Positions 1 through 64,000 of a DNA stretch of 64,000 nt are shown one piece after another. Under the pieces are notes generated by a model. The model had not been told where the DNA came from, made no database searches, and was given only the letters and a program-made list of their open reading frames with translations. The position numbers and the translations under genes are program-made. The stretch lies in NCBI GenBank assembly GCA_037442505.1, contig JBBIPZ010000011.1, forward strand, positions 14,781 through 78,780. The letters are read 5' to 3'. How positions within the stretch are numbered: position 1 is the first letter of the stretch; every line of letters starts with the position of its first letter. Source of the DNA: JBBIPZ01 sp037442505 [NCBI: Deltaproteobacteria bacterium]. GTDB lineage: Bacteria > CALINM01.

Positions 1-359
1 GTCTTTCTGCCTACCCCGGGAACATTAACAAATGCGTCTTTATTTTCAGTTGATATAAGGTTAATTAACTCATCTGCTTCTAAAGAAGACAACAAATTAA
101 AGGCTGTTTTTACACCCACACCCTTTGCCATTCTCAAAAAATTGAAAACATCTTTGTCTTTGCGATGAAAAAAACCATATAGCGTAAAACCGTCCTCTTT
201 GAATATCATCTGAATATATAGAAAAATCTTTTTGCCCTCTTCTGGCAAAAGAGAGAACGCTTTTAAAGGAATATAAACTTCATAACCAACACCTGCAACA
301 TCAACTGTTATAACATCGATTTTTTTTTCAGTTAATACACCATTAAGTGTACAGATCAT
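1..359 (-). CDS. ruvA: Holliday junction DNA helicase subunit RuvA (3' end cut off by window)
   Basis: RuvA binds four-way Holliday junctions and loads the RuvB motor for branch migration in recombinational repair. About 119 codons are visible, read by hand on the minus strand from ATG at 359. They show the N-terminal OB-fold (VDVAGVGYEVYIPL, then EDGFTLYGFF) and two helix-hairpin-helix motifs (AKGVGVKTA and VPGVGRK). The C-terminal RuvB-contacting domain lies beyond position 1. The start is 5 bp after the ruvC stop, so the two genes are almost certainly co-transcribed. The first HhH reads KGVGVK where SGVGPK is usual, a minor variation. Identification is firm; only the truncation is a limit. 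Confidence 0.93.
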   Translation of the reverse strand, partial: MICTLNGVLTEKKIDVITVDVAGVGYEVYIPLKAFSLLPEEGKKIFLYIQMIFKEDGFTLYGFFHRKDKDVFNFLRMAKGVGVKTAFNLLSSLEADELINLISTENKDAFVNVPGVGRK

Positions 360-364
360 CTTGT

Positions 365-844
365 TTAAATCCTCATCCCGTATGATATATTACCATGAAA
401 AATTGCAAGTGCAAGTGCATCTGATGCATCTTCTTCTAACTCGTTGTTAATATTAAGTATCATTTTGACCATTCTTTGCAACGCCTCTTTATTAGCATCA
501 CCATAACCAGCTATCCCCTGCTTAACAGCCCTTGTTGCATATTCATACACAGCAATACTATAAGATAAGGCAGTTATAATACAGGCAGCACGCGCTTCGC
601 CTATTAAAAATGCGGAACGCGCATTTTTCCCAATAAAAACCTTCTCTATCACCATGCAAGATGGCTTTATCTCTTTAACTAAACTGTTTAACTCAGTAAA
701 AAGCTGAAACAATCTATCGTGTGTAGAAGATTTTGTATCGAGCTTTATTACACCTGCCTTAATCAAAGTAAAATCACCGCCACTTTTTCTCAAAAAGCCA
801 TAGCCAGTTTTTCTAAGGCCAGGATCAATACCGAGTATAATCAT
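365..844 (-). CDS. ruvC: Crossover junction endodeoxyribonuclease RuvC
   Basis: RuvC is the resolvase that cuts Holliday junctions symmetrically after RuvAB branch migration. The 159-aa length is typical. Visible catalytic signatures are the first acidic motif GIDPGLRKTGYG (Asp7), the central VIEKVFIGKNARSAFLIGEAR block with its Glu and the conserved KNA/ARxA helix, and the C-terminal acidic pair in EDASDALALAIFH. It lies 3 bp after yebC and 5 bp before ruvA, giving the common yebC-ruvC-ruvA order. Start is ATG at 844. Nothing is unusual. Confidence 0.97.
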   Translation of the reverse strand: MIILGIDPGLRKTGYGFLRKSGGDFTLIKAGVIKLDTKSSTHDRLFQLFTELNSLVKEIKPSCMVIEKVFIGKNARSAFLIGEARAACIITALSYSIAVYEYATRAVKQGIAGYGDANKEALQRMVKMILNINNELEEDASDALALAIFHGNISYGMRI

Positions 845-847
845 ATG

Positions 848-1588
848 TCATTCTAAGTTTACATCATCAGGAATATCAAAATTGGCATAAACGTTCTGAA
901 CATCATCGTGGTCTTCCAGAGCGTCAAAGAGTTTAACCATGTTTTGAGCATCTTTATCTCTTACTTCAACGTAATTTTTTGGAAGCATTGTGATTTCAGC
1001 AACAGAATATTTCAAACCTTTCTTATCAAAAACATCTTTTACTGTTTCAAAATCTTCTGGTGCAGTAATCACTTCATGTGATTTGTCATCATGTCTAACA
1101 TCTTCAGCCCCTGCCTCAATGGCAATCTCCATCAGTTCTTCTTCAGAAATCACCCCTTCATCAAAAACGAAATAGCCTTTTTGATCAAAAATCCACGAGA
1201 CACAACCAGACTCACCTAAATTACCATTATATTTAGAAAAGATGTGTCTGATCTCGCCAACTGTTCTGTTTTTGTTATCAGTCATACAATCAACAAGTAC
1301 CGCTACACCACCGGGACCATATCCTTCGTAACGGATTTCTTCATATTGAACGTCCTGTAGCTCACCTGTACCTTTTTTTATAGCCCTATCAATATTGTCG
1401 TTAGGCATGTTCAAGTTTTTAGCCTTTGCAATAACAGTACGAAGTCTCGGATTCATATTAGGGTCTTTTCCCCCAAGTCTCACTGCAATAGTAATTTCTT
1501 TTGCAAGCTTTGTGAATATTTTGCCACGTTTTGCATCAACAGCGGCCTTTTTGTGTTTAATTTGTGCCCATTTAGAATGTCCTGCCAT
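848..1588 (-). CDS. yebC: YebC/PmpR/TACO1 family protein
   Basis: Members of this family were described as DNA-binding regulators. More recent work on relatives links them to translation of difficult peptide stretches. The 246-aa protein opens with the family hallmark [16 protein letters not shown] and keeps the three-domain layout, including the [19 protein letters not shown] block near residue 90 and an acidic C-terminal half. Start ATG at 1588 has a strong AGGAGG Shine-Dalgarno. It sits 23 bp after prfB and 3 bp before ruvC, so it belongs to the prfB-yebC-ruvC-ruvA run. Family assignment is secure; the exact role in this organism is not deducible. Confidence 0.95.
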
Positions 1589-1611
1589 TACTCCTCCTAC
1601 TTTTTTTTCAA

Positions 1612-2703
1612 TTATTTCAATAACAAGAATTTTTCAATAAATTCGTTAATTTCACCGTCTAAAACAGCGTCTGCGTTACTCGTTTCTACCAATGTCCTGT
1701 GGTCTTTAACCTGTTTATAAGGATGCAATACGTATGTTCTTATTTGGCTTCCCCATGCAATCTCTTTCTTCTGATCGTAATTCCTTTTCTTGTCTTCTTC
1801 ACGTTTTTTTAGTTCTATTTCGTAAAGACGAGCTTTAAGTAATTTTAAAGCCATTTCTCTATTTTTATGCTGCGAACGCTCATTCTGACACTGAACTACA
1901 ATACCAGTTGGCAAATGTGTAATCCTTACAGCAGAGTCAGTCTTGTTAACTTTTTGACCGCCACAACCAGAAGAACGATACGTATCGATTTTAATATCAT
2001 CTTCCTTTATCTCGATATCAATATCATCTTCAACCTGCGGAATCACAGAGACAGACGCAAAGGATGTATGTCTTCTACCAGATGCATCAAACGGTGAAAT
2101 TCTGATAAGCCTATGAATCCCTTCTTCAGCCTTTAAATACCCATAAGCATAATCACCATCTACCGTTATAGTGACGTTTTTTATACCAGCTTCATCACCG
2201 GGTAGAATGTCAACTATTTGTGTTTTATAGTCCATTCTTTCTGTCCATCGCAAATACATCCTGAGAAGCATCTCTGCCCAATCTTGTGATTCAGTCCCGC
2301 CAGCACCAGAATTAATACTTAAAATAGCGCCCTGTATATCTTCTGGTTGGGTAAACATCTTTCTTATTTCAAAATCACGCAAAAGCTTCTCAAAAAGCTT
2401 TATATTTGCAGACATTTCTGAAACTAATGCTGAGTCAGAGTCTTCTTTAACAAGTTCTCTTGCTGCTTTAATCTCCTCATATAGATTGATTATTTTATTC
2501 CATTCTTCAAAAAACTTGATTAAAAGTGTTCTTTCCTTCAACAACTGCTTGCCATCTTCAATATTTTTCCAGAAGCTCTCTTTTGCGACAATGTTTTCTA
2601 TCTCCTGTAGTCGCGCTTGTTTCTCTTCCAGATTTAAATGTTCTTTCAGAGTAAAAAATCTTTCTTCCAAATTATCTGAAATTTGTAATAAATCTTCCAG
2701 CAA
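1612..2703 (-). CDS. prfB: Peptide chain release factor 2
   Basis: RF2 terminates translation at UGA and UAA. Two diagnostic motifs are present: the stop-codon-reading tripeptide SPF in [13 protein letters not shown], which separates RF2 from RF1 (PxT), and the catalytic GGQ loop in [17 protein letters not shown]. The chosen start is TTG at 2703. An AGGAG Shine-Dalgarno lies 7 nt upstream of it, whereas the GTG two codons earlier is only about 1 nt from that site. The protein is 363 aa. The gene reads in one frame, so the in-frame UGA and +1 frameshift used for autoregulation in many bacteria is absent. It heads the yebC-ruvC-ruvA run. Confidence 0.96.
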
Positions 2704-2755
2704 TGCCACACTCCTGTAGCTACAGATAAAATTTTTTGTAATATCAGAAAATTTA

Positions 2756-2778
2756 TAAAATCATTTCCAATGATTTTA
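2756..2778. repeat. Perfect 10-bp inverted repeat upstream of prfB (possible operator)
   Basis: TAAAATCATT, then a 3-nt spacer (tcc), then AATGATTTTA. It lies about 55 bp upstream of the prfB start and about 120 bp upstream of tRNA-Asp. No gene ends here, so it is not an obvious terminator. A regulator site in the prfB promoter region is possible but unproven. Confidence 0.45.
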
Positions 2779-2793
2779 AAGACCTTTGTAAAC

Positions 2794-2827
2794 CTTACAT
2801 AAGTCTTAGCTTATATTTTAATGTAAG
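2794..2827. repeat. Inverted repeat CTTACAT/ATGTAAG
   Basis: Seven-base arms CTTACAT (2794-2800) and ATGTAAG (2821-2827) are separated by 20 nt. A second, nested pair, AGCTTA (2808-2813) and TAAGCT (2828-2833), runs into eight T residues. On the plus strand this resembles a weak terminator, but no plus-strand gene ends upstream. It may instead be regulatory for tRNA-Asp or prfB. Confidence 0.3.
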
Positions 2828-2853
2828 TAAGCTTTTTTTTCTACATTTTTTTC

Positions 2854-2884
2854 TTGCAATAAATTTAAGTATGTGTTTTAATAT
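2854..2884 (+). promoter_or_regulatory. Putative sigma70-type promoter for tRNA-Asp
   Basis: A -35-like TTGCAA (2854-2859) is followed after 17 nt by TTTAAT (2877-2882), or after 19 nt by TAATAT (2879-2884). The predicted start, near 2890, is about 9 nt before the mature tRNA 5' end. This is pattern-based only. Confidence 0.5.
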
Positions 2885-2898
2885 TTGTCTAAACCAGC

Positions 2899-2975
2899 GG
2901 AGCCGTAGTTCAGTCGGTTAGAACGCCTGCCTGTCACGCAGGAGGCCGCGAGTTCGAGTCTCGTCGGCTCCGCCA
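2899..2975 (+). tRNA. tRNA-Asp (anticodon GTC)
   Basis: A complete 77-nt cloverleaf read by hand. The acceptor stem GGAGCCG pairs with CGGCTCC, the D-arm contains AGTCGGTT, the anticodon stem CCTGC/GCAGG encloses loop CTGTCAC with anticodon GTC, and the T-arm is GCGAG-TTCGAGT-CTCGT. Discriminator G is followed by an encoded CCA. It is the only plus-strand gene in the first 13.9 kb, placed between prfB and the RDD gene. Confidence 0.97.
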
Positions 2976-3054
2976 TAAATAAAGTCATTTCGTGCTTCCT
3001 TTTCAGTAATAGTTTTTTACCTTTGAAGTTGTCGTGGTGCTTTAGAGCTAAAGG

Positions 3055-3621
3055 TTAGCTATAGATCACGTATGTTCTGGCAATTTTATCGTGTAGAGCC
3101 TGATTGTTCCTGTCAAATAATGCCCATATATAGCCCATGCCAAAAAGTAGACTTGACAATATTTTTCCTATAACTTCTCTTTTTAAAACTTCAGAAATTT
3201 CTGGATTTTTACCTTGTTTATTAACAACTTTAATTCCAAGGACAGCTTTGCCGAGTGTTTTTCCATAAACATGTGTAAAATAGACATAGTAGAAAAACAT
3301 AATCGATACACAGACAAAGTATATGATGCTCCCAATCATTATATTAGAAAAATCTTCATCAGTAATACCAAATGACTGAAATAGATAACTTAAAGACCAA
3401 TCAATACCAAAAGAAACGATAAGAAAAATAGCATTTAATAATAACATATCGATTATAAATGCAAGCAAACGAGAAAAAAAGCTTGCCTTCTTGTGCTCAA
3501 AAAAAGTAAATATGAACGTCTCGTTGCATACAGGACACCTAACTTTCGAAGCTACATTAACAATCTTCTCTTGTGACACTTCTTTAGAAAAAGAGCAAAA
3601 AGGACAGGTAATTTTAATCAT
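3055..3621 (-). CDS. RDD-family membrane protein with N-terminal zinc ribbon
   Basis: The RDD family are small polytopic membrane proteins of mostly unknown or transport-related function. The N-terminus carries a zinc-ribbon-like pair, CPFC and RCPVC (about residues 6-32), like the MJ0042-type finger. The RDD module follows, starting SRLLAFIIDMLLLNAIF, with three to four hydrophobic segments and the motif YGKTLGKAVLGIKVV. I start at ATG 3621 (188 aa), which overlaps the rdgB stop by 8 bp (ATGATTAA) and has a nearby GGA Shine-Dalgarno. An ATG 21 bp upstream is less likely. It is translationally coupled to rdgB. Function is unknown; the cysteines suggest metal binding. Confidence 0.8.
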   Translation of the reverse strand: MIKITCPFCSFSKEVSQEKIVNVASKVRCPVCNETFIFTFFEHKKASFFSRLLAFIIDMLLLNAIFLIVSFGIDWSLSYLFQSFGITDEDFSNIMIGSIIYFVCVSIMFFYYVYFTHVYGKTLGKAVLGIKVVNKQGKNPEISEVLKREVIGKILSSLLFGMGYIWALFDRNNQALHDKIARTYVIYS

Positions 3622-4216
3622 TTTGTTCCAAAAAATTAACAAGATTAAGTTTAATTTTTTCTAAAGCTATTTTCCTGTGACTAATGTTATTCTTATCCTC
3701 ATTAGCAAGTTCAGCAAACGTTTTATTTAATGGGGGATAAAAGAAAATTGGATCATAACCAAAACCATTATCACCCTTTGGTGTATCTATAATTAAACCA
3801 TCTACCCTCCCATCTGCAGTGATATACCTACCATTTGGTTTATAAACTACCACACTGGAAACAAAGTGTGCTGTTCTTTTCTCTAAAGGAGTAGGCTTAA
3901 GCATCTGTAAAAGCAAACGATTGTTTTGTTCGTCGTTTGCGTTAGCTCCAGCAAATCTATGAGAATAAACGCCTGGCTTGCCACCAAGAACATCGACTAC
4001 CAGCCCCGAATCCTCCCCTAAAGCTATTATTCCGAATCTATCAGCAGCTGTTTTAGCCTTTTTTAAGGCGTTATCAAAAAATGTTTTGCCATCCTCAACA
4101 ATATCAATATGCTGGAGGTCATTTAAAGTAAGAAACTCTATATCAGTTCCTTTAAAAATCTCAACAATTTCTTTTAACTTTTTCATATTACTTGTAACTA
4201 ATAATATTTTTTTCAC
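3614..4216 (-). CDS. rdgB: Non-canonical purine NTP pyrophosphatase (RdgB/HAM1 family)
   Basis: It hydrolyses ITP, dITP and XTP to monophosphates, cleansing the nucleotide pool. The 200-aa protein shows the family motifs: N-terminal [31 protein letters not shown], the [12 protein letters not shown] substrate loop, and ISHRKIAL near the C-terminus. It overlaps the end of rph by 29 bp and the RDD gene by 8 bp. The rph-rdgB pairing is common in bacteria and may reflect shared expression rather than shared chemistry. Confidence 0.95.
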
Positions 4217-4928
4217 TGGTTAAAGCCTTTTTTTGTATCTTGAATAATTTTTTTATAGCTGTCCAGCCAACAGAGACGATCTTATCAAGTTCTTTTTTTG
4301 TAAAACTGCCACGTTCTCCCGTGCCTTGAATCTCTATTATTTTACCATCAGAATCCATTACGAGATTTAAGTCAATCTCACAACTACTATCTTCTTCATA
4401 ATTTAAATCAACAAGAAGCTCGCCATTTACAATACCCAAAGACACCGCTGCAATTTTATTTTTTATAGGGTTTTCTGTAAAAATACCCTTTTCTAAACCT
4501 TTCTTGATAGCTAAAGATAAAGCAATAAATCCACCTGTAATCGAGGCTGTCCTTGTCCCCCCATCTGCCTGAATCACATCACAATCGATCCAGATGCTTC
4601 TTTCTCCCAATTTATTCAGATCTGCCGCAGCTCTTAAAGCCCTTCCTATGAGCCTCTGGATCTCCTGTGTCCTGCCAGAAACTTTTCCCTGAGTTGATTC
4701 TCTCACCATTCTTGTATGTGTTGAACGTGGGAGCATAGAGTATTCAGCCGTAATCCATCCCTGTCCAGTTCCTTTTAAAAATGACGGTACTTTTTCTTCA
4801 ATGGATGCATTGCACAAAACTTTAGTATTTCCAAATTCGATTAAAACAGAACCTTCAGGATATATAACAAAATTTTTTGTCACTCTGATTTGTCTTAAAT
4901 CAAATAATTTGCGTCCATCATTTCTCAA
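4188..4928 (-). CDS. rph: Ribonuclease PH
   Basis: A phosphorolytic 3'-5' exoribonuclease that trims tRNA 3' ends. The 246-aa length is typical. Diagnostic sequence includes [17 protein letters not shown] near residue 58, [17 protein letters not shown], and the catalytic-region block [18 protein letters not shown]. The start codon is TTG at 4928, supported by GGAGGA five bases upstream and by the family N-terminus RxDGR. It leads an rph-rdgB-RDD run and follows the SDR gene by 48 bp. Confidence 0.96.
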
Positions 4929-4976
4929 TGTGTTCCTCCATACAGATTATTGATTAAATTATAGATTAATCGATAG

Positions 4977-5957
4977 TTAAAGTAAATTGTTCTTCATATA
5001 CCAATCAAACGTTTCTTTCAAGCCATTTATCAGAGAAAATTTTGGATTATAACCAAAATCCCTTTTTGCCTTCTCAATAGTAATTCCCCAATTTTCCTGA
5101 ATCAAATCGATAACCCTGTCTTTATTTAGAGCATATGTCTTTTTAGTCAACCTGCCAATACCTTCATAGAAAAGTGTAATAGGAACGAGAATAAATCTTG
5201 GAATTAATACATCTCTTAGTTGTTTAGCCACAACCTTCGAAAAAGCATCTTTAATTTCATAAAAATATTCATTATGCCCACCCAGATAATATATCTCGCC
5301 TGAACACATCCTGCAATTTAAAGATTTTATTACCCCATCAACAAAATCGTCAATATAACATAGATTAACAATCCTGCTTAAACTACCAAACCTTACAAAA
5401 AAACCATGCTTTACTAACCTGAAAAGAGGTAATAAATTATAATCTCTTGGGCCATATACTACCGTTGGTCTAATGATTGTAATATTAAATTCTGATATGT
5501 GTTTTAACACCTCATCCTCAGCCAGCAATTTACTTTTACCCAGATGTGATACAGGCTTGGTGGTTGAATTTTCATTTTTCACTTCATCAGATAAAGATGG
5601 CCCAGATGCAGTATGGCTCGAAATATATAAAAATCTTTTCACACATCTGGCGTCTAAACATGCTTTGAGTATATTTTTTGTTCCTAAAAAATTAACCAGA
5701 TAAAAGTTGTGCCAATCAAAGGTATTGGTTAAACCTGCTGCGTGAATGACGGTATCGATGTCTTTAAAACTATCTCTAAGCGTCTCAGGATAAAGAAAGT
5801 CGCTATATCTTATTTCAACGTTGTGATAAATTTCATTCAACCATCTTTTATTGCTTTCTTTTCTGATAAGACAAACAACCTCATATCCTTCTTTAAGAAG
5901 TCTTTCTGCTAAAAAACTACCCAAAAAACCGTTTGCCCCTGTTACAAGAATTTTCAT
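4977..5957 (-). CDS. NAD-dependent epimerase/dehydratase-like SDR, catalytic Tyr replaced
   Basis: An extended short-chain dehydrogenase/reductase of about 326 aa. The N-terminal Rossmann motif TGANGFLGSFLAERLL and the VIHAAG segment show dinucleotide binding, and RFLYISSHTASGPS keeps the Ser/Thr region. The usual catalytic YxxxK is changed: the sequence reads SHLGKSKLLAE, placing Leu where Tyr is expected (CTG, checked at nucleotide level). Relatives act on nucleotide sugars, steroids or dihydroflavonols; the substrate cannot be told. It follows rfbA by 41 bp, hinting at sugar metabolism. ATG at 5957 has no clear Shine-Dalgarno. It could be a non-catalytic or altered enzyme. Confidence 0.8.
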   Translation of the reverse strand: MKILVTGANGFLGSFLAERLLKEGYEVVCLIRKESNKRWLNEIYHNVEIRYSDFLYPETLRDSFKDIDTVIHAAGLTNTFDWHNFYLVNFLGTKNILKACLDARCVKRFLYISSHTASGPSLSDEVKNENSTTKPVSHLGKSKLLAEDEVLKHISEFNITIIRPTVVYGPRDYNLLPLFRLVKHGFFVRFGSLSRIVNLCYIDDFVDGVIKSLNCRMCSGEIYYLGGHNEYFYEIKDAFSKVVAKQLRDVLIPRFILVPITLFYEGIGRLTKKTYALNKDRVIDLIQENWGITIEKAKRDFGYNPKFSLINGLKETFDWYMKNNLL

Positions 5958-5998
5958 CAAAGAAAGTTTAGCAATTTTTACAGTTTTTAAGCAAGGAT

Positions 5999-6886
5999 TT
6001 AAAATTTTGCGGCTTTTTCTGCAACCTTCATTAAATACTGCCCATATGGGCTATTTTTTTGTTTGTTAGCCAGCTTAATTAGTTTTTCCCTATCTATAAA
6101 TCCAGATAAATAAGCAATTTCTTCTATACAGGCAGCCTTGAGCCCCTGTCTTTTTTCAATAGTTGCAATAAATTCACCAGCTTCAAGAAGACTTTCTGGC
6201 GTCCCTGTATCAAGCCATGCATACCCTCTGCCCATAAGTTCCACTCTAAGCATTAGTTTTTGAAGATAAATTTTATTTACATCCGTAATCTCCAGTTCAC
6301 CTCTTGCAGATGGCTTGAGAGAGTTTGCAATTGAAACCACATTATTATCGTAAAAATAAAGGCCTGTTACAGCGTAATTAGATTTTGGGTTTACTGGTTT
6401 TTCTTCAATAGAAAGAACGTTACCATTACTATCAAACTCGACAACTCCATATCTCTCAGGGTCATTAACATAGTAGCCAAACACAGTAGCACCGCCGAGT
6501 GTATTTACATCTTTACCAGCCTTTTTTAATAGCTCCGTAAGTCCATGACCAAAAAATATATTGTCACCAAGAATAAGACAAACTGTATCATTGCCGATAA
6601 AATCTGCGCCAAGAATAAACGCCTCTGCGATTCCATTAGGTGCCTTTTGCTCACAATAGCTAACGTTTAAGCCCAGTTCGTTTCCATCATCAAACAAATG
6701 TTGAAACATTGGCAAATCTTTCGGTGTTGAAATAATAAGTATATCTCTTATTCCAGCTAACATTAGTACTGATAGCGGATAATAAATCATTGGTTTGTCA
6801 TAAATGGGAAGCAACTGTTTGCTAACTGTTAAAGTAATTGGATACAACCTTGTGCCACTTCCACCTGCTAAAACGATACCTTTCAT
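5999..6886 (-). CDS. rfbA: Glucose-1-phosphate thymidylyltransferase
   Basis: RmlA/RfbA makes dTDP-glucose from dTTP and glucose-1-phosphate, the first step to dTDP-L-rhamnose and related sugars. The 295-aa protein has the nucleotidyltransferase signature [19 protein letters not shown] and the RmlA-specific [16 protein letters not shown] and [16 protein letters not shown] blocks, plus [13 protein letters not shown] near residue 224. A GGAGG Shine-Dalgarno precedes ATG at 6886. No rmlB, C or D lies in the window, so the remaining enzymes must be elsewhere. It starts 17 bp after tRNA-Ser. Confidence 0.95.
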
Positions 6887-6902
6887 AAATCCTCCTTATA
6901 AC

Positions 6903-6992
6903 TGGCGGAGGGGGTGGGATTCGAACCCACGTGCCCTTTAGGGGCAACCCGATTTCGAGTCGGGCCCGTTACGACCACTTCGGTACCCCTCC
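6903..6992 (-). tRNA. tRNA-Ser (anticodon CGA)
   Basis: A 90-nt class II tRNA on the minus strand. Acceptor GGAGGGG pairs with CCCCTCC, the anticodon stem CCCGA/TCGGG encloses loop CTCGAAA (anticodon CGA, reading UCG), a long variable arm is present (TTGCCCC...GGGCA), and the T-arm is GTGGG-TTCGAAT-CCCAC. Discriminator G and an encoded CCA end it. It lies between tadA (10 bp) and rfbA (16 bp) on the same strand, so it may be excised from a shared transcript. Confidence 0.96.
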
Positions 6993-7002
6993 AATCTATC
7001 TA

Positions 7003-7449
7003 TTATAATCTTCTTTCTTCAAAAAAACGTCTAAGCAACCAACTCGCTTCATCTGCCATTATGCCAGCATAAACTTTAATTTTATGATTCCAGAGGGACA
7101 AGTCCATATTGAATCTGGTCATGTACCCCCATTTTTCGCTATAAGCACCAAAATAAAGTTCATCAATTCTGCTGTTTATTACTGCCGAAATACACATTGG
7201 ACAGGGTTCTAAGGTAACATAAAGTTTAATTCCTTTCAATCTAAAATTGTTTAGTGTCTTCGCAGATTCTTTTAAAACAAGAATTTCTGCATGTGCAGTT
7301 GGATCATTGAGCTTAATAACCTGATTGTGGTTACTAACTAACAAATTTCCATTTAAAAAGGCTGCTGCACCAACAGGAATTTCACCCTCTGTATACGCCT
7401 TCATTGCCTCATTAAACGCAATAGCCATGAAGTCTTTTTCAGTCAACAT
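7003..7449 (-). CDS. tadA: tRNA-specific adenosine deaminase
   Basis: TadA converts A34 of tRNA-Arg(ACG) to inosine, allowing reading of CGU, CGC and CGA. The 148-aa protein has the zinc cytidine-deaminase motifs: AHAEILVLKE (His ligand and proton-shuttling Glu) and EPCPMCISAVINSRI (two Cys ligands). It overlaps the end of the CDF transporter by 11 bp. A guanine-deaminase-like relative is a remote alternative, but the size and motif spacing fit TadA. Confidence 0.93.
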   Translation of the reverse strand: MLTEKDFMAIAFNEAMKAYTEGEIPVGAAAFLNGNLLVSNHNQVIKLNDPTAHAEILVLKESAKTLNNFRLKGIKLYVTLEPCPMCISAVINSRIDELYFGAYSEKWGYMTRFNMDLSLWNHKIKVYAGIMADEASWLLRRFFEERRL

Positions 7450-8389
7450 CTTTATGTCTACTTCTTCTCAATTTTAATACCTTACACGTGTCTTCAGTTA
7501 AATCACATTCGTAAGGACAAGGTTCGATATGTATCATTATATCGATATCCTTAAATTGACTGTTAATTTCGGTTTCAATTTTGTCTGCCATGTTGTGAGC
7601 TTCTTCTATCGTTGCTGTTCTACAAACAAGCAAATGAAAATCGATATATTTCTTAGAGCCTGTATATCTACTTCTTAAGTCGTGATACCCAGCATAAGGC
7701 ATTGGCATTTTATCAATTATTTCGTCAATCTTTTTAGTTAACTCATCTGAGATACTGGCGTCAGTAAGGATATAAAGTGCTTCTTTGCCGATCTTCGTTG
7801 CCTGATAAATTATGTATAACCCAACAACCACCGCAAACAAGCTATCTATAAAAAATAAGCTAAAAATATAAGAAACTAATATTGCCAAAAATGCCGCAAA
7901 GTTTGTGTACAGATCTGTAGCGTAATGGACTGCATCAACTTTCAGTGCGTTTGAGCCAGTTATTTCTCCTACATGTCTTAGCACTTTAGCTATCAAATAG
8001 CTTCCAGTCAGAGATACCAACATTACACTAATATCCCAGATAGTATAATTAATATGAGTGTTGTTTGTATAGTTAACAAATGCCTTGTAGATAATAATTA
8101 AGCCCGTAGTTATTATTATAAGCGTCTGAACTATAGCAGCCAAATCCTCTATTTTGCTATGACCATATAGATGGTTTTTATCTGCTGGTTGCGAAGCCTT
8201 CCTTATCGCAAGAAAATTTATGAAAGACATGAATATATCGAGCATGCTATCCAGCCCAGAAGAGATAACAGCCATCGAGCCCGACTTGTAACCAACTAAA
8301 AATTTAGAAGTTGACAAGATAGATGCTAACGTTATTGCAAATAAAGAAGCCTTTTTTTTAGATTCCATTTTAAAAAAAGAGGCAGACAT
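7439..8389 (-). CDS. Cation diffusion facilitator (CDF) metal efflux transporter
   Basis: CDF proteins export divalent metals (Zn, Fe, Mn, Co) by proton antiport across the inner membrane. About six hydrophobic segments span residues 15-205. The metal-site motifs are visible: DSMLD in TM2 (DxxxD) and HYATD in TM5 (HxxxD). The soluble C-terminal domain (about 215-300) has histidines typical of the regulatory dimer, such as DFHLLVCRT and IMIHIEPCPYEC. A cysteine-rich tail (CPYECDLTEDTC) could tune metal specificity. An alternative start lies seven codons in. FieF-like; specificity is not determinable. Confidence 0.9.
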   Translation of the reverse strand: MSASFFKMESKKKASLFAITLASILSTSKFLVGYKSGSMAVISSGLDSMLDIFMSFINFLAIRKASQPADKNHLYGHSKIEDLAAIVQTLIIITTGLIIIYKAFVNYTNNTHINYTIWDISVMLVSLTGSYLIAKVLRHVGEITGSNALKVDAVHYATDLYTNFAAFLAILVSYIFSLFFIDSLFAVVVGLYIIYQATKIGKEALYILTDASISDELTKKIDEIIDKMPMPYAGYHDLRSRYTGSKKYIDFHLLVCRTATIEEAHNMADKIETEINSQFKDIDIMIHIEPCPYECDLTEDTCKVLKLRRSRHKDVD

Positions 8390-8410
8390 CCTGTGCCTGC
8401 CATCAAGATA

Positions 8411-9709
8411 TTAGTCCTTTAGTTCACCTTGCATGTAAAGATCATAAGCGGTAAGGTCAAAATAGCCATGTCCACTTAAGTTAAAAAGTATATTTACTTC
8501 TTTTTTTTCTTCCCTTGCCTTAATTGCTTCGTCAATAGCAGCTTTAATTGCATGTGAAGTTTCTGGGGCTGGAATTATACCTTCTGTCTTTGCAAACGTT
8601 AAAGCAGCCTCAAACACCTTTGTCTGCTCATAATTAACGGCCTCTATCAATTTTTTATGAGCTAAATAGGATACAATTGGAGAATCGCCATGATAACGCA
8701 ACCCTCCTGCATGAATTGAGGGTGGAACAAAGTCATGCCCAAGCGTGTACATCTTCATCAAGGGTGTTAATCCTGCTTCATCACCAAAATCATACTCAAA
8801 TTTACCCTTTGTAAGCGTGGGGCACGAAGCTGGTTCAACCGCGATAAAACGTGTATCTTTTTTGCTACCTTCCAATTTATCCTTTAAAAACGGAAAAACA
8901 AGCCCACCAAAGTTGCTTCCACCTCCAACGCAAGCTATGACAATATCTGGATACAAACCCATATCGGTAAGTTGTTTTTGTGCTTCCAACCCTATAACTG
9001 TCTGATGTAATAGAACATGATTTAAAACGCTACCCAACGCATAGTGTGTATCGTCATGTGTAGCTGCATCCTCAACCGCTTCGCTTATAGCGATTCCTAA
9101 ACTACCTGGACTGTTTGGGTCTTTTTCGAGAATGTGCCTTCCAGAGTTTGTTAAATTGCTTGGACTTGGAATTACTTTTCCTCCCCATGTCTCCATCATT
9201 ATTCTACGATAAGGTTTCTGATTATAGCTAACTTTTACCATATAAACTGTACACTCTATACCAAAAAGGTTGCATGCAAAGCTAAGTGACGACCCCCACT
9301 GTCCAGCACCTGTTTCAGTTGCAAGCCTTTTTACCCCAACAATTTTGTTGTAATAAGCTTGTGGAACAGCAGTATTAGGCTTATGACTTCCCGGTGGGGA
9401 AACGCTCTCATCTTTAAAAAATATTTTTGCGGGTGTATTTAAAAAAGCCTCTAATCTTTTAGCCCTTCTTAGCGGTGTTGGCCTCCAGAGACTATAAATC
9501 TCCTTAACTTCATCAGGAATGTCAATCCATTTCTCAGTGGATACTTCCTGCTCAATCAAAGGCATTGGAAAGATAGCAGCCAGTTTATCCGGAGTAACAG
9601 GCTGTTTTGTTTGCGGGTCTAAATAAGGCTCTAAAGGTTCTGGTAAATCAGCTAAAATGTTGTACCACTTCGCAGGCATATCTTTTTCAGACAAATAAAT
9701 ATTTCTCAT
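8411..9709 (-). CDS. trpB2: TrpB2-type tryptophan synthase beta-like PLP enzyme
   Basis: A PLP-dependent beta-replacement enzyme that makes tryptophan from indole and serine. The TrpB2 class is often independent of TrpA. The 432-aa length and the N-terminal segment [18 protein letters not shown] mark TrpB2 rather than canonical TrpB1. The PLP lysine is in [12 protein letters not shown], the [14 protein letters not shown] loop carries the catalytic Glu, and a glycine-rich phosphate loop [10 protein letters not shown] follows. A clear GGGGAGAG Shine-Dalgarno precedes ATG at 9709, 18 bp after the dsbC-like gene. No other trp genes are near, consistent with an indole-salvage role. Confidence 0.93.
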
Positions 9710-9727
9710 TTACTCTCCCCTTTTTCG

Positions 9728-10516
9728 CTATTTTAAATGTTTTTTTATTTCATCAGTTCCTACTGCACCCATTATTACTTTTCCGTTTTGAAAAACTATT
9801 GTAGGCGTTGCCCCTATTCCCAATTTTTCAGCCAATTTCTTGTTTTCTTCTGCATAATTAACCTTGCCACACTCTATCTTTTCAACGGGTTTGCCATGAT
9901 AACTATCCTCAAGCATCTTTACTGCACTATCCATATCTTTTTTTGATTTGCAAACTATCGATTGTGTTTTCCAGCCAGCGTCTTTATGCATCGGTAATGC
10001 AAACAAAATGATATATACTTTAAGCTGTGGCTCTTTTTTTAAAAGCTCTACCACCTGGTCGTGAAGCTTGGTGCAGAAAGGACATTCAGGATCGCTAAAG
10101 ATGTATATTTTTTTCTTTCCCTGCTTGTTTCCCATTACAATAGCATTTTTAGTTGATATTTTTGAAACGTCTATACTGCTATTTTCATCAATAGTTTCTC
10201 TCGTAACATCTTTTTTGTTTTTGATATCTATTATTCGACCAAGAATAAGATTATTTTTTGAGAAATCAAGATAAACTACGCTCGTTTTACCATCCTTTTT
10301 TAACAGAACCTCATACAATCCCCTAACATGAGAATGTCTTGCAGATTCCACTGCAACATTAGGATCAACAGCACTAAGGACAGCTTTTGCCTCTCCTTTC
10401 GTAATTTTGTGACAGGCAACACAGTCACTACCACATCCTTGCATATCCTTGCCAAAAGCAAAGGAAATCGAAAATGAAAACATAAACATAACAATGGTGA
10501 AGAGAAGTTTCTTCAT
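9728..10516 (-). CDS. DsbC/DsbG-like periplasmic disulfide isomerase with CxxCH motif
   Basis: Likely exported: the N-terminus is a Sec signal (MKKLLFTIVMFMFSFSISFA). The C-terminal thioredoxin fold has the catalytic SDPECPFC motif (Cys145/Cys148) and cis-proline loop GATPTI, as in DsbC/DsbG, which shuffle or reduce disulfides. Between signal and dimerisation domain lies CGSDCVACHK (Cys28, Cys32, Cys35-His36), which contains a heme-c attachment motif CxxCH not found in E. coli DsbC. A further Cys189/Cys216 pair may be structural. It is followed after 18 bp by trpB2. The fold is clear; heme attachment is inferred. Confidence 0.86.
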   Translation of the reverse strand: MKKLLFTIVMFMFSFSISFAFGKDMQGCGSDCVACHKITKGEAKAVLSAVDPNVAVESARHSHVRGLYEVLLKKDGKTSVVYLDFSKNNLILGRIIDIKNKKDVTRETIDENSSIDVSKISTKNAIVMGNKQGKKKIYIFSDPECPFCTKLHDQVVELLKKEPQLKVYIILFALPMHKDAGWKTQSIVCKSKKDMDSAVKMLEDSYHGKPVEKIECGKVNYAEENKKLAEKLGIGATPTIVFQNGKVIMGAVGTDEIKKHLK

Positions 10517-10585
10517 AAAATAACACTCCTTTTTTAGTTTCTATATTTTATAATCTTTTGCATAAAACTTAAAGTAGAATTAACA

Positions 10586-11782
10586 TTAAAGCAATCTTTT
10601 TTCTCCCTTCAAATCTTTAAGTTCTGTTATGTCCCGAGTAACTTCTATGCAACCTAAGTATTTGTTTTCTTTGTCTCTTACTGCAAAGTATTGTATTAAG
10701 ATTAACCTTCTATGTAAATTTATCCAGAAGCTTTCAACGTCTTTTGTTTTCGACTTAAAGTCTTCAAGAATCTTGTTCACTATATGAACACTTTTTTCAG
10801 GATGACATTGCTGAACTTTTCTCCCAATAATTGCTTTAGTTCTAACGAATATCCTGTCTTTTGAGTCACTAAAATATCTAACAACATCATTACTATCTAC
10901 AAAAGTTATATCAAACGGTAACGCATTTAAAAGCGATTGTAACTCATTTAAGTTAAAATGTCCTGTCTCTAATACCACATCTTTCTGTTCAGATACACTT
11001 AAATTTGAACCTTTTGATAAAATAAATTCACTCCATATTTCTGGTGTATAAAAATTTGTGAAACCTATCCCAACAAACTCTTTATAAATCATCAACCACT
11101 CGTCTTTTTCAATCAGACGCATCGCAACTGAAAATAAAATATTATTTTCTTTGTAAAAATGTCTTGACAACAGTTCTAACAACTCGTCAAGATTGTTTTT
11201 CAACGAAATGATGGCTTTAGATGACTTTTCATCATTTACCATTTCAAAATCAAGAAATATAAGTTTTTTAACCTCTCTAATCTTGTCGTGTTCCATCCAC
11301 ATTATTTTAGGAGGCTCTGTTACACCATGTTTTTCTAAATAAGGGAATAGAACATTCTCTTCTCTTAAATAGTGACATTCAGTACTTTTCAGGTAATTAA
11401 TCATCGAAGATAAAGCTTCCATAGATAACGACTGTTCGTTTGTTAGCAGTTGTTTTAAATTATTCACCAATTCGAGCATTAATTTATGTTCTTTCATCAA
11501 AATATAGATAGGATGCCCAATTGGCGCAAGGGTCACTTCACCTTCAATAGCCTCTTTAAAAAGCTGCATGTGAATTTCGCAAAGTTTTAGTACCTCTTCA
11601 CGAGACATTCCTTCTTTTATAAGTTCTTCTTCAAGCTCTGTAATCTCATTTGTTGTTACATGACTTAGAATTGAACGAAACTCTCTTTTTATATCTTCTA
11701 ACGGTTGACCATCATGAAGTTTATATATTATCTCTTTTAATACATTTTTTTTAATTTCTTTCGTTAAATGATCTTGCTGCAT
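10586..11782 (-). CDS. DUF438 / hemerythrin-like / PAS domain protein
   Basis: A 398-aa soluble protein with three modules: an N-terminal DUF438 region (about 1-75), a hemerythrin-type HHE domain (about 90-245) with metal-ligand candidates in MKEHKLMLELV, LREENVLFPYLEKH, MEHDKIREV and HFYKENNILF, and a C-terminal PAS domain (about 285-395). This architecture occurs in anaerobes and is thought to sense or handle oxygen, NO or redox state through a di-iron centre. No output domain is present. ATG at 11782 has a strong AGGAGG. It starts 5 bp after the membrane-TPR gene, implying coupling. The role is inferred from domains only. Confidence 0.85.
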   Translation of the reverse strand: MQQDHLTKEIKKNVLKEIIYKLHDGQPLEDIKREFRSILSHVTTNEITELEEELIKEGMSREEVLKLCEIHMQLFKEAIEGEVTLAPIGHPIYILMKEHKLMLELVNNLKQLLTNEQSLSMEALSSMINYLKSTECHYLREENVLFPYLEKHGVTEPPKIMWMEHDKIREVKKLIFLDFEMVNDEKSSKAIISLKNNLDELLELLSRHFYKENNILFSVAMRLIEKDEWLMIYKEFVGIGFTNFYTPEIWSEFILSKGSNLSVSEQKDVVLETGHFNLNELQSLLNALPFDITFVDSNDVVRYFSDSKDRIFVRTKAIIGRKVQQCHPEKSVHIVNKILEDFKSKTKDVESFWINLHRRLILIQYFAVRDKENKYLGCIEVTRDITELKDLKGEKRLL

Positions 11783-11787
11783 GTGTG

Positions 11788-13743
11788 CTACCTCCTTTGT
11801 GATGTTATTTTAAATTTTTTTCTTAGAATTATATATAATATCCCACAAATTGCAATAACACCAACAATAAGCCTGATAACAAAAATAATGAGATATCTTT
11901 TTAACCACTGGACTCTCTCAATGATATCATTTGTGGCATTAATTTCACTTAGCTTTATAAATTTTTTGTAATGATAGAAAGCATAAAGATACCTTCCTTT
12001 ATGATCGTAAATTTGAGCTAAATTAAAATGCGCTGTCGGAAAATCGCTATTGAAAAACAATGTCTCTTTAAAAAAACTTTCTGCTTGCTCTATTTTCCCT
12101 TCAGAAAGCTTTATAACACCCAAATTATTATAAGCTTCCTGTTTGCCATTTGGATTATCATTATTAACTACCTTTTTTAAAATAGCCTCTGCATCACTCT
12201 TTTTTCCTTCATTTAATAGAATATTCGAATACATCACGAAGCCTCTGTTTGAAGGATTTTCCCGCAGCACTTTTTCAAGTTCAATTTTAACCATTTCAAC
12301 ATTCTTCTCTTCCTGACCATAACCAGATACATAAACAGGCTTTAAGCTTTCTAACTCGTCTTTATTTGCCACCTCTGGATATCTGTTACGATCTAAAAAA
12401 ATCATCGCATTATCATCAAAATATACAAGTGCGTAATTTTTTTTAAGCTCAGTGATATACAATGCCAACTCTGGATGATCAAAATCAATAAAAAAAATGT
12501 CTGGAGTAAAGTTTTCGATGATTTTCAAAAAAGCATCCCTATTTTTGTGAGAATTGGCATAAAGCTTGATGAAATCAATTGGATAACAAAGTCTGCCATC
12601 AATCACCGGTTTGCAATCAGGATATAGATACTTTATTATATACCCACCAAATGCATAAGAATTGAAAATTTTGCCTTGTATTTTTTTCTTTTTTAAATAA
12701 TCAACAGCACCTTTTGGATAAAAATAGCTTGCTTCACCATATCCATAAGGTATTATGGGATTATAAAGATAATCTTTTACACAAAAGATAAGTATTACTA
12801 CGAAAACAGATACCTTAAATAAACTAAGTTTCTCTTCTCCCGGCTTAACTAATCCCCTATATCCAGTGATAGTCACCCAGAATCCAACAAATGCAAAGTA
12901 GTCGATAAACCTAACAAATCTTATAGAAAGCAATAAATAAAAGAGATAAAATGATACTAATAACCATTTTTTTTCAGCAATAAGAAGATAAGCAGATACT
13001 AAAATTAACATGCCATAAAAAGAAAAGTAAAGTCTCGAATCTGTTGGCTGCCATTCAGATACCTTAATATAGTCGAATATGTTTTTTGTATCGCCCCAAA
13101 ATGGGTTTAAAACTTCCATAAATGGCAGATAAAAATGTTGATTAACAAGGCTGCCTAAAACAAGCGCTATAAAAGTTTTTGGCAATCCAATCCTTAACTG
13201 TCTGTTATAAGGATAGAGTAAGAGTAGATTAACTATCCCAAGTATAAAGCTGTTATTGGTATTTACCCAAAATAACTGATTTAAAAACAATAAAAAACGG
13301 AAAAATTTTGGTCTTTTTATAAGCAGAAAAACATTAATAGCAAAAAACAAATAACTTAAATTATGTGGACGAAATAACAATCTATAACGCAATGTGAAGA
13401 TAGACAACAGCAAAACAGACAACAACAAAAATATATTAGTTTTTCGGTATACACATTTAGCAAGCAAAATAAAGCTCAATGCAACCACGATACACTGAAC
13501 AATCGTTAAAAACGGTAGACCAAACACATCACTAAAAAAATTAGCAAACTCCGAAAAAATAAATGAATAGTTTTTATAAGGAAAATCGGGAAAACTGTAA
13601 GAAAAGAGATTGATTTTAATAGGCGATAAGATACTTTCTATTTCTGCAACTTTCAAATAGTAAAACAGATCAAAACTTCTTACCTTGATAAAGGAAAAGA
13701 CAAAAGAAAATATTGCTATTAAAAATAAATGTAGCCTTTTCAC
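11788..13743 (-). CDS. Large polytopic membrane protein with C-terminal TPR repeats
   Basis: The 651-aa protein is not assigned to a known family with confidence. Residues about 1-330 contain roughly ten hydrophobic segments, like GT-C-type glycosyltransferases or O-antigen-ligase-like proteins. A soluble region then includes GGYIIKYLYPDCKPVIDGR. Residues about 500-600 contain about three TPR units (for example AYNNLGVIKLSEGKIEQAESF), followed by a final membrane helix. Start is GTG at 13743 with a weak Shine-Dalgarno. Gene order suggests co-expression with the DUF438 protein. A surface glycan function is plausible but not shown. Confidence 0.65.
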   Translation of the reverse strand: MKRLHLFLIAIFSFVFSFIKVRSFDLFYYLKVAEIESILSPIKINLFSYSFPDFPYKNYSFIFSEFANFFSDVFGLPFLTIVQCIVVALSFILLAKCVYRKTNIFLLLSVLLLSIFTLRYRLLFRPHNLSYLFFAINVFLLIKRPKFFRFLLFLNQLFWVNTNNSFILGIVNLLLLYPYNRQLRIGLPKTFIALVLGSLVNQHFYLPFMEVLNPFWGDTKNIFDYIKVSEWQPTDSRLYFSFYGMLILVSAYLLIAEKKWLLVSFYLFYLLLSIRFVRFIDYFAFVGFWVTITGYRGLVKPGEEKLSLFKVSVFVVILIFCVKDYLYNPIIPYGYGEASYFYPKGAVDYLKKKKIQGKIFNSYAFGGYIIKYLYPDCKPVIDGRLCYPIDFIKLYANSHKNRDAFLKIIENFTPDIFFIDFDHPELALYITELKKNYALVYFDDNAMIFLDRNRYPEVANKDELESLKPVYVSGYGQEEKNVEMVKIELEKVLRENPSNRGFVMYSNILLNEGKKSDAEAILKKVVNNDNPNGKQEAYNNLGVIKLSEGKIEQAESFFKETLFFNSDFPTAHFNLAQIYDHKGRYLYAFYHYKKFIKLSEINATNDIIERVQWLKRYLIIFVIRLIVGVIAICGILYIILRKKFKITSQRR

Positions 13744-13869
13744 GCTAAATTCTCAATTTTTTTTTAAGATTTTATCACAAAGCAAGTGATTTAGATAGTT
13801 TAACAATTACTTTTTCAAGTTGTTATGAAATAGGTGAAGTATATGAAGGCATAACTAAACAAAAATAAC

Positions 13870-13898
13870 TTAACTTTTTTTTAATTTTAAGCGATAAT
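13870..13898 (+). promoter_or_regulatory. Putative promoter for the transaldolase-like gene
   Basis: TTAACT (13870-13875), a 17-nt spacer, and GATAAT (13893-13898), overlapping a second TACAAT. The predicted start near 13905 leaves a 27-nt leader with a GGAGA Shine-Dalgarno before ATG 13932. Confidence 0.5.
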
Positions 13899-13931
13899 AC
13901 AATACATAAAATTTCAAAGATAGGAGAAAGT

Positions 13932-14588
13932 ATGAAGTTTTTTATTGATACCGCTAATTTAGACGAAATAAAAAAAGGTATAGATATTGGAATGGTGGAC
14001 GGTGTAACAACTAATCCTTCATTGATAGCAAAGGAAAAAAAGCCCTTTCTGGAACTTGTAAAGGATATTTTGAAACTTGTTCCTGGTCCTGTAAGCATTG
14101 AGGTTACTGCACCTGATGTAGATGGCATGATTAAAGAAGCTCAAAAATATGCAAAGTTAGGTGATAATGCAGTTATAAAAGTTCCAACAACTATTGATGG
14201 TTTAAAGGTTATAAAGAATCTTACCGCACTCGGTATAAAAACTAATGCTACGCTTATTTTTTCTCCTACACAGGCTTTGTTAGTAGCAAAAGCTGGAGCC
14301 ACCTATGCAAGTCCATTTATTGGAAGGCTTGATGACATTTCACAAAGAGGGATGGATCTTATCGAGCAAGTTATGCAGATTTATACTAACTACGATTTCG
14401 ATACAGAAGTTATTGTAGCAAGTGTTAGACATCCAATGCACGTTTTAGAAGCTGCGCTGCTCCGTGCTCATATTGCAACTATCCCATTTTCTACAATTAT
14501 GCAGTTAGTAAAACATCCACTAACAGATGTTGGTATAGAAAAGTTCAATAAAGACTGGGAAGCATATAACAAGAGCATTAAGAAATGA
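13932..14588 (+). CDS. Transaldolase / fructose-6-phosphate aldolase-like
   Basis: A compact (218-aa) class of transaldolase-like enzyme (TalC/FSA type). It transfers dihydroxyacetone units in the pentose phosphate pathway or cleaves fructose-6-phosphate. Signature sequence: [14 protein letters not shown], the [11 protein letters not shown] motif, and the Schiff-base lysine region [13 protein letters not shown]. The conserved [19 protein letters not shown] and SPFIGRLDD blocks follow. It stands alone on the plus strand with its own promoter and converges on mtnA with an 18-bp gap. Motifs do not decide between transaldolase and aldolase. Confidence 0.93.
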
Positions 14589-14606
14589 GCCCTTTGAAAA
14601 AGGTCT

Positions 14607-15641
14607 CTATACTGGTTTTAAGCGCTTAACTTCAGCCGGTTTAACAACTCCCTTCTCTGTGATTATACCAGTAATAAGTTCGGCTGGTGTCACATCAAAA
14701 GAAGGGTTATATACATTAACGCCTTCTGGCACAAGCCTTTTACCCGCAAAATGAGTTATTTCAGTTGCAGGCCTTTCTTCGATAGGAATGTCAACACCAG
14801 ACTGAATGTTAAAGTCAAATGTGGATAATGGAGCTGCGATATAAAAAGGAATATTGTGATATTTTGCTAACACCGCAAGACTATATGTACCAATTTTATT
14901 TGCTGTATCACCATTTGCAGCAATTCTGTCTGCACCTACTACTATAAAATCAACTTTTCTCTGCGACATCAAATACCCCGCCATATTATCACAGATAACC
15001 GTTACTGGAATGCCATCCTTATTAAGTTCCCATGCAGTTAAGCGAGCACCCTGCAGGTACGGGCGAGTTTCATCAGCATAAACATTAATCTTTTTACCTT
15101 TCTTATGTGCGGCTCTTATAACTGATAGCGCTGTTCCAAACTCAGAAGTAGCCAGGGCACCGGCATTGCAATGAGTTAAAATCGAATAACCATCTTTTAT
15201 AAGTGCTTCTCCATTTTCACCAATCTTCTTGCAGGTTAACACGTCTTCTTCGTATATTCGCTTTGCCTTTAAAACAAGCTCATCTTTAATCTCGTTTAAA
15301 GATAAACACGGACTCTCATAAAATGTTCGTTTCATTCTGTTAATAGCCCAAAAAAGATTTACAGCTGTCGGTCTTGTTTTTGCAAACTCATCTAAAATCT
15401 CATCAAATTTAGTCTTAAACTCCTCTTTATCAAGTGTCTCAATATTTTTTGCCCCTAATGCGATACCAAAAGCTGCAGCTATACCTATAGCTGGTGCACC
15501 TCGAATTATCATTTCTTTAATAGCTGTTGCCACTTCTTTATAATCAGTGTAACTATAGTAAATTTCCTGTTCAGGTAATAGGCGCTGGTCAAGCATACTA
15601 ACCTTTTCCCCATCAAAGCGAATTGTATAAAATGATGCCAT
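14607..15641 (-). CDS. mtnA: S-methyl-5-thioribose-1-phosphate isomerase
   Basis: MtnA isomerises methylthioribose-1-phosphate to methylthioribulose-1-phosphate in methionine salvage. The 344-aa protein belongs to the eIF2B-like fold. Key segments are IRGAPAIGIAAAFG, the THCNAGALATSEFGTAL active-site block containing the catalytic Cys, and YADETRPYLQGARLTAWEL. Asp in VVGADRIAANGDTANKIGT completes the site. It follows the NtrC-like regulator by 2 bp with a GGAG Shine-Dalgarno. No other mtn gene is in the window. Some relatives act on ribose-1,5-bisphosphate, which motifs cannot fully exclude. Confidence 0.92.
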   Translation of the reverse strand: MASFYTIRFDGEKVSMLDQRLLPEQEIYYSYTDYKEVATAIKEMIIRGAPAIGIAAAFGIALGAKNIETLDKEEFKTKFDEILDEFAKTRPTAVNLFWAINRMKRTFYESPCLSLNEIKDELVLKAKRIYEEDVLTCKKIGENGEALIKDGYSILTHCNAGALATSEFGTALSVIRAAHKKGKKINVYADETRPYLQGARLTAWELNKDGIPVTVICDNMAGYLMSQRKVDFIVVGADRIAANGDTANKIGTYSLAVLAKYHNIPFYIAAPLSTFDFNIQSGVDIPIEERPATEITHFAGKRLVPEGVNVYNPSFDVTPAELITGIITEKGVVKPAEVKRLKPV

Positions 15642-15643
15642 TT

Positions 15644-17134
15644 TTAATGCTCCTTCTTTGAGATTCTCTTTTTTTGTTTAACAATCTTTTTTAATTCTTT
15701 CACTTCAAGTCCAAAGTTAGTAACCTTTTTTCTGAGGGTGTTTCTATTAATACCTAATATTTCTGCGGCTTTAATCTGATTGCCCCCCGTCATTATAAGT
15801 ATTTTTTTTATCAATGGTTTTTCCACCTGCGAAACAACAAATTCATAAACATCTTTCATTTCTCCGTCCTGTAGTAGCCTTATAAGCTCGTTAAGCTTCA
15901 AATCAACAATCTCTTCTAAGGAAAGTTCTTTCATCATATTTTCACGCTCTTTTTCGAATATTAAAAAAGGGAAATCATTTTTTTCAAGAACTGTCGAACG
16001 TGAAATTAAATAAGCTCTTTTAATAGCATTTAAAAGTTCTCTCACATTTCCAGGCCAAGAATATGACTTAAGAAACTTTAAAGCATCCTCTGAAATTGTT
16101 TTTTTTAATCCGTACTCATTAGAGAGATTTTTGAGAAAATAGTTTATCAAAAGTGGTATATCGTCATATCTGTCACGTAAAGGTGGTAAAACAATAGAAA
16201 TCTGGTTAAGTCGGTCATAAAGATCTGCTCTAAACATTTTGTTTTTTATCAGTTCTAATAAATCCTGATTGGTTGCAGCAATTATTCTAACATCAATACG
16301 TATAGGATTATTACCCCCCACAGGTATAACCTCTTTCTCCTCTATCACACGCAATATTTTTGCTTGCAAATCAATAGACATATCGCCTATTTCATCAAGA
16401 AATAGAGTTCCATTATGTGCCAACTCAAACTTACCTATCTTTCTTTCTGTTGCACCTGTAAAGGCTCCTTTCTCATAGCCAAAAAGCTCACTTTCCAGCA
16501 GTTCTTTAGGGATCGCTGCACAATTAACCGAGATAAACTGTTGATTTGCCCGTTTTCCGCTATTATGTATCGCCCTTGCAACAAGCTCTTTTCCAGTTCC
16601 TCTTTCGCCCTGTATCAACACCGTAATGTCACTATCTGCTATTTTACCAATGATCTTAAATATCTCATTCATAGCAGGGGTATTGCCAATTATATTCAGT
16701 TCATCTTCAACGTTATTTTTAGCATTTTTTTCTTTCGACTTTGCAGAACAAGTTTGTTCATATGACTTAATTGCCTTATCTGCAAGCTTTTCTATAGCTG
16801 AAATATCAAAAGGCTTGGTTATGTATTCAAAGGCACCCCTTTTCATCGCCTCTACGGCATTTTTCATTGTGCTTTGTGCCGTCATTACGATTACTGGTGT
16901 TTGAACATTAGAAGCCTTTATCTGATTTAGCACATCAAGTCCAAAGATATCAGGCATTATTATATCCATAAAAATCAAATCATAGTTTTGATTTGCAATT
17001 TTTTCGAGAGCTTCTTTTCCCGTATAGGCTTCATCAACAATAAAATCTTTACTCGCAAACAAACGCTTCAACACCCAACAAATATTCTTTTCGTCGTCTA
17101 CAACAAGAATTTTTTTTGTTTTATCAAGCGTCAT
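15644..17134 (-). CDS. NtrC-family sigma-54-dependent response regulator
   Basis: A 496-aa regulator with a CheY-like receiver (1-120, acidic Asp13/Asp14, phospho-acceptor Asp57 in LIFMDIIMPD, and Lys in YITKPFD), an AAA+ sigma-54 interaction domain with Walker A GERGTGKE, the sigma-54 loop GAFTGA and Walker B GTLFLDEIGD, and a C-terminal Fis-type HTH (NQIKAAEILGINRNTLRKK). It activates transcription from -24/-12 promoters when phosphorylated. It overlaps the histidine kinase gene by 4 bp, so the kinase is its likely partner. NtrC-like sequence suggests nitrogen control, but targets are unknown. Confidence 0.94.
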   Translation of the reverse strand: MTLDKTKKILVVDDEKNICWVLKRLFASKDFIVDEAYTGKEALEKIANQNYDLIFMDIIMPDIFGLDVLNQIKASNVQTPVIVMTAQSTMKNAVEAMKRGAFEYITKPFDISAIEKLADKAIKSYEQTCSAKSKEKNAKNNVEDELNIIGNTPAMNEIFKIIGKIADSDITVLIQGERGTGKELVARAIHNSGKRANQQFISVNCAAIPKELLESELFGYEKGAFTGATERKIGKFELAHNGTLFLDEIGDMSIDLQAKILRVIEEKEVIPVGGNNPIRIDVRIIAATNQDLLELIKNKMFRADLYDRLNQISIVLPPLRDRYDDIPLLINYFLKNLSNEYGLKKTISEDALKFLKSYSWPGNVRELLNAIKRAYLISRSTVLEKNDFPFLIFEKERENMMKELSLEEIVDLKLNELIRLLQDGEMKDVYEFVVSQVEKPLIKKILIMTGGNQIKAAEILGINRNTLRKKVTNFGLEVKELKKIVKQKKRISKKEH

Positions 17135-18189
17135 AGATGCTCCTTCATTGGGAGAAAGATGCTTATTTTGGTCCCACTATTTTTCTTGCTTTCTACGTTG
17201 ATAAAGCCCGAGTGGTCTAAAATTACCTTTTGAGCATATACCATTCCTAAACCAGTGCCACCTTGTTTGGTTGTAAAGAAAGGAGTGAATAAATGTTTTA
17301 AATCTTCTTCTGTAATGCCATAGCCCGTGTCTGTGACCTCTATGAGTAAATAGTTGTATTCTTTTTTGTTTTCACGAGATTTCATATCTAACAACACTTT
17401 AATTTTTACTGTGACCTTGCCTCCAATAAAACAGGCTTCTACTGCATTTTTAATTATATTAAAAAGAGCCTTATGAATGCTCTCTTTGTCTCCACAAAAA
17501 TCTGGAAACGTTGAGTCATACTCTTTTAAAATTACTAACTTTTTTTCTAATATCATTGGCCTTAAAGATTCAATTATATTCTGTACAACATCCAGAATGT
17601 TAAATATTTCTATGTTAATCTTCTGAGGCGCAGAATAATCAAGAAGGGATTGAATTATCGTTTCAATTCTTGAAAGCTCTGTAAATATGATTTCAAATGC
17701 TTCTGCTTCGTTCTTGCCAACTCCATCTTTTTTCATTAATTGCAAAATACCTTTTATAACTCCTAAAGGATTTTTAATTTCGTGTGCCATGCTTGCAAAT
17801 AAAGTTGCCAGTTTTTCTACATGAGCTTGCTGTTGTTTTGTTGATTCTATAGATTTAAAAAAAGAACAATCTTCCAAAATTATGACAATATCGCCATCCT
17901 TAGAAAGTAAAGGAATCAGGTAAAAGTTCAATAAAAACCTCTTACCAAAATAGTTTATAAAGGGTTCTTCATAAACACGTGCAACTTTACCCTCTTGTTT
18001 CACCTTTAAAAAGATGTCTTTAATTTTTTGAGAAAACGATAATTCGTCAAAAGGTTTTTTTAGCTTGTTTAAAGAGAGCCCCAAAATATTTTCAGCAGAT
18101 GTGTTAACGTAACATATTTTATCTTCAGAATAAAGCAAAATACCAAAAGGGAGCTGTTCTAAAATTTTATCGTAAATACTTGTTTTCAT
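17131..18189 (-). CDS. NtrB-like PAS sensor histidine kinase
   Basis: A soluble kinase of about 352 aa: a PAS domain (about 5-110, LLYSEDKICYVNTSAENILG), a HisKA dimerisation domain with the phospho-accepting His in SMAHEIKNPLG (about residue 136), and an HATPase_c domain with N-box FNIIKNAVEA and G-boxes DTGYGITEEDL and GGTGLGM. No membrane segment is seen, as in NtrB. ATG at 18189 follows the MOSC stop by 1 bp; an in-frame TTG 9 bp upstream is possible. It is coupled to the NtrC-like regulator through a 4-bp overlap. The signal it senses is unknown. Confidence 0.92.
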   Translation of the reverse strand: MKTSIYDKILEQLPFGILLYSEDKICYVNTSAENILGLSLNKLKKPFDELSFSQKIKDIFLKVKQEGKVARVYEEPFINYFGKRFLLNFYLIPLLSKDGDIVIILEDCSFFKSIESTKQQQAHVEKLATLFASMAHEIKNPLGVIKGILQLMKKDGVGKNEAEAFEIIFTELSRIETIIQSLLDYSAPQKINIEIFNILDVVQNIIESLRPMILEKKLVILKEYDSTFPDFCGDKESIHKALFNIIKNAVEACFIGGKVTVKIKVLLDMKSRENKKEYNYLLIEVTDTGYGITEEDLKHLFTPFFTTKQGGTGLGMVYAQKVILDHSGFINVESKKNSGTKISIFLPMKEHL

Positions 18190-18190
18190 A

Positions 18191-18625
18191 TCAATCAATT
18201 GTCTCTAAAATCATGCCTACTCTTACCAATCCGCCCTTCAAAACTTTACAAAAGATACCTTCTTTTGGCATCACACAATCACCAACAGTTTTATATATGT
18301 TGCATTTTGTGTGACAGATCTTGCCATGTTGACTTACCTCAAGTAAAACATCTCCAACTGTTAGTTTTGTACCGATAGGTAAAGCAAGCAAATCAATGCC
18401 CTCTGTAGTTATATTCTCAGCAAAATCACCAGCTTTAACATCCAGCCCCATTTTTTGCATTTTTTCTATGCTTTCCTGTGCCAGAAGGCTTACCTGCCTT
18501 ATTCCACCTTCTGCATGGGCGTCTCCTTCTATGCCTTTTTGTTCTATCAGCATTGCTTCATTAACAGGCCTCTTTTTAATAGATTTCTTTTCACAAACAT
18601 TAATCGAAATAATTTTCCCTTTCAT
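18191..18625 (-). CDS. MOSC-domain protein
   Basis: MOSC domains (MoCo sulfurase C-terminal) occur in molybdenum-cofactor sulfur transfer enzymes and in stand-alone proteins handling sulfur or Mo cofactors. The 144-aa protein has GIEGDAHAEGGIRQVSLLAQES, a GDFAENITTEGIDL motif and two C-terminal Cys clusters, HGKICHTKCNIY and GDCVMPKEGIFCK. The latter resemble MOSC proteins fused to MoaC or MogA elsewhere. A strong GGAGG precedes ATG at 18625. It lies directly upstream of the NtrB/NtrC pair. Function beyond sulfur or cofactor binding is inferred. Confidence 0.88.
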   Translation of the reverse strand: MKGKIISINVCEKKSIKKRPVNEAMLIEQKGIEGDAHAEGGIRQVSLLAQESIEKMQKMGLDVKAGDFAENITTEGIDLLALPIGTKLTVGDVLLEVSQHGKICHTKCNIYKTVGDCVMPKEGIFCKVLKGGLVRVGMILETID

Positions 18626-18640
18626 TTTTCCTCCAATTTA

Positions 18641-20881
18641 CTAATTTCTAATGTGATTTGCCTTTATAATAAGTTCATCATAATCTTCTCCATCTTCTGG
18701 AAATCTGGCAAAACCATATCTTACAGTAACCACTTGATCTATCAGATGTTTTGGATCCCAATCTTCTTTTTCGAACATCTTTTTTAATCTGAAGATTATT
18801 TCTAATGTTTTCTCATCAGCATCCACCAAAACCACACCAAATTTATTTACGTTTAACCTTGCTACAACCTCAAAACTTCTTATCTTTTCTCTTATCTGTG
18901 TGGCAATACTTTTAATAATGTTATCAGTAGTTTTTTTACCGTAAGCATTTAGATATTTTTCGTATGGTTCAAATTCTCCCACGAGAATTATCACCCTTTT
19001 CCCATGTCTTTTTGCCCTCATCACCTCATCATAAACACGGCTTTCAAAGTATCTAAAGTTAGGCAACCCGGTAAGCGCATCAAAAAACTCTTCATCTTTA
19101 AATGCCCTTTTTCTATGTAAATCGCTTAAGAGCTCTGCAGCCTTTTCAAAAAGTTTTAGTATGAAGTTTTTATCTGATTTCGAAAATACCTCACCTATTA
19201 TTTTACCTTCACTGTTATAAAAAGAAAATGTCATATAAATTTGTTCGTTAAAATGTAACGGCGCTATTAAAAAACTGTGAACAGCATGAGAATATATAAA
19301 AAACTGTTTGTCTTTGTTTGTATTTTTTACCAATGCTATTTCTCCGTTTGTAAGAACTGTCTTTTTAACTATTTCACGGTCAATCTGGAAAAACTCTTTT
19401 TTTATTATTCCATCCATACCATAAACATCTTTAACCACATAAGATTTTCTATCCTCGTCGTAGATTCTAAAAACACCGATTTTTGCATCTAACTCTTTTG
19501 CAAGATTGTGTAATATATAAGAGCCAAACGCAACAGGATTATCAAAAAGTGTAAGTTCTGACACAAGTTTATCAATAAGTTCTTTGCGTCTATTTTGTTC
19601 TATCAACCCCTCTTTTTGATAACTTAAAGAAATTAGCCTCGAAATTTGTGATGCCAATTCTTTAAAAAAGCTTGTTTTTTCGTTACACTCTTTTTCAAAA
19701 TTTATAATTGATAACACTCCAAAGCATGTATCACCATCTATTAAAGGCAAGGATAGATATCCTTTAAAACCTTCACAATCAGGTTCGATAAAGCATATCT
19801 CTTTTTTATCCAGGAAAACTTTGCGTTCTATAGTATTCTCCGAAAGCACATCACTAAACTCTAAAAAAGGCAGGTTTGTACTAACAGATTCAGAATACTC
19901 ATCACCACCATAAATAGCTATTAACGAATGAACGCCAAAAACTTCTTTGAAATATCCAACGATCTTGTTAAGTTTATCTTGAATAGGCAATTTTTCTGAT
20001 ATTATTTTTGATAATTCGGAAACAGTTTTAAACATCTTCGCATCTTCTCTGTATTCTGTGAAACTTTTAGATGTAAAAAGTATATCCGTAATAACCTTTG
20101 ATACATCAACAACAAACGTGAGGTCTTTTTCTGAAAACGCATTAATGTTATTTTGATTGGCTAAATTCAGTACACCTACTAAATTATTTTCTTTAACCAA
20201 CGGAACACATATCGCAGACTTTATATCTTCACGTTTTCTTAATTTTTTAAAGTTTCTGTCATCGGGACTTCCGCTAATAATAACAGGTTTTTTTGTATTG
20301 GCAACAGTTCCTGCAATCCCCTCTCCGAGTGGTATCTTTACAAAATCCCATAAAATTCTATCTATACCATAAGCCATTGCAATCTTTAAAACACTCTCCT
20401 TATTGTCAAAAAGCATTATAGAGCCTCTTGTAGCACCGATATAACTACAAAGCCCTCTTAATATTTCGTTTAGTAATTTTTCTCTATCGAAAAGCATAGA
20501 TATGTTATTAGCTATATTCTTAAGTTCAGAAACAATTTTAAGATAGTCTTTTTTTGTAGATGTCTCTAAAGCAGGAAGCTCATAAAGAAATGCTGCAGAA
20601 GTACCACTGATTACCTTAATATTATCCAAGCCCAACTTAATTAGTTGATTTTTTAATGACTCATCATCATCTACGTTCAGTATCGCAAAGATACTATCTT
20701 TCTCAGCCATAATATCCTTTAAGCTGCTTTTTATAATTTTTTTTGGAATATCTGAGTTCTGAATATAATTTCTATTTTCGGGAACGATAACATACAAAAC
20801 CTCTACATTCTTTTCATTCAAGATGGCATTATACAGAGAAACTACCTTTTCACTACTGCCATAAAGGACAATCTTATACAT
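18641..20881 (-). CDS. GAF-domain protein with degenerate, truncated GGDEF domain
   Basis: A protein of about 746 aa. An N-terminal Rossmann-like region opens MYKIVLYGSSEKVVSLYNAI, two or three GAF-like ligand modules follow (the first contains GATRGSIMLFDNKESVLKIAMAYG and CVPLVKENNLVGVLNLANQ), then a C-terminal GGDEF-like domain recognisable from FDALTGLPNFRYFESRVYDE. The catalytic GGDEF motif is replaced by NVNKF, and the domain ends at ANHIRN, before the usual final helix, so c-di-GMP synthesis is unlikely. ATG 20881 has GGAGAG about 8 nt upstream and abuts the MglA-like stop. It is probably a sensor partner of that GTPase. Confidence 0.8.
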   Translation of the reverse strand: MYKIVLYGSSEKVVSLYNAILNEKNVEVLYVIVPENRNYIQNSDIPKKIIKSSLKDIMAEKDSIFAILNVDDDESLKNQLIKLGLDNIKVISGTSAAFLYELPALETSTKKDYLKIVSELKNIANNISMLFDREKLLNEILRGLCSYIGATRGSIMLFDNKESVLKIAMAYGIDRILWDFVKIPLGEGIAGTVANTKKPVIISGSPDDRNFKKLRKREDIKSAICVPLVKENNLVGVLNLANQNNINAFSEKDLTFVVDVSKVITDILFTSKSFTEYREDAKMFKTVSELSKIISEKLPIQDKLNKIVGYFKEVFGVHSLIAIYGGDEYSESVSTNLPFLEFSDVLSENTIERKVFLDKKEICFIEPDCEGFKGYLSLPLIDGDTCFGVLSIINFEKECNEKTSFFKELASQISRLISLSYQKEGLIEQNRRKELIDKLVSELTLFDNPVAFGSYILHNLAKELDAKIGVFRIYDEDRKSYVVKDVYGMDGIIKKEFFQIDREIVKKTVLTNGEIALVKNTNKDKQFFIYSHAVHSFLIAPLHFNEQIYMTFSFYNSEGKIIGEVFSKSDKNFILKLFEKAAELLSDLHRKRAFKDEEFFDALTGLPNFRYFESRVYDEVMRAKRHGKRVIILVGEFEPYEKYLNAYGKKTTDNIIKSIATQIREKIRSFEVVARLNVNKFGVVLVDADEKTLEIIFRLKKMFEKEDWDPKHLIDQVVTVRYGFARFPEDGEDYDELIIKANHIRN

Positions 20882-20882
20882 A

Positions 20883-21917
20883 TTAATTCTCTCCAAACTC
20901 AAATTTTAGTTTAATTTTTAAAGATTTTTCTGTTTTACCGAAACTAAACTTAAGAGGTATCTCTATCTCACTCTCACTAACAGATGGATTTTGTAATTCC
21001 ACTTTGAACTCATCTTCTATAACTTGCTTTTCTTCGTATGTTAAAGCCTGCTGGGATAAAATATTGTTTTCAAATACTTTTGGTGCTTCTTCGCTTACAG
21101 CTTCTCGTTCAGGCTCTTTTTTAATCTCATCAAAAAGTTCTAATTCTTCCTCAATTTCATGTTCTTCGCTCTTTTCCTCTTCAACCTTTTCAGTTTCTGT
21201 CTCTCCTAATAAATCGAGCATTTTAAGAGCTTCATCTGAATAATCTTCAGGCAGATATGCAGCTCTTTTTTTAACTTCTTCTGATTCTTTTTTTACTTCA
21301 GGCTCCTCTTCAGCTGTAACAGAAGCAAATTCAGATGAATCCTTAAGCTTTTTCATAACTAACCGACAAATAGCTGTTAATGTTTCAAGCACACCTTTAC
21401 CTTCTGTAGCTACGGCCTGAAAAAAAGGCACTTTAAATTTATTTAACTGAGCGTATAGCTCTTCTAAATCCATAACATCAGGTAAATCTCTTTTATTAAA
21501 CTGAATCACAAATGGCATATCTTTAAAATTTTTGCCATGTTCTTTTAAGTTATCTTCCAGATTTTTAAGACTTTCTAAATTGTCTTCTAACATCTGTTTT
21601 TGAGAGTCAGCAACAAACACAATACCATCTACGCCCTTTAAAACCATTTTTCTTGTAGTGTTATAAAAAATTTGGCCGGGAACAGTATAAAGATGAAAAC
21701 GTACTTTATAACCTCCAATCTCGCCCATATTAATAGGCAAAAAATCAAAAAAAAGAGTCCTATCCGTTTGCGTGGCAAGACTGATAAGTTTACCCCTGCT
21801 TTCTGGCTTCAACTTTTTGTGAATGTAAACAATATTAGTAGTTTTCCCAGATAAACCAGGACCGTAATAAACGATTTTTGCATTTACTTCTTTGTTCGTG
21901 TAGTTAATAAAAGCCAT
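20883..21917 (-). CDS. MglA-like Ras-superfamily GTPase with long acidic C-terminal extension
   Basis: MglA is a bacterial small GTPase that sets polarity and motility in Myxococcus and similar bacteria. Residues 1-195 match it: G1 YYGPGLSGKTTN, the TQTDRTLFFDFLP switch I region, G3 TVPGQIFYN, and G4 NKRD. Canonical MglA is about 195 aa; this one is 344. The extra 150 residues are highly acidic and low in complexity, ending in alternating strand-like sequence EIPLKFSFGKTEKSLKIKLK. It overlaps the upstream HEAT-like gene by 1 bp (TGATG) and is followed by the GAF protein. No roadblock MglB partner is visible. Confidence 0.9.
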   Translation of the reverse strand: MAFINYTNKEVNAKIVYYGPGLSGKTTNIVYIHKKLKPESRGKLISLATQTDRTLFFDFLPINMGEIGGYKVRFHLYTVPGQIFYNTTRKMVLKGVDGIVFVADSQKQMLEDNLESLKNLEDNLKEHGKNFKDMPFVIQFNKRDLPDVMDLEELYAQLNKFKVPFFQAVATEGKGVLETLTAICRLVMKKLKDSSEFASVTAEEEPEVKKESEEVKKRAAYLPEDYSDEALKMLDLLGETETEKVEEEKSEEHEIEEELELFDEIKKEPEREAVSEEAPKVFENNILSQQALTYEEKQVIEDEFKVELQNPSVSESEIEIPLKFSFGKTEKSLKIKLKFEFGEN

Positions 21918-22993
21918 CAGCCCTTCCTTGTAACCATAATTTTTCTTGCAATAGTTGCTAATTGTGATGATACATTTCTGCTCTTTGCCACAGTAGCAAG
22001 GTCTTTAACACCTAAGGAAGGTAAAAATTTTATTGCATTTTGCAGCGGAGTTTTAGGATTCAGTACAAGATTCAGCTTTACATTGTAATTTTGTGTCCAG
22101 TTTCTATCGTTCGCTATCATCCGTATTATATCATCAGGCAGATTTTTGTCCTGAGAAAACTTAATAATTTCGCCCTCCGTAATACGTGGATTTTTTAGAA
22201 CAGCAGTGGAAACTAACTTATTTGTATCTTTTATTAAAATACTTCTAACCTCTTTGTTTCCAAGAGAAGCCAGTTTAATCTTTTCAGCCACGCCCATTTT
22301 TGCAATTTTACCAGCGATACTTCTTTTTTTCTCTTCATCATCCTCCTTAACTTCATCAACGAACTGCTTATAATTTTCCTCTTTTTTCTTTTCTATAGCG
22401 GTAGTTTTTTTAACAGGTATCGAAGATGTATTATTAGCTTTATCTGTTGTAGCCGGTTTATCTTGTTTAAACACTTCATCTGTTTTACTCGAATCAACTT
22501 TTTCGCCAGATGTTTTAGGTTGTTTGTAATGTAAGACTTTCACGTAATGCTCTTTTGGAAGTGCAGTATTATTCAACAGATTATCAATCGTTCCCGAGTC
22601 TTTTGACCATTTTTCTTCATTCTTGAGCAATATCTCTAATATATCAGTTTTGGGCAGTTTAGAAAAAAGTCTTATTGCCTTTATAGGAACATTTTGGTGT
22701 AACAGTATATTCTGTAAAACGTCTAAATCCTTTTGAAAAACATAGGATAAAAAATAAAGTTCTTGTTCACCAGGAATATCTGTTAGTAAAAAATTTTTAA
22801 TCAATGTGCGGGGCATCTTTTCTAAAACTTCTATACATTTTTCTCTTATGCCATCGCTATTTTCTATGGCATATCTAACTATTATGTAAATCAGCTCATT
22901 TGGTGGCAGAGGAAATTTTCCCTCTACCACCATAAACTTAATCTCTTTTTTTTGTTCTAAAAGCAGTTTTTGAGCAATCTCTGAAAGCTTCAT
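21917..22993 (-). CDS. Uncharacterised HEAT/LRV-like protein
   Basis: I do not recognise a named family with confidence. The 358-aa protein is helical: residues about 1-155 contain short repeating helices (for example VRYAIENSDGIREKCIEVLEKM), a Lys/Thr/Ser-rich linker spans about 160-215, and residues about 225-358 hold a second helical array with recurring N-P and L-rich turns (VLKNPRITEGEIIKF, LVLNPKTPLQNAIKF), like leucine-rich-variant or HEAT repeats. It is joined by 1-bp overlaps to the EF-G-like gene upstream and the MglA-like gene downstream. A scaffold for the GTPases is plausible but speculative. Confidence 0.6.
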   Translation of the reverse strand: MKLSEIAQKLLLEQKKEIKFMVVEGKFPLPPNELIYIIVRYAIENSDGIREKCIEVLEKMPRTLIKNFLLTDIPGEQELYFLSYVFQKDLDVLQNILLHQNVPIKAIRLFSKLPKTDILEILLKNEEKWSKDSGTIDNLLNNTALPKEHYVKVLHYKQPKTSGEKVDSSKTDEVFKQDKPATTDKANNTSSIPVKKTTAIEKKKEENYKQFVDEVKEDDEEKKRSIAGKIAKMGVAEKIKLASLGNKEVRSILIKDTNKLVSTAVLKNPRITEGEIIKFSQDKNLPDDIIRMIANDRNWTQNYNVKLNLVLNPKTPLQNAIKFLPSLGVKDLATVAKSRNVSSQLATIARKIMVTRKG

Positions 22994-25074
22994 TATCCTT
23001 CCGATTTCTCTTTTTTTGCTTGTTGGATTATCTTTTCACTTAAATGTGTCGGTACTTCCTCATAATGAGAAAATTTTACCGTAAACAAAGCCTTTCCACT
23101 CGTCAAAGATTTTAAGTCATTAGCATATTTAAGTATTTCAGCCATTGGAACTTTGGCTCTAATAATCTGGCTGTTAGCCTTTGGCTCAACACCTACAACA
23201 TGCCCCCTTTTGCTATTAATATCTCCTATTATATCCCCCATGCATTCATCCGGTGTTATTACCTCTAAATCCATAATTGGTTCAAGCAAAACAGGATTTG
23301 CATTTTGGGCTGCTTTTTGAAATGCCATTGAACCAGCTATTTTAAAAGCCATTTCTGAGGAATCAACAGGATGAAACGAACCATCATATAATCTAACCCT
23401 TACATCAACGGTAGGAAATCCAGCAATAACACCTTCCTGCATCGCTTCAACAATACCTTTCTCAACCGCTGGTATATACTGCTTTGGTATAACACCACCA
23501 ACTATATTATCAATAAATTCAAAACCTGCACCTCGAGGTAGAGGCTCTATTTCAATCCAGCAATCCCCATACTGTCCTCTTCCACCTGACTGTTTCTTGT
23601 ATTTTCCTTGTGCCTGTGCCCTGATCTTTATAGTTTCTTTATAAGGAACTTTAGGCGTTTTTAGTTCTACTTCAACTCCATACTTTCTTTTCATTTTTTC
23701 GAGAGTAATTTCTATGTGTGTCTGACCTACTCCAGAAAGAAGAAACTCTTTCGTTTGCTCATTCATAGAAAAGCCAATCGTTGGGTCTTCATCAATAATT
23801 TTTTGAATTGATTGACTTAATTTGTCTTCATCAGCTCTTGTTTTAGGCACAACCGCAAAAGAAATCACCGGTTCAGGAATATCTGGTGCTTTATAAAGTA
23901 TAGGGGCATTTTCATCACAAAGGGTGTCGCCTGTCTTAACATCTTTTAATTTTGGTAAAGCAACAATATCACCAGCACAAGCTTGATTTACAGGTTTAAA
24001 TTTTTTCCCTTCTATAATCATAATATTCCCTATGCGTTCCCTGTTTCCAGTTTTCGCATTAAGAACGGTTGTTTCTGGCGTCATCTTGCCTGAAAAGACA
24101 CGCATAACTGAAACTTTACCTGTAAAGGCATCAACATAAGTTTTAAATATAAATCCAGAAAAAGGTGCATCTGGCACCCTTTTTCTTCTTTCTTCCTGCT
24201 TGGTTACAGGGTTTATACCAATAGTATCTGGTACTTCGTCAGCAGACGGCAATGTCAAATTTACCCAGTTTAAAAGATGAGCTACTCCAATATTTTTGTA
24301 AGCAGAACCACACAATACAGGAATAAACTGATGTGTCTGAGCCCCTAACTTAAGGGCAGCTATAATCTCTTCGTTTGATATTTCCTGCCCTTCTAAATAC
24401 TTTTCTGTCAACTCATCACTTACTTCAGCAACCTTTTCTACAAGAAAATCTCTGAGCCTTTCAACCTCTGATTCTATCTCTTTGGGAATCTCACCTTTTT
24501 TATATGTTCCCGAGCCATTTTCATCAAAATAAAAGGCTTCTTTAGTTAAAAGCTCTACAAAACCCTTAAAATCAGACTCTTGCCCAATTGGGTACTGTAA
24601 CGGCACTGGAGTTACCTTAAGCTCTTTCTCCAAATCATCAACCGCTTTCAAAAAGTCCGCCCTCTCTCTGTCCATCTTGCTCACAAAAGCTATTCTTGGA
24701 ATACGCCATTCCTCCAACAAATTCCATAATGTATGCGTTTCAACCTTTACTCCTGATATTGCACTTATAATTACCACAGCACCAGTTGCAGCTTTGAGAC
24801 AAAATTCCGTATCTTTCAAAAAGTTAGCATAACCTGGCGTGTCGATTATATTTATGTAATTTTTATTCCAGAGTATGTGATGAAAGGCAGAAGAAATACT
24901 TATTTTTCTTTCAATCTCTTCAGGTTCAAAATCAAAAACAGTTGTACCATCATCAACTTTTCCCATCTTTTCTGTAACTTTCGCATTGAAAAGCATTGCC
25001 TCAGCAAGTGTTGTTTTTCCGGCTCCCCCATGCGCAACTAATGCAATGTTCCATCTTTTTTCAAAATCTGCCAT
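22993..25074 (-). CDS. Elongation factor G-like translational GTPase (EF-G2 type)
   Basis: The 693-aa protein has the five-domain EF-G layout with G1 AHGGAGKTTL, G3 DTPGYANF and G4 SKMDRE. The N-terminus MADFEKRWNIALVAHGGAGKT differs from canonical EF-G (usually NIGIxAHxDAGKTT), placing it with the EF-G-like second paralogs of deltaproteobacteria and relatives. These may act in ribosome recycling or lack full elongation activity. The domain IV region SGGRGQYGDCWIEIEPL is conserved. It starts the coupled EF-G/HEAT/MglA/GAF set with a GGGGG Shine-Dalgarno, 80 bp after coaX. No rpsL or rpsG flank it, supporting the paralog call. Confidence 0.92.
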   Translation of the reverse strand: MADFEKRWNIALVAHGGAGKTTLAEAMLFNAKVTEKMGKVDDGTTVFDFEPEEIERKISISSAFHHILWNKNYINIIDTPGYANFLKDTEFCLKAATGAVVIISAISGVKVETHTLWNLLEEWRIPRIAFVSKMDRERADFLKAVDDLEKELKVTPVPLQYPIGQESDFKGFVELLTKEAFYFDENGSGTYKKGEIPKEIESEVERLRDFLVEKVAEVSDELTEKYLEGQEISNEEIIAALKLGAQTHQFIPVLCGSAYKNIGVAHLLNWVNLTLPSADEVPDTIGINPVTKQEERRKRVPDAPFSGFIFKTYVDAFTGKVSVMRVFSGKMTPETTVLNAKTGNRERIGNIMIIEGKKFKPVNQACAGDIVALPKLKDVKTGDTLCDENAPILYKAPDIPEPVISFAVVPKTRADEDKLSQSIQKIIDEDPTIGFSMNEQTKEFLLSGVGQTHIEITLEKMKRKYGVEVELKTPKVPYKETIKIRAQAQGKYKKQSGGRGQYGDCWIEIEPLPRGAGFEFIDNIVGGVIPKQYIPAVEKGIVEAMQEGVIAGFPTVDVRVRLYDGSFHPVDSSEMAFKIAGSMAFQKAAQNANPVLLEPIMDLEVITPDECMGDIIGDINSKRGHVVGVEPKANSQIIRAKVPMAEILKYANDLKSLTSGKALFTVKFSHYEEVPTHLSEKIIQQAKKEKSEG

Positions 25075-25154
25075 AGTTACCCCCTTTTGTTTTTTTCGAT
25101 AAAGTCATAAATAAATTTATCACAAATTAAATAACTTTCTATAATCTTTTTTGA

Positions 25155-25928
25155 CTAATCTTTGACGTTCATTTCATATAGCAGTTTTAGCCCATAAAGA
25201 GTTAGATGTTCGTCCACAATTTTTATATGTGACGTTTCTTTAGATATTACTGTTGCAAGACCACCCGTAGCAATAAACTTTAACCCTTTTTCATTCATCT
25301 CATACATAATCTTATCACAGATAGCATCAACCATTCCTGCGTAACCGTAAACTATGCCTGCTTGAATCGCCGCAACGGTGTTTTTGCCAATAATCCTTTC
25401 TGGTCTAATCAGTTCTATCTTTGGTAATTTTGCCGTACGTTCTGACAATGCTTCTAATGATATCTCTATCCCCGGTATTATGACTCCACCTAAATATTCT
25501 CCCTTTTTTGACACACAATCAAACGTTGTAGCAGTACCAAAATCAACTATAACAAGCGGGTTTTTGTATTTATTATATGCTGCAACTGCATTAACAATTC
25601 TATCAGCCCCTACTTCTTTGGGATTATCGTAAAGTATTGGCATACCAGTCTTTATACCGGGACCAACGAAAAACGCATCCTTGTGAAAGTATTTTTTACT
25701 CATCCTCGATAGCGTAATAGTGAGAGGAGGCACGACATTTGAAATCGCAATACCGGTTATATCTGATACCGCAATCTGTGAATGTTCGATAAAATTATAA
25801 AACAGTATTCCAAGCTCGTCTGCAGTACGATTTTTTTCAGTCCTTACGCGCCAAGAATTTATTATCTTTTCCCCTTTAAAAATACCTGCTGCAATCTGCG
25901 TATTACCTACATCAATTACGAACAACAT
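25155..25928 (-). CDS. coaX: Type III pantothenate kinase
   Basis: CoaX phosphorylates pantothenate, the first step of coenzyme A synthesis; unlike CoaA it is an ASKHA-fold enzyme. The 257-aa protein starts MLFVIDVGNTQIAAGIFKGE (phosphate-1 motif DVGNT). It has the GADRIVNAVAAYNKY motif with its catalytic Asp, the phosphate-2 segment VIVDFGTATTFD, and GGVIIPGIEISLEAL. It lies between rimI and the EF-G-like gene on the same strand. No biotin ligase domain is attached. Confidence 0.95.
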   Translation of the reverse strand: MLFVIDVGNTQIAAGIFKGEKIINSWRVRTEKNRTADELGILFYNFIEHSQIAVSDITGIAISNVVPPLTITLSRMSKKYFHKDAFFVGPGIKTGMPILYDNPKEVGADRIVNAVAAYNKYKNPLVIVDFGTATTFDCVSKKGEYLGGVIIPGIEISLEALSERTAKLPKIELIRPERIIGKNTVAAIQAGIVYGYAGMVDAICDKIMYEMNEKGLKFIATGGLATVISKETSHIKIVDEHLTLYGLKLLYEMNVKD

Positions 25929-25965
25929 ATCTGACTCCTTACAATTTAGTTAGATTATCATTTGC

Positions 25966-26406
25966 TCAAAACTCTTTCCACATTATTAATGCATCTTCTC
26001 CTGTATCTTGATAATAATTTTTTCGTACTCCCTTTATAACAAAACCAAAATGCTTATAAAAATTAATCGCATTATCATTTCTGTGCCTTACCTCAAGTGT
26101 AAATTTATTTGCACCCTTTTTAGCAGCATCTTGAAATAACGTTTCAATGATAAGTCTGCCCACGCCCTTTTTTCTTTGCTCTGAGGCAACTGCAAGATTT
26201 AAGATGTGAACTTCCGGAACGATAAGCCAGGAAAGAACATATCCAACCACTTTATCAGATTGTTCAGCCACCAAATTTAGGGAAAGAGGAAAAAGAATCT
26301 CTTCTTTTATAAGCTGTTTAGACCACGGAGTAGGAAAAGACATTTTTTCTATTTCTTCAATCTCTTCAATATCTGAAAGCTGTGCGGTTCGAATTGTAAT
26401 ATTCAT
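25966..26406 (-). CDS. rimI: Ribosomal protein S18-alanine N-acetyltransferase (GNAT)
   Basis: RimI acetylates the N-terminal alanine of ribosomal protein S18. The 146-aa GNAT protein has IEEIEKMSFPTPWSKQLIKEE, typical of RimI, the acetyl-CoA loop SEQRKKGVGRLIIETLF, and the LEVRHRNDNAINFYKHFGF C-terminal motif. It overlaps the radical SAM gene by 4 bp. Many genomes place rimI beside tsaB or tsaD, which are not here, so a different N-acetyltransferase target is possible, but the motifs fit RimI best. Confidence 0.85.
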   Translation of the reverse strand: MNITIRTAQLSDIEEIEEIEKMSFPTPWSKQLIKEEILFPLSLNLVAEQSDKVVGYVLSWLIVPEVHILNLAVASEQRKKGVGRLIIETLFQDAAKKGANKFTLEVRHRNDNAINFYKHFGFVIKGVRKNYYQDTGEDALIMWKEF

Positions 26407-27296
26407 ATTTCACCTTTTAATTTTGTAAGCTCTTCCTCTATCATTCTTATCACGATAGCCTTTTCAGATGACCATGAAGGTGCTATAAGCTCTCCCTTGT
26501 GTGCATCACCTGTAACTCTATGAATAACTATATCAGGAGACAGATGATATAAAAATTTAGCTACTAAAGACACATATCTATCTCGCTCTATAGGCAGAAA
26601 ATCACCTGAACGGTATAACTTTTCAAGCCGACTCCCTTTTGCAACATAAAGCAAATGAATCTTAACACCATTGACTTGAAGATTGTTCAAGTATCGAGCA
26701 GTCTCGAAAATCTCATCTTCGTTCTGTTCAGGAAAACCAATGATAATGTGAGCTACTATGTCAAAAGGATATTGTTTAGCTAATTTAACAGCATTGGTAA
26801 AGCTTTCAAGTGTGTGTCCCCTACCAATCCAATTTAAGGTGTGAGGGTTGATTGTTTGAAGCCCTAACTCCAAAAAAACTTTATGATCTTTGGAAAACTC
26901 ATTCAAAACATCAAGTTTCTCCTTATCCACACAATCAGGCCTTGTACCAACAGAAATTCCTACAATATCATCAAACTTTCTTATATTACCCCAAATATCT
27001 CTTAGAAAATCTGGTGGAGCATACGTGTTAGTGTATGACTGGAAATATGCTATAAACGCATCTACATTTCTGTATTTACGCTTAATTCCTTCTATGCCTC
27101 TAAATATCTGTTCTTCGATACTCAAGCCTTGCTTTGACAGGCCAGTGCCAGAACCTCTATCGTTACAATAAACACAAGGTGTTCCGTTATCCCTGTTTGG
27201 GCAGGAAAGTCCAGCATCAATCGTAACTTTATATACTTTCTTGCCGAAAATTTCGAAAAAATAAGATTTTAAATCTCTATAAGGTCTTTTTTTCAT
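26403..27296 (-). CDS. TIGR01212/YhcC-type radical SAM protein
   Basis: A radical SAM protein of about 297 aa, related to E. coli YhcC and the archaeal ELP3 radical domain. The N-terminal cysteine cluster SCPNRDNGTPCVYC matches this family's widely spaced 4Fe-4S ligands. GLQTINPHTLNWIGRGH and HIIIGFPEQNEDEIFETARYL are family blocks. I start at ATG 27296, because a sigma70-like promoter lies just upstream and family members begin close to this point. A TTG 48 bp upstream is possible. It is the first gene of the minus-strand run through rimI, coaX and the EF-G set. Substrate is unknown. Confidence 0.88.
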   Translation of the reverse strand: MKKRPYRDLKSYFFEIFGKKVYKVTIDAGLSCPNRDNGTPCVYCNDRGSGTGLSKQGLSIEEQIFRGIEGIKRKYRNVDAFIAYFQSYTNTYAPPDFLRDIWGNIRKFDDIVGISVGTRPDCVDKEKLDVLNEFSKDHKVFLELGLQTINPHTLNWIGRGHTLESFTNAVKLAKQYPFDIVAHIIIGFPEQNEDEIFETARYLNNLQVNGVKIHLLYVAKGSRLEKLYRSGDFLPIERDRYVSLVAKFLYHLSPDIVIHRVTGDAHKGELIAPSWSSEKAIVIRMIEEELTKLKGEI

Positions 27297-27314
27297 TTCA
27301 AACTTGGTGTTTTT

Positions 27315-27344
27315 ATTATAAAATAACATAGTTAGGAAAAACAA
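27315..27344 (-). promoter_or_regulatory. Putative sigma70 promoter for the radical SAM-rimI-coaX run
   Basis: On the minus strand, TTGTTT (27344-27339), an 18-nt spacer, and a perfect TATAAT (27320-27315). The predicted start near 27308 lies about 12 nt before ATG 27296. This position favours that ATG over upstream alternatives, which fall inside the promoter. Confidence 0.5.
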
Positions 27345-27378
27345 GAACCCTTTAAACTACTACAAAAAAATACCTTTT

Positions 27379-27384
27379 AGGAGG
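27379..27384 (+). promoter_or_regulatory. Consensus Shine-Dalgarno AGGAGG deciding the mnmG start
   Basis: AGGAGG at 27379-27384 is followed by a 6-nt spacer and then ATT at 27391, the codon where the MnmG protein should begin. No ATG, GTG or TTG in frame lies within the usual spacing. The GTG at 27406 is 21 nt from the site, too far for efficient use. Confidence 0.75.
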
Positions 27385-27390
27385 CATATC

Positions 27391-29214
27391 ATTTACGATG
27401 TCATTGTGTTAGGTGCAGGACATGCAGGCTGTGAAGCTGCAAATGCCGCTGCGACCCTGGGAATGAAAACACTTCTCATAACTATAAATTTAGACAACAT
27501 TGGACATATGCCATGCGCTCCAGCTGTCGGCGGTGTGGGAAAAGGTCATTTAGTTAGAGAAGTTGATGCTCTAAACGGCTTAATAGGTTATGTTACTGAC
27601 CTAACTGCCCTTCAGTACAAAACTTTAAACACGTCAAAAGGGTTAGCTGTTCATTCAACACGTGCCCAGGTTGATAAACATCTTTACAGGGTAAAGATGA
27701 GACAAATTCTGGAAGAAAAGCAAAATCTATTTATCAGACAGGCGCTTATTACTGACATTATTGTGAAAAATGATGAAGTGATTGGGCTGAAAGATGCCTT
27801 TGGTTTTTGTTTTTATGGTAAAGCTATAATCATCACAGCTGGAACATTCCTTTCTGGTTTAATACACATAGGTGATAAAAAGTTTCCTGCTGGAAGGGCT
27901 GGCGAATTCCCTGCCAATGAGTTAGCTCATAGCATTAAGTCCTTAGGTTTTCAAATGGGACGCTTCAAGACTGGAACAGGACCAAGGCTAAAACGTTCCT
28001 CAATTGATTTTTCCAAATTAGAACTGCGCCCTGGTGATGGAAAGCCACGTTACTTTTCTTACCGTTCCCATAATTTACCATACGTAGAATATCCTTGTTA
28101 TGTTACTTACACAAACAAAGATACCCATAATTTGATACTTGATAACTTGGACAAATCAGCTCTATATAGCGGACAGATAAAAGGCACCCCTGTTAGATAC
28201 TGTCCTTCATTAGAGGATAAGGTTGTAAAATTCAGAGACAAAGAAAGACATCAGGTTATACTCGAACCTGAAGGTAAAGATACAGATGAAATCTATGTGT
28301 CAGGACTTGGCAATAGTATGCCTCCTGAAATACAGGAAAGGATTTTTCGTTCACCGAAAGGGCTTGAAAATGCTGTAATTTTAAGACCTGCATATGCCAT
28401 AGAATACGACTATATTCTACCTCATCAGTTAAAACCAACTCTTGAGACAAAGTATATCAAGAACTTATTTTTTGCTGGTCAGGTAAATGGAACAACCGGA
28501 TACGAAGAGGCAGCAGCACAAGGTATAGTCGCTGGAATAAACGCAGCTTTGAAAACTTCTGATAAATCAGAGTTTATCTTAGACAGAAGCGAATCTTATA
28601 TTGGAGTTATGGTAGATGACCTTGTAACAAAAGGAACAGACGAACCATACAGAGTTTTTACTTCCAGGGCGGAGTACCGGCTTTTCCTTCGAGAAGATAA
28701 TGTCTACTTTAGATTGGCCGATAAGGCTTTTTCTTCAGGACTTATTCCTAAAGAGCGCTATGATTATATTCAGAAGCTCTATGAGGATGCACTCAAACTA
28801 AAAGAAACTCTCAAAGAATACACCATCAAAGATGAAGACAAAAACGAGAGTATTAGTTTAGAAACATATTTAAGACGCAGCAACATCTCTTTAAGACAAT
28901 TTGAGAAAATATGTAAAGAATATGCTCCTGAAGTATTAGATTTTGTTGAGATAGAAACTAAATATAAAGGTTACTTAGATAGGCAAAAAAGAGAGGTGGA
29001 AAAACTAAAAAATTTAGAAGCTATAAAGATACCGTCTGATTTCCAATATAACATACCGGGAATTTCATTAGAACTTCGAGAAAAGTTCGAAAAAATTAAG
29101 CCACTAAATTTAGGTCAGGCTTCTCGTATTCCTGGCTCAACCCCTTCTGCGATAGCTTTACTTATGATTTATCTAAAGAAGGAAAATCAAAACACCACAA
29201 CTACAAATGCATAA
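27391..29214 (+). CDS. mnmG: tRNA uridine-5-carboxymethylaminomethyl synthesis enzyme MnmG, apparent ATT start
   Basis: MnmG (GidA), with MnmE, modifies U34 of several tRNAs using FAD, NADH and a folate. The FAD loop VLGAGHAGCEAANAAATLG, the GPRLKRSSIDF region, VRYCPSLEDKVVKF and the C-terminal GQASRIPGSTPSAIALL are typical. The family begins M-YDVIV-[IL]GxGHAG. Here the codons before GTG 27406 read ATT TAC GAT GTC ATT, giving YDVIV, so the natural start is ATT at 27391 (607 aa) behind a consensus AGGAGG. Starting at GTG would remove the first beta-strand. It heads the mnmG-purB-purL purine run. Gene identity is certain, start codon likely. Confidence 0.93.
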   Translation: MYDVIVLGAGHAGCEAANAAATLGMKTLLITINLDNIGHMPCAPAVGGVGKGHLVREVDALNGLIGYVTDLTALQYKTLNTSKGLAVHSTRAQVDKHLYRVKMRQILEEKQNLFIRQALITDIIVKNDEVIGLKDAFGFCFYGKAIIITAGTFLSGLIHIGDKKFPAGRAGEFPANELAHSIKSLGFQMGRFKTGTGPRLKRSSIDFSKLELRPGDGKPRYFSYRSHNLPYVEYPCYVTYTNKDTHNLILDNLDKSALYSGQIKGTPVRYCPSLEDKVVKFRDKERHQVILEPEGKDTDEIYVSGLGNSMPPEIQERIFRSPKGLENAVILRPAYAIEYDYILPHQLKPTLETKYIKNLFFAGQVNGTTGYEEAAAQGIVAGINAALKTSDKSEFILDRSESYIGVMVDDLVTKGTDEPYRVFTSRAEYRLFLREDNVYFRLADKAFSSGLIPKERYDYIQKLYEDALKLKETLKEYTIKDEDKNESISLETYLRRSNISLRQFEKICKEYAPEVLDFVEIETKYKGYLDRQKREVEKLKNLEAIKIPSDFQYNIPGISLELREKFEKIKPLNLGQASRIPGSTPSAIALLMIYLKKENQNTTTTNA

Positions 29215-29241
29215 TCCATAACAACGAATCAGGAGGTTAGA

Positions 29242-30558
29242 ATGATAGAAAGATACACAAGAAAAGAAATGGCAAAAATATGGGAGCCACAAAACAAATT
29301 TAAGATCTGGTTGGATATTGAACTTGCCGCATGTGAAGCTTTTTATAAACTTGGGCTCGTACCAAAGAAATCTCTTGATACCATCAAGAAGAAGGCTAAC
29401 TTTGACATAAAAAGAATAGATGAAATCGAGCTGGTTGTGAAACATGATGTAATTGCGTTTTTAACCTCTGTAGGAGAATTTATCGGTGAAGACTCAAGGT
29501 TCCTGCATTACGGTATGACATCCTCAGATGTTTTAGACACTTCACTTGCGGTTCAATTAAAGCAGGCTGGAGAACTTATCATCACAGGAATTGATGCGCT
29601 TTTGAATGCCTTAAAAGATAAGGCTATGGAATATAAACATACTCCTACTATCGGAAGGTCTCATGGGATTCATGCAGAGCCAACCACATTTGGTTTGAAA
29701 ATGGCTCTTTTCTATGAGGCGATGAAAAGAAACAAAATACGCTTTGAGAGGGCTGTCGAAAATATTTCTTATGGCAAGATTTCTGGTGCAGTAGGTAATT
29801 TTGCAAATATAAACCCCTTTGTAGAAAACTACGTCTGCGAAAAACTTGGATTAAAACCTGAACCTGTTTCAACACAGATAATTCAACGTGATAGACATGC
29901 GGAATACTTTTTAGCACTTTCCATGACAGCCACGACAATTGAGCAAATTGCGGTAGAAATAAGACATTTACAGCGTACAGAAGTTAGAGAGGCTGAAGAA
30001 TTCTTTTCAAAGGGGCAAAAAGGCTCTTCCGCAATGCCACATAAGAGGAATCCGATTATTTCTGAAAACCTTACAGGACTTGCCAGACTGGTTAGAGGAT
30101 ACGCAATTGCATCATTAGAAAACATTCCTCTCTGGCATGAAAGAGATATTAGCCATAGTTCAGTAGAAAGAGTTATCGGTCCAGATGCTACAATTCTTGT
30201 TGACTTTATGTTATATAGAATAACCAACCTCATAAAGAATCTTATCGTGTATCCTGAAAATATGTTAAAAAATCTAAATGCAACAAAAGGACTTATATTT
30301 TCTCAGCGCATTCTTCTCATGCTTGCAGAAGCTGGTATTAAAAGAGAAAAGGCTTACGAAATTGTTCAAAGAAACGCCATGAAAAGCTGGGAAGATGGAA
30401 AAGATTTTAAAACATTGATAAAAAACGATAAAGATGTTAAAAAATATCTAAAGCCGTCAGAAATAGAGAGTGCCTTTGATATAGATTATTACTTAAAAAA
30501 TGTTGACTTTATTTTTGACAGGGTTTTTGGCAGAACAACAAAAACAAAAAAAGGGTGA
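29242..30558 (+). CDS. purB: Adenylosuccinate lyase
   Basis: PurB catalyses two fumarate eliminations: SAICAR to AICAR and adenylosuccinate to AMP. The 438-aa protein has the fumarase-superfamily signature GSSAMPHKRNPI near residue 260. His in TIGRSHGIHAEPTTFG and the HYGMTSSDVLDTSLA block are conserved. ATG at 29242 has AGGAGG. It follows mnmG by 27 bp and precedes purL by 3 bp, in the purine run. Confidence 0.97.
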   Translation: MIERYTRKEMAKIWEPQNKFKIWLDIELAACEAFYKLGLVPKKSLDTIKKKANFDIKRIDEIELVVKHDVIAFLTSVGEFIGEDSRFLHYGMTSSDVLDTSLAVQLKQAGELIITGIDALLNALKDKAMEYKHTPTIGRSHGIHAEPTTFGLKMALFYEAMKRNKIRFERAVENISYGKISGAVGNFANINPFVENYVCEKLGLKPEPVSTQIIQRDRHAEYFLALSMTATTIEQIAVEIRHLQRTEVREAEEFFSKGQKGSSAMPHKRNPIISENLTGLARLVRGYAIASLENIPLWHERDISHSSVERVIGPDATILVDFMLYRITNLIKNLIVYPENMLKNLNATKGLIFSQRILLMLAEAGIKREKAYEIVQRNAMKSWEDGKDFKTLIKNDKDVKKYLKPSEIESAFDIDYYLKNVDFIFDRVFGRTTKTKKG

Positions 30559-30561
30559 AAT

Positions 30562-33525
30562 ATGGCTTGGAGAGTTGTCATTAGCTTAAAAAAAGGCATC
30601 ACAGACCCACGAGGAAAAAGCTTAAAAGATAAAATAGGTAAGTTTCTTAACATAAAAGTCGAGGATATTTCTGTAAATGATGTTTTTACGATAGACTCAA
30701 AACTCACAAAAACCGAGGTTGAGCTGATTGCAAAAGAACCTTTTTGTGACCCTATAATTCAGGAATATAAAATTAATCCCGAACTTCCTGAAGATTTCAA
30801 ATACTTTTTAGAAGTTGGTTTTTTACCGGGCGTTACTGACAATGTAGGAAAAACAGCAAAACAGTCAATTGAAACCTTGCTTGGTAAAAAGCTACCTCAA
30901 GAAGATAATGTTTACACTTCACAGCTATACTGCTTTAAAGGTAACATTTCGAAAGAAGATGTACAAAGGATTGCTAACGAGTTACTTTATAATCAACTGA
31001 TTCAGCAGTATCACATCTATTCGACAAAAGATAAACCCTCTATCTTCATACCAAAGGTGAGTATAAAACAAAAACCTCAGGTTGTAACATTCAACCTGTA
31101 TGAACTTTCTGATGAGGAACTTATAAAACTATCAAAAGACAGGCTTCTTGCTTTAAATTTAGAAGAGTTGAAAGCTATTCAATCTTTTTATAGAAAAAAA
31201 GATTTTCAGACAAAAAGAAAGCAGTTAGGGTTAACTGATGAGATTACAGACGTTGAACTGGAAGCTATCGCACAAACGTGGTCAGAACACTGCAAACATA
31301 AAATCTTTAACGCAACAATTCTGTATGAAGATGAAAACGGCAATAAAGAAATAATAAAAAGTCTTTTCAAGACATACATTAAGGCATCTACAGAAAAAAT
31401 CCGAAAAAAAAGGAAGGACGATTTTCTTGTTTCAGTCTTCGTTGATAATGCTGGAGTTATAACCTTTAATAAAGACTGGAATGTAGTTTTTAAGGTAGAA
31501 ACACATAACAGCCCTTCTGCATTAGATCCTTATGGTGGAGCACTCACAGGCATTGTAGGCGTAAACAGAGATGTATTGGGTACAGGTATCGGTGCAAAGT
31601 TAATTTTCAATACAGATGTTTTCTGTTTTGCAAACCCATTTTACCAGGAAAAATTACCACCACGCATTCTACATCCACAACGTATTTATGATGGAGTTGT
31701 AACAGGTGTAGAGCATGGTGGAAATAAAAGTGGGATTCCCACAATTAACGGCAGTATTGTCTTTGACAATCGCTATTTAGGAAAACCTCTTGTTTACTGT
31801 GGTACTGGTGGAATTATGCCTAAGGTAATTAACGGGAAAAAATCCCATGAAAAATTCATAAATGATGGCGATTTAATCGTTATGGTTGGTGGCAGGATTG
31901 GCAAAGATGGTATTCATGGTGCTACATTTTCATCCGAAGAACTACACGAAGGTTCACCGGCTACTGCGGTGCAGATTGGGGACCCAATTACTCAAAAGAA
32001 GATGGCCGATTTTCTTTACAAAGCAAGAGATCTTGGGCTATATACTGCTATAACTGATAATGGCGCAGGTGGGCTATCTTCTTCCGTTGGTGAAATGTCA
32101 CAACTGTCTGGTGGTTGTGAAATAGAACTTGATAAAGCACCACTTAAATACACAGGATTAAATCCATGGGAAATACTTGTATCAGAATCACAGGAAAGGA
32201 TGACATTAGCTGTTCCCACTAAAAATATTAGAAAATTTCTGAAATTATCAGAAAAATACGATGTTGAATCAACAGTTATTGGAAAATTTACAAAGAGCGG
32301 CTATTTTCACGTTTTATATAATGAAAAAACTGTTGCTTTGTTACCTCTTGACTTTTTACACAATGGTCTGCCTGAGATGAAGTTAACTGCAAAATTTACA
32401 AAAAGTAAAGAGCCCAGGCTTATTTTGCCCAAAATTAAAAATTATGGTCAGATGCTTAAAGATCTACTCTCTTCTCTTAATGTATGCAGTAAAGAATCCG
32501 TTGTAAGAAGATACGACCATGAAGTTCAGGGCATGAGTGTTATAAAACCTTTTGTCGGACTCAAAAACGATGGTCCTTCTGATGCAGCAGTTATTAAGCC
32601 TTTGCCAGAAAGTAACGAAGGATTGGTAATATCGCACGGTATATGTCCTAAGTTTAGTGATTACGATACCTACAATATGGCTGCATTGGCACTTGATGAA
32701 GCGATAAGAAACGCTGCCTGCACTGGAGCAGATATCGGTAGAATGGCATGTTTAGATAACTTTTGTTGGTGTGATCCCATAAAAAGCGACAAAAACCCTG
32801 ATGGTGAATATAAACTTGCTCTGTTAGTTAGAGCAAATAAGGCTCTTTATGATTACACGATTAGCTATGGTGTTCCATGTATTTCTGGGAAAGACTCTAT
32901 GAAAAACGATTATATCATGGGAAACCTTAAGATATCTATACCACCTACACTTCTTTTCTCTTTAATTGGTGTAATCGATGACGTAACAAAGACAACAACT
33001 ATGGATTTCAAAAATGATGGCGACGTTATTTTTATTGCAGGCATAACCAAAGATGAAATCGCCGGTTCTGAATACTGCAATTTGCTAAATTTAAAAGGTG
33101 GAAAGTTGCCGGAAGTCGATGCAAAGTTAAACAAAAATATTTATTCTAAAATAGCGAAATGTATACGAAATGGGCTAATTAATGCTGCTCATGACTGCTC
33201 TGATGGTGGATTAGCAGTAGCTATTTCTGAAATGGCATTTTCTGGAGGAAAAGGCTGCATTATCGATTTGTCATCCTTACCCTATATCGGATCAGGCAGA
33301 GAAGACTTGATGCTTTTTTCTGAATCGGCAGGCAGAATTTTATTTACGACGAGTTACTCCAATGCACACAAAATTAAGCAATTATTTAAGGGATTACCTG
33401 TAGCACAGATTGGAAAAGTTGGTTATAGTGAATATGTTGAAATTTATAATGGGAAAAATATCGTTATAAAAGAACGTATTGATGAATTAAAATATTTTTG
33501 GCAAAAAATACTCAAGGAACTGTAA
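30562..33525 (+). CDS. purL: Phosphoribosylformylglycinamidine synthase, PurS-like N-terminus fused to PurL
   Basis: FGAM synthase converts FGAR to FGAM with ATP and glutamine-derived ammonia. The 987-aa protein has an N-terminal extension (1-155) that looks like two PurS-like units, VVISLKKGITDPRGKSLKDK and FLEVGFLPGVTDNVGKTAKQ, before the PurL core. Core marks include AIAQTWSEHCKHKIFN, KVETHNSPSALDPYGGA, and the second ATP-fold half with CLDNFCWCDP. The glutaminase is separate (purQ, next gene, 1 bp away), so this is intermediate between small PurS/PurL/PurQ and the single-chain large enzyme. Confidence 0.95.
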   Translation: MAWRVVISLKKGITDPRGKSLKDKIGKFLNIKVEDISVNDVFTIDSKLTKTEVELIAKEPFCDPIIQEYKINPELPEDFKYFLEVGFLPGVTDNVGKTAKQSIETLLGKKLPQEDNVYTSQLYCFKGNISKEDVQRIANELLYNQLIQQYHIYSTKDKPSIFIPKVSIKQKPQVVTFNLYELSDEELIKLSKDRLLALNLEELKAIQSFYRKKDFQTKRKQLGLTDEITDVELEAIAQTWSEHCKHKIFNATILYEDENGNKEIIKSLFKTYIKASTEKIRKKRKDDFLVSVFVDNAGVITFNKDWNVVFKVETHNSPSALDPYGGALTGIVGVNRDVLGTGIGAKLIFNTDVFCFANPFYQEKLPPRILHPQRIYDGVVTGVEHGGNKSGIPTINGSIVFDNRYLGKPLVYCGTGGIMPKVINGKKSHEKFINDGDLIVMVGGRIGKDGIHGATFSSEELHEGSPATAVQIGDPITQKKMADFLYKARDLGLYTAITDNGAGGLSSSVGEMSQLSGGCEIELDKAPLKYTGLNPWEILVSESQERMTLAVPTKNIRKFLKLSEKYDVESTVIGKFTKSGYFHVLYNEKTVALLPLDFLHNGLPEMKLTAKFTKSKEPRLILPKIKNYGQMLKDLLSSLNVCSKESVVRRYDHEVQGMSVIKPFVGLKNDGPSDAAVIKPLPESNEGLVISHGICPKFSDYDTYNMAALALDEAIRNAACTGADIGRMACLDNFCWCDPIKSDKNPDGEYKLALLVRANKALYDYTISYGVPCISGKDSMKNDYIMGNLKISIPPTLLFSLIGVIDDVTKTTTMDFKNDGDVIFIAGITKDEIAGSEYCNLLNLKGGKLPEVDAKLNKNIYSKIAKCIRNGLINAAHDCSDGGLAVAISEMAFSGGKGCIIDLSSLPYIGSGREDLMLFSESAGRILFTTSYSNAHKIKQLFKGLPVAQIGKVGYSEYVEIYNGKNIVIKERIDELKYFWQKILKEL

Positions 33526-33526
33526 A

Positions 33527-34324
33527 ATGGCAAACTGTCTTGTTTTAACTGGCTTTGGAATCAACTGTGAGAATGAAACATTAACTGCCTTAAAGCTGGC
33601 AGGCGCTAAACATGCAGAGATAGTCCATATTTCAGAAATTATTTCAGGAGAAAAAAGATTAAAAAATTACCAATTTATTGTGTTTCCGGGCGGGTTTTTA
33701 GATGGCGACGATTTAGGCTCTGCAAAAGTACAGGTTAACAGATTTAGACACTCACTCATTGACAGGATAAAAAGAAAGCTTTCAGATGAATTGATGGAGT
33801 TTGTGGAAAAAGATAAATTAGTGTTAGGAATCTGTAATGGCTTTCAGTTTATGGTTAAGTTAGGTATTATTCCTATGATAAACAACAATGGTTTTCAACA
33901 AACTGCAACATTAACTTTTAACGACTCTAACAGATTTGAAGATCGCTGGGTTTATCTTAAGGTTAACCAAAATTCACCCTGTATCTTTACGAACGGTATT
34001 TCTCAACTTTATTTACCAGTACGTCATGGTGAGGGTAAGTTTGTAACATCAACAAAAGTTCTATCTGAAATAAATAAACTTAATTTATACTGTTTACAGT
34101 ACGCTGATGAAGACGGAGAACCAACCATGGATTATCCTTTAAACCCTAATGGTTCAATGTTTTCGATTGCCGGAATATCTGATAAAACTGGACGTTTATT
34201 TGGTTTAATGCCTCATCCAGAAGCATTTGTGTTTAAAACAAACCATCCCAACTGGACCAGACAGGAGATTGGCGAGCCTGACGGATTGAAAATTTTTAAA
34301 AATGCTATAAACTATTTAAAGTAG
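33527..34324 (+). CDS. purQ: Phosphoribosylformylglycinamidine synthase glutaminase subunit
   Basis: PurQ releases ammonia from glutamine for PurL. A class I amidotransferase fold is seen: the oxyanion region VFPGGFLDGDDLGS, the nucleophile-elbow motif LGICNGFQ (catalytic Cys), and the His/Glu pair near the C-terminus (GLMPHPEAFV). The 265-aa length is on the long side for PurQ (often about 230). It is flanked by purL and purF with gaps of 1 and 8 bp. Confidence 0.96.
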   Translation: MANCLVLTGFGINCENETLTALKLAGAKHAEIVHISEIISGEKRLKNYQFIVFPGGFLDGDDLGSAKVQVNRFRHSLIDRIKRKLSDELMEFVEKDKLVLGICNGFQFMVKLGIIPMINNNGFQQTATLTFNDSNRFEDRWVYLKVNQNSPCIFTNGISQLYLPVRHGEGKFVTSTKVLSEINKLNLYCLQYADEDGEPTMDYPLNPNGSMFSIAGISDKTGRLFGLMPHPEAFVFKTNHPNWTRQEIGEPDGLKIFKNAINYLK

Positions 34325-34332
34325 GTGAAAAA

Positions 34333-35733
34333 ATGGGAGAACTTTGTTGGAAAGAAGAGTGTGGAATTTTTGGTATTTATAATAACCGTGAAGCGGCAAA
34401 TTTAACCTATTTAGGGTTGTATGCACTCCAGCATAGAGGCCAGGAAAGTGCTGGTATTGCTACTTTCGATGGTAAATGTATGCATTCCCATCGTCATATG
34501 GGATTAGTAGCGGATATTTTTAAACAACATATTATAGAGACACTTAAAGGAAATTCTGCCATTGGCCACGTCAGGTATTCGACAGCTGGTTCAAGTAACG
34601 AAAAAAATTGTCAGCCTTTTTTGATGGAGTATTCTTTAGGTAGTCTTGCCATAGCTCACAATGGTAATTTAATCAATAACATTCCTATAAGAAAAAGGTT
34701 AGTCGATTCTGGATCACTATTTCAATCAAATTCTGATACAGAAGTAATAATGCATTTAATGGCAAAATCACCTTTACCAACTGCTGAGGATCGGCTCATA
34801 GATGCCCTACATCAAATTAAAGGTGCTTACTGTCTGGTTATACTTTCTGAAAATAAGTTAATCGCTGCAAGAGATCCACATGGCTTTCGCCCACTTGTTT
34901 TAGGCAGACTTGGCAATTCTTATGTCATTGCTTCAGAAACTTGCGCCTTTGACCTTATCGAAGCTGAGTTTATTAGAGAAATAGAGCCGGGTGAAGTCGT
35001 TGTTATTGACGATAATGGCATAAGAACAATTTTTCCATTTGAAAATAAACCCAAAAAACAATGCATTTTTGAATTTATTTATTTTGCAAGACCTGATAGT
35101 CATATATTTGGTGAAAATGTGTATATGGTCAGGAAAAAACTGGGAGAACTACTTTTTGCTTCAGACAAAACAGATGCAGATATAGTTGTGCCTGTTCCAG
35201 ACTCTGGCATACCCGCCGCAATAGGATATGCAAATAAAGCAAAACTCCCTCTCGAACTTGGTTTAATTAGAAACCATTATGTAGGAAGAACTTTTATAGA
35301 ACCAAAACAATCTATAAGGCATTTTGGTGTAAAAATTAAACTAAATGTATCTCCAGAAATTCTGAAAAATAAAAGGGTTATTGTGATTGACGATTCGATT
35401 GTGAGAGGAACTACAAGTAGAAAAATTATAAAAATGGTGAGACAGGGTGGCGCGAAGGAAGTTCACTTTCGAATTAGCTCTCCTCCAATAATTTCTCCCT
35501 GTTATTATGGGATAGACACACCAACACACAAGGAGTTGATAGCTAACAGTCATACAGTTGAAGAGATTAATCGCTATATCACTTCAGACACATTGTCTTA
35601 TTTATCAATTGATTGTTTGAGATCAGCTGTAAAAAATCCAGATGATTTTTGCTACGCATGTTTTACCGCCAGGTACCCAATTGATTTCCCACAGGAAGAG
35701 CTTGAACAACTAAAACTATTCAGGAGAAGATGA
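34333..35733 (+). CDS. purF: Amidophosphoribosyltransferase
   Basis: PurF transfers glutamine ammonia to PRPP, committing to purine synthesis. The N-terminal glutaminase begins MGELCWKEECGIFG. Cys10 is the expected nucleophile after removal of a nine-residue propeptide. The PRPP loop is VIVIDDSIVRGTTSRKI. Cysteines in KKQCIFEF, SPCYYGID and FCYACFTARY match the four ligands of the Bacillus-type Fe-S-containing enzyme, implying oxygen sensitivity. The 466-aa length fits. It overlaps pyrE by 4 bp. Confidence 0.97.
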   Translation: MGELCWKEECGIFGIYNNREAANLTYLGLYALQHRGQESAGIATFDGKCMHSHRHMGLVADIFKQHIIETLKGNSAIGHVRYSTAGSSNEKNCQPFLMEYSLGSLAIAHNGNLINNIPIRKRLVDSGSLFQSNSDTEVIMHLMAKSPLPTAEDRLIDALHQIKGAYCLVILSENKLIAARDPHGFRPLVLGRLGNSYVIASETCAFDLIEAEFIREIEPGEVVVIDDNGIRTIFPFENKPKKQCIFEFIYFARPDSHIFGENVYMVRKKLGELLFASDKTDADIVVPVPDSGIPAAIGYANKAKLPLELGLIRNHYVGRTFIEPKQSIRHFGVKIKLNVSPEILKNKRVIVIDDSIVRGTTSRKIIKMVRQGGAKEVHFRISSPPIISPCYYGIDTPTHKELIANSHTVEEINRYITSDTLSYLSIDCLRSAVKNPDDFCYACFTARYPIDFPQEELEQLKLFRRR

Positions 35734-36278
35734 TGTTAAAAGAGCTGACTAAACTGATAAAAGACATTGCTTATGAACGTAAAAAAGTAGTTCTTGCTTC
35801 AGGAAAAGAGAGTGATTTTTATGTTGATTTAAGAAATATAACCTTACATCCGAGAGGTCTTTCAATAGTATCAAATCTTCTTTTTGAACAGATAACATCT
35901 AAATTTCCTAACGTAAAGGCAGTTGGTGGTCCAACATTAGGTGCAGATCCGATCACTGCTGGTATATGTGTAATAAGCGAACAGAAAGGTCAACCTTTAT
36001 ATGGCTTCATCATCAGAAAAGAGCCCAAAAAACATGGACTATCAAAGATGATAGAAGGCGATAAAAACCTACCTCATAACTGTCCTGTGGTAATAGTAGA
36101 AGACGTTGTTACCAGTGGATCGTCGTCATACAAGGCTTATAATATTGCAAAAGAAGCAAGCTTAAACGTTTTAGGGATTGCAGCTATTCTTGACAGAGAA
36201 GAAGGTGCAACGGAATTTTTTAAAAGTAATAACATAAGTTTCTTTTCATTACTGAAAAAAAGTGATATTTTAGGGTAA
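35730..36278 (+). CDS. pyrE: Orotate phosphoribosyltransferase
   Basis: PyrE joins orotate to PRPP, giving OMP in pyrimidine synthesis. The 182-aa protein has the PRPP motif VVIVEDVVTSGSSSYKA and the IRKEPKKHGLSKMIEG lysine-rich loop of PyrE. GKESDFYVDLRNITLHPRG is family-typical. Two adjacent ATG codons (35730, 35733) are possible; the second lies 6 nt from AGGAG. Its place in a purine run links the two nucleotide routes and their shared PRPP use. Confidence 0.93.
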   Translation: MMLKELTKLIKDIAYERKKVVLASGKESDFYVDLRNITLHPRGLSIVSNLLFEQITSKFPNVKAVGGPTLGADPITAGICVISEQKGQPLYGFIIRKEPKKHGLSKMIEGDKNLPHNCPVVIVEDVVTSGSSSYKAYNIAKEASLNVLGIAAILDREEGATEFFKSNNISFFSLLKKSDILG

Positions 36279-36281
36279 CTT

Positions 36282-36905
36282 ATGATTAAAAAGCTTGCCT
36301 TAATCCTATCTTTGACTTTTATACTCGTTTGTTGTCAGACTGCTTCTATAAAAAAGCAGTTAGTAGAATTAGGCGCAATACCATCAGAACATACTTCTGA
36401 ATACCTAAACGTTTATAAAAAATACACATTAACTCAAAAAATTTATGAGGAATTTGAAACCAAATGTATCATCAGTGTGACATCTTTTACAAAAGAGTTC
36501 GTTAACGCATATCTGAAAGAGAGGATGGATTTTCTTAAAGAAACTGATTTTCTCGTATTACAGGACAGAGAAAAACAAATAAACGAGAAAAACATCAAAT
36601 TCTTTGTTAGTTTTTATACTCCAAATCCAGAATTTACTGATTTAGAAAAAGCCAACTCGATATGGCAGGTTTACATAGAAAGGCAAGACAAAACAAGATT
36701 GCTACCTCTCGCTATAAGGAAAAATACTGAACCTTACCCTGTAATTAATCATTTTTTCCCTTCACTTGATCCATGGTCAACTCCTTATATTCTCATTTTT
36801 CAAAGGTACAAAGATGACAATCTTAACCTGAAAGATGGCGAAGAGTTTAAATTGGTATTCAAAAGTGTTATTGGAACAACTTACTTTAATCTAAAAAACA
36901 TATAG
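36282..36905 (+). CDS. Probable lipoprotein of unknown function
   Basis: I do not recognise the family. The 207-aa protein starts MIKKLALILSLTFILVCCQT: a hydrophobic signal followed by Cys17/Cys18, a suboptimal lipobox that suggests export and lipid attachment. The rest is mostly soluble, rich in Lys, Phe and Tyr, with no visible catalytic motif. FPSLDPWSTPYILIFQRY near residue 155 looks conserved-like. It sits between pyrE (3 bp) and purM (24 bp), an odd place for an envelope protein. It may be a hitchhiker in the operon. Confidence 0.65.
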   Translation: MIKKLALILSLTFILVCCQTASIKKQLVELGAIPSEHTSEYLNVYKKYTLTQKIYEEFETKCIISVTSFTKEFVNAYLKERMDFLKETDFLVLQDREKQINEKNIKFFVSFYTPNPEFTDLEKANSIWQVYIERQDKTRLLPLAIRKNTEPYPVINHFFPSLDPWSTPYILIFQRYKDDNLNLKDGEEFKLVFKSVIGTTYFNLKNI

Positions 36906-36929
36906 CAACATTGAAGGAGTATAATCTAT

Positions 36930-37964
36930 ATGGGAATCACTTACAAAGACGCTGGAGTAAATATTGACGAAGGAAACGAGACTGTTAACAGAATAAAACC
37001 TTTGGCTAAAGCAACCTTTAGACCTGAGGTTTTATCTGACATAGGAAGTTTTTCTGCATTTTTTAGTTTAAATACCAAGAAGTATAATGAACCGGTGCTT
37101 GTTTCGTCAACAGACGGTGTAGGGACCAAACTAAAAATTGCTTTTGATAGTGGAATTCATCACACTGTTGGTATAGATCTTGTTGCAATGGTAGTTAATG
37201 ACATTATTGTGAGTGGTGCAGAGCCTTTGTTTTTTCTTGATTACTTTGCATGTGGAAAACTAAACGCTTCCGTTACTGAACAGGTAGTAAAAGGTATATC
37301 TGAAGGTTGTAAAGAGGCAAACTGTTCTTTAATTGGTGGTGAAACTGCCGAATTGCCTGGGTTTTATAATGAAAATGAGTACGATTTAGCTGGATTTGGA
37401 GTGGGCGTAGTTGATAAGGAAAAAATTATCGACGGAAGTCATATCACAATCGGCGACGTAATTATCGGAATAGAATCGTCAGGCCTTCACAGTAATGGTT
37501 ACTCACTCGTTAGAAAAGTTTTTTTTGACAGACATAAATATAAATTAGACTCATACATTGATGACTTAGGAAAAACGCTTAGAGAAGAGCTGTTAACACC
37601 AACAAAAATATATGTTAAGCCAATCTTGAATATATTGAAACATTTTGAAATAAAAGGGATTGCCCATATAACTGGTGGTGGCTTTTTAGAAAATATCCCC
37701 CGTGTCATACCATCGCAAACTAAAGCTGTCCTTAATCTTTCTAATTTTCAAATGCCTCCTATATTTCAACTTGTAAAAAAATTAGGCGACATAGATGATA
37801 AAGAGATGTATAGAACATTCAATTGTGGAGTTGGATTAACTCTGATAGTTTCAAATGATAATGCAGATGATATAATCTCGCTACTTAACAATATGAAGAT
37901 CAAATCATCAATAATTGGTGAAATTAGAAAGCGAGAAGATGAAGCTTCTATCGAAATTTTATAG
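36930..37964 (+). CDS. purM: Phosphoribosylformylglycinamidine cyclo-ligase
   Basis: PurM closes the imidazole ring of FGAM, giving AIR, using ATP. The 344-aa protein begins MGITYKDAGVNIDEGNETV and contains STDGVGTKLKIAF, VNDIIVSGAEPLFFLDY, the conserved GGETAELPGFY block, and GIESSGLHSNGYSLVR. The glycine-rich HITGGGFLENIPR closes the family pattern. A GGAG Shine-Dalgarno precedes the ATG. It is 12 bp before purN. Confidence 0.97.
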   Translation: MGITYKDAGVNIDEGNETVNRIKPLAKATFRPEVLSDIGSFSAFFSLNTKKYNEPVLVSSTDGVGTKLKIAFDSGIHHTVGIDLVAMVVNDIIVSGAEPLFFLDYFACGKLNASVTEQVVKGISEGCKEANCSLIGGETAELPGFYNENEYDLAGFGVGVVDKEKIIDGSHITIGDVIIGIESSGLHSNGYSLVRKVFFDRHKYKLDSYIDDLGKTLREELLTPTKIYVKPILNILKHFEIKGIAHITGGGFLENIPRVIPSQTKAVLNLSNFQMPPIFQLVKKLGDIDDKEMYRTFNCGVGLTLIVSNDNADDIISLLNNMKIKSSIIGEIRKREDEASIEIL

Positions 37965-37976
37965 GGTATATGACTT

Positions 37977-38636
37977 ATGTCTTTAAATCTTGGCGTATTG
38001 GTCTCTGGTAGTGGCTCTAATCTACAGGCTATCATCGACAACATTGAAAGTGGCAAGCTTTCATCTAAAATTGCCGTTGTTATATCTAACAATCCTCAGG
38101 CATACTCTATAGAAAGAGCCAAACTACACAAGATACCTTACGAAATCATTGAACACAAAAATTTCCCAACGCGAGAAGAGTTTGATAGAAAGCTTGTTGA
38201 AGTGCTAAAGTCATACAATGTTGACCTTGTTGTTATGGCTGGCTTTTTAAGAGTGATTACAAAAACACTTCTTGATGCTTTTCCTATGAGAATAATGAAT
38301 ATCCACCCTGCCTTGCTTCCTGCCTTTCCTGGTTTGCATGTTCAAAAAAAGGCTCTTGAATATGGTTGTAAATTTGCTGGCTGTACCGTTCATTTTGCAG
38401 ATGAAGGTGTAGATTCTGGACCTATAATAATCCAGGGCGTTGTGCCCATCTTAGACGATGATACAGAAGATACTCTTTCAAAACGTATTCTCTCTGTAGA
38501 ACATAAAATTTACTCTACAGCAATTAAACTATACGAAGAAAACAGAATTAGCATTGTTGGCAGAAGGGTTATAATAAATCCGGCACTGTCACCTGACGAA
38601 AAAAACTTTCTGACTAATCCTCTGATATTAGTATAA
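37977..38636 (+). CDS. purN: Phosphoribosylglycinamide formyltransferase
   Basis: PurN formylates GAR using 10-formyl-THF. The 219-aa protein shows LGVLVSGSGSNLQAIID (phosphate loop), the VMAGFLRVITKTLLDAFP region, the catalytic NIHPALLPAFPG with Asn and His, and VHFADEGVDSGPIIIQG containing the catalytic Asp. It is the last gene of the plus-strand purine run and converges on argC with a 14-bp A/T-rich gap that has no clear hairpin. Confidence 0.97.
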   Translation: MSLNLGVLVSGSGSNLQAIIDNIESGKLSSKIAVVISNNPQAYSIERAKLHKIPYEIIEHKNFPTREEFDRKLVEVLKSYNVDLVVMAGFLRVITKTLLDAFPMRIMNIHPALLPAFPGLHVQKKALEYGCKFAGCTVHFADEGVDSGPIIIQGVVPILDDDTEDTLSKRILSVEHKIYSTAIKLYEENRISIVGRRVIINPALSPDEKNFLTNPLILV

Positions 38637-38650
38637 AAATAAAAAAATCT

Positions 38651-39673
38651 TTAAGGGAATATAGGTGGTAAAAATAGCGCCTCTTCCTCAGGAAAACCGC
38701 ACATTATGTTCATATTTTGCACAGCCTGTCCTGAAGCGCCCTTAGTTAAATTATCGATAACAGAGATTGTTACTAATGTTTTTGTTCTTATATCAATTTT
38801 AAATCCAATATCACAGTAGTTACTTCCTACGACGCTTTCTATTGTTGGCAACTCATCTTTAAATAATCTAACAAACTTTTCATCACCATAATAAGCTCTG
38901 TAAATATTGAAAATATCTTCTTCACTCACCAATTCCTTCATCTTCGAGTATGTCGTAGTTAAAATCCCCCTTTTAATGGGAAGTAAGTGAGGGGTAAATA
39001 ATACAGTAACATTTTTACCAGATGACGATAGCACTTCTTCTATCTCTGGTTGATGTCTGTGCTTGGTAACATTATAAGCCTTAAAGCCGCCATATACTTC
39101 GCAAAAATGTGTTTTTAGACTTAATCCCCTGCCCGCACCAGTCACACCTGACTTACTGTCAATAAATATAGTTTCATTATTTATCACTGACTCTTTCAAA
39201 AGAGGATACAGGGCTAAAATTGCACTTGTTGGATAACACCCCGGATTAGCAACAAGTTTTGTCTCTTTAATTTGATTACGGAAAAGTTCTGGCAACCCAT
39301 ATACTGCCTGTTCAGTTAAGCTGAAATAAGGATGCTCTCCGTACCAGCTTCGGTAACGTTCATAATCCTTCAGTCTGAAATCAGCGCTCAAATCAATAAC
39401 TTTTATTCCCGCATCAAGAAGAGGTTTTACCACTTTATAAGCTTCTTGATGTGGAAGCGCAGTAAATGCAACATCTATATCAACGTTAGTAGTTATCTCA
39501 GAACAGGGAATATCTAAAATATTTGAATAAGCTGGAAAAACATCAGAAAATCTTTTTCCTACATGCTGATTACTTGAAAGATAAGAAATTTTGATACGAG
39601 AATGCCGAACCAGTATCCTCACCAGTTCGGCACCTGTATAACCTGTTGCTCCAAATATGCCAATTTTAAGCAA
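38651..39673 (-). CDS. argC: N-acetyl-gamma-glutamyl-phosphate reductase
   Basis: ArgC reduces N-acetylglutamyl-phosphate to the semialdehyde in arginine synthesis. The 340-aa protein has the NADP loop IGIFGATGYTGAELVRIL and the catalytic Cys in VANPGCYPTSAILAL. HRHQPEIEEVL is typical too. The start is TTG at 39673, with AAGGG 7 nt upstream. It is 25 bp after rpsI and probably co-transcribed with rplM-rpsI, an order I recall from some deltaproteobacteria. No other arg genes are in the window. Confidence 0.95.
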   Translation of the reverse strand: MLKIGIFGATGYTGAELVRILVRHSRIKISYLSSNQHVGKRFSDVFPAYSNILDIPCSEITTNVDIDVAFTALPHQEAYKVVKPLLDAGIKVIDLSADFRLKDYERYRSWYGEHPYFSLTEQAVYGLPELFRNQIKETKLVANPGCYPTSAILALYPLLKESVINNETIFIDSKSGVTGAGRGLSLKTHFCEVYGGFKAYNVTKHRHQPEIEEVLSSSGKNVTVLFTPHLLPIKRGILTTTYSKMKELVSEEDIFNIYRAYYGDEKFVRLFKDELPTIESVVGSNYCDIGFKIDIRTKTLVTISVIDNLTKGASGQAVQNMNIMCGFPEEEALFLPPIFP

Positions 39674-39698
39674 AACTTTTCCCTTCTAAGGCTTTAAA

Positions 39699-40097
39699 TT
39701 AACGTTTAGAGAACTGGAATCTCTTTCTCGCCTTTGGCCTTCCGTATTTCTTTCTTTCAACTTCTCTCGGGTCTCTTGTTAGATAACCAGCTTTTTTAAG
39801 TGATTGTCTTAGCTCCGGGTTAAAATTTAGCAAAGCTCTCGCAATGCCGTGTCTCAATGCCCCAGCTTGTCCCATTATACCACCACCTGTAAGTGTGGCA
39901 TAAATATCCAAGGAAGAGGTAAGGTTAGTCAAAACTAAAGGCTCTTTAACAACCTTCAACGCTGTCGGATATTTAAAATAACTTTCTACAGCAACTTTGT
40001 TAACTATTATTTTACCATTACCAGATTTTACCCACACCCTTGCTATTGACCTTTTTCTTCTTCCAGTACCATAAAATTTTTTCTCTAACATAGACAT
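39699..40097 (-). CDS. rpsI: 30S ribosomal protein S9
   Basis: S9 belongs to the 30S head; its C-terminal tail reaches the P-site tRNA. The 132-aa protein has FYGTGRRKRSIARVWVKSGNG at the N-terminus and a basic C-terminus ending RKKYGRPKARKRFQFSKR, with the invariant final SKR. AGGAG precedes ATG at 40097. It is 16 bp after rplM, the standard pairing. Confidence 0.98.
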   Translation of the reverse strand: MSMLEKKFYGTGRRKRSIARVWVKSGNGKIIVNKVAVESYFKYPTALKVVKEPLVLTNLTSSLDIYATLTGGGIMGQAGALRHGIARALLNFNPELRQSLKKAGYLTRDPREVERKKYGRPKARKRFQFSKR

Positions 40098-40113
40098 CTT
40101 AACTCCTTAAATT

Positions 40114-40542
40114 TTATAAATTTATCAAAACAGGCTGTTGTGCCGCATGAGGATGTTCACTGGTCATGTAAAGCTTAAGCCTCTTAATTCTGTGGTCCCT
40201 TAACTTATTTTTTGGCAACATCCCATAAACAGCCTCCCATAATATCTGGCCGGGCTTCTCAGCCTTTAACTTTTCGGCAGTAGTAGATCTAAAACCTGCA
40301 GGATAACCTGTATGCCAATAATATGTCTTAGAAACAAGCTTGTTTCCGGTAAGAACAACATCATTTGCATTAATTACTACTACAAAATCTCCACAATCTA
40401 CAGAAGGTGTAAAGTAAGCCTTGTGCTTTCCAATTAACAGTCTCGCTATCTCGGTAGCTAATCTGCCCAACGTTTTGCCTTTTGCATCGACAAGATGCCA
40501 TTTCCTTTCAGTATCTGTCATTTTAGGCCAATATGTTCTCAT
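40114..40542 (-). CDS. rplM: 50S ribosomal protein L13
   Basis: L13 is an early-assembly protein of the 50S subunit. The 142-aa protein shows WHLVDAKGKTLGRLATEIA, the DFVVVINANDVVLTGNK strand and the VYGMLPKNKLRDHRIKRL motif. It starts the rplM-rpsI-argC run, with a strong promoter 38-67 bp upstream and AAGGAGTG as the Shine-Dalgarno. Confidence 0.98.
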   Translation of the reverse strand: MRTYWPKMTDTERKWHLVDAKGKTLGRLATEIARLLIGKHKAYFTPSVDCGDFVVVINANDVVLTGNKLVSKTYYWHTGYPAGFRSTTAEKLKAEKPGQILWEAVYGMLPKNKLRDHRIKRLKLYMTSEHPHAAQQPVLINL

Positions 40543-40579
40543 TTCGAAACACTCCTTCTATTTAAATATTAGATTGTAA

Positions 40580-40609
40580 ATTTTAATCCATTCTGGCATT
40601 AATTGTCAA
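40580..40609 (-). promoter_or_regulatory. Strong sigma70-type promoter for rplM-rpsI
   Basis: Minus-strand TTGACA (40609-40604), an 18-nt spacer and TAAAAT (40585-40580). This is the best consensus match in the window, as expected for ribosomal protein genes. It faces the divergent lipoprotein promoter at 40627-40654. Confidence 0.7.
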
Positions 40610-40626
40610 TAAGAAAGAAGGTTTTT

Positions 40627-40654
40627 TTGACTTTTTTTATAAAAATGTTAAACT
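40627..40654 (+). promoter_or_regulatory. Putative promoter for the small lipoprotein gene
   Basis: TTGACT (40627-40632), a 16-nt spacer, and TAAACT (40649-40654). The expected start near 40661 would make the GTG at 40662 nearly leaderless, and no Shine-Dalgarno is visible. Confidence 0.4.
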
Positions 40655-40661
40655 TAATGTT

Positions 40662-40949
40662 GTGAAAAATACATTTTTCTTATTTATTTTAGCTATTTTT
40701 CTCATGACTGGATGTAAGGAAAATCCTGTTCAGGAATATGGTTCTACTCTTACTAATGCTGTTAAACAATCACAAAATGTCAGCATAATATCCGAAATTT
40801 CAAACATAAAAAAAGCTATCAGGGAATTCAGTGAAGAAAAAGGCAGACTGCCACAAAATATTGAAGAAATTGAAAATTTTATGGGGCGAACTATAGATAA
40901 ACAAAACATCTCTTATGATCCTGAAACAGGGGAAGTTACTAAAAAATAA
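40662..40949 (+). CDS. Small putative lipoprotein, unknown function
   Basis: A 95-aa protein starting at GTG. The signal MKNTFFLFILAIFLMTGC has a good lipobox (LMTGC, Cys18). The mature part is a helix (SIISEISNIKKAIREFSEEKG) followed by LPQNIEEIENFMG and a Tyr/Asp segment, SYDPETGEV. That layout resembles the soluble part of pseudopilin-like proteins, but the similarity is only impressionistic. It stands alone and converges on selB with zero gap: its TAA is followed directly by the selB stop complement. Its role is unknown. Confidence 0.65.
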   Translation: MKNTFFLFILAIFLMTGCKENPVQEYGSTLTNAVKQSQNVSIISEISNIKKAIREFSEEKGRLPQNIEEIENFMGRTIDKQNISYDPETGEVTKK

Positions 40950-42842
40950 TTATTTCCTCAATTTTCTTCCTTCCTGAACTCTAATTGTAAATTTTACACT
41001 GTCTAAGTATTCAAGAAAAGGTATAATATATTTTCTTGACATGCCAAAAAGTTCTCTTACATCTTGCGGTGTCAAAAAAGGTTTTTTTGAGAAAAAATCA
41101 ATCAACCTGACTTTTGTAGACTCTAAAACATCTTTTGTTATAAAATAGCTTTCATTGATTTTGACAATTTTTCCCTGTCTTACCAATGAAACCAGAGCTT
41201 CTTTTAATTTTTTTACGTCAACTTTAAGCTTTTCTGCAATTACTTCTAAATCGTCGGGAATAAGTCCGTAATCTCTATAAATTTGCTCTATCTTAACAAA
41301 CAATTCATTCGTCTCAGACTTATTAGCAAAAGACTTGCTTGCTACAAGCTCACCAATTATAGTAATTAAATTTTCTTCCTGCAGTAACTTTAATACAAAT
41401 GGAAAAATATTATCACTACAACCGACTTTCATAAAAAGCTCATCTTTATTAATACCCATTTTTAAAATATTTTCCTGATGAAACTTAACCAACTGATTGA
41501 TCGTTGTTTGTTTTATGTGTTCTATAACACTTTTATGATAATATCTTTTTTTGTCGTCTTTCACAATTATGGATTTACTTTCTAAATCTTTCAACGTCCT
41601 AATTATCAGAGAACTATCTTCTTTTAACAACACTAACAGACTATCAAGGGTTATGCCATTATCTTCATTTTCAAGAGTGAAGATTGTAATTATATCTTCT
41701 ATATTACCAACACTTAAATTTCTTAGATACTCTTCAGTATAATATTCCCTATTAAATGTCGGAATTTTAGGATTAAGTATCCTTCCGCCACCCAGGGTTG
41801 TATAAATACCATAACCCCTTATAACGTACTGATCGCCATAAGATGCCACAACCGATTTATCAAGCCTTACCATTGCGTAAGCCTTTTCTCCAGGCAACAG
41901 TTTATCTTTATTTAAAATAAAAATTTCTGCATTTGTTTTTGAAGTAAAAAGATGAAACTGACATACAAATCTTTGTTTTAATGGTTTTACATTATATGGC
42001 AAATAATTTAGCTCTATCAGAATTCTGTTTGTGGGTTCGAAAGCTTCATTATCAACTACTACCATTCCCCTCTCTAACTCATATCTTTCGACATCACTAA
42101 AATTTATAGCTAACCTTTCCCCCGCAACACCTTCATCAATGTTCTTGCCATGGCTCTGTAAACCTCTAACCCTAAGAAGTAAGCGTTGAGGCAATACATA
42201 CACTTCCTGACCTCGCTTAATAGTCCCAGAAATAGCTGTTCCACGAACGACTGTGCCAAATCCTTTGATCGTTATAACATCATCTATCGGCAGCCTGAAA
42301 GGTATCCCGTGGGGTTTTTCAATCACGTTTTTTGCAATATCATCTAAAACTTTAACAAACTCATCCAAACCATCTCCAGTAAGAGCAGACACCGCAACTA
42401 TCGGAGCGTCCTTTAAATTTGTGTCTTTAATGAAATCCTTAATGTCTTCCTTTTGAAGTTCAAGCAGTTCAGCATCTACAAGATCTTTTTTTGTCAATAC
42501 CACTATGCCATTTTTAATCCCGAGTATATCACAAATATATAAATGTTCTCTTGTTTGTGGCTTTATCCCTTCGTCTGCTGCAATAACTAAAGCAACCACA
42601 TCTATACCTGCCGCACCTGCTACCATTTTACTAACAAACTTCTCATGCCCCGGTACATCAACGATTCCAACCTTTATACCAGATGGCAACATCAAATGAG
42701 CATAACCAAGCTCAATAGTGATACCCCTTTCTTTCTCTTCTTTCAATCTGTCACAATCGATGCCTGTAAGGGCTTTTACAAATGTAGTTTTTCCGTGATC
42801 TATATGCCCTGCTGTGCCAAGAATTATGTTTTTTACAGCCAT
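40950..42842 (-). CDS. selB: Selenocysteine-specific translation elongation factor SelB
   Basis: SelB delivers Sec-tRNA to UGA codons marked by a SECIS hairpin. The 630-aa protein has the GTPase domain [21 protein letters not shown]3 DVPGHE and G4 TKKD. The NH-type EF-Tu-like domains II and III follow. The C-terminal half (about 380-630) holds tandem winged-helix SECIS-binding domains, ending [20 protein letters not shown]. It overlaps the purD end by 10 bp. No selA, selD or tRNA-Sec is seen here, so they must lie elsewhere. Confidence 0.96.
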
Positions 42843-44113
42843 TTTAAGGCCTTCTTTCCTATATCCTTTCTAAAATGCATTTTTTCAAAGTATATTTTTG
42901 ATACAGCATCATAACCCCGCTTAATTGCATCGTCAATATTTTCTCCTAAAGCTGTTACGCCAAGCACCCTTCCCCCATCTGTAAAAAATTTATTGTCAAC
43001 AAGTTTTGTCCCGGCATGAAACACAACAACATCTTCTATTTCTCTGATAGCTTCTAATCCTTTAATTTCGTAACCTTTACAATATTTGTCAGGATATCCA
43101 CCAGAAGCCATCACAATACAAACAGCTGGTCTTTGATCCCACAAAAGATACTCATTATGTAAATTACCATCCACGCATCCAAGCAAGACAGGAACTATAT
43201 CACTTTCAATACGCATTAGAAGCGGTTGTGCTTCAGGATCGCCAAAACGTGTATTAAACTCCAATACTTTCACTTCACCATCTTTTACCATCAATCCTGC
43301 ATATAAAACACCTGTAAATGGGGTGCCTTCTTTTGCCATACCCTCTATTACTGGATAAACAACTTGATTTAAAGCCTTTTCGAACACATCTTGAGTAACA
43401 ACAGGCGCCGGTGAATATGCCCCCATACCACCCGTGTTGGGTCCTTCATCATTATCAAACACCCTTTTATGGTCTTGCGAAGAATCCATCGGGATTACTG
43501 TTTTTCCATCAGAAAATACGAGGAACGAGGCTTCTTCACCTTCAATACATTCCTCTATAACGACTTCTCTGCCGGCTTCGCCAAACACATTTTTTGAGAA
43601 AATATTATCTAAAGCTTCCAAACCTTCTTCAACTGTTCTACAAACATACACACCTTTTCCTGCAGCAAGACCATCAGCTTTTACTACTATTGGAGCGCCT
43701 TTAGAAATTATATACTGCTTTGCCTTGTCGTATTCTGCATTGCTAAACACTTCAAAATCAGCAGTTGGTATGCCATACTTTCTCATAAACTTCTTAGCAA
43801 AAACTTTACTACCCTCGAGAACTGCTGCAGATTTTTTTGGTCCAAACGCCTTTACGTTTAGTTCTTCTAACACATCAACCAATCCAAGATTTAGTGGTGC
43901 TTCAGGTCCAACGACAACAAAATCTATTCCCTTTTCTTTAACAAAATTAACAATGCCTTCAATATCTTCAGCCTTAATCGAGACATTATTTGCGATCAAC
44001 GCTGTACCACCATTTCCTGGAGCACAATAAAGCTCTTTAACAAGTATACTTTGTTTTATCTTCCAGCAAAGGGCATGTTCCCTGCCCCCTCCACCTATAA
44101 CTAATACTTTCAT
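42833..44113 (-). CDS. purD: Phosphoribosylamine-glycine ligase
   Basis: PurD makes GAR from phosphoribosylamine and glycine, using ATP. The ATP-grasp protein (about 426 aa) starts MKVLVIGGGGREHALCWK and has APGNGGTA, the GPEAPLNLGLVD block, KADGLAAGKGVYVC and EFNTRFGDPEAQPLL. I start at ATG 44113, with GGAGGA just upstream. It is split from the main purine run, lying between polA (29 bp) and selB (10-bp overlap). Confidence 0.96.
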   Translation of the reverse strand: MKVLVIGGGGREHALCWKIKQSILVKELYCAPGNGGTALIANNVSIKAEDIEGIVNFVKEKGIDFVVVGPEAPLNLGLVDVLEELNVKAFGPKKSAAVLEGSKVFAKKFMRKYGIPTADFEVFSNAEYDKAKQYIISKGAPIVVKADGLAAGKGVYVCRTVEEGLEALDNIFSKNVFGEAGREVVIEECIEGEEASFLVFSDGKTVIPMDSSQDHKRVFDNDEGPNTGGMGAYSPAPVVTQDVFEKALNQVVYPVIEGMAKEGTPFTGVLYAGLMVKDGEVKVLEFNTRFGDPEAQPLLMRIESDIVPVLLGCVDGNLHNEYLLWDQRPAVCIVMASGGYPDKYCKGYEIKGLEAIREIEDVVVFHAGTKLVDNKFFTDGGRVLGVTALGENIDDAIKRGYDAVSKIYFEKMHFRKDIGKKALKWL

Positions 44114-44142
44114 AGCTTCCTCCAAATATTTATCTCTTTATT

Positions 44143-46689
44143 TTACATAGCAGCTTCGTACCAGTTTTTACCTCTGCCAATTTTTACTTCAAGAGGGACA
44201 TTAAAGTCAACTACATTTTCCATTTTATTTTTAATTACCGCTATAGCCTCGTTCGTTCTGACATCCTCAACCTCTAAAAGTAGCTCATCGTGAACCTGTA
44301 AAAGCATTTTAAAAACTATCCGTCTCTCTTGCAAATCTTTAAAAACATCAATCATCGCCTTTTTCACAATATCTGCTGCTGTTCCTTGAAGTGGTGTGTT
44401 TATCGCAATTCTTTCTGCATTCTGCCTTACATTATGATCGGGCGAATCGATCTCGTAAATATATCTTTTTCTGCCAAAATACGTTGTTACAAACTTATTC
44501 TGTCTTGCTTGAGCCACCAATTTTTCTCGATACTCTTTTACTTTTGGATAGCTTTCAAAATACCTATTTATAAATATTTCAGCATCTTTGGCGGAAATAT
44601 TAAGTTCTCTCGACAAAGAATATCTACCCATACCATACAAAATGCCAAAATTTATTGTCTTAGCCTGCCTTCTCATCTCTTTTGTAACCATATCAGGAAT
44701 AACACCAAATATTTTTGCTGCGGTCATGGTGTGAATATCACGTCTCTTTTTGAAGTCTTCTATAAGATTTTCGTCCTGAGAAAGCTCTGCAAGTATTCTG
44801 ATTTCAATCTGGGAATAGTCTGCAGAAACAAGAAAATACCCATCGTCAGCAATAAAAGCCTTCCTTAATTTTTCTCCCCATTCATACTTGATAGGAATAT
44901 TTTGAAGATTGGGATTACTACTCGATAGTCTTCCTGTTGCTGTCAGAGTCTGATTAAATGTAGTGTGTATCCTGCCATCATGTCTAACATAATTCGGCAA
45001 CACATCGATATACGTATTTTTTATCTTCGCCATATTTCGATATTCTAAAAGCAAAGGAATGACTGAATGACTTTCGTATAACTCATCAAGCACATCTGAT
45101 GCTGTTGAAAGACTTTTTTTCCCTTTTTTAACGGGCTTCAGCCCTAACTTTTCGTACAATACTGTGGCAAGCTGTTTGGGTGAATTTATATTAAACTCAA
45201 CTCCTGTTAGTTGATATATCTTTTTTTCCATCTCATCTAACCGCAACTTCAAATCCTCGTTAATTTCTTTAAGATAATCAACGTTCACTTTTATGCCCCA
45301 GTTTTCCATTTTAACAAGTATCACTGAAAGCGGCTTTTCTATTTCATTATAAAGTCTTAATAGCTGCTCGTCCTCATTAATTTTATTGACAACTTTTTTT
45401 GATATATTTATAAGACCTTTTAACAAAACAGCATGTTTTTTCTCATACTCATCTTCTGGAAAAAGTGATGCAATTTTGTTTTTACCAATTTCAGGAATAA
45501 AACCATACTCATCTCTAAAAATATCTTCTGCTGTATGCATATGATTGGCAGCGCTGTTAAGAAGGTAGGAGGCTAAAGATAAATCAAAAAAATCAAAAAA
45601 ATCACTTTTGCACTCAATCAATATTTTTATCAAATGCTTTCCATCAGATGTGTAGCATTTTTTATTTTGAATCTGCTGCAAAAAATTTTCTATTTCTGAC
45701 GTAACTTTGTAAATCTTTTTTCCATCTTCGGTAAATAATATTATTTTTTTATCATCGCCAATAGTTGGCACAGAAATATAAATAACGTCAGACTTAATGG
45801 TTTTTCGATTATAATTTTCGATTTCCAGAATAGAAAGGTCAATAGTTTCTCCCAACTGCATTTCCTTTATGATATCGTAAAACTCGAGTTCTTTTAACAA
45901 TTCCAATAGCTTTAAGTCATCAAAAGTCTTAACCTGCATTTCATCTATCTGAATATCTATTTTTTCATTTTTCAGTTCGCAAAGTTTTCTACTTAGAAAT
46001 GCAAACTCTTTCCCGTCTAAAAGAAGCTTCTGCAGGCGTTCTGGTAATTTGGCAATATTTTCATAGATATTTTCCAGCGAACCAAACTCGTTTATCAGTT
46101 TTAATGCAGTTTTTTCTCCAATTCCTTTCACACCGGGTATCCCATCTACTGTATCACCAGAAAGCGCTAAATAATCCACCAACTGCGAAGGTAATACACC
46201 CAAAAGCTCTTTTACAGCTTTATCATCAATAAATCTATCTTTTTGAGGGTGCCATATCACCACCCCAAATTTTGTAAGCTGATAAAGATCCTTATCAGAT
46301 GTCACGACAACAACCGATAACTCATCCTTATGTTCCAATGCTATGCTCGCTATTACATCATCCGCTTCAAAACCATCTTTAACGATAGTTTTTATATTCA
46401 TAGCATCCAATAATCGCATAACATATGGAAATTGGATAATTATCTCACCTGGTATGGGTTGTCTTTTTACTTTATATTCTTTCATCATTTCGTGCCTGAA
46501 AGTAGGACCTTTAGGATCAAAAATAACAGCAATATATTCTGGAAGGTGTTCGGTAACAATTTTGTTAAGCATCTTAAAAAAACCAAAGACTACGCGAGTA
46601 GGTAAGCCTTTTTTTGTTGAAAGGTATGGTAAGGCAAAATAAGCTCTATATAAAAAGGAGCTGCCATCTATTAAGTATAGTTTTTTCAT
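44143..46689 (-). CDS. polA: DNA polymerase I
   Basis: PolA fills gaps and removes RNA primers. The 848-aa protein has a 5'-3' exonuclease N-terminus (LIDGSSFLYRAYFALP, GFEADDVIAS, VTSDKDLYQL, PGVKGIGEKTA). A middle region (about 305-400) follows, then the polymerase with motif A DYSQIEIRILAELS, motif B RRQAKTINFGILYG and motif C QVHDELLLEV. The middle region has no D-x-E motif of a working 3'-5' proofreading exonuclease, so that domain is probably inactive, as in Bacillus and Thermus enzymes. It follows recJ by 15 bp, a repair pairing. Confidence 0.96.
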   Translation of the reverse strand: MKKLYLIDGSSFLYRAYFALPYLSTKKGLPTRVVFGFFKMLNKIVTEHLPEYIAVIFDPKGPTFRHEMMKEYKVKRQPIPGEIIIQFPYVMRLLDAMNIKTIVKDGFEADDVIASIALEHKDELSVVVVTSDKDLYQLTKFGVVIWHPQKDRFIDDKAVKELLGVLPSQLVDYLALSGDTVDGIPGVKGIGEKTALKLINEFGSLENIYENIAKLPERLQKLLLDGKEFAFLSRKLCELKNEKIDIQIDEMQVKTFDDLKLLELLKELEFYDIIKEMQLGETIDLSILEIENYNRKTIKSDVIYISVPTIGDDKKIILFTEDGKKIYKVTSEIENFLQQIQNKKCYTSDGKHLIKILIECKSDFFDFFDLSLASYLLNSAANHMHTAEDIFRDEYGFIPEIGKNKIASLFPEDEYEKKHAVLLKGLINISKKVVNKINEDEQLLRLYNEIEKPLSVILVKMENWGIKVNVDYLKEINEDLKLRLDEMEKKIYQLTGVEFNINSPKQLATVLYEKLGLKPVKKGKKSLSTASDVLDELYESHSVIPLLLEYRNMAKIKNTYIDVLPNYVRHDGRIHTTFNQTLTATGRLSSSNPNLQNIPIKYEWGEKLRKAFIADDGYFLVSADYSQIEIRILAELSQDENLIEDFKKRRDIHTMTAAKIFGVIPDMVTKEMRRQAKTINFGILYGMGRYSLSRELNISAKDAEIFINRYFESYPKVKEYREKLVAQARQNKFVTTYFGRKRYIYEIDSPDHNVRQNAERIAINTPLQGTAADIVKKAMIDVFKDLQERRIVFKMLLQVHDELLLEVEDVRTNEAIAVIKNKMENVVDFNVPLEVKIGRGKNWYEAAM

Positions 46690-46704
46690 AGGTTACATTA
46701 TATT

Positions 46705-48417
46705 TTAATCTAAAATGCAAAAATCTTTCAGCACAAAATCCCATTTTTTATAACCATTATAACTACTCATTTTTGGCAAACCAACAATATCTAAATAACT
46801 ACCTAGCTTTAAAGCATCGTTAAACATAGAAAAGCCAATTCCACTAAAAATTTTCCCATCTTTGCTCAACTGAAGTTTCATGTGATTTTCTTTTTGTCCC
46901 ACTGGTCTTAAATGTTCTACTTTTACTTCTGAAATTAAAAAAGTTGGTTCTGGATTTCCCTTCCCAAAAGGTTCTAATAATGCAAGTTGTTCAAAAAAAA
47001 GTTCGTCTATCTCGCTTACATCTAAAACTGTATCAATTTTACAATAGTTATAAACATCACCGTTTAGCAGATACCTTTTTGCCAACTCGTTTATCGATAT
47101 CTCAAAATCTTTTAAGAATTCCTTCCTTAATGATAATCCACATGCCATATCATGCCCCCCAAAACTTAAAAGATTATGAGATATTTCACCTATAACCTCC
47201 GTTAAAGGGAAGCCCGGCACACTCCTGCCAGAACCTTTAATTATCCCTTCCTCCTCATCACAGCATATGAAAAACGGCTTGTTGTACCTTTCTAATAGCT
47301 TTGACGCTACTATTCCCAATACACCCGGATGCCACTGAGGGGAATATAACACATACACAAGAGATTCATTCCCACCGTCAATCATCTTGAGCGCATCTTT
47401 TATCATCTTCTCTTCCTCTTTTTGTCGGCGATTGTTTTCATTATTCAAAGTACGCACCAGTTCTTTCGCTGTTTCCTCATTGTCAGAAATTAAGAGTTCG
47501 AAGGCATGTTTTGGGTTACTCATTCTACCGGGGGCATTAAGTCTTGGTGTAATCCTGAAGGTAATCAAGCGAGTGTCCAAATTTTCAATATTTAGCTCTT
47601 TTAATAATGAGCGCACTCCTACTTTATTACTGTTTTTAATTTCTTCGATACCATACTTAACAAAAACACGGTTGGGCCCAAGAATAGGCACCATATCTGA
47701 TATTGTTCCTATGGCAACGAGGTCTAAATACTCTCTAAGATTAGGCTCTTTATTTTTAGTAAAAAATCCAGCTTCTCTTAAAACTTTTCTAAGTTTAATC
47801 AAAAAATAAAACGCAACACCTACACCTGACATTTCTTTAAAAGGAAAGTTGCTATCTTCTCGCTTTGGATTTATAACAGCATAAGCTGGTGGCAATCTTT
47901 TAGGCACATTATGATGATCTGTTATTATAAAATCAATCCCGAGGTTGTTGCCATATTCGACAAGCTCGTAGTCACTGATACCACAATCTACCGTCATTAT
48001 AATATCAACGCCATTTCTCTTAAAATCATCGATAGCTTTTTTGTTAAGGCTATATCCATCCTCAAACCTGTCTGGTAAATAATACAAAACATCTGCCCCA
48101 ATCTTTTTTAAAAACAAATACATAACTGCACAAGCTGTAACCCCATCGGCATCATAGTCACCATAAATCGCAATTTTTTCTTTATTGAAAATCGCTTTTG
48201 CTACTCTCTCCGCGCCTTTTTTAAGGTCCTTTAGCATAGATGGGACTGGCAGAGTATTCAAGGAGGGCCTTAAAAAATCGTTTATTTCGGTTTCAGACTT
48301 TAACCCCCTTGAAATTACGATTCTTGCAATTGCATCCTTAAAATTGAAAACCTTTTTAATGTGATTAACTAAACTTTCATCACATTTATTTACAATCCAG
48401 CTATTTGCCTTTTTCAT
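46705..48417 (-). CDS. recJ: Single-stranded-DNA-specific exonuclease RecJ
   Basis: RecJ degrades ssDNA 5'-3' in recombination and mismatch repair. The protein (about 570 aa) has the DHH motifs: YGDYDADGVTACAV, TVDCGISDYE and IITDHHNVPKRLPPAYAVINP, and a DHHA1 C-terminus with SFGGHDMACGLSL. ATG 48417 overlaps the upstream glycosyltransferase-like gene by 17 bp; in-frame starts up to 21 bp further upstream are possible. It leads into polA. Confidence 0.93.
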   Translation of the reverse strand: MKKANSWIVNKCDESLVNHIKKVFNFKDAIARIVISRGLKSETEINDFLRPSLNTLPVPSMLKDLKKGAERVAKAIFNKEKIAIYGDYDADGVTACAVMYLFLKKIGADVLYYLPDRFEDGYSLNKKAIDDFKRNGVDIIMTVDCGISDYELVEYGNNLGIDFIITDHHNVPKRLPPAYAVINPKREDSNFPFKEMSGVGVAFYFLIKLRKVLREAGFFTKNKEPNLREYLDLVAIGTISDMVPILGPNRVFVKYGIEEIKNSNKVGVRSLLKELNIENLDTRLITFRITPRLNAPGRMSNPKHAFELLISDNEETAKELVRTLNNENNRRQKEEEKMIKDALKMIDGGNESLVYVLYSPQWHPGVLGIVASKLLERYNKPFFICCDEEEGIIKGSGRSVPGFPLTEVIGEISHNLLSFGGHDMACGLSLRKEFLKDFEISINELAKRYLLNGDVYNYCKIDTVLDVSEIDELFFEQLALLEPFGKGNPEPTFLISEVKVEHLRPVGQKENHMKLQLSKDGKIFSGIGFSMFNDALKLGSYLDIVGLPKMSSYNGYKKWDFVLKDFCILD

Positions 48418-49996
48418 TTTCACCATTCTTACAGGCATATACTGCTACTACAGCAGTGCTATCATAGTAGATTGGATATATTTTATCGGAAAGTTTTGAA
48501 TTTTTGAAATTCTGGCAATAGGGATTAATAAGAAATTTTAGGTCCTTGTAATATCTTGTAATTGAAAACTCATTCACAATAAAGTAACGATTTGGGGATT
48601 TACAAACAAGCTCAACTAATTCCTCTTCACTCAAATTTCTACTGACATTTTCAAATTTCATATCACCAGCATAGTAAGCTATAAGATAATTAGTTGAGGT
48701 GCTTATAAGAGTGGCATCCTCTGGTACATGTGCCTTTAGCCATTCCCCGGTTTTTTTATATAATCTTTCTTGCTCAAAGATTTCGTTTAGCTCTCCATAT
48801 TTTTCAAACCTCTCGTAAATCTTATAATATCCCCAAGAGGTGAACAACAAAAACGCTACCAAATATATAAAAAATTTAGCAATAACAGCTTTAGTATCAA
48901 GTTTAAACATTTTATACACGCCAAATAAACCTATCCCAAAATAAACTAATATAACAGAAGTCGTTGGAGAAAGATACCTTTCATCAACTTTAAATATGAG
49001 TGGAGCAGCAAAGGGCAATATCATTGAAATAAAAAATATAAATGACTTCCAGCCTAATTTTGAACTATTTAATGTGTAAACAAAAAAAATAGTTGAAAGT
49101 AGCAGTAGAATTCCAAAAAAATAATTATAGTCTGAAAATATCCAGACAGCATTTGACAAGTTTTTATTAAGGAAACTATAAGTTTTTGATAAATCATATG
49201 TAAATGTGGCAAAAAAACCCTGTCCTACATCAGGAATTCCCATAATATTTTTTATATGCCAGAGTATTTCTGATGATTTACCTGAAAAAACAAACTTTCC
49301 CTTCATTTCTTTTAGAAAGATTAAATATGGACTGATCGTAAGTACAAAACATATGAGATTAACAACTAACCACTTAAGCTTATGTATTATTTCAACCCCG
49401 CCAACTATAAAACAGAAAAATGTCAAAGCTAAGTAAATCAAAATCCCTTCTGGCCGACCAAGATATATAAGTCCACCGCAAATACCAGATATCAAAGCAA
49501 AGTTAAGTGTGTATTTTCCTTTGAGTATTTCTGAAATCAAGTATGCGTAGAGAAAAAATACAAATATATAAGTGGTTTCAGACATAACCTGTACATTGAC
49601 AAAAGCTATCTGAGGATGGAATGCATAAAGCAATATAGAGAAAAATGCAGCTTCCTTGTTTAAAATGTTTTTTACCAGTAGATATATGGGAAATACTGTT
49701 GCAGCACCAAAAATAATATTGATTATGCTACCAATTTCATCAAGTGGTAAAGGTAAAAAAGAAAATATCGCAATAATCGCTGGCAAAAGAGGTGTCCAAT
49801 TAATCATTTCTGTTACAAAAACACCTTTAGTCATATTTTTTGCTATCTTCACATACTGATAACCATCATAGTCTGGAACCATCAAGAGATGATATGTGTT
49901 TGTGTAAAATCTGAAAACCAACGCTGCCAAAAAAACAAGAAAAACAAAAATTTCCGTGTAATAAACTGTAAAAAACTTCTTTGCTCCTCTATTCAT
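48401..49996 (-). CDS. Polytopic GT-C/GT39-type glycosyltransferase-like membrane protein
   Basis: A 531-aa membrane protein with about ten to eleven hydrophobic segments. The DYDGYQYVKIAKNMTKG loop after TM1 holds an acidic motif like the catalytic Asp of GT-C mannosyl/arabinosyl transferases (PMT/ArnT). These use lipid-linked sugars on the periplasmic side. The soluble C-terminus (about 390-520) has WLKAHVPEDATLISTSTNYL. It overlaps the methyltransferase stop by 8 bp and belongs to the glycan cluster. Donor and acceptor are unknown. Confidence 0.75.
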   Translation of the reverse strand: MNRGAKKFFTVYYTEIFVFLVFLAALVFRFYTNTYHLLMVPDYDGYQYVKIAKNMTKGVFVTEMINWTPLLPAIIAIFSFLPLPLDEIGSIINIIFGAATVFPIYLLVKNILNKEAAFFSILLYAFHPQIAFVNVQVMSETTYIFVFFLYAYLISEILKGKYTLNFALISGICGGLIYLGRPEGILIYLALTFFCFIVGGVEIIHKLKWLVVNLICFVLTISPYLIFLKEMKGKFVFSGKSSEILWHIKNIMGIPDVGQGFFATFTYDLSKTYSFLNKNLSNAVWIFSDYNYFFGILLLLSTIFFVYTLNSSKLGWKSFIFFISMILPFAAPLIFKVDERYLSPTTSVILVYFGIGLFGVYKMFKLDTKAVIAKFFIYLVAFLLFTSWGYYKIYERFEKYGELNEIFEQERLYKKTGEWLKAHVPEDATLISTSTNYLIAYYAGDMKFENVSRNLSEEELVELVCKSPNRYFIVNEFSITRYYKDLKFLINPYCQNFKNSKLSDKIYPIYYDSTAVVAVYACKNGENEKGK

Positions 49997-50891
49997 AAAG
50001 CAACCTCGCTAAAATAGTCGTTTGACTTGCATAATATGGAACAGGAATATTTTTTATTAAATCTGGCAAAATTTTTTTTAACGTTGATGCAAACGGCACC
50101 TTATATCTAATCGCCATGTCAACCAAATACCCAAAATCAAGGGTTTGCCAATAAGGCTTGAATAAAAATAGTTTGTAACCCGTTTTTTCGCAAATTTTAG
50201 TGATAGATTTGTGATCAAAATGATGTAAGTGAACTGACAAAATCCACCAGAACCTCTTTCCACTTAACTTTGCCATCCATGTCCCTATATCTGGATAGTT
50301 AATCAACAATATTCCATTATGTTTGAGAAGCCGTTTAATTTTAAATAATGCATCTTTTGGCTCAACAAGATGCTCTATTACATCCCACAAACACACCATA
50401 TCAAAATATCTATCAGGAAAAGGATTTTCATCTATCGTACCCTGTGTAATATTTAAACCTCTCTTTTTACCTTCTTCAGACAGATATAAAGATGGTTCTA
50501 ATCCGTGAGCATCATATCCAAACTTTGCTGCCGCCTCTAAAAAAGCTCCACCAGCAGTACCGATATCAAGAACTTTAGCACCTTCCGCCGGCAAATGTTC
50601 TTTTATCTTGTTTAATGCATTGTAAAAGCTTTTAACCCTGTTTTTATATTGACTGTCGTGTAGTGATTGCTCTGTATTGATATAACCTCTTAAAATAACT
50701 TCCTTAGGGTAACGTGGATTCTCATAAATCATTCCACAAACATTACATCTTACAATCCTTTGAGTACCTTGTAATCCTGTGGCAGCACCATAAAGTTTTA
50801 TAGGGTCATCTTCCTTAACCCATGGCTCAAAAATAACTTTATAACTATCACTGTCACATACTGGACAAACTACCTCTATTTTTTCCGTCAT
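49989..50891 (-). CDS. SAM-dependent methyltransferase with N-terminal zinc ribbon
   Basis: A class I methyltransferase of 300 aa. The N-terminus holds two CxxC pairs (VVCPVCDSD and VRCNVCGMIYENPRY), a ribbon found in several sugar or natural-product methyltransferases. SAM-binding motif I is AKVLDIGTAGGAFLEAAAKFG, then DMVCLWDVIEHLVEPKDAL. The context, GT2 upstream and GT-C downstream, suggests methylation of a glycan sugar, but the substrate is unknown. Confidence 0.85.
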   Translation of the reverse strand: MTEKIEVVCPVCDSDSYKVIFEPWVKEDDPIKLYGAATGLQGTQRIVRCNVCGMIYENPRYPKEVILRGYINTEQSLHDSQYKNRVKSFYNALNKIKEHLPAEGAKVLDIGTAGGAFLEAAAKFGYDAHGLEPSLYLSEEGKKRGLNITQGTIDENPFPDRYFDMVCLWDVIEHLVEPKDALFKIKRLLKHNGILLINYPDIGTWMAKLSGKRFWWILSVHLHHFDHKSITKICEKTGYKLFLFKPYWQTLDFGYLVDMAIRYKVPFASTLKKILPDLIKNIPVPYYASQTTILARLLYE

Positions 50892-50911
50892 AATTTCTCC
50901 CTATTAAACAG

Positions 50912-52120
50912 CTAATCTCTGTAAGATATAGTGCCTTCTGTACCTAAATTAAACCGTATTTCATCAAGAAATGTGTTCAATACAAAATAACTAAAAAATG
51001 TTTGTATAGCAAAAAATGTTAGCAGACAACCTGTTATAAACAACCTGAAGTTATTTGGATCACCCGAAAAGTCTACAAAAGCCCACTTGAGAAATGTAAC
51101 AACGATAAAATAAGCACCTAAAATAAATAAAATTAGACTAAAGATCGCACCGTTTTCAGTTTTAAATAAAGATGAGTTTAGAAAAAATTTAAGTTTGTTA
51201 TCAATAAAATTAAGACGATGGTAAAAAATATAAACCCTCATAAAGATTGCAAACCATACTAACTGCGTACCAATCAGTATCATAAAAGAACTGCCAACAA
51301 GAGATAAGTTACCCAGACCAATGCTACCCAACCAGATAAGACTATGTTCACCACCAATTAATAAAGGCAAAAACACTAATATTCCCGATATTGTCAATAT
51401 CGTTCCGGGAATAAGAAAAAGATATCTTGCTGAAAACATAAACATCAATTTAAAGTTATTCCACGCTGCCTTCCAAGGATTAAGATGTGGTTTTCTACCT
51501 TCCATATCTTTGTGCAATGTTATGTCAATTTCTTTAATCTTTAGTCCCACCAGCCCAGCTTTGATAACCATCTCTGAAGCATACTCCCAACCCGGGCTCT
51601 TTAAATTCATCTTTTCGTATGCTTCTTTTGTGAATGCCCTCATCCCACAATTACAATCAGATATATTGGTTTTAAAAAGTCTGTTTACAACCCAGGTCAT
51701 TATCGGCGTGCCAATATATCTATGCAGCCAGGGCATAGCACCTTTTTCGATAGTATCATTTAATCTGTTACCCATAACAAGGTCTGCTTCACCATTTTTT
51801 ATTGGCATGATAAATTTTTCCAATTCATTAAAATCATAGGTATTATCAGCATCACCGATAATAATAATTTTACCTTTAGCCTCTTTAATCCCTTTATGAT
51901 AAGCGTTGCCATATCCTTTTAAAGGCTGATAAACCACCCTTGCACCTTTGGACGTAGCAATTTCAACAGTTTTATCTTTTGAATACGAATCAGAAATTAT
52001 AACTTCACCTTTTATACATAATCTTTTCAATGTGTTAACGGCCTTTTCTACACAATAACCTATTGTTATCTCTTCGTTTAACGTTGGGATTACTACAGAA
52101 ACTTCTATTTCTTCATCCAT
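50912..52120 (-). CDS. GT2 family glycosyltransferase (polyprenyl-phosphate type) with C-terminal membrane segments
   Basis: The protein (about 402 aa) has an N-terminal GT-A domain: VSVVIPTLNEEITIGYCVEKA, DSYSKDKTVEI and IIIIGDADNTYDFNELEKF (metal-binding DAD-like region). These resemble dolichyl/undecaprenyl-phosphate sugar transferases. A C-terminal part (about 235-390) has about four hydrophobic helices. It probably loads a lipid carrier with a sugar for the neighbouring GT-C proteins. Start ATG 52120 lies 7 nt from AAAGG; a TTG two codons earlier is less likely. Confidence 0.87.
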   Translation of the reverse strand: MDEEIEVSVVIPTLNEEITIGYCVEKAVNTLKRLCIKGEVIISDSYSKDKTVEIATSKGARVVYQPLKGYGNAYHKGIKEAKGKIIIIGDADNTYDFNELEKFIMPIKNGEADLVMGNRLNDTIEKGAMPWLHRYIGTPIMTWVVNRLFKTNISDCNCGMRAFTKEAYEKMNLKSPGWEYASEMVIKAGLVGLKIKEIDITLHKDMEGRKPHLNPWKAAWNNFKLMFMFSARYLFLIPGTILTISGILVFLPLLIGGEHSLIWLGSIGLGNLSLVGSSFMILIGTQLVWFAIFMRVYIFYHRLNFIDNKLKFFLNSSLFKTENGAIFSLILFILGAYFIVVTFLKWAFVDFSGDPNNFRLFITGCLLTFFAIQTFFSYFVLNTFLDEIRFNLGTEGTISYRD

Positions 52121-52174
52121 ACACAATCCTTTAAAGTGTTTTGTTTAAGAAGCATTATTAATGAGTAGCTATTT

Positions 52175-52807
52175 TTAATCTTCTTCATCGCCACTAATTA
52201 TTTTTTCTATAAACGGAAAATCAACATTTTTAGGGATCAGTCTCATAATTATATGGCTAATTATGAGATGGATATCCTCAGAGATCTGCATATCTTTGAT
52301 ATTCGCATTTACAGTATGTTTGGCAATTTTTTTTAGCTTACCACCGTCATAACCTGTTATTCCTACTGTTATTGCACCAATTTTATTTGCATACTCGATA
52401 GCACGAATTATATTTTCTGAATTACCGCTTCCAGATATTCCAATGACAACATCCCTTTTTTCTACAAAATTTTTCAATTGTTCAACAAAAATTTCTTCGT
52501 AACCATAATCATTTGCTATGGCAAGCATCGTAGGTATGTTGTCATTTAAACAAATAACTTTGAATTTTAATGGTAAATAAGCGTTAACCCCCTTATTTAT
52601 ATCAACTGCAAAATGTGACGCAGTTGCTGCACTTCCGCCATTGCCCAATACAAAAATATTATTCTTCCTATAGTAACATTCTAAAAGAATATTGTAGAAT
52701 TTTTCAATTTCATCTAAAGAAAGATTAGCAACCGTTTCAATAAGCTTTGAAATATATTCTTTAATTTGTATTTTTATTTGTTCTTTTTTAATATTAATCA
52801 TATTCAT
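52175..52807 (-). CDS. gmhA: SIS-domain phosphoheptose isomerase
   Basis: GmhA converts sedoheptulose-7-phosphate to D-glycero-D-manno-heptose-7-phosphate. The 210-aa protein has the SIS signature VLGNGGSAATASHFAVDINKG, FVEKRDVVIGISGSGNSENI and a C-terminal His-rich helix (DIHLIISHIIMRLI). The adjacent GHMP kinase and fused nucleotidyltransferase/phosphatase support a heptose role rather than another SIS function. GGAG precedes ATG at 52807. Confidence 0.92.
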   Translation of the reverse strand: MNMINIKKEQIKIQIKEYISKLIETVANLSLDEIEKFYNILLECYYRKNNIFVLGNGGSAATASHFAVDINKGVNAYLPLKFKVICLNDNIPTMLAIANDYGYEEIFVEQLKNFVEKRDVVIGISGSGNSENIIRAIEYANKIGAITVGITGYDGGKLKKIAKHTVNANIKDMQISEDIHLIISHIIMRLIPKNVDFPFIEKIISGDEED

Positions 52808-52821
52808 ACATTGCTCCTTAT

Positions 52822-53799
52822 TTATTCATAGTAAATTAGAGCTGTCCCCTGTGTTTCAAATTTAAATGTTAGTCTGTATAAATTTTTCAATGCAAAAATG
52901 ACATCTTTTTGTCTGTCTTTTTTTACATAAAATAACAAAAATCCCCCACCACCTGCACCTAAAAGCTTGCCACCTATAGCACCGTTTCTAATAGCAAGTT
53001 CATAATACTCATCAATTCTGCTATTTGTTATATTGCTTGCTAACTCTCTTTTATATAACCAGTTTTGATGAAGTATCTCACCAAGGGCATCTATATTACC
53101 TCGCATAAATTCTCTTTTAAGATCAAAGGTTAAAGATACGATTTTGTGCATAAACTCAACTTTTTTTTCATCATTTTTAACGTTTGTTTTTTGCTCTAAA
53201 AGTATTTCAGATGCACTTCTTGTCTCACCTGTATAAAAGATTAGCAGGTTGTTTTGAAGTTCTTCATAATTTTCTCGATTTAAAAAGATCTTTTCAACAG
53301 AAACCGTATCATCTTTGTTAAATGTAATAAAATTTAACCCACCAAAGGCAGAAGCATATTGATCCTGCTTTCCAATAGGCTCCTTTAACCTATCAATCTC
53401 AATTTTACATGCATATTCAGCAATCTCTGCTTTGGTCATATATTTACCTGTGTAGATATTGCAAAGATTTACTAATCCGACAGTAAACGCAGAAGATGAA
53501 CCAAGGCCTGTGCCAGCAGGTATATCTGCGCTTGAGTTGAAATCTACTCCCTTAATTTTATAATCTTTAAAAACTTCACGGATTATAGGATGTTTTATAC
53601 TATCAACACTGTCAGCTTCTTCGTGACGCATATACTTTAATAAGTATCCTTTCCGAAAAAAGTAAGGATGCATGGAAAGATAAATATACTTGTTTATTGT
53701 GGTACTTAAAACTGCTCCACCATAAAGAGAGTAATATTCCCTTATATCACTTCCTCCACCACAAAAACTTATCCTGAAAGGTGTCTTAACAATTATCAT
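52822..53799 (-). CDS. hddA: D-glycero-D-manno-heptose 7-phosphate kinase (GHMP family)
   Basis: HddA phosphorylates heptose-7-phosphate at C1 on the alpha-anomer route to GDP-heptose. The 325-aa GHMP kinase has ITPFRISF-like VKTPFRISFCGGGSDIREYY, the ATP loop SADIPAGTGLGSSSAFTVG and C-terminal GAIGGKLLGAGGGGFLLFY. It overlaps the three-domain protein by 14 bp and precedes gmhA. A fucokinase-like relative is possible, but context favours heptose. Confidence 0.88.
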   Translation of the reverse strand: MIIVKTPFRISFCGGGSDIREYYSLYGGAVLSTTINKYIYLSMHPYFFRKGYLLKYMRHEEADSVDSIKHPIIREVFKDYKIKGVDFNSSADIPAGTGLGSSSAFTVGLVNLCNIYTGKYMTKAEIAEYACKIEIDRLKEPIGKQDQYASAFGGLNFITFNKDDTVSVEKIFLNRENYEELQNNLLIFYTGETRSASEILLEQKTNVKNDEKKVEFMHKIVSLTFDLKREFMRGNIDALGEILHQNWLYKRELASNITNSRIDEYYELAIRNGAIGGKLLGAGGGGFLLFYVKKDRQKDVIFALKNLYRLTFKFETQGTALIYYE

Positions 53800-55681
53800 T
53801 GTCTTTGTCCTCTATTATCAGGTCAGCATATTTTTTGTAACTATTTATAACTTCATACTCGTCAACTTTTCTCTTTTGAAAAATCTTCACAATTTCATCA
53901 TCCAACAAGCCTTTCCATTTATAAAACTTTGTTATGCGCTGGTAAAGCAAAGCTTCGTTAATATCGCAGAATATCTTATAACGACTATATTTTAATAAGC
54001 TCTCAACTGATAAAGCAACAACTCCTTCAAAAATTAGTATATTCGCATTTCCTATAAAGTATTTTATTTTACCCCTACTATATCCTCTAAGTAATTGAGA
54101 ATACTTGTTAATATAAACTGCTCTTCCATCAAGTATATTTTTACAATCTATATTTAGTTTATCCAGCTGATATCTTTGAAAAACATTCATTTCCCCTGCT
54201 CTTTTTTCTAACGGCAACAACCAGTTATCAAGATGGACCACTTTTGTTTTAAAGCCTTCCTCATTTAGTTTTTTTTCTAAATATTTTGATAAGGTTGTTT
54301 TTCCACTTCTCGTATTTCCTCCAATGGTAATTATAAACGGCTTTTTTTTAATATTTCTAACTCTTTCTATTAATAGTTTACAGTAAGCTTTATAAGGCTC
54401 ATTGATTATAAAATTTACTGCATCTAAAAGTTCGTCAAATACAAAATCTGGTTTTACCTTAAGATTCTTGCACCCATTTCCAGTTCTAACTCCAATCGTC
54501 GTCAACCCAATAGCTTTACCACACTTAATATCTCTCTCACTATCACCAATGATATAGGAACCTTTTAAATTGATGTTTAAATCTTTTACTGCTTGTTTTA
54601 TCAAGCCTGGCTTTGGCTTTCTGCAATCACAAACAATCTTAAATTCAGGATTTTCATCAGGGAACCCTTTATCGGGATGGTGAGGACAAAAGTAAATGCC
54701 ATCTAAGTATGCTCCATCTTTACCAAGTAAGGTTTCCATCTTTTTGTGTATCGCTTCCAGTTCATTCAAGGTGCAAAGGTTTCTCGCAACAACTGGTTGG
54801 TTTGTAATCACTACTGACAGGTAGTTAGACCTGTTAATACGTTTTATAGCCTTGCTTACATTAGGCAAAAGCCTGAAGTCTTCGATTTTATGCAATAAAT
54901 TTACCTCTTCGTTTATCACTCCATCTCTATCAAGAAAGATAGCATTTTTTTTATTTTTAAAGTTAAAAAAAACTATTCTGCCCTTGTCAAAGTCTAAATT
55001 TACTTCATCAAGCCTCGCCCTGGTACCAATATCTTTGATATATTCAGTCGTTTTATAACCAGCGAGTTTTTCACCTTTTTTTAACAGGTCAGGAAAAATA
55101 TCACTGCCAAAGTCAGTTTTAACACCAAAGGTAATATAATTAAATATCCTTCTCGAGCATACATACACAGCAGCATTGACGATATTTTTATAAAATACAT
55201 CTGCTTTATGAGGTTTGGGATGAAATGCTGTGATGCAACCATCTTTATCAAGTTCAAGAAGATCGCTATCATAAGGATGGTCATTAGGGTGTACAACCAA
55301 TGTGGCTATAGCTTTTTTCTTTTTATGATAAGTTAACAGCCTATCGATATCAATATCAAGCATCAAATCGCCATAAAAAACTAAAAAATCATTTTCTTTT
55401 ATGAAATGCTCTAACAATTTTAAACTTCCAGCAGTTCCCAATGGGTACGGCTCAATTACGTGACTAATTTTTACACCAAATTCTGCGCCATCTTTAAAAT
55501 AGTCAAAAATTTTATTTGCAAAATGCCCTGACAAAATGAAAACATCTTTTATACCGTAGCGTTTTGCAAGCTCAATTTGATGAAGCAAAAGAGGTTTCCC
55601 ACCAACTTCAACCATTGGCTTTGGTATGTCTGTAAGACCCAATCTTGTCCCTTTTCCACCAGCAAGGATAACAAGTTTCAT
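53786..55681 (-). CDS. Three-domain heptose protein: nucleotidyltransferase + HAD phosphatase + P-loop kinase-like
   Basis: A 631-aa fusion. Residues 1-235 are a nucleotidyltransferase (LAGGKGTRLGLTDIPKPMVEV) like HddC. Residues about 245-415 are a GmhB-type HAD-IIIA phosphatase: FLDRDGVINE (Asp251, Asp253), VVITNQPVVAR and CDCRKPKPGLI. Residues about 445-625 form a P-loop domain with Walker A GGNTRSGKTT (454-463) and LHLDNW-like VVHLDNWLLP, akin to uridine-kinase-type enzymes. The first two would convert heptose-1,7-bisphosphate to NDP-heptose. The role of the third is unknown. It overlaps hddA by 14 bp and the epimerase by 4 bp. Confidence 0.88.
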   Translation of the reverse strand: MKLVILAGGKGTRLGLTDIPKPMVEVGGKPLLLHQIELAKRYGIKDVFILSGHFANKIFDYFKDGAEFGVKISHVIEPYPLGTAGSLKLLEHFIKENDFLVFYGDLMLDIDIDRLLTYHKKKKAIATLVVHPNDHPYDSDLLELDKDGCITAFHPKPHKADVFYKNIVNAAVYVCSRRIFNYITFGVKTDFGSDIFPDLLKKGEKLAGYKTTEYIKDIGTRARLDEVNLDFDKGRIVFFNFKNKKNAIFLDRDGVINEEVNLLHKIEDFRLLPNVSKAIKRINRSNYLSVVITNQPVVARNLCTLNELEAIHKKMETLLGKDGAYLDGIYFCPHHPDKGFPDENPEFKIVCDCRKPKPGLIKQAVKDLNINLKGSYIIGDSERDIKCGKAIGLTTIGVRTGNGCKNLKVKPDFVFDELLDAVNFIINEPYKAYCKLLIERVRNIKKKPFIITIGGNTRSGKTTLSKYLEKKLNEEGFKTKVVHLDNWLLPLEKRAGEMNVFQRYQLDKLNIDCKNILDGRAVYINKYSQLLRGYSRGKIKYFIGNANILIFEGVVALSVESLLKYSRYKIFCDINEALLYQRITKFYKWKGLLDDEIVKIFQKRKVDEYEVINSYKKYADLIIEDKDNDNC

Positions 55682-56619
55682 TCTTTCTTCCCCAAAATTG
55701 CTTTAACTGCATATCTAACTGCTTCGTCTGAGCTTATTTTAGCTCTCCATCCTAAGGAATGAACCTTTTTAAGACTGTAATTGAATTCAGGAACATCACC
55801 AATCCATCCCCTATCGCCACCTGTAAAAATAAACTGTGGTGTCAATCCCATTTCTTCACAAACTATCTTTGCTATATCCTTTACTTTTGTTCGTGAATCT
55901 ACACCAACATTAAAATAATTAATCTTGTCATTACTTTTTTCCCATATATAAATTATTGCATCAACAAGATCTTTAACATACAGATAAGGTTTGTTCTGGT
56001 TGCCATCACCAAGTATTTCAAGCTTTTTAGGGTTCTTTTTTAATTTATTTATGAAATCAAAAATGACTCCATGCGTTGCCCTTTCGCCAACAACATTGGG
56101 AAATCTTATTATCCATGCTTTAAAACCGTAATTTTCAGTATAACTGGAGATAAAAGCTTCGCTGGCTAATTTAGCAGCGCCATAATGGGATACAGGAAAA
56201 AGCGGACCAAAATCTTCTGCAATTTTTTCTCTTGTTTCGCCATAAATAGCAGATGTTGATGCAAAAACAATATTTCTAACATTATGCTTTCTCATAGACT
56301 CAAGCACAGAGTAGGTAGTTAAAAATGTGTTTTTAAGATCAATCTCCGGGCTATCATGACTTTTTGATATGTCAGAGTTTGCTGCCATATGAAAGACAAC
56401 ATCTAACTTATACTTTTCAAAAATCTCGCTCAATTGTTTCTGTTCAAGTAAGTCGCATTTAAAGAATACAAAACTATTTTTTTTCAAATTATGAGCTATA
56501 TTTTCGAGCCTGCCCAAGCATAAATTATCTACTGCAACAACAAAATGCCCCTTTCCCAATAATGAATCAACTAAATGACTGCCTATAAAACCCGCTCCAC
56601 CTGTGACTAAAATCTTCAT
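55678..56619 (-). CDS. NAD-dependent nucleotide-sugar epimerase/dehydratase
   Basis: A 313-aa extended SDR like UDP-glucose 4-epimerase: VTGGAGFIGSHLVDSLLGKG binds NAD, FHMAANSDISKSHDSPE marks the family, Ser in FASTSAIYG, and SHYGAAKLASEAF has the YxxxK motif intact (unlike the SDR at 4977). It lies between the three-domain heptose protein and the GT-C gene, so it probably edits a sugar nucleotide for the same glycan. Its substrate cannot be read from the sequence. Confidence 0.9.
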   Translation of the reverse strand: MKILVTGGAGFIGSHLVDSLLGKGHFVVAVDNLCLGRLENIAHNLKKNSFVFFKCDLLEQKQLSEIFEKYKLDVVFHMAANSDISKSHDSPEIDLKNTFLTTYSVLESMRKHNVRNIVFASTSAIYGETREKIAEDFGPLFPVSHYGAAKLASEAFISSYTENYGFKAWIIRFPNVVGERATHGVIFDFINKLKKNPKKLEILGDGNQNKPYLYVKDLVDAIIYIWEKSNDKINYFNVGVDSRTKVKDIAKIVCEEMGLTPQFIFTGGDRGWIGDVPEFNYSLKKVHSLGWRAKISSDEAVRYAVKAILGKKE

Positions 56620-58196
56620 TTATTCACCTTTATAAGATAAAATTCAAGGTAATTTGGTGTTACTATTCGCTTCACAAGTTTGAATTTGTTGTCTTTAATA
56701 ATTCCTTTTATTCGCCAGAAAATTTCGTTGTATAAATCTGTTCTCATATCCATTTCAGCAGGTCCAAGCATAATATAATCAACCTTTTGTTTATCCAATA
56801 CATCAAGAAACTCATTCCAGCTAACATCGGGGAAAGAAACATACTCTCCTTTTGCGTACCATGCACCAATGTTAAATCTTGTCATAATTTTGGAATTTAT
56901 AGGAATAAGATGAGATACTTCTCTTCCAAAATCACGGTAACCAGTGTAAATTATGCCTTGTATATCAAATTGTTGTTTTTTCTCCACGAAATATGGTTTT
57001 AATTTATTATGAAGAACATTATTGTAGGCAGTTAAAAATAAAATTAAACCATAAATGTAAAGGTAAGACTTTTTTTTCAAGTTTTTTTCTGATAACATCC
57101 TTAAGCTTTCTACACCACACCCAGCAAGAACAAAAACAAAAGGTGCGTAAGGAGCAAAATAATTTTCCACAACAAAGAAAAACGGAATGATTAATAAAAC
57201 ATACAAATATGGCAAAAAAAACAGATACTTATTTAAGGCAATAGTACCAAAACCAAATATCATTAAAAATAAAGGCAAAATTGCTAAAAATAAAGGCAGA
57301 TAACCATAATATTCAGGGAAGTTTTTGATAGCTGCAAAAACTTTTTCTGGATATATCTTTATCGCCATTTTCAACAATTCCTCTTTAGGAATTTCAGCTT
57401 TACCATAGTTATATTTTTCATAATCCATATTATAGCTAACTATTACCGCTGCTCTAATTTGTGTGTACAATTTATTAGTAAACTTTAAATCACCTGTTTT
57501 TAATCGTAACGCATATACATAAGGAGAGGCAACAACAAGAAAAGAAATCACAAAAATAGACAATCCTATTAAAATCCTTTTCTTTTCCACCTTGTTCTTA
57601 AGCCACAAAACAATAAATAGCAATAAATTTCCAGCAAATATACCAATTCCTTCAGCCCTTGATAGATAGGCAAAACTTAAAAATACTCCCGAAAAAGCGG
57701 CATATATTAATTTGAAATTTTTATAAAACAGAACAACAAAAAGCATTGACATAAGTAACATAAACGAGTAAACAGTCTGAGCCTGAACAATCCCTGACCA
57801 TTTTACTAAAAGAGGAAATGTAGCAGTCATAAATCCTGAAATAAAGCCAGCCTGTTTTGAAAAAATCTTTTCACCAATAAAATAAGCAGGAATTACTGCA
57901 GCAACTCCAAATAAATAACTAACAATTCTACCAGCCAATTCAGGATTAATACCAAACATAGCTAAAGGAGAAGCTATAAAAGAATAAAAGGGATGAAATG
58001 CTGTAAAAATGTAGTCATCTAAAAAGGTTCCATCTGCAAAATGTTTTATTAAAAATGCATATGAAGTTTCATCCAGCCCCATCAAACTGATTTGGGGAAA
58101 AGGCCTTAGCAAAGAAGCTATAACTACCAGTATAAATAAACTTAATAAATTTTTATTAATCAGGTAGAGAAAATTCAGTCTGTTTAAACCAATCAT
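56616..58196 (-). CDS. Polytopic GT-C/GT39-type glycosyltransferase-like membrane protein
   Basis: The 526-aa protein has about ten hydrophobic helices. The first periplasmic loop has an acidic motif, SLMGLDETSYAFLIKHFADG, like ArnT/PMT enzymes. The soluble tail (about 420-526) includes GYRDFGREVSHLIPINSKIM. It is a paralog-like partner of the 48401-49996 protein at the other end of the cluster. Its ATG follows the mqnE TAA directly, so glycan genes appear coupled to menaquinone genes. Function is inferred. Confidence 0.75.
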   Translation of the reverse strand: MIGLNRLNFLYLINKNLLSLFILVVIASLLRPFPQISLMGLDETSYAFLIKHFADGTFLDDYIFTAFHPFYSFIASPLAMFGINPELAGRIVSYLFGVAAVIPAYFIGEKIFSKQAGFISGFMTATFPLLVKWSGIVQAQTVYSFMLLMSMLFVVLFYKNFKLIYAAFSGVFLSFAYLSRAEGIGIFAGNLLLFIVLWLKNKVEKKRILIGLSIFVISFLVVASPYVYALRLKTGDLKFTNKLYTQIRAAVIVSYNMDYEKYNYGKAEIPKEELLKMAIKIYPEKVFAAIKNFPEYYGYLPLFLAILPLFLMIFGFGTIALNKYLFFLPYLYVLLIIPFFFVVENYFAPYAPFVFVLAGCGVESLRMLSEKNLKKKSYLYIYGLILFLTAYNNVLHNKLKPYFVEKKQQFDIQGIIYTGYRDFGREVSHLIPINSKIMTRFNIGAWYAKGEYVSFPDVSWNEFLDVLDKQKVDYIMLGPAEMDMRTDLYNEIFWRIKGIIKDNKFKLVKRIVTPNYLEFYLIKVNK

Positions 58197-59291
58197 TTAA
58201 TACACTCTTAACTCGTTATATACAGTGTCGCGCTCTACCGGGAACTTCTTAGCCTCTTTAATCATTGTGATCAGCTCTTCTTTTGTAAGAGCCTCTCTCG
58301 TCTTTGCACCTGCTGAATGGGTTATTTTTTCCTCAACAACTGTGCCATCCAGGTCATTTACACCAAAAAACAGAGATATCTGGGCAACCTTCTCTGTTAG
58401 CATTATCCAGAAGGCTTTTATATGCTGGAAATTATCAAGGTATAGTCTTCCTATCGCCAATGTCTTTAAATCATCAAAGCCTGTGGTATATCGTCTCTTT
58501 TCTATTTTTGTGTTTTCTGGATGGAAGGCAAGGGGAATAAAGGCTTGAAAACCACCTGTTTTATCCTGAAGCCTTCTTAGTCTTTCCATATGGTCAACCC
58601 TGTGCCAGTACTCTTCTATGTGTCCATAAAGCATTGTGGCATTTGATTTTAATCCCACTTTATGAGCCTTCTCCATCACCTCAAGCCATCTATCGCCAGA
58701 AATCTTTTCAGGGCAGATCTTCTCTCTTATTTCGGGATGAAATATTTCTGCACCACCACCCGGTAAAGAGCCCAAACCGGCATCTTTTAGTGTTTTTAAA
58801 ACATACTCGAGAGATTTCTCAGAAATTTTAGAGAAATAATCAATCTCTACAGCAGTAAATGCCTGGATATGCATGGAAGGATAAGCATCTTTAAGTTTTT
58901 TTACCATTTGAACATAAAAATCAAATCCCCAGCGGGGATGGAGTCCACCCACAATATGTAGCTCTGTAGCTCCCTGTTTACATGCTTCTTCTGCCTTTTT
59001 TAGCATCTCTTCCATTGTAAGCTCATAGGAGTCTTTATCTTCTTTATCCCTTGAAAAGGCACAGAATTTACATCTGTTAACACAAATATTTGTAGGATTA
59101 ATATGTCTGTTAACATTAAAGTAAACCTTATCGTCATTTTTCTTCTTATTGACATAATCTGCAAGTTCTCCAACTGTCAATAAATCCTTTGTCTCGAATA
59201 AAAACAGCCCTTCCTCAAAGCTAATTCTTTCTCCAGCATATATCTTCTCTTTAATTTTCTCCATCGTAATGTTTTTACTGCTGTCTTTCAA
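58197..59291 (-). CDS. mqnE: Aminofutalosine synthase (menaquinone biosynthesis, radical SAM)
   Basis: MqnE adds an adenosyl group to enolpyruvyl-benzoate, forming aminofutalosine in the futalosine route to menaquinone. The protein (about 364 aa) has the radical SAM triad CVNRCKFCAFSRD (CxxxCxxC), VGGLHPRWGFDFYVQM and SLPGGGAEIFHPEIR. YVNKKKNDDKVYFNVNRHINP is typical. Start choice: TTG 59291, 7 nt from GGGGG; ATG 59264 is another option. It overlaps the small zinc-ribbon gene. MqnC is similar, but the sequence and the UbiA/UbiD/UbiX partners fit MqnE. Confidence 0.93.
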   Translation of the reverse strand: MKDSSKNITMEKIKEKIYAGERISFEEGLFLFETKDLLTVGELADYVNKKKNDDKVYFNVNRHINPTNICVNRCKFCAFSRDKEDKDSYELTMEEMLKKAEEACKQGATELHIVGGLHPRWGFDFYVQMVKKLKDAYPSMHIQAFTAVEIDYFSKISEKSLEYVLKTLKDAGLGSLPGGGAEIFHPEIREKICPEKISGDRWLEVMEKAHKVGLKSNATMLYGHIEEYWHRVDHMERLRRLQDKTGGFQAFIPLAFHPENTKIEKRRYTTGFDDLKTLAIGRLYLDNFQHIKAFWIMLTEKVAQISLFFGVNDLDGTVVEEKITHSAGAKTREALTKEELITMIKEAKKFPVERDTVYNELRVY

Positions 59292-59529
59292 TTTTTTTCC
59301 CCCTTTCAAACTCTATATCATTACTGCCACACCAGGCACAATTAACTATCGAAAATTCTATATCTCCATCGGCGACAGAAATTTCTTCTCCTCTTAATGC
59401 TTCGTCTTCCGGCTCCCCCACTATACCATAAATAGCGTTGTTTTCATCCAATTCCAGTTCAAGAATCTTTCTAATATTACACCACACATTAAAATTTGTT
59501 GTGTTGCCACATTTTCTACATTTAGCCAT
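59275..59529 (-). CDS. Small zinc-ribbon protein in the menaquinone cluster
   Basis: An 84-aa protein starting MAKCRKCGNTTNF, with ATG 59529 overlapping the ubiX stop by 8 bp and a GGTGGGG Shine-Dalgarno. Two Cys pairs (CRKCGN, and CAWCGSNDIEF near residue 65) look like a zinc ribbon. The middle is acidic (DENNAIYGIVGEPEDEA). I do not recognise a characterised family. Its location, wedged between ubiX and mqnE with overlaps at both ends, hints at a link to menaquinone synthesis or respiration. Confidence 0.72.
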   Translation of the reverse strand: MAKCRKCGNTTNFNVWCNIRKILELELDENNAIYGIVGEPEDEALRGEEISVADGDIEFSIVNCAWCGSNDIEFERGKKIERQQ

Positions 59530-60091
59530 TTTTTGAACCCCACCTATGAGCAGGCTCATAATCTACAAAAAGAAGCTTTATTATCCTTTCAGAAAAGCTT
59601 TCTACAAGCTCTTCAATACTTGCTGGTTTTAAATAAAAAAATGGAGACAAAGGCATGATGATCCCCCCAGCCTTTGCAATCTTTAACATATTTTCTAAAT
59701 GAATGAGGTTGTAAGGGCTTTCTCTAACAGCTAACAAAATCTTCCTTCGCTCCTTTAGTGCCACATCTGCTGCCCTTTCTAACAAGTTCCCAGATATACC
59801 TGACGCCAGTCTACCTACAAACCCCATTGAAGCTGGACAAATTAAAACGTCAAAACAATTACTGCCACTTGCTACAGGAGAGAAAAAGTTATTTTCATCT
59901 TCAAGTGTGATATTATTAAATTGCTTAACAAATTCAGAAAGCTCTATTCCTGTCTCTTCTTTAAAAATCTGTTTTCCATTTTTTGAGGCTATTAGAAATA
60001 CTTCAATTTCCTTCTTTGAAAGCCTTTCAAGAATACTTTTTGCATAGGGCATTCCAGAAGCACCTGTTATACCAAAGACCAATCTTTTCAT
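59522..60091 (-). CDS. ubiX: UbiX-like flavin prenyltransferase
   Basis: UbiX makes prenylated FMN, the cofactor of UbiD decarboxylases. The 189-aa flavoprotein has LVFGITGASGMPYAKSILE, the CPASMGFVGRLASGISGNLLERAADVALKERRK block and RESPYNLIHLENMLKIAKAGG. MPLSPFFYLKP is typical. It overlaps ubiA by 1 bp. In futalosine organisms this gene set serves the last decarboxylation of the naphthoquinone ring. Confidence 0.94.
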   Translation of the reverse strand: MKRLVFGITGASGMPYAKSILERLSKKEIEVFLIASKNGKQIFKEETGIELSEFVKQFNNITLEDENNFFSPVASGSNCFDVLICPASMGFVGRLASGISGNLLERAADVALKERRKILLAVRESPYNLIHLENMLKIAKAGGIIMPLSPFFYLKPASIEELVESFSERIIKLLFVDYEPAHRWGSKNG

Positions 60092-60966
60092 TATCCCTTC
60101 CAGTAGATATCTAAAACTGTGAAAGTAAAATAGATGACGCTAATATAGCCATTCATATTAAAAAAGGCTATATCCAATTTTGACAGATCATTCTCTTTCA
60201 CAAGACTATGCTCATAAATTAATAGAATAGCTATTACAATAAGTCCGGTTATATAGAAAAATCCAAAACCACCTGAAAAATAAAGCAACAATAAAAGCGA
60301 AACCATTATAAAATGAAAAACTCTTGAAATAATGATAGACTTTTTTATTCCAACCATGACAGGGATTGAGTAGAGACATTCTTTTTTATCAAATTCATAA
60401 TCCTGAAGTGCATAAAGGATATCAAATCCTGCGACCCAAAAAAGAACCGCAAAACTTAAAATTAGTGGCAAAACATCTATACTTCCTTTAATAGCAATCC
60501 AGGCACCCAATGGCGCACCGGACAAAGCAAGCCCCAAAACTATGTGGGATAGTGAGGTAAATCTCTTGGTAAGAGAATATCCACAAAGGATGATTATAGC
60601 CACAGGTGATAAATAAAAACAAAGCTGATTAAGCTTGTGGGCTGAGTGTATAAGAAGTATAAACGATATCAGGGTATAAAAAATTACTGCCTCTTTAGAT
60701 ATCAAGCCTTTGGGAAGTGGTCTATCCTTGGTTCTTGGATTTTTTGCATCAATTTGCATATCCACAAGCCTATTGAAAGACATAGCCCCAGTCCTCGCGC
60801 CAACCATAGCCATTATAATCCAAAAAAGATGATACTTTGATGGCACTCCATTGCTGGCAATAAAAGCGCTTGTAAGGGCAAATGGAAGGGCAAAAATTGT
60901 ATGAGGGAATTTTATCATCTCGAGAAAGATTTTAAATCTTTGCAAAGAGCTATAAACTGATGCCAT
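60091..60966 (-). CDS. UbiA-family prenyltransferase (menaquinone, MqnP-like)
   Basis: An integral membrane prenyltransferase of about 291 aa that attaches the isoprenoid tail to the quinone ring precursor. About eight to nine hydrophobic helices are present. The first Asp-rich motif is FNRLVDMQIDAKNPRTKDRPLP; the second is FDILYALQDYEFDKKE. I start at ATG 60966, where GGAA lies 6 nt upstream; an in-frame start 18 bp earlier overlaps ubiD more. Neighbours make a 1,4-dihydroxy-6-naphthoate substrate likely. Confidence 0.9.
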   Translation of the reverse strand: MASVYSSLQRFKIFLEMIKFPHTIFALPFALTSAFIASNGVPSKYHLFWIIMAMVGARTGAMSFNRLVDMQIDAKNPRTKDRPLPKGLISKEAVIFYTLISFILLIHSAHKLNQLCFYLSPVAIIILCGYSLTKRFTSLSHIVLGLALSGAPLGAWIAIKGSIDVLPLILSFAVLFWVAGFDILYALQDYEFDKKECLYSIPVMVGIKKSIIISRVFHFIMVSLLLLLYFSGGFGFFYITGLIVIAILLIYEHSLVKENDLSKLDIAFFNMNGYISVIYFTFTVLDIYWKG

Positions 60967-62395
60967 ATCTATTCCACTTCTCATCTACCAGTTTTTTTAT
61001 CTCCTCACTCATCTTGATTTCTTCAGGCCAATCCCTCATCATTCCTTCTTCCCTGGATTTTCTCGTAGCATCAATCCCCATTTTAGAACCATATCTTGGA
61101 AAACTTGCAGAGTGGTCAAGGGCATCTACAGGACCTTCAGTGATTAAAACATCCCTTTTCCAGTCCACATTGTTTAAGATACGCCAGGCTGTATATCTTA
61201 AATCCTGGACATTAACATCCTCATCAACAACTATAATAAGCTTTGCAAACATCATCTGTCCCTTACCCCAGAGTCCATTAATCACCTTCTTTGCCTGTCC
61301 GGGATATGTCTTCTTGATAGAAATAATTGCACAGTTATGAAAAACCCCTTCCATAGGCAGATTCATATCCACAATTTCCGGAAAATCAAGGCGGAGTAAA
61401 GGCAAAAATATTCTCTCCGTTGCTTTTGCCATGTAACAATCTTCCATCGGAGGTTTGCCAACCAGTGTGGCTGGATAAATGGCATCCTTTCTTCTTGTAA
61501 TATAGGTAATATGAAAAACGGGATACTCCTCAGCTGGAGAATAAAAGCCTGTGTGGTCTCCAAAAGGACCTTCTACCCTTCTTTCATAAGGTTCTACATA
61601 TCCTTCCAGAACAAACTCAGCATTTGCCGGAACCTCTAAATCTACAGTTTTACATTTAACAAGCTCTACGGGCTCTTTCCTTAAAAAACCGGCAAATAAC
61701 ATCTCATCAATACCGGCGGGAAGAGGTGCTGTAGCGGAGTAGATAACTGCCGGATCTCCTCCAATTGCAACAGCAACCTCTAATCTTTTACCAAGCTTTT
61801 CTGCTTTTATATAGTGATGGGACCCATCTTTGTGTAAATGCCAGTGCATTCCTGTGGTTTTGGCATCATAAATATGCATCCTGTACATACCACAATTTCT
61901 AACACCCGTCTCGGGATCTTTTGTAAAAACTAAAGGTAATGTTATAAACCTTCCACCATCTTTGGGCCAGCAAAATAGAGCTGGAAGTTTTGTTACATCG
62001 GGATTTTCTTCCACTACTTCCTGACACGGCGCAGACTTAACCACTTTAGGGAAATATTTAGAAAATTCAAAAAGTTGTGGTAACATTTTAATTTTGTCGA
62101 TCAAGGTTTCTGGTGGTTTTTGATTCAAAAGCTTTTCAATTCTTTTTGGCACATCCTCAATGTCTTCCACACCTAAAGCCCAAGCCATCCTTTTAAAAGA
62201 GCCAAATAGATTAGTAACCACAGGGAACGATGAGTTTGCCACATTTTCGAAAAAAAGTGCAGGACCATTATTTTTTGATACCCTATCAGTTATCTCTGCA
62301 ATCTCAAGATGATAGGCTACCTTCTCTTTTACTCGTACAAGCTCTCCTCTGGATTCGAGAAAAGTTATAAATTCCCTTAAATCATTGAAAGCCAA
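60950..62395 (-). CDS. UbiD-family decarboxylase (menaquinone, MqnL-like)
   Basis: The 481-aa protein is a prenyl-FMN-dependent decarboxylase removing the ring carboxylate. Family marks include GMYRMHIYDAKTTGMHWHLHKDGSHH and GDPAVIYSATAPLPAGIDE. EGYVEPYERRVEGPFGDHTGFYSP has the conserved Glu-Arg-Glu region. The start is TTG at 62395, one base past the cytochrome stop, with AGGGGGAAA upstream, so it depends on cytochrome translation. UbiD family members are diverse, but adjacent ubiX, ubiA and mqnE support a menaquinone role. Confidence 0.92.
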   Translation of the reverse strand: MAFNDLREFITFLESRGELVRVKEKVAYHLEIAEITDRVSKNNGPALFFENVANSSFPVVTNLFGSFKRMAWALGVEDIEDVPKRIEKLLNQKPPETLIDKIKMLPQLFEFSKYFPKVVKSAPCQEVVEENPDVTKLPALFCWPKDGGRFITLPLVFTKDPETGVRNCGMYRMHIYDAKTTGMHWHLHKDGSHHYIKAEKLGKRLEVAVAIGGDPAVIYSATAPLPAGIDEMLFAGFLRKEPVELVKCKTVDLEVPANAEFVLEGYVEPYERRVEGPFGDHTGFYSPAEEYPVFHITYITRRKDAIYPATLVGKPPMEDCYMAKATERIFLPLLRLDFPEIVDMNLPMEGVFHNCAIISIKKTYPGQAKKVINGLWGKGQMMFAKLIIVVDEDVNVQDLRYTAWRILNNVDWKRDVLITEGPVDALDHSASFPRYGSKMGIDATRKSREEGMMRDWPEEIKMSEEIKKLVDEKWNRYGISL

Positions 62396-62662
62396 TTATT
62401 TCCCCCTAATATTGGTCAAATATTCGACGATGATTTGTTCATCCTCATCACTTATCACATTTCCTGCAGTCTTTTTACGCATTCTTTTGACAGTTTCTTT
62501 CCAGCCTTCTTTTGTTTTTTTTCTTTCCAATGGCCAATCTAAAGGATGGCAGATAGAACATTTGCTCTCAAAAATAGCCTTTGCAGCCTTTTTATCAAAA
62601 GAGAAAGCAAAAGAGGTAAACAAAAAAACAACAGCTAAAGCGAACAAAAACTTAAGTTTCAT
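62396..62662 (-). CDS. Small periplasmic monoheme c-type cytochrome
   Basis: The 88-aa protein has a Sec signal (MKLKFLFALAVVFLFTSFAF) and one heme motif, ESKCSICHPLDWPLERKK (CxxCH). A Met in TVKRMRKKTAG is a possible axial ligand, and the C-terminal helix DEDEQIIVEYLTNIRGK is typical of small cytochromes c. It may carry electrons in the periplasm near the quinone pool. Its stop lies directly against the ubiD TTG start, coupling the two. The partner is unknown. Confidence 0.85.
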   Translation of the reverse strand: MKLKFLFALAVVFLFTSFAFSFDKKAAKAIFESKCSICHPLDWPLERKKTKEGWKETVKRMRKKTAGNVISDEDEQIIVEYLTNIRGK

Positions 62663-62747
62663 ATATAAGCCTCCTAATTTTTAAATTGACTTTCTTATTT
62701 TATAAGATACGTATTTTTTTTTAAATCAATTTTTTGCTAACTAATTC

Positions 62748-62776
62748 TTGCCATTTTTTTCAAAGACATAGATAAT
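62748..62776 (+). promoter_or_regulatory. Putative sigma70-type promoter for the heptose adenylyltransferase gene
   Basis: TTGCCA (62748-62753), a 17-nt spacer and GATAAT (62771-62776). The predicted start near 62783 is about 4 nt before ATG 62787, and no Shine-Dalgarno is seen, so the mRNA may be nearly leaderless. Confidence 0.5.
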
Positions 62777-62786
62777 ACTAAATGTA

Positions 62787-63272
62787 ATGGCTAAAGATAA
62801 GATAATAAAAATAAATGACGTTGAAAAAATTACTGCTTTGCTGAAAATGCAAGGTAAAAAAATTATTTTTACCAATGGATGTTTTGATATAATTCATCCC
62901 GGACATGTTATTTATCTATCAGAAGCAAAAAAACTGGGAGATGTTTTATTCATAGGACTGAATAGTGATGTATCTGTAAAACGATTAAAAGGCGAACAAA
63001 GACCTATTCTAAACGAAAACGAGCGAGCAACAATATTGTCATTTTTAGAAATGGTGGATTATGTATGCATTTTTGATGAAGACACCCCTTACGAATTGAT
63101 AAAACTTGTTAAACCTGACGTCCTTGTCAAAGGTGGAGATTGGAGTATCGAAAATATTGTTGGTAAAGATATAGTAGAAAGTTACGGTGGAAAGGTCATT
63201 AACATCCCTTACCTTGACGGTAAAAGCACAACAGGAATAATAGAAAGGATAAAAAAAATTTATGGAGCTTGA
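62787..63272 (+). CDS. rfaE2: D-glycero-beta-D-manno-heptose 1-phosphate adenylyltransferase (HldE C-terminal type)
   Basis: It makes ADP-D-glycero-D-manno-heptose for LPS inner core. The 161-aa protein equals only the C-terminal half of E. coli HldE; the kinase half is absent. The nucleotidyltransferase motif is FTNGCFDIIHPGHVIYLSEAK, with GLNSDVSVKRLKGEQRPI and DVLVKGGDWSIENIVGKD following. It overlaps the exonuclease gene by 11 bp. This ADP-route enzyme coexists with an HddA/HddC-like alpha-anomer set at 52-56 kb. Confidence 0.93.
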   Translation: MAKDKIIKINDVEKITALLKMQGKKIIFTNGCFDIIHPGHVIYLSEAKKLGDVLFIGLNSDVSVKRLKGEQRPILNENERATILSFLEMVDYVCIFDEDTPYELIKLVKPDVLVKGGDWSIENIVGKDIVESYGGKVINIPYLDGKSTTGIIERIKKIYGA

Positions 63273-63783
63273 CATATCAGGAGATTATGCTGTCATTGAT
63301 CTTGAAACAACCGGAAAAAATGTGCCTAACGGCAAAATCATCGAAATAGCAATCGTAAAAATACAAAATTTTGTTATAACTGACTATTTTCACAGTCTTG
63401 TCAATCCTGAAGAAAAAATAAATTGGTATGTTTCAAGACTAACTGGTATTAAACCTTATATGCTTAAGAATGCGCCTACTTTTAAAGAGTTAGCTATGCA
63501 AATAAAATCATTTTTAGGTAATTCAATAATTGTTGCTCATAACGCTAACTTTGACTACCATTTTTTAAAACACGAGTTAGAGAGTGCAATAGATGGTTTT
63601 ATTTTTCAAAATGATAAACTTTGCACAGTCATGTTAGCACGAAAAAAGTTTCCGAACCTCGGCAAATATAGCTTAGATTCAATTATGGAAAATTTTAACA
63701 TCAACAATCCCGACAGACATAGAGCTTACGGTGACGCTATGGCAACCGCCGAATTCTTCTTAAAATATTTACTAAAAAAGTAA
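63262..63783 (+). CDS. DnaQ-like 3'-5' exonuclease
   Basis: A 173-aa stand-alone DEDDh exonuclease: Exo I AVIDLETTGKNVPNGKIIEIA, Exo II IIVAHNANFDYHFLKHEL, and Exo III PDRHRAYGDAMATAEFF with the catalytic His and Asp. It resembles the Pol III epsilon exonuclease domain or PolC-type exonuclease without other domains. It could be the replicative proofreader or a repair nuclease; the sequence does not decide. It overlaps rfaE2. Confidence 0.88.
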   Translation: MELDISGDYAVIDLETTGKNVPNGKIIEIAIVKIQNFVITDYFHSLVNPEEKINWYVSRLTGIKPYMLKNAPTFKELAMQIKSFLGNSIIVAHNANFDYHFLKHELESAIDGFIFQNDKLCTVMLARKKFPNLGKYSLDSIMENFNINNPDRHRAYGDAMATAEFFLKYLLKK

Positions 63784-63794
63784 CCCTACTATCT

Positions 63795-63878
63795 CCTGTC
63801 CTCCTATATAGGGTATATATATAGGGTATATATACTATATAGGGTATATATATAGGGTATATATATATAGGGGACAGG
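63795..63878. repeat. Palindromic repeat: two tandem 31-bp AT-rich units flanked by an inverted repeat
   Basis: Two identical 31-bp units (63804-63834 and 63835-63865) each hold two GGGTATATAT blocks. They are enclosed by an imperfect inverted repeat: CCTGTCCTCCTATA (63795-63808) and TATAGGGGACAGG (63866-63878), which pair except for one extra T. Folded, this gives a long stem-loop. It starts 11 bp after the exonuclease stop and lies about 100 bp upstream of the transposase-like start, as REP-type elements do. Confidence 0.8.
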
Positions 63879-63897
63879 TCCATAATCCATTTATCTC

Positions 63898-63927
63898 TTG
63901 CCTTTTTCCTCAGTTTAGTCCTAAAAT
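63898..63927 (+). promoter_or_regulatory. Putative promoter for the transposase-like gene
   Basis: TTGCCT (63898-63903), an 18-nt spacer and TAAAAT (63922-63927), about 50 bp before the ATG. Pattern only. Confidence 0.35.
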
Positions 63928-63976
63928 GTATTCAGGCAGTCTAATCAACCAAACTTTCTTCCAAAGGAGGTATCCC

Positions 63977-64000
63977 ATGCCCCGATTAAGGAGAATAAAA
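63977..64000 (+). CDS. Start of probable REP-associated (Y1/TnpA-REP) transposase, truncated by window
   Basis: Only eight codons are visible: MPRLRRIK. REP-associated tyrosine transposases characteristically begin MPRxxRI, and a consensus AAAGGAGG lies 6 nt upstream of ATG 63977. The palindromic repeat upstream fits the association of these enzymes with REP elements. The call rests on this short match and context only. Confidence 0.55.

What the first reader, a model, noticed from the sequence alone, without database searches (positions are those of the whole stretch)
53786..55681. Heptose nucleotidyltransferase-phosphatase fused to a P-loop kinase-like domain
HddC-like and GmhB-like domains in one chain make sense as successive steps. 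The additional C-terminal domain with Walker A GNTRSGKTT and uridine-kinase-like sequence has no place in the known GDP-heptose pathway. It might phosphorylate an upstream sugar, recycle a nucleoside, or make an unusual heptose derivative.
Basis: partly seen in the sequence, partly recalled or inferred. Interest (0 to 1): 0.6.

Follow-up and report, generated by a model that had tools for sequence, protein, structure and literature searches.

The report
Heptose-sugar enzyme with extra kinase domain
One bacterial protein joins two likely steps for making an activated seven-carbon sugar to a third, uncharacterised kinase domain; the same three-part protein already sits unremarked in many root-nodule bacteria, so it is real and modestly interesting rather than unique.

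Summary
A 631-residue ORF on the minus strand (53786-55681) joins an HddC-like sugar nucleotidyltransferase (about 1-240), a GmhB-like heptose-bisphosphate 7-phosphatase (about 245-430) and a P-loop kinase of the phosphoribulokinase/uridine-kinase superfamily (about 445-627). It lies in an operon-like run with an epimerase-type enzyme, HddA-like kinase, GmhA-like isomerase and polyprenyl-type glycosyltransferases.

The fusion is not unique: 54 plasmid records cover at least 80% of it (30 listed: 29 Rhizobium, 1 Methylovirgula), mostly annotated "HAD-IIIA family hydrolase", with the same kind of neighbours where I looked. Related cassettes in Elusimicrobia and Bacillota have only the first two domains, so the kinase looks like an accessory module.

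The kinase is probably active (P-loop and catalytic Asp kept; dN/dS 0.23 in rhizobia) but is not a uridine kinase: the nucleoside-binding NFDHP segment is gone and DxYY has become DxW[LI].

Best reading: a GDP-heptose-forming 7-phosphatase/nucleotidyltransferase with an add-on small-sugar kinase, most likely phosphorylating the primary (C7) hydroxyl of a free heptose or heptulose. No substrate is shown. The structure prediction failed (pLDDT 39). Eight searches of an open-access library showed no paper on the architecture.

The parts
53786..55681 (-). 631-aa three-domain protein: nucleotidyltransferase + HAD phosphatase + P-loop kinase
   Evidence: same architecture in Rhizobium and Methylovirgula
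54962..55681 (-). domain 1 (residues 1-240): HddC-like sugar-1-phosphate nucleotidyltransferase; AGGKGTR signature; Glu of the guanine-binding motif (EPYPLGTAG)
   Evidence: PF00483 4-230; motif check against PMC6981941
54392..54961 (-). domain 2 (residues 241-430): GmhB-like HAD-IIIA heptose-bisphosphate 7-phosphatase; FLDRDGVIN, TN motif, CPHHP...CDCRKP zinc site, GDSERD
53789..54391 (-). linker and domain 3 (residues 431-631): PRK/uridine-kinase superfamily P-loop kinase; Walker A GNTRSGKTT, LDNW catalytic Asp motif, FEG, R..DE motif
   Evidence: PF00485, PDB profile match to uridine kinases E 8.6e-18, residue comparison
55678..56619 (-). NAD-dependent SDR epimerase-type enzyme (GGAGFIG, STSAIYG, YGAAK), overlaps the three-domain gene by 4 nt; 42-58% identical partners beside five relatives
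52822..53799 (-). GHMP kinase, HddA-like (heptose-7-phosphate 1-kinase), overlaps the three-domain gene by 14 nt
   Evidence: PF00288/PF08544; NF049969 HddA 177 bits; 44-46% identical in Methylovirgula and Rhizobium
52175..52807 (-). SIS isomerase, GmhA-like (sedoheptulose-7-phosphate isomerase)
50912..52126 (-). GT2 glycosyltransferase of the polyprenyl/dolichyl-phosphate type (AglJ-like); 43% identical gene in the Rhizobium cluster
49989..50891 (-). class I methyltransferase
48401..49996 (-). PMT_2-type membrane glycosyltransferase
56616..58196 (-). PMT_2-type membrane glycosyltransferase, overlaps the epimerase gene by 4 nt

Best explanation
[quoted passage not shown] The GmhB-like domain removes the 7-phosphate from the heptose 1,7-bisphosphate made by the neighbouring HddA-like kinase, and the HddC-like domain joins the resulting 1-phosphate to GTP. 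A neighbouring epimerase then probably alters the sugar, and a polyprenyl-phosphate glycosyltransferase with PMT-type membrane transferases puts it on a surface glycan. The third domain is an accessory, probably active small-molecule kinase of the phosphoribulokinase/uridine-kinase superfamily that is no longer a nucleoside kinase. The most likely job, which is inferred, is to phosphorylate the primary (C7) hydroxyl of a free heptose or heptulose so that recovered or imported sugar can enter the same pathway at the 7-phosphate. Shown: the domain order, intact signature motifs, conserved gene neighbourhood, loss of nucleoside-binding residues, purifying selection in rhizobia, and absence of the kinase from otherwise similar cassettes. 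Inferred: every substrate, the use of GTP, the fate of the sugar, and the salvage role.
For: Domain matches. Signature motifs of the nucleotidyltransferase and phosphatase domains are intact, including the Glu that binds guanine in HddC (PMC6981941, abstract and passages). Run of overlapping or closely spaced genes with GmhA-, HddA-like and epimerase genes. Cassette conserved in Rhizobium (epimerase 50%, HddA-like 46%, GT2 43%, isomerase 33% over 139 residues) and Methylovirgula (epimerase 42%, HddA-like 44%, isomerase 44%). Kinase: P-loop and catalytic Asp invariant, NFDHP and both Tyr of DxYY lost in all three lineages; dN/dS 0.229 over 36 pairs of 9 rhizobial genes; the fused kinases form one group in a tree, support 92/89. 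Accessory nature: three Elusimicrobia loci (L086, L087, L089) have the 52-58% identical epimerase beside a two-domain protein with no kinase, two (L087, L088) have the 48-61% identical HddA-like gene, and 0 of 340 genomes of that phylum gave a three-domain match. Superfamily members act on primary hydroxyls of small metabolites (recalled knowledge).
Against: No substrate evidence of any kind. The first domain scores higher with other nucleotidyltransferase models (mannose-1-phosphate guanylyltransferase 144 bits, MurU 98, glucose-1-phosphate cytidylyltransferase 95) than with HddC (86), and its best solved match is a UTP-glucose-1-phosphate uridylyltransferase, so HddC rests on context and the Glu. 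That Glu is an Asp in Methylovirgula. Curated cut-offs for HddC, GmhB, HddA and uridine kinase are all missed. The kinase evolves about twice as fast as the other two domains in rhizobia (0.229 against 0.107 and 0.092) and is only 24-27% identical to the window's in the other two lineages; the Methylovirgula kinase finds only itself among plasmids at E 0.001. Substrates may therefore differ between lineages. A 7-kinase fused to a 7-phosphatase risks a futile cycle unless the phosphatase insists on the bisphosphate. The tree join of the fused kinases has long branches and is not starred.
Confidence: 0.45

Rival explanations
1. The kinase acts after activation: it phosphorylates GDP-heptose, or the epimerised GDP-sugar, at a free hydroxyl, so that a phosphorylated heptose is put on the glycan.
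For: The kinase is fused to the last step, not the first; it sits directly beside an epimerase that probably works on the nucleotide sugar; the accessory, patchy distribution fits a decoration step.
Against: The same epimerase occurs without the kinase in three Elusimicrobia loci. No member of the PRK/uridine-kinase superfamily that I can recall phosphorylates a nucleotide sugar (recalled knowledge).
Confidence: 0.2
2. The kinase phosphorylates some other small metabolite that decorates the same glycan or feeds it (for instance a glycerate- or fructose-like acceptor).
For: A profile of the fused kinases also matches phosphoribulokinases (2.8e-11), pantothenate kinases (5.5e-8) and a chain named fructokinase, 3c8u (1.6e-7); in the tree they lie near E. 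coli coaA and yggC with weak support and long branches.
Against: Uridine kinases still match best (8.6e-18); I saw no annotated gene in the Rhizobium and Methylovirgula neighbourhoods that points to such a metabolite.
Confidence: 0.15
3. Nucleoside or nucleotide recycling: the domain is a uridine/guanosine-type kinase that helps supply GTP.
For: The closest named profiles and solved chains are uridine kinases.
Against: The NFDHP nucleoside segment, both Tyr of DxYY and a conserved His are lost in all three lineages; scores are 27-53 bits against cut-offs of 180-220 for uridine kinase; GTP regeneration would need a nucleoside diphosphate kinase (recalled knowledge).
Confidence: 0.1
4. The third domain is a regulatory or scaffolding remnant that binds ATP without turnover.
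For: It is the fastest-evolving of the three domains in rhizobia and is missing from close relatives.
Against: Walker A (G..RSGK[ST]T), the catalytic Asp and further charged residues are invariant across three distant lineages, and in 9 of 9 rhizobial genes read the Walker A is intact.
Confidence: 0.1

Closest known systems
Rhizobium leguminosarum / etli plasmid-borne 'HAD-IIIA family hydrolase' (649 aa, e.g. WP_086083152.1)
   Same: Same three domains over 99% of the length and same kind of neighbours: isomerase, GT2, epimerase, HddA-like kinase
   Different: About 34% identical overall and 27% in the kinase; the two Rhizobium clusters read add two oxidoreductases and a flippase/LPG-synthase-like protein; no function given in the records
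Methylovirgula sp. HY1 plasmid protein WP_255565199.1
   Same: Same three domains, 41% identical; epimerase, GmhA-like and HddA-like genes close by
   Different: Kinase only 24% identical; guanine Glu replaced by Asp
Two-domain nucleotidyltransferase-GmhB fusions of Elusimicrobia, Bacillota and human-gut contigs
   Same: Same first two domains, beside HddA-like and/or GmhA-like genes in several
   Different: End where the kinase would begin; no kinase relative at E 0.0001 or 0.001 in the stretches fetched, many of them short
[quoted passage not shown]
   Same: GXGXR signature and guanine-binding Glu (PMC6981941, abstract and passages)
   Different: No phosphatase or kinase part is described in the passages read; window scores 86 bits against a curated 300
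GmhB (heptose-1,7-bisphosphate 7-phosphatase; PDB 2gmw, 3l8e)
   Same: HAD-IIIA motifs and zinc site; E 1.2e-30 to 2gmw
   Different: Separate gene in E. coli; window just under the curated cut-off (168.9 of 178)
Uridine kinase (Udk; PDB 3asy)
   Same: P-loop kinase of the same superfamily by profile, catalytic Asp kept
   Different: Nucleoside-binding motifs lost

Membership tests
HddC (heptose-1-phosphate guanylyltransferase) | GXGXR nucleotide-binding signature | tested here: met
   AGGKGTR in the window protein
HddC (heptose-1-phosphate guanylyltransferase) | Glu of the EXXPLGTGGA guanine motif | tested here: met
   Window EPYPLGTAGS has the Glu, with Ala for Gly and Ser for Ala later in the motif; Rhizobium has Glu, Methylovirgula Asp
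HddC (heptose-1-phosphate guanylyltransferase) | NCBIfam NF049965 curated cut-off (300 bits) | tested here: not met
   86 bits over residues 1-191; several other nucleotidyltransferase models score higher
HddC (heptose-1-phosphate guanylyltransferase) | Enzyme activity with heptose 1-phosphate and GTP | not testable with these tools
   needs assay
GmhB (heptose-1,7-bisphosphate 7-phosphatase) | HAD motifs DxD, T, K, GD and the zinc site CxH...CxC | tested here: met
   FLDRDGVIN 249, TNQPVVAR 293, CPHHP...CDCRKP 332, GDSERD 379; the roles of these motifs are recalled
GmhB (heptose-1,7-bisphosphate 7-phosphatase) | Curated cut-offs NF006506 (178) and TIGR00213 (149.6) | tested here: not met
   168.9 and 129.3 bits, both short
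PRK/uridine-kinase superfamily (PF00485) | Pfam gathering score (22 bits) | tested here: met
   41.8 bits in the whole protein, 46.9 alone; Methylovirgula 29.3, Rhizobium 40.5
PRK/uridine-kinase superfamily (PF00485) | Kinase fold in a structure model | tested here: inconclusive
   single-sequence AlphaFold2 model, mean pLDDT 38.9
Uridine kinase (Udk) | NFDHP nucleoside-binding segment and DxYY | tested here: not met
   lost in window, Methylovirgula and Rhizobium, compared with E. coli udk and 15 uridine-kinase-like frames picked by motif
Uridine kinase (Udk) | TIGR00235 cut-off 220 bits | tested here: not met
   53.4 bits
HddA (neighbouring gene 52822-53799) | GHMP N and C domains | tested here: met
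   PF00288, PF08544
HddA (neighbouring gene 52822-53799) | NF049969 cut-off 600 bits | tested here: not met
   177 bits over nearly the whole length; best of the models listed

The most novel reading that the evidence does not exclude
The third domain belongs to a new kinase subfamily that phosphorylates a heptose, either free (a salvage route into GDP-heptose) or already activated (giving phosphoheptose glycans), carried as an exchangeable module of one trifunctional enzyme in rhizobial plasmids and an unplaced bacterium.
Probability: 0.4. Interest if true: 0.5.

Novelty: new variant of a known kind. Interest (0 to 1): 0.33.

Why it matters
If the kinase acts on a heptose, there is an undescribed entry or exit in the GDP-heptose pathway, and it sits on plasmids of legume symbionts where the records name it only as a hydrolase. 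If it acts on something else, the fusion would point to a second component of an uncharacterised surface glycan. The gene can be taken from culturable rhizobia, so ordinary enzyme assays can settle the question.

Tried and rejected
Rejected: chance or frame artefact (same fusion elsewhere). Rejected: uridine kinase proper. Rejected as main reading: the fused kinase replaces HddA, because an HddA-like gene lies beside or close by in all three lineages. Considered and set aside: it replaces the ADP-heptose kinase HldA for the window's separate adenylyltransferase at 62787-63272; the superfamily is not known to phosphorylate anomeric hydroxyls and rhizobial LPS is not known for ADP-heptose (both recalled).

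Led nowhere: viral-contig scans with the whole protein and with the kinase alignment (no relative) and with the three-domain alignment (one phosphatase-only locus); phage records (83 records with a match, 0 covering 80%; the best are two-domain genes); the genome-contig scan (9 loci, all matching only the nucleotidyltransferase); placing the window's organism (no genome held; best PolA segment 41-49% identical in each of 12 genomes tried). The kinase profile A2 at E 1e-9 rang in 56 of 247 and 165 of 296 genomes, with scores up to 66.5 bits; those that I opened look like ordinary uridine kinases or other long-frame kinases (six loci, of which two gave no frame by my pattern, one of them found; rows drawn from 18 loci and 8, partly the same). 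Long-frame hits such as G175 (677 aa), G491, G381 and G485 were not identified, so searches are weak evidence of absence. In some searches at most 3 to 6 candidates per genome were scored, so a miss is possible there too. A kinase-profile hit 13 kb from a two-domain gene in G635 (7.6e-6) is a protein with two P-loops that looks like CysN/CysC with an APS kinase (read by eye), not a relative; the region was fetched and not studied further.

Rows dropped: only 6 of 9 rhizobial genes were picked up by my pattern; one search repeats it with all 9. In one search, 15 of 18 loci tried gave a uridine-kinase row, plus E. coli udk. In one search, 6 of 8 'other' loci gave a row. Paper searches listed only part of their hits (15 of 25; 15 of 27; 15 of 41; 10 of 197; 10 of 429).
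Full report
WHAT IS THERE. The stretch 53786-55681 holds, on the minus strand, one open frame of 631 residues with an ATG start; the plus strand of the same stretch is broken by many stops. Pfam finds a nucleotidyltransferase at 4-230 (112 bits), a HAD-type hydrolase (best stretch 353-421, 59 bits) and a phosphoribulokinase/uridine-kinase domain at 450-624 (41.8 bits, cut-off 22). NCBIfam places GmhB-type heptose-bisphosphate phosphatase models at 245-427 (best E 7.8e-50) and many sugar-1-phosphate nucleotidyltransferases at the N-terminus; HddC is among them (86 bits) but not the best (mannose-1-phosphate guanylyltransferase, 144 bits). In solved structures the phosphatase matches a GmhB-type chain, 2gmw, at 1.2e-30, and the first domain's best match is a UTP-glucose-1-phosphate uridylyltransferase.

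NEIGHBOURHOOD. The genes around it are on the same strand and closely packed: a PMT_2 membrane transferase, an NAD-dependent epimerase-type enzyme (overlap 4 nt with the three-domain gene), the three-domain gene, an HddA-like GHMP kinase (overlap 14 nt), a GmhA-like isomerase, a GT2 of the polyprenyl/dolichyl-phosphate type, a methyltransferase and a second PMT_2 transferase. [quoted passage not shown] That pathway, as described there, has no further kinase.

THE ARCHITECTURE IS NOT UNIQUE. A tblastn of the whole protein against 72,556 plasmid records gives 548 records with a match, of which 54 cover at least 80% of it; the 30 best, which were listed, cover 97-99% and are 29 Rhizobium and one Methylovirgula. 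The kinase domain alone finds 55 records, all Rhizobium, at E 1e-5 or better; the Methylovirgula kinase is too far off for that search and itself finds only its own record at E 0.001, but it matches PF00485 at 29.3 bits. Most records call the protein 'HAD-IIIA family hydrolase'. The neighbours are conserved: epimerase 50%, GHMP kinase 46%, GT2 43% and isomerase 33% (over 139 residues) identical in Rhizobium; epimerase 42%, GHMP kinase 44% and isomerase 44% in Methylovirgula. No phage record covers 80% of the protein (0 of 83 with a match).

THE KINASE LOOKS LIKE AN ADD-ON. In genomes reached through Elusimicrobia, Clostridium, Bacillus and Ignavibacteriae loci, no three-domain form appeared among matches at E 1e-60 or better. 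In the phylum of the Elusimicrobia seed 5 of 340 genomes matched, four with two domains and one with the nucleotidyltransferase alone (one search gave the same five from 294). In the phylum of the Clostridium seed 5 of 299 matched, one at a contig end, and, started from the Bacillus seed, 4 of 199 did, the same genomes. In the class of the Ignavibacteriae seed 1 of 197 matched, and there the two domains are two frames. In the Elusimicrobia loci L086, L087 and L089 the two-domain gene sits beside an epimerase 52-58% identical to the window's, and in L087 and L088 beside a GHMP kinase 48-61% identical: the cassette is close to the window's, yet the protein ends where the kinase would start. No kinase match at E 0.001 was found in those four genomes (G118, G130, G135, G973). 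On a tree of the first two domains (16 rows) the three-domain form needs 3 changes, and well-supported branches force at least 2, while the fused kinase domains themselves group together with support 92/89, not starred and on long branches. The simplest account is one fusion that was lost or passed on more than once; this is inference.

IS THE KINASE ACTIVE, AND ON WHAT? Compared with E. coli udk and 15 uridine-kinase-like frames picked by motif, the P-loop GK[ST]T residues, the catalytic Asp (Asp47 in E. coli udk numbering), one Tyr (Tyr95) and the Gly of the [DE]G motif are kept; the NFDHP nucleoside segment, both Tyr of DxYY and a conserved His are gone; DxW[LI] is new in all three lineages. 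The roles given to these residues are recalled. No curated kinase model comes near its cut-off (best 53 of 220 bits). A profile of four fused kinases matches uridine kinases (8.6e-18), phosphoribulokinases (2.8e-11), pantothenate kinases (5.5e-8) and a chain named fructokinase (1.6e-7): superfamily membership is safe, the subfamily looks its own. In nine rhizobial genes dN/dS is 0.107, 0.092 and 0.229 for the three domains (36 non-independent pairs): the kinase is under purifying selection, though less strictly. The structure prediction failed for lack of an alignment (mean pLDDT 38.9) and was not searched further.

MECHANISM. The first two domains most likely convert heptose 1,7-bisphosphate to GDP-heptose. 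The HAD and zinc residues are intact, and the Glu that binds guanine in Yersinia HddC (PMC6981941, abstract and passages) is present in EPYPLGTAG; Rhizobium keeps it, Methylovirgula has Asp. For the kinase, known members of the superfamily phosphorylate primary hydroxyls of small free metabolites (recalled). The substrate nearest at hand with such a group is a heptose or heptulose at C7, which would give heptose 7-phosphate or sedoheptulose 7-phosphate, the normal entry of the pathway. Joining a salvage kinase to a sugar-nucleotide synthase has a parallel in the bifunctional fucokinase/fucose-1-phosphate guanylyltransferase, whose model also matches the neighbouring GHMP kinase (98 bits). This is inference; phosphorylation of the activated sugar is the main rival.

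LITERATURE. Eight paper searches (two of them with no hit) gave no title or shown abstract describing this architecture; the listings were partial for large result sets, and subscription journals are mostly missing. Two papers were read in passages only; of the others I saw the search listing.

VERDICT. Real, already present in many rhizobial plasmids, uncharacterised in what I could search; a new variant of a known kind, with one open and easily tested question.

Noticed in passing
62787-63272 (+): A stand-alone beta-heptose-1-phosphate adenylyltransferase (RfaE domain II, 212 bits over a cut-off of 181.5), so the same genome probably also makes ADP-heptose; the GmhB-like domain of the fusion might serve both pathways.
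   Followed up: partly
58197-62395 (-): Menaquinone genes of the futalosine route (MqnE above cut-off, UbiX, UbiA-like prenyltransferase, menaquinone decarboxylase) just upstream of the heptose gene run.
   Followed up: no
20883-21917 (-): A 344-aa protein with a small Arf/Ras-type GTPase domain (PF00025, 33 bits), in a run with an EF-G gene and a GAF-GGDEF protein; MglA-like genes of this kind go with motility or polarity (recalled).
   Followed up: no
L001:8884-9058: The annotated start of the Methylovirgula protein WP_255565199.1 looks too late: the frame runs on upstream to MRQAVVLAGGKGTR, which supplies the missing nucleotide-binding signature.
   Followed up: yes
L002 and L003, 12913-15656: The two Rhizobium versions of the cassette that were read carry two extra oxidoreductases (an epimerase-type and an FAD/GMC-type protein) directly after the GHMP kinase; their role is unexplained.
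   Followed up: no
40950-42842 (-): A SelB selenocysteine elongation factor (350 bits over a cut-off of 242) suggests that the organism makes selenoproteins.
   Followed up: no
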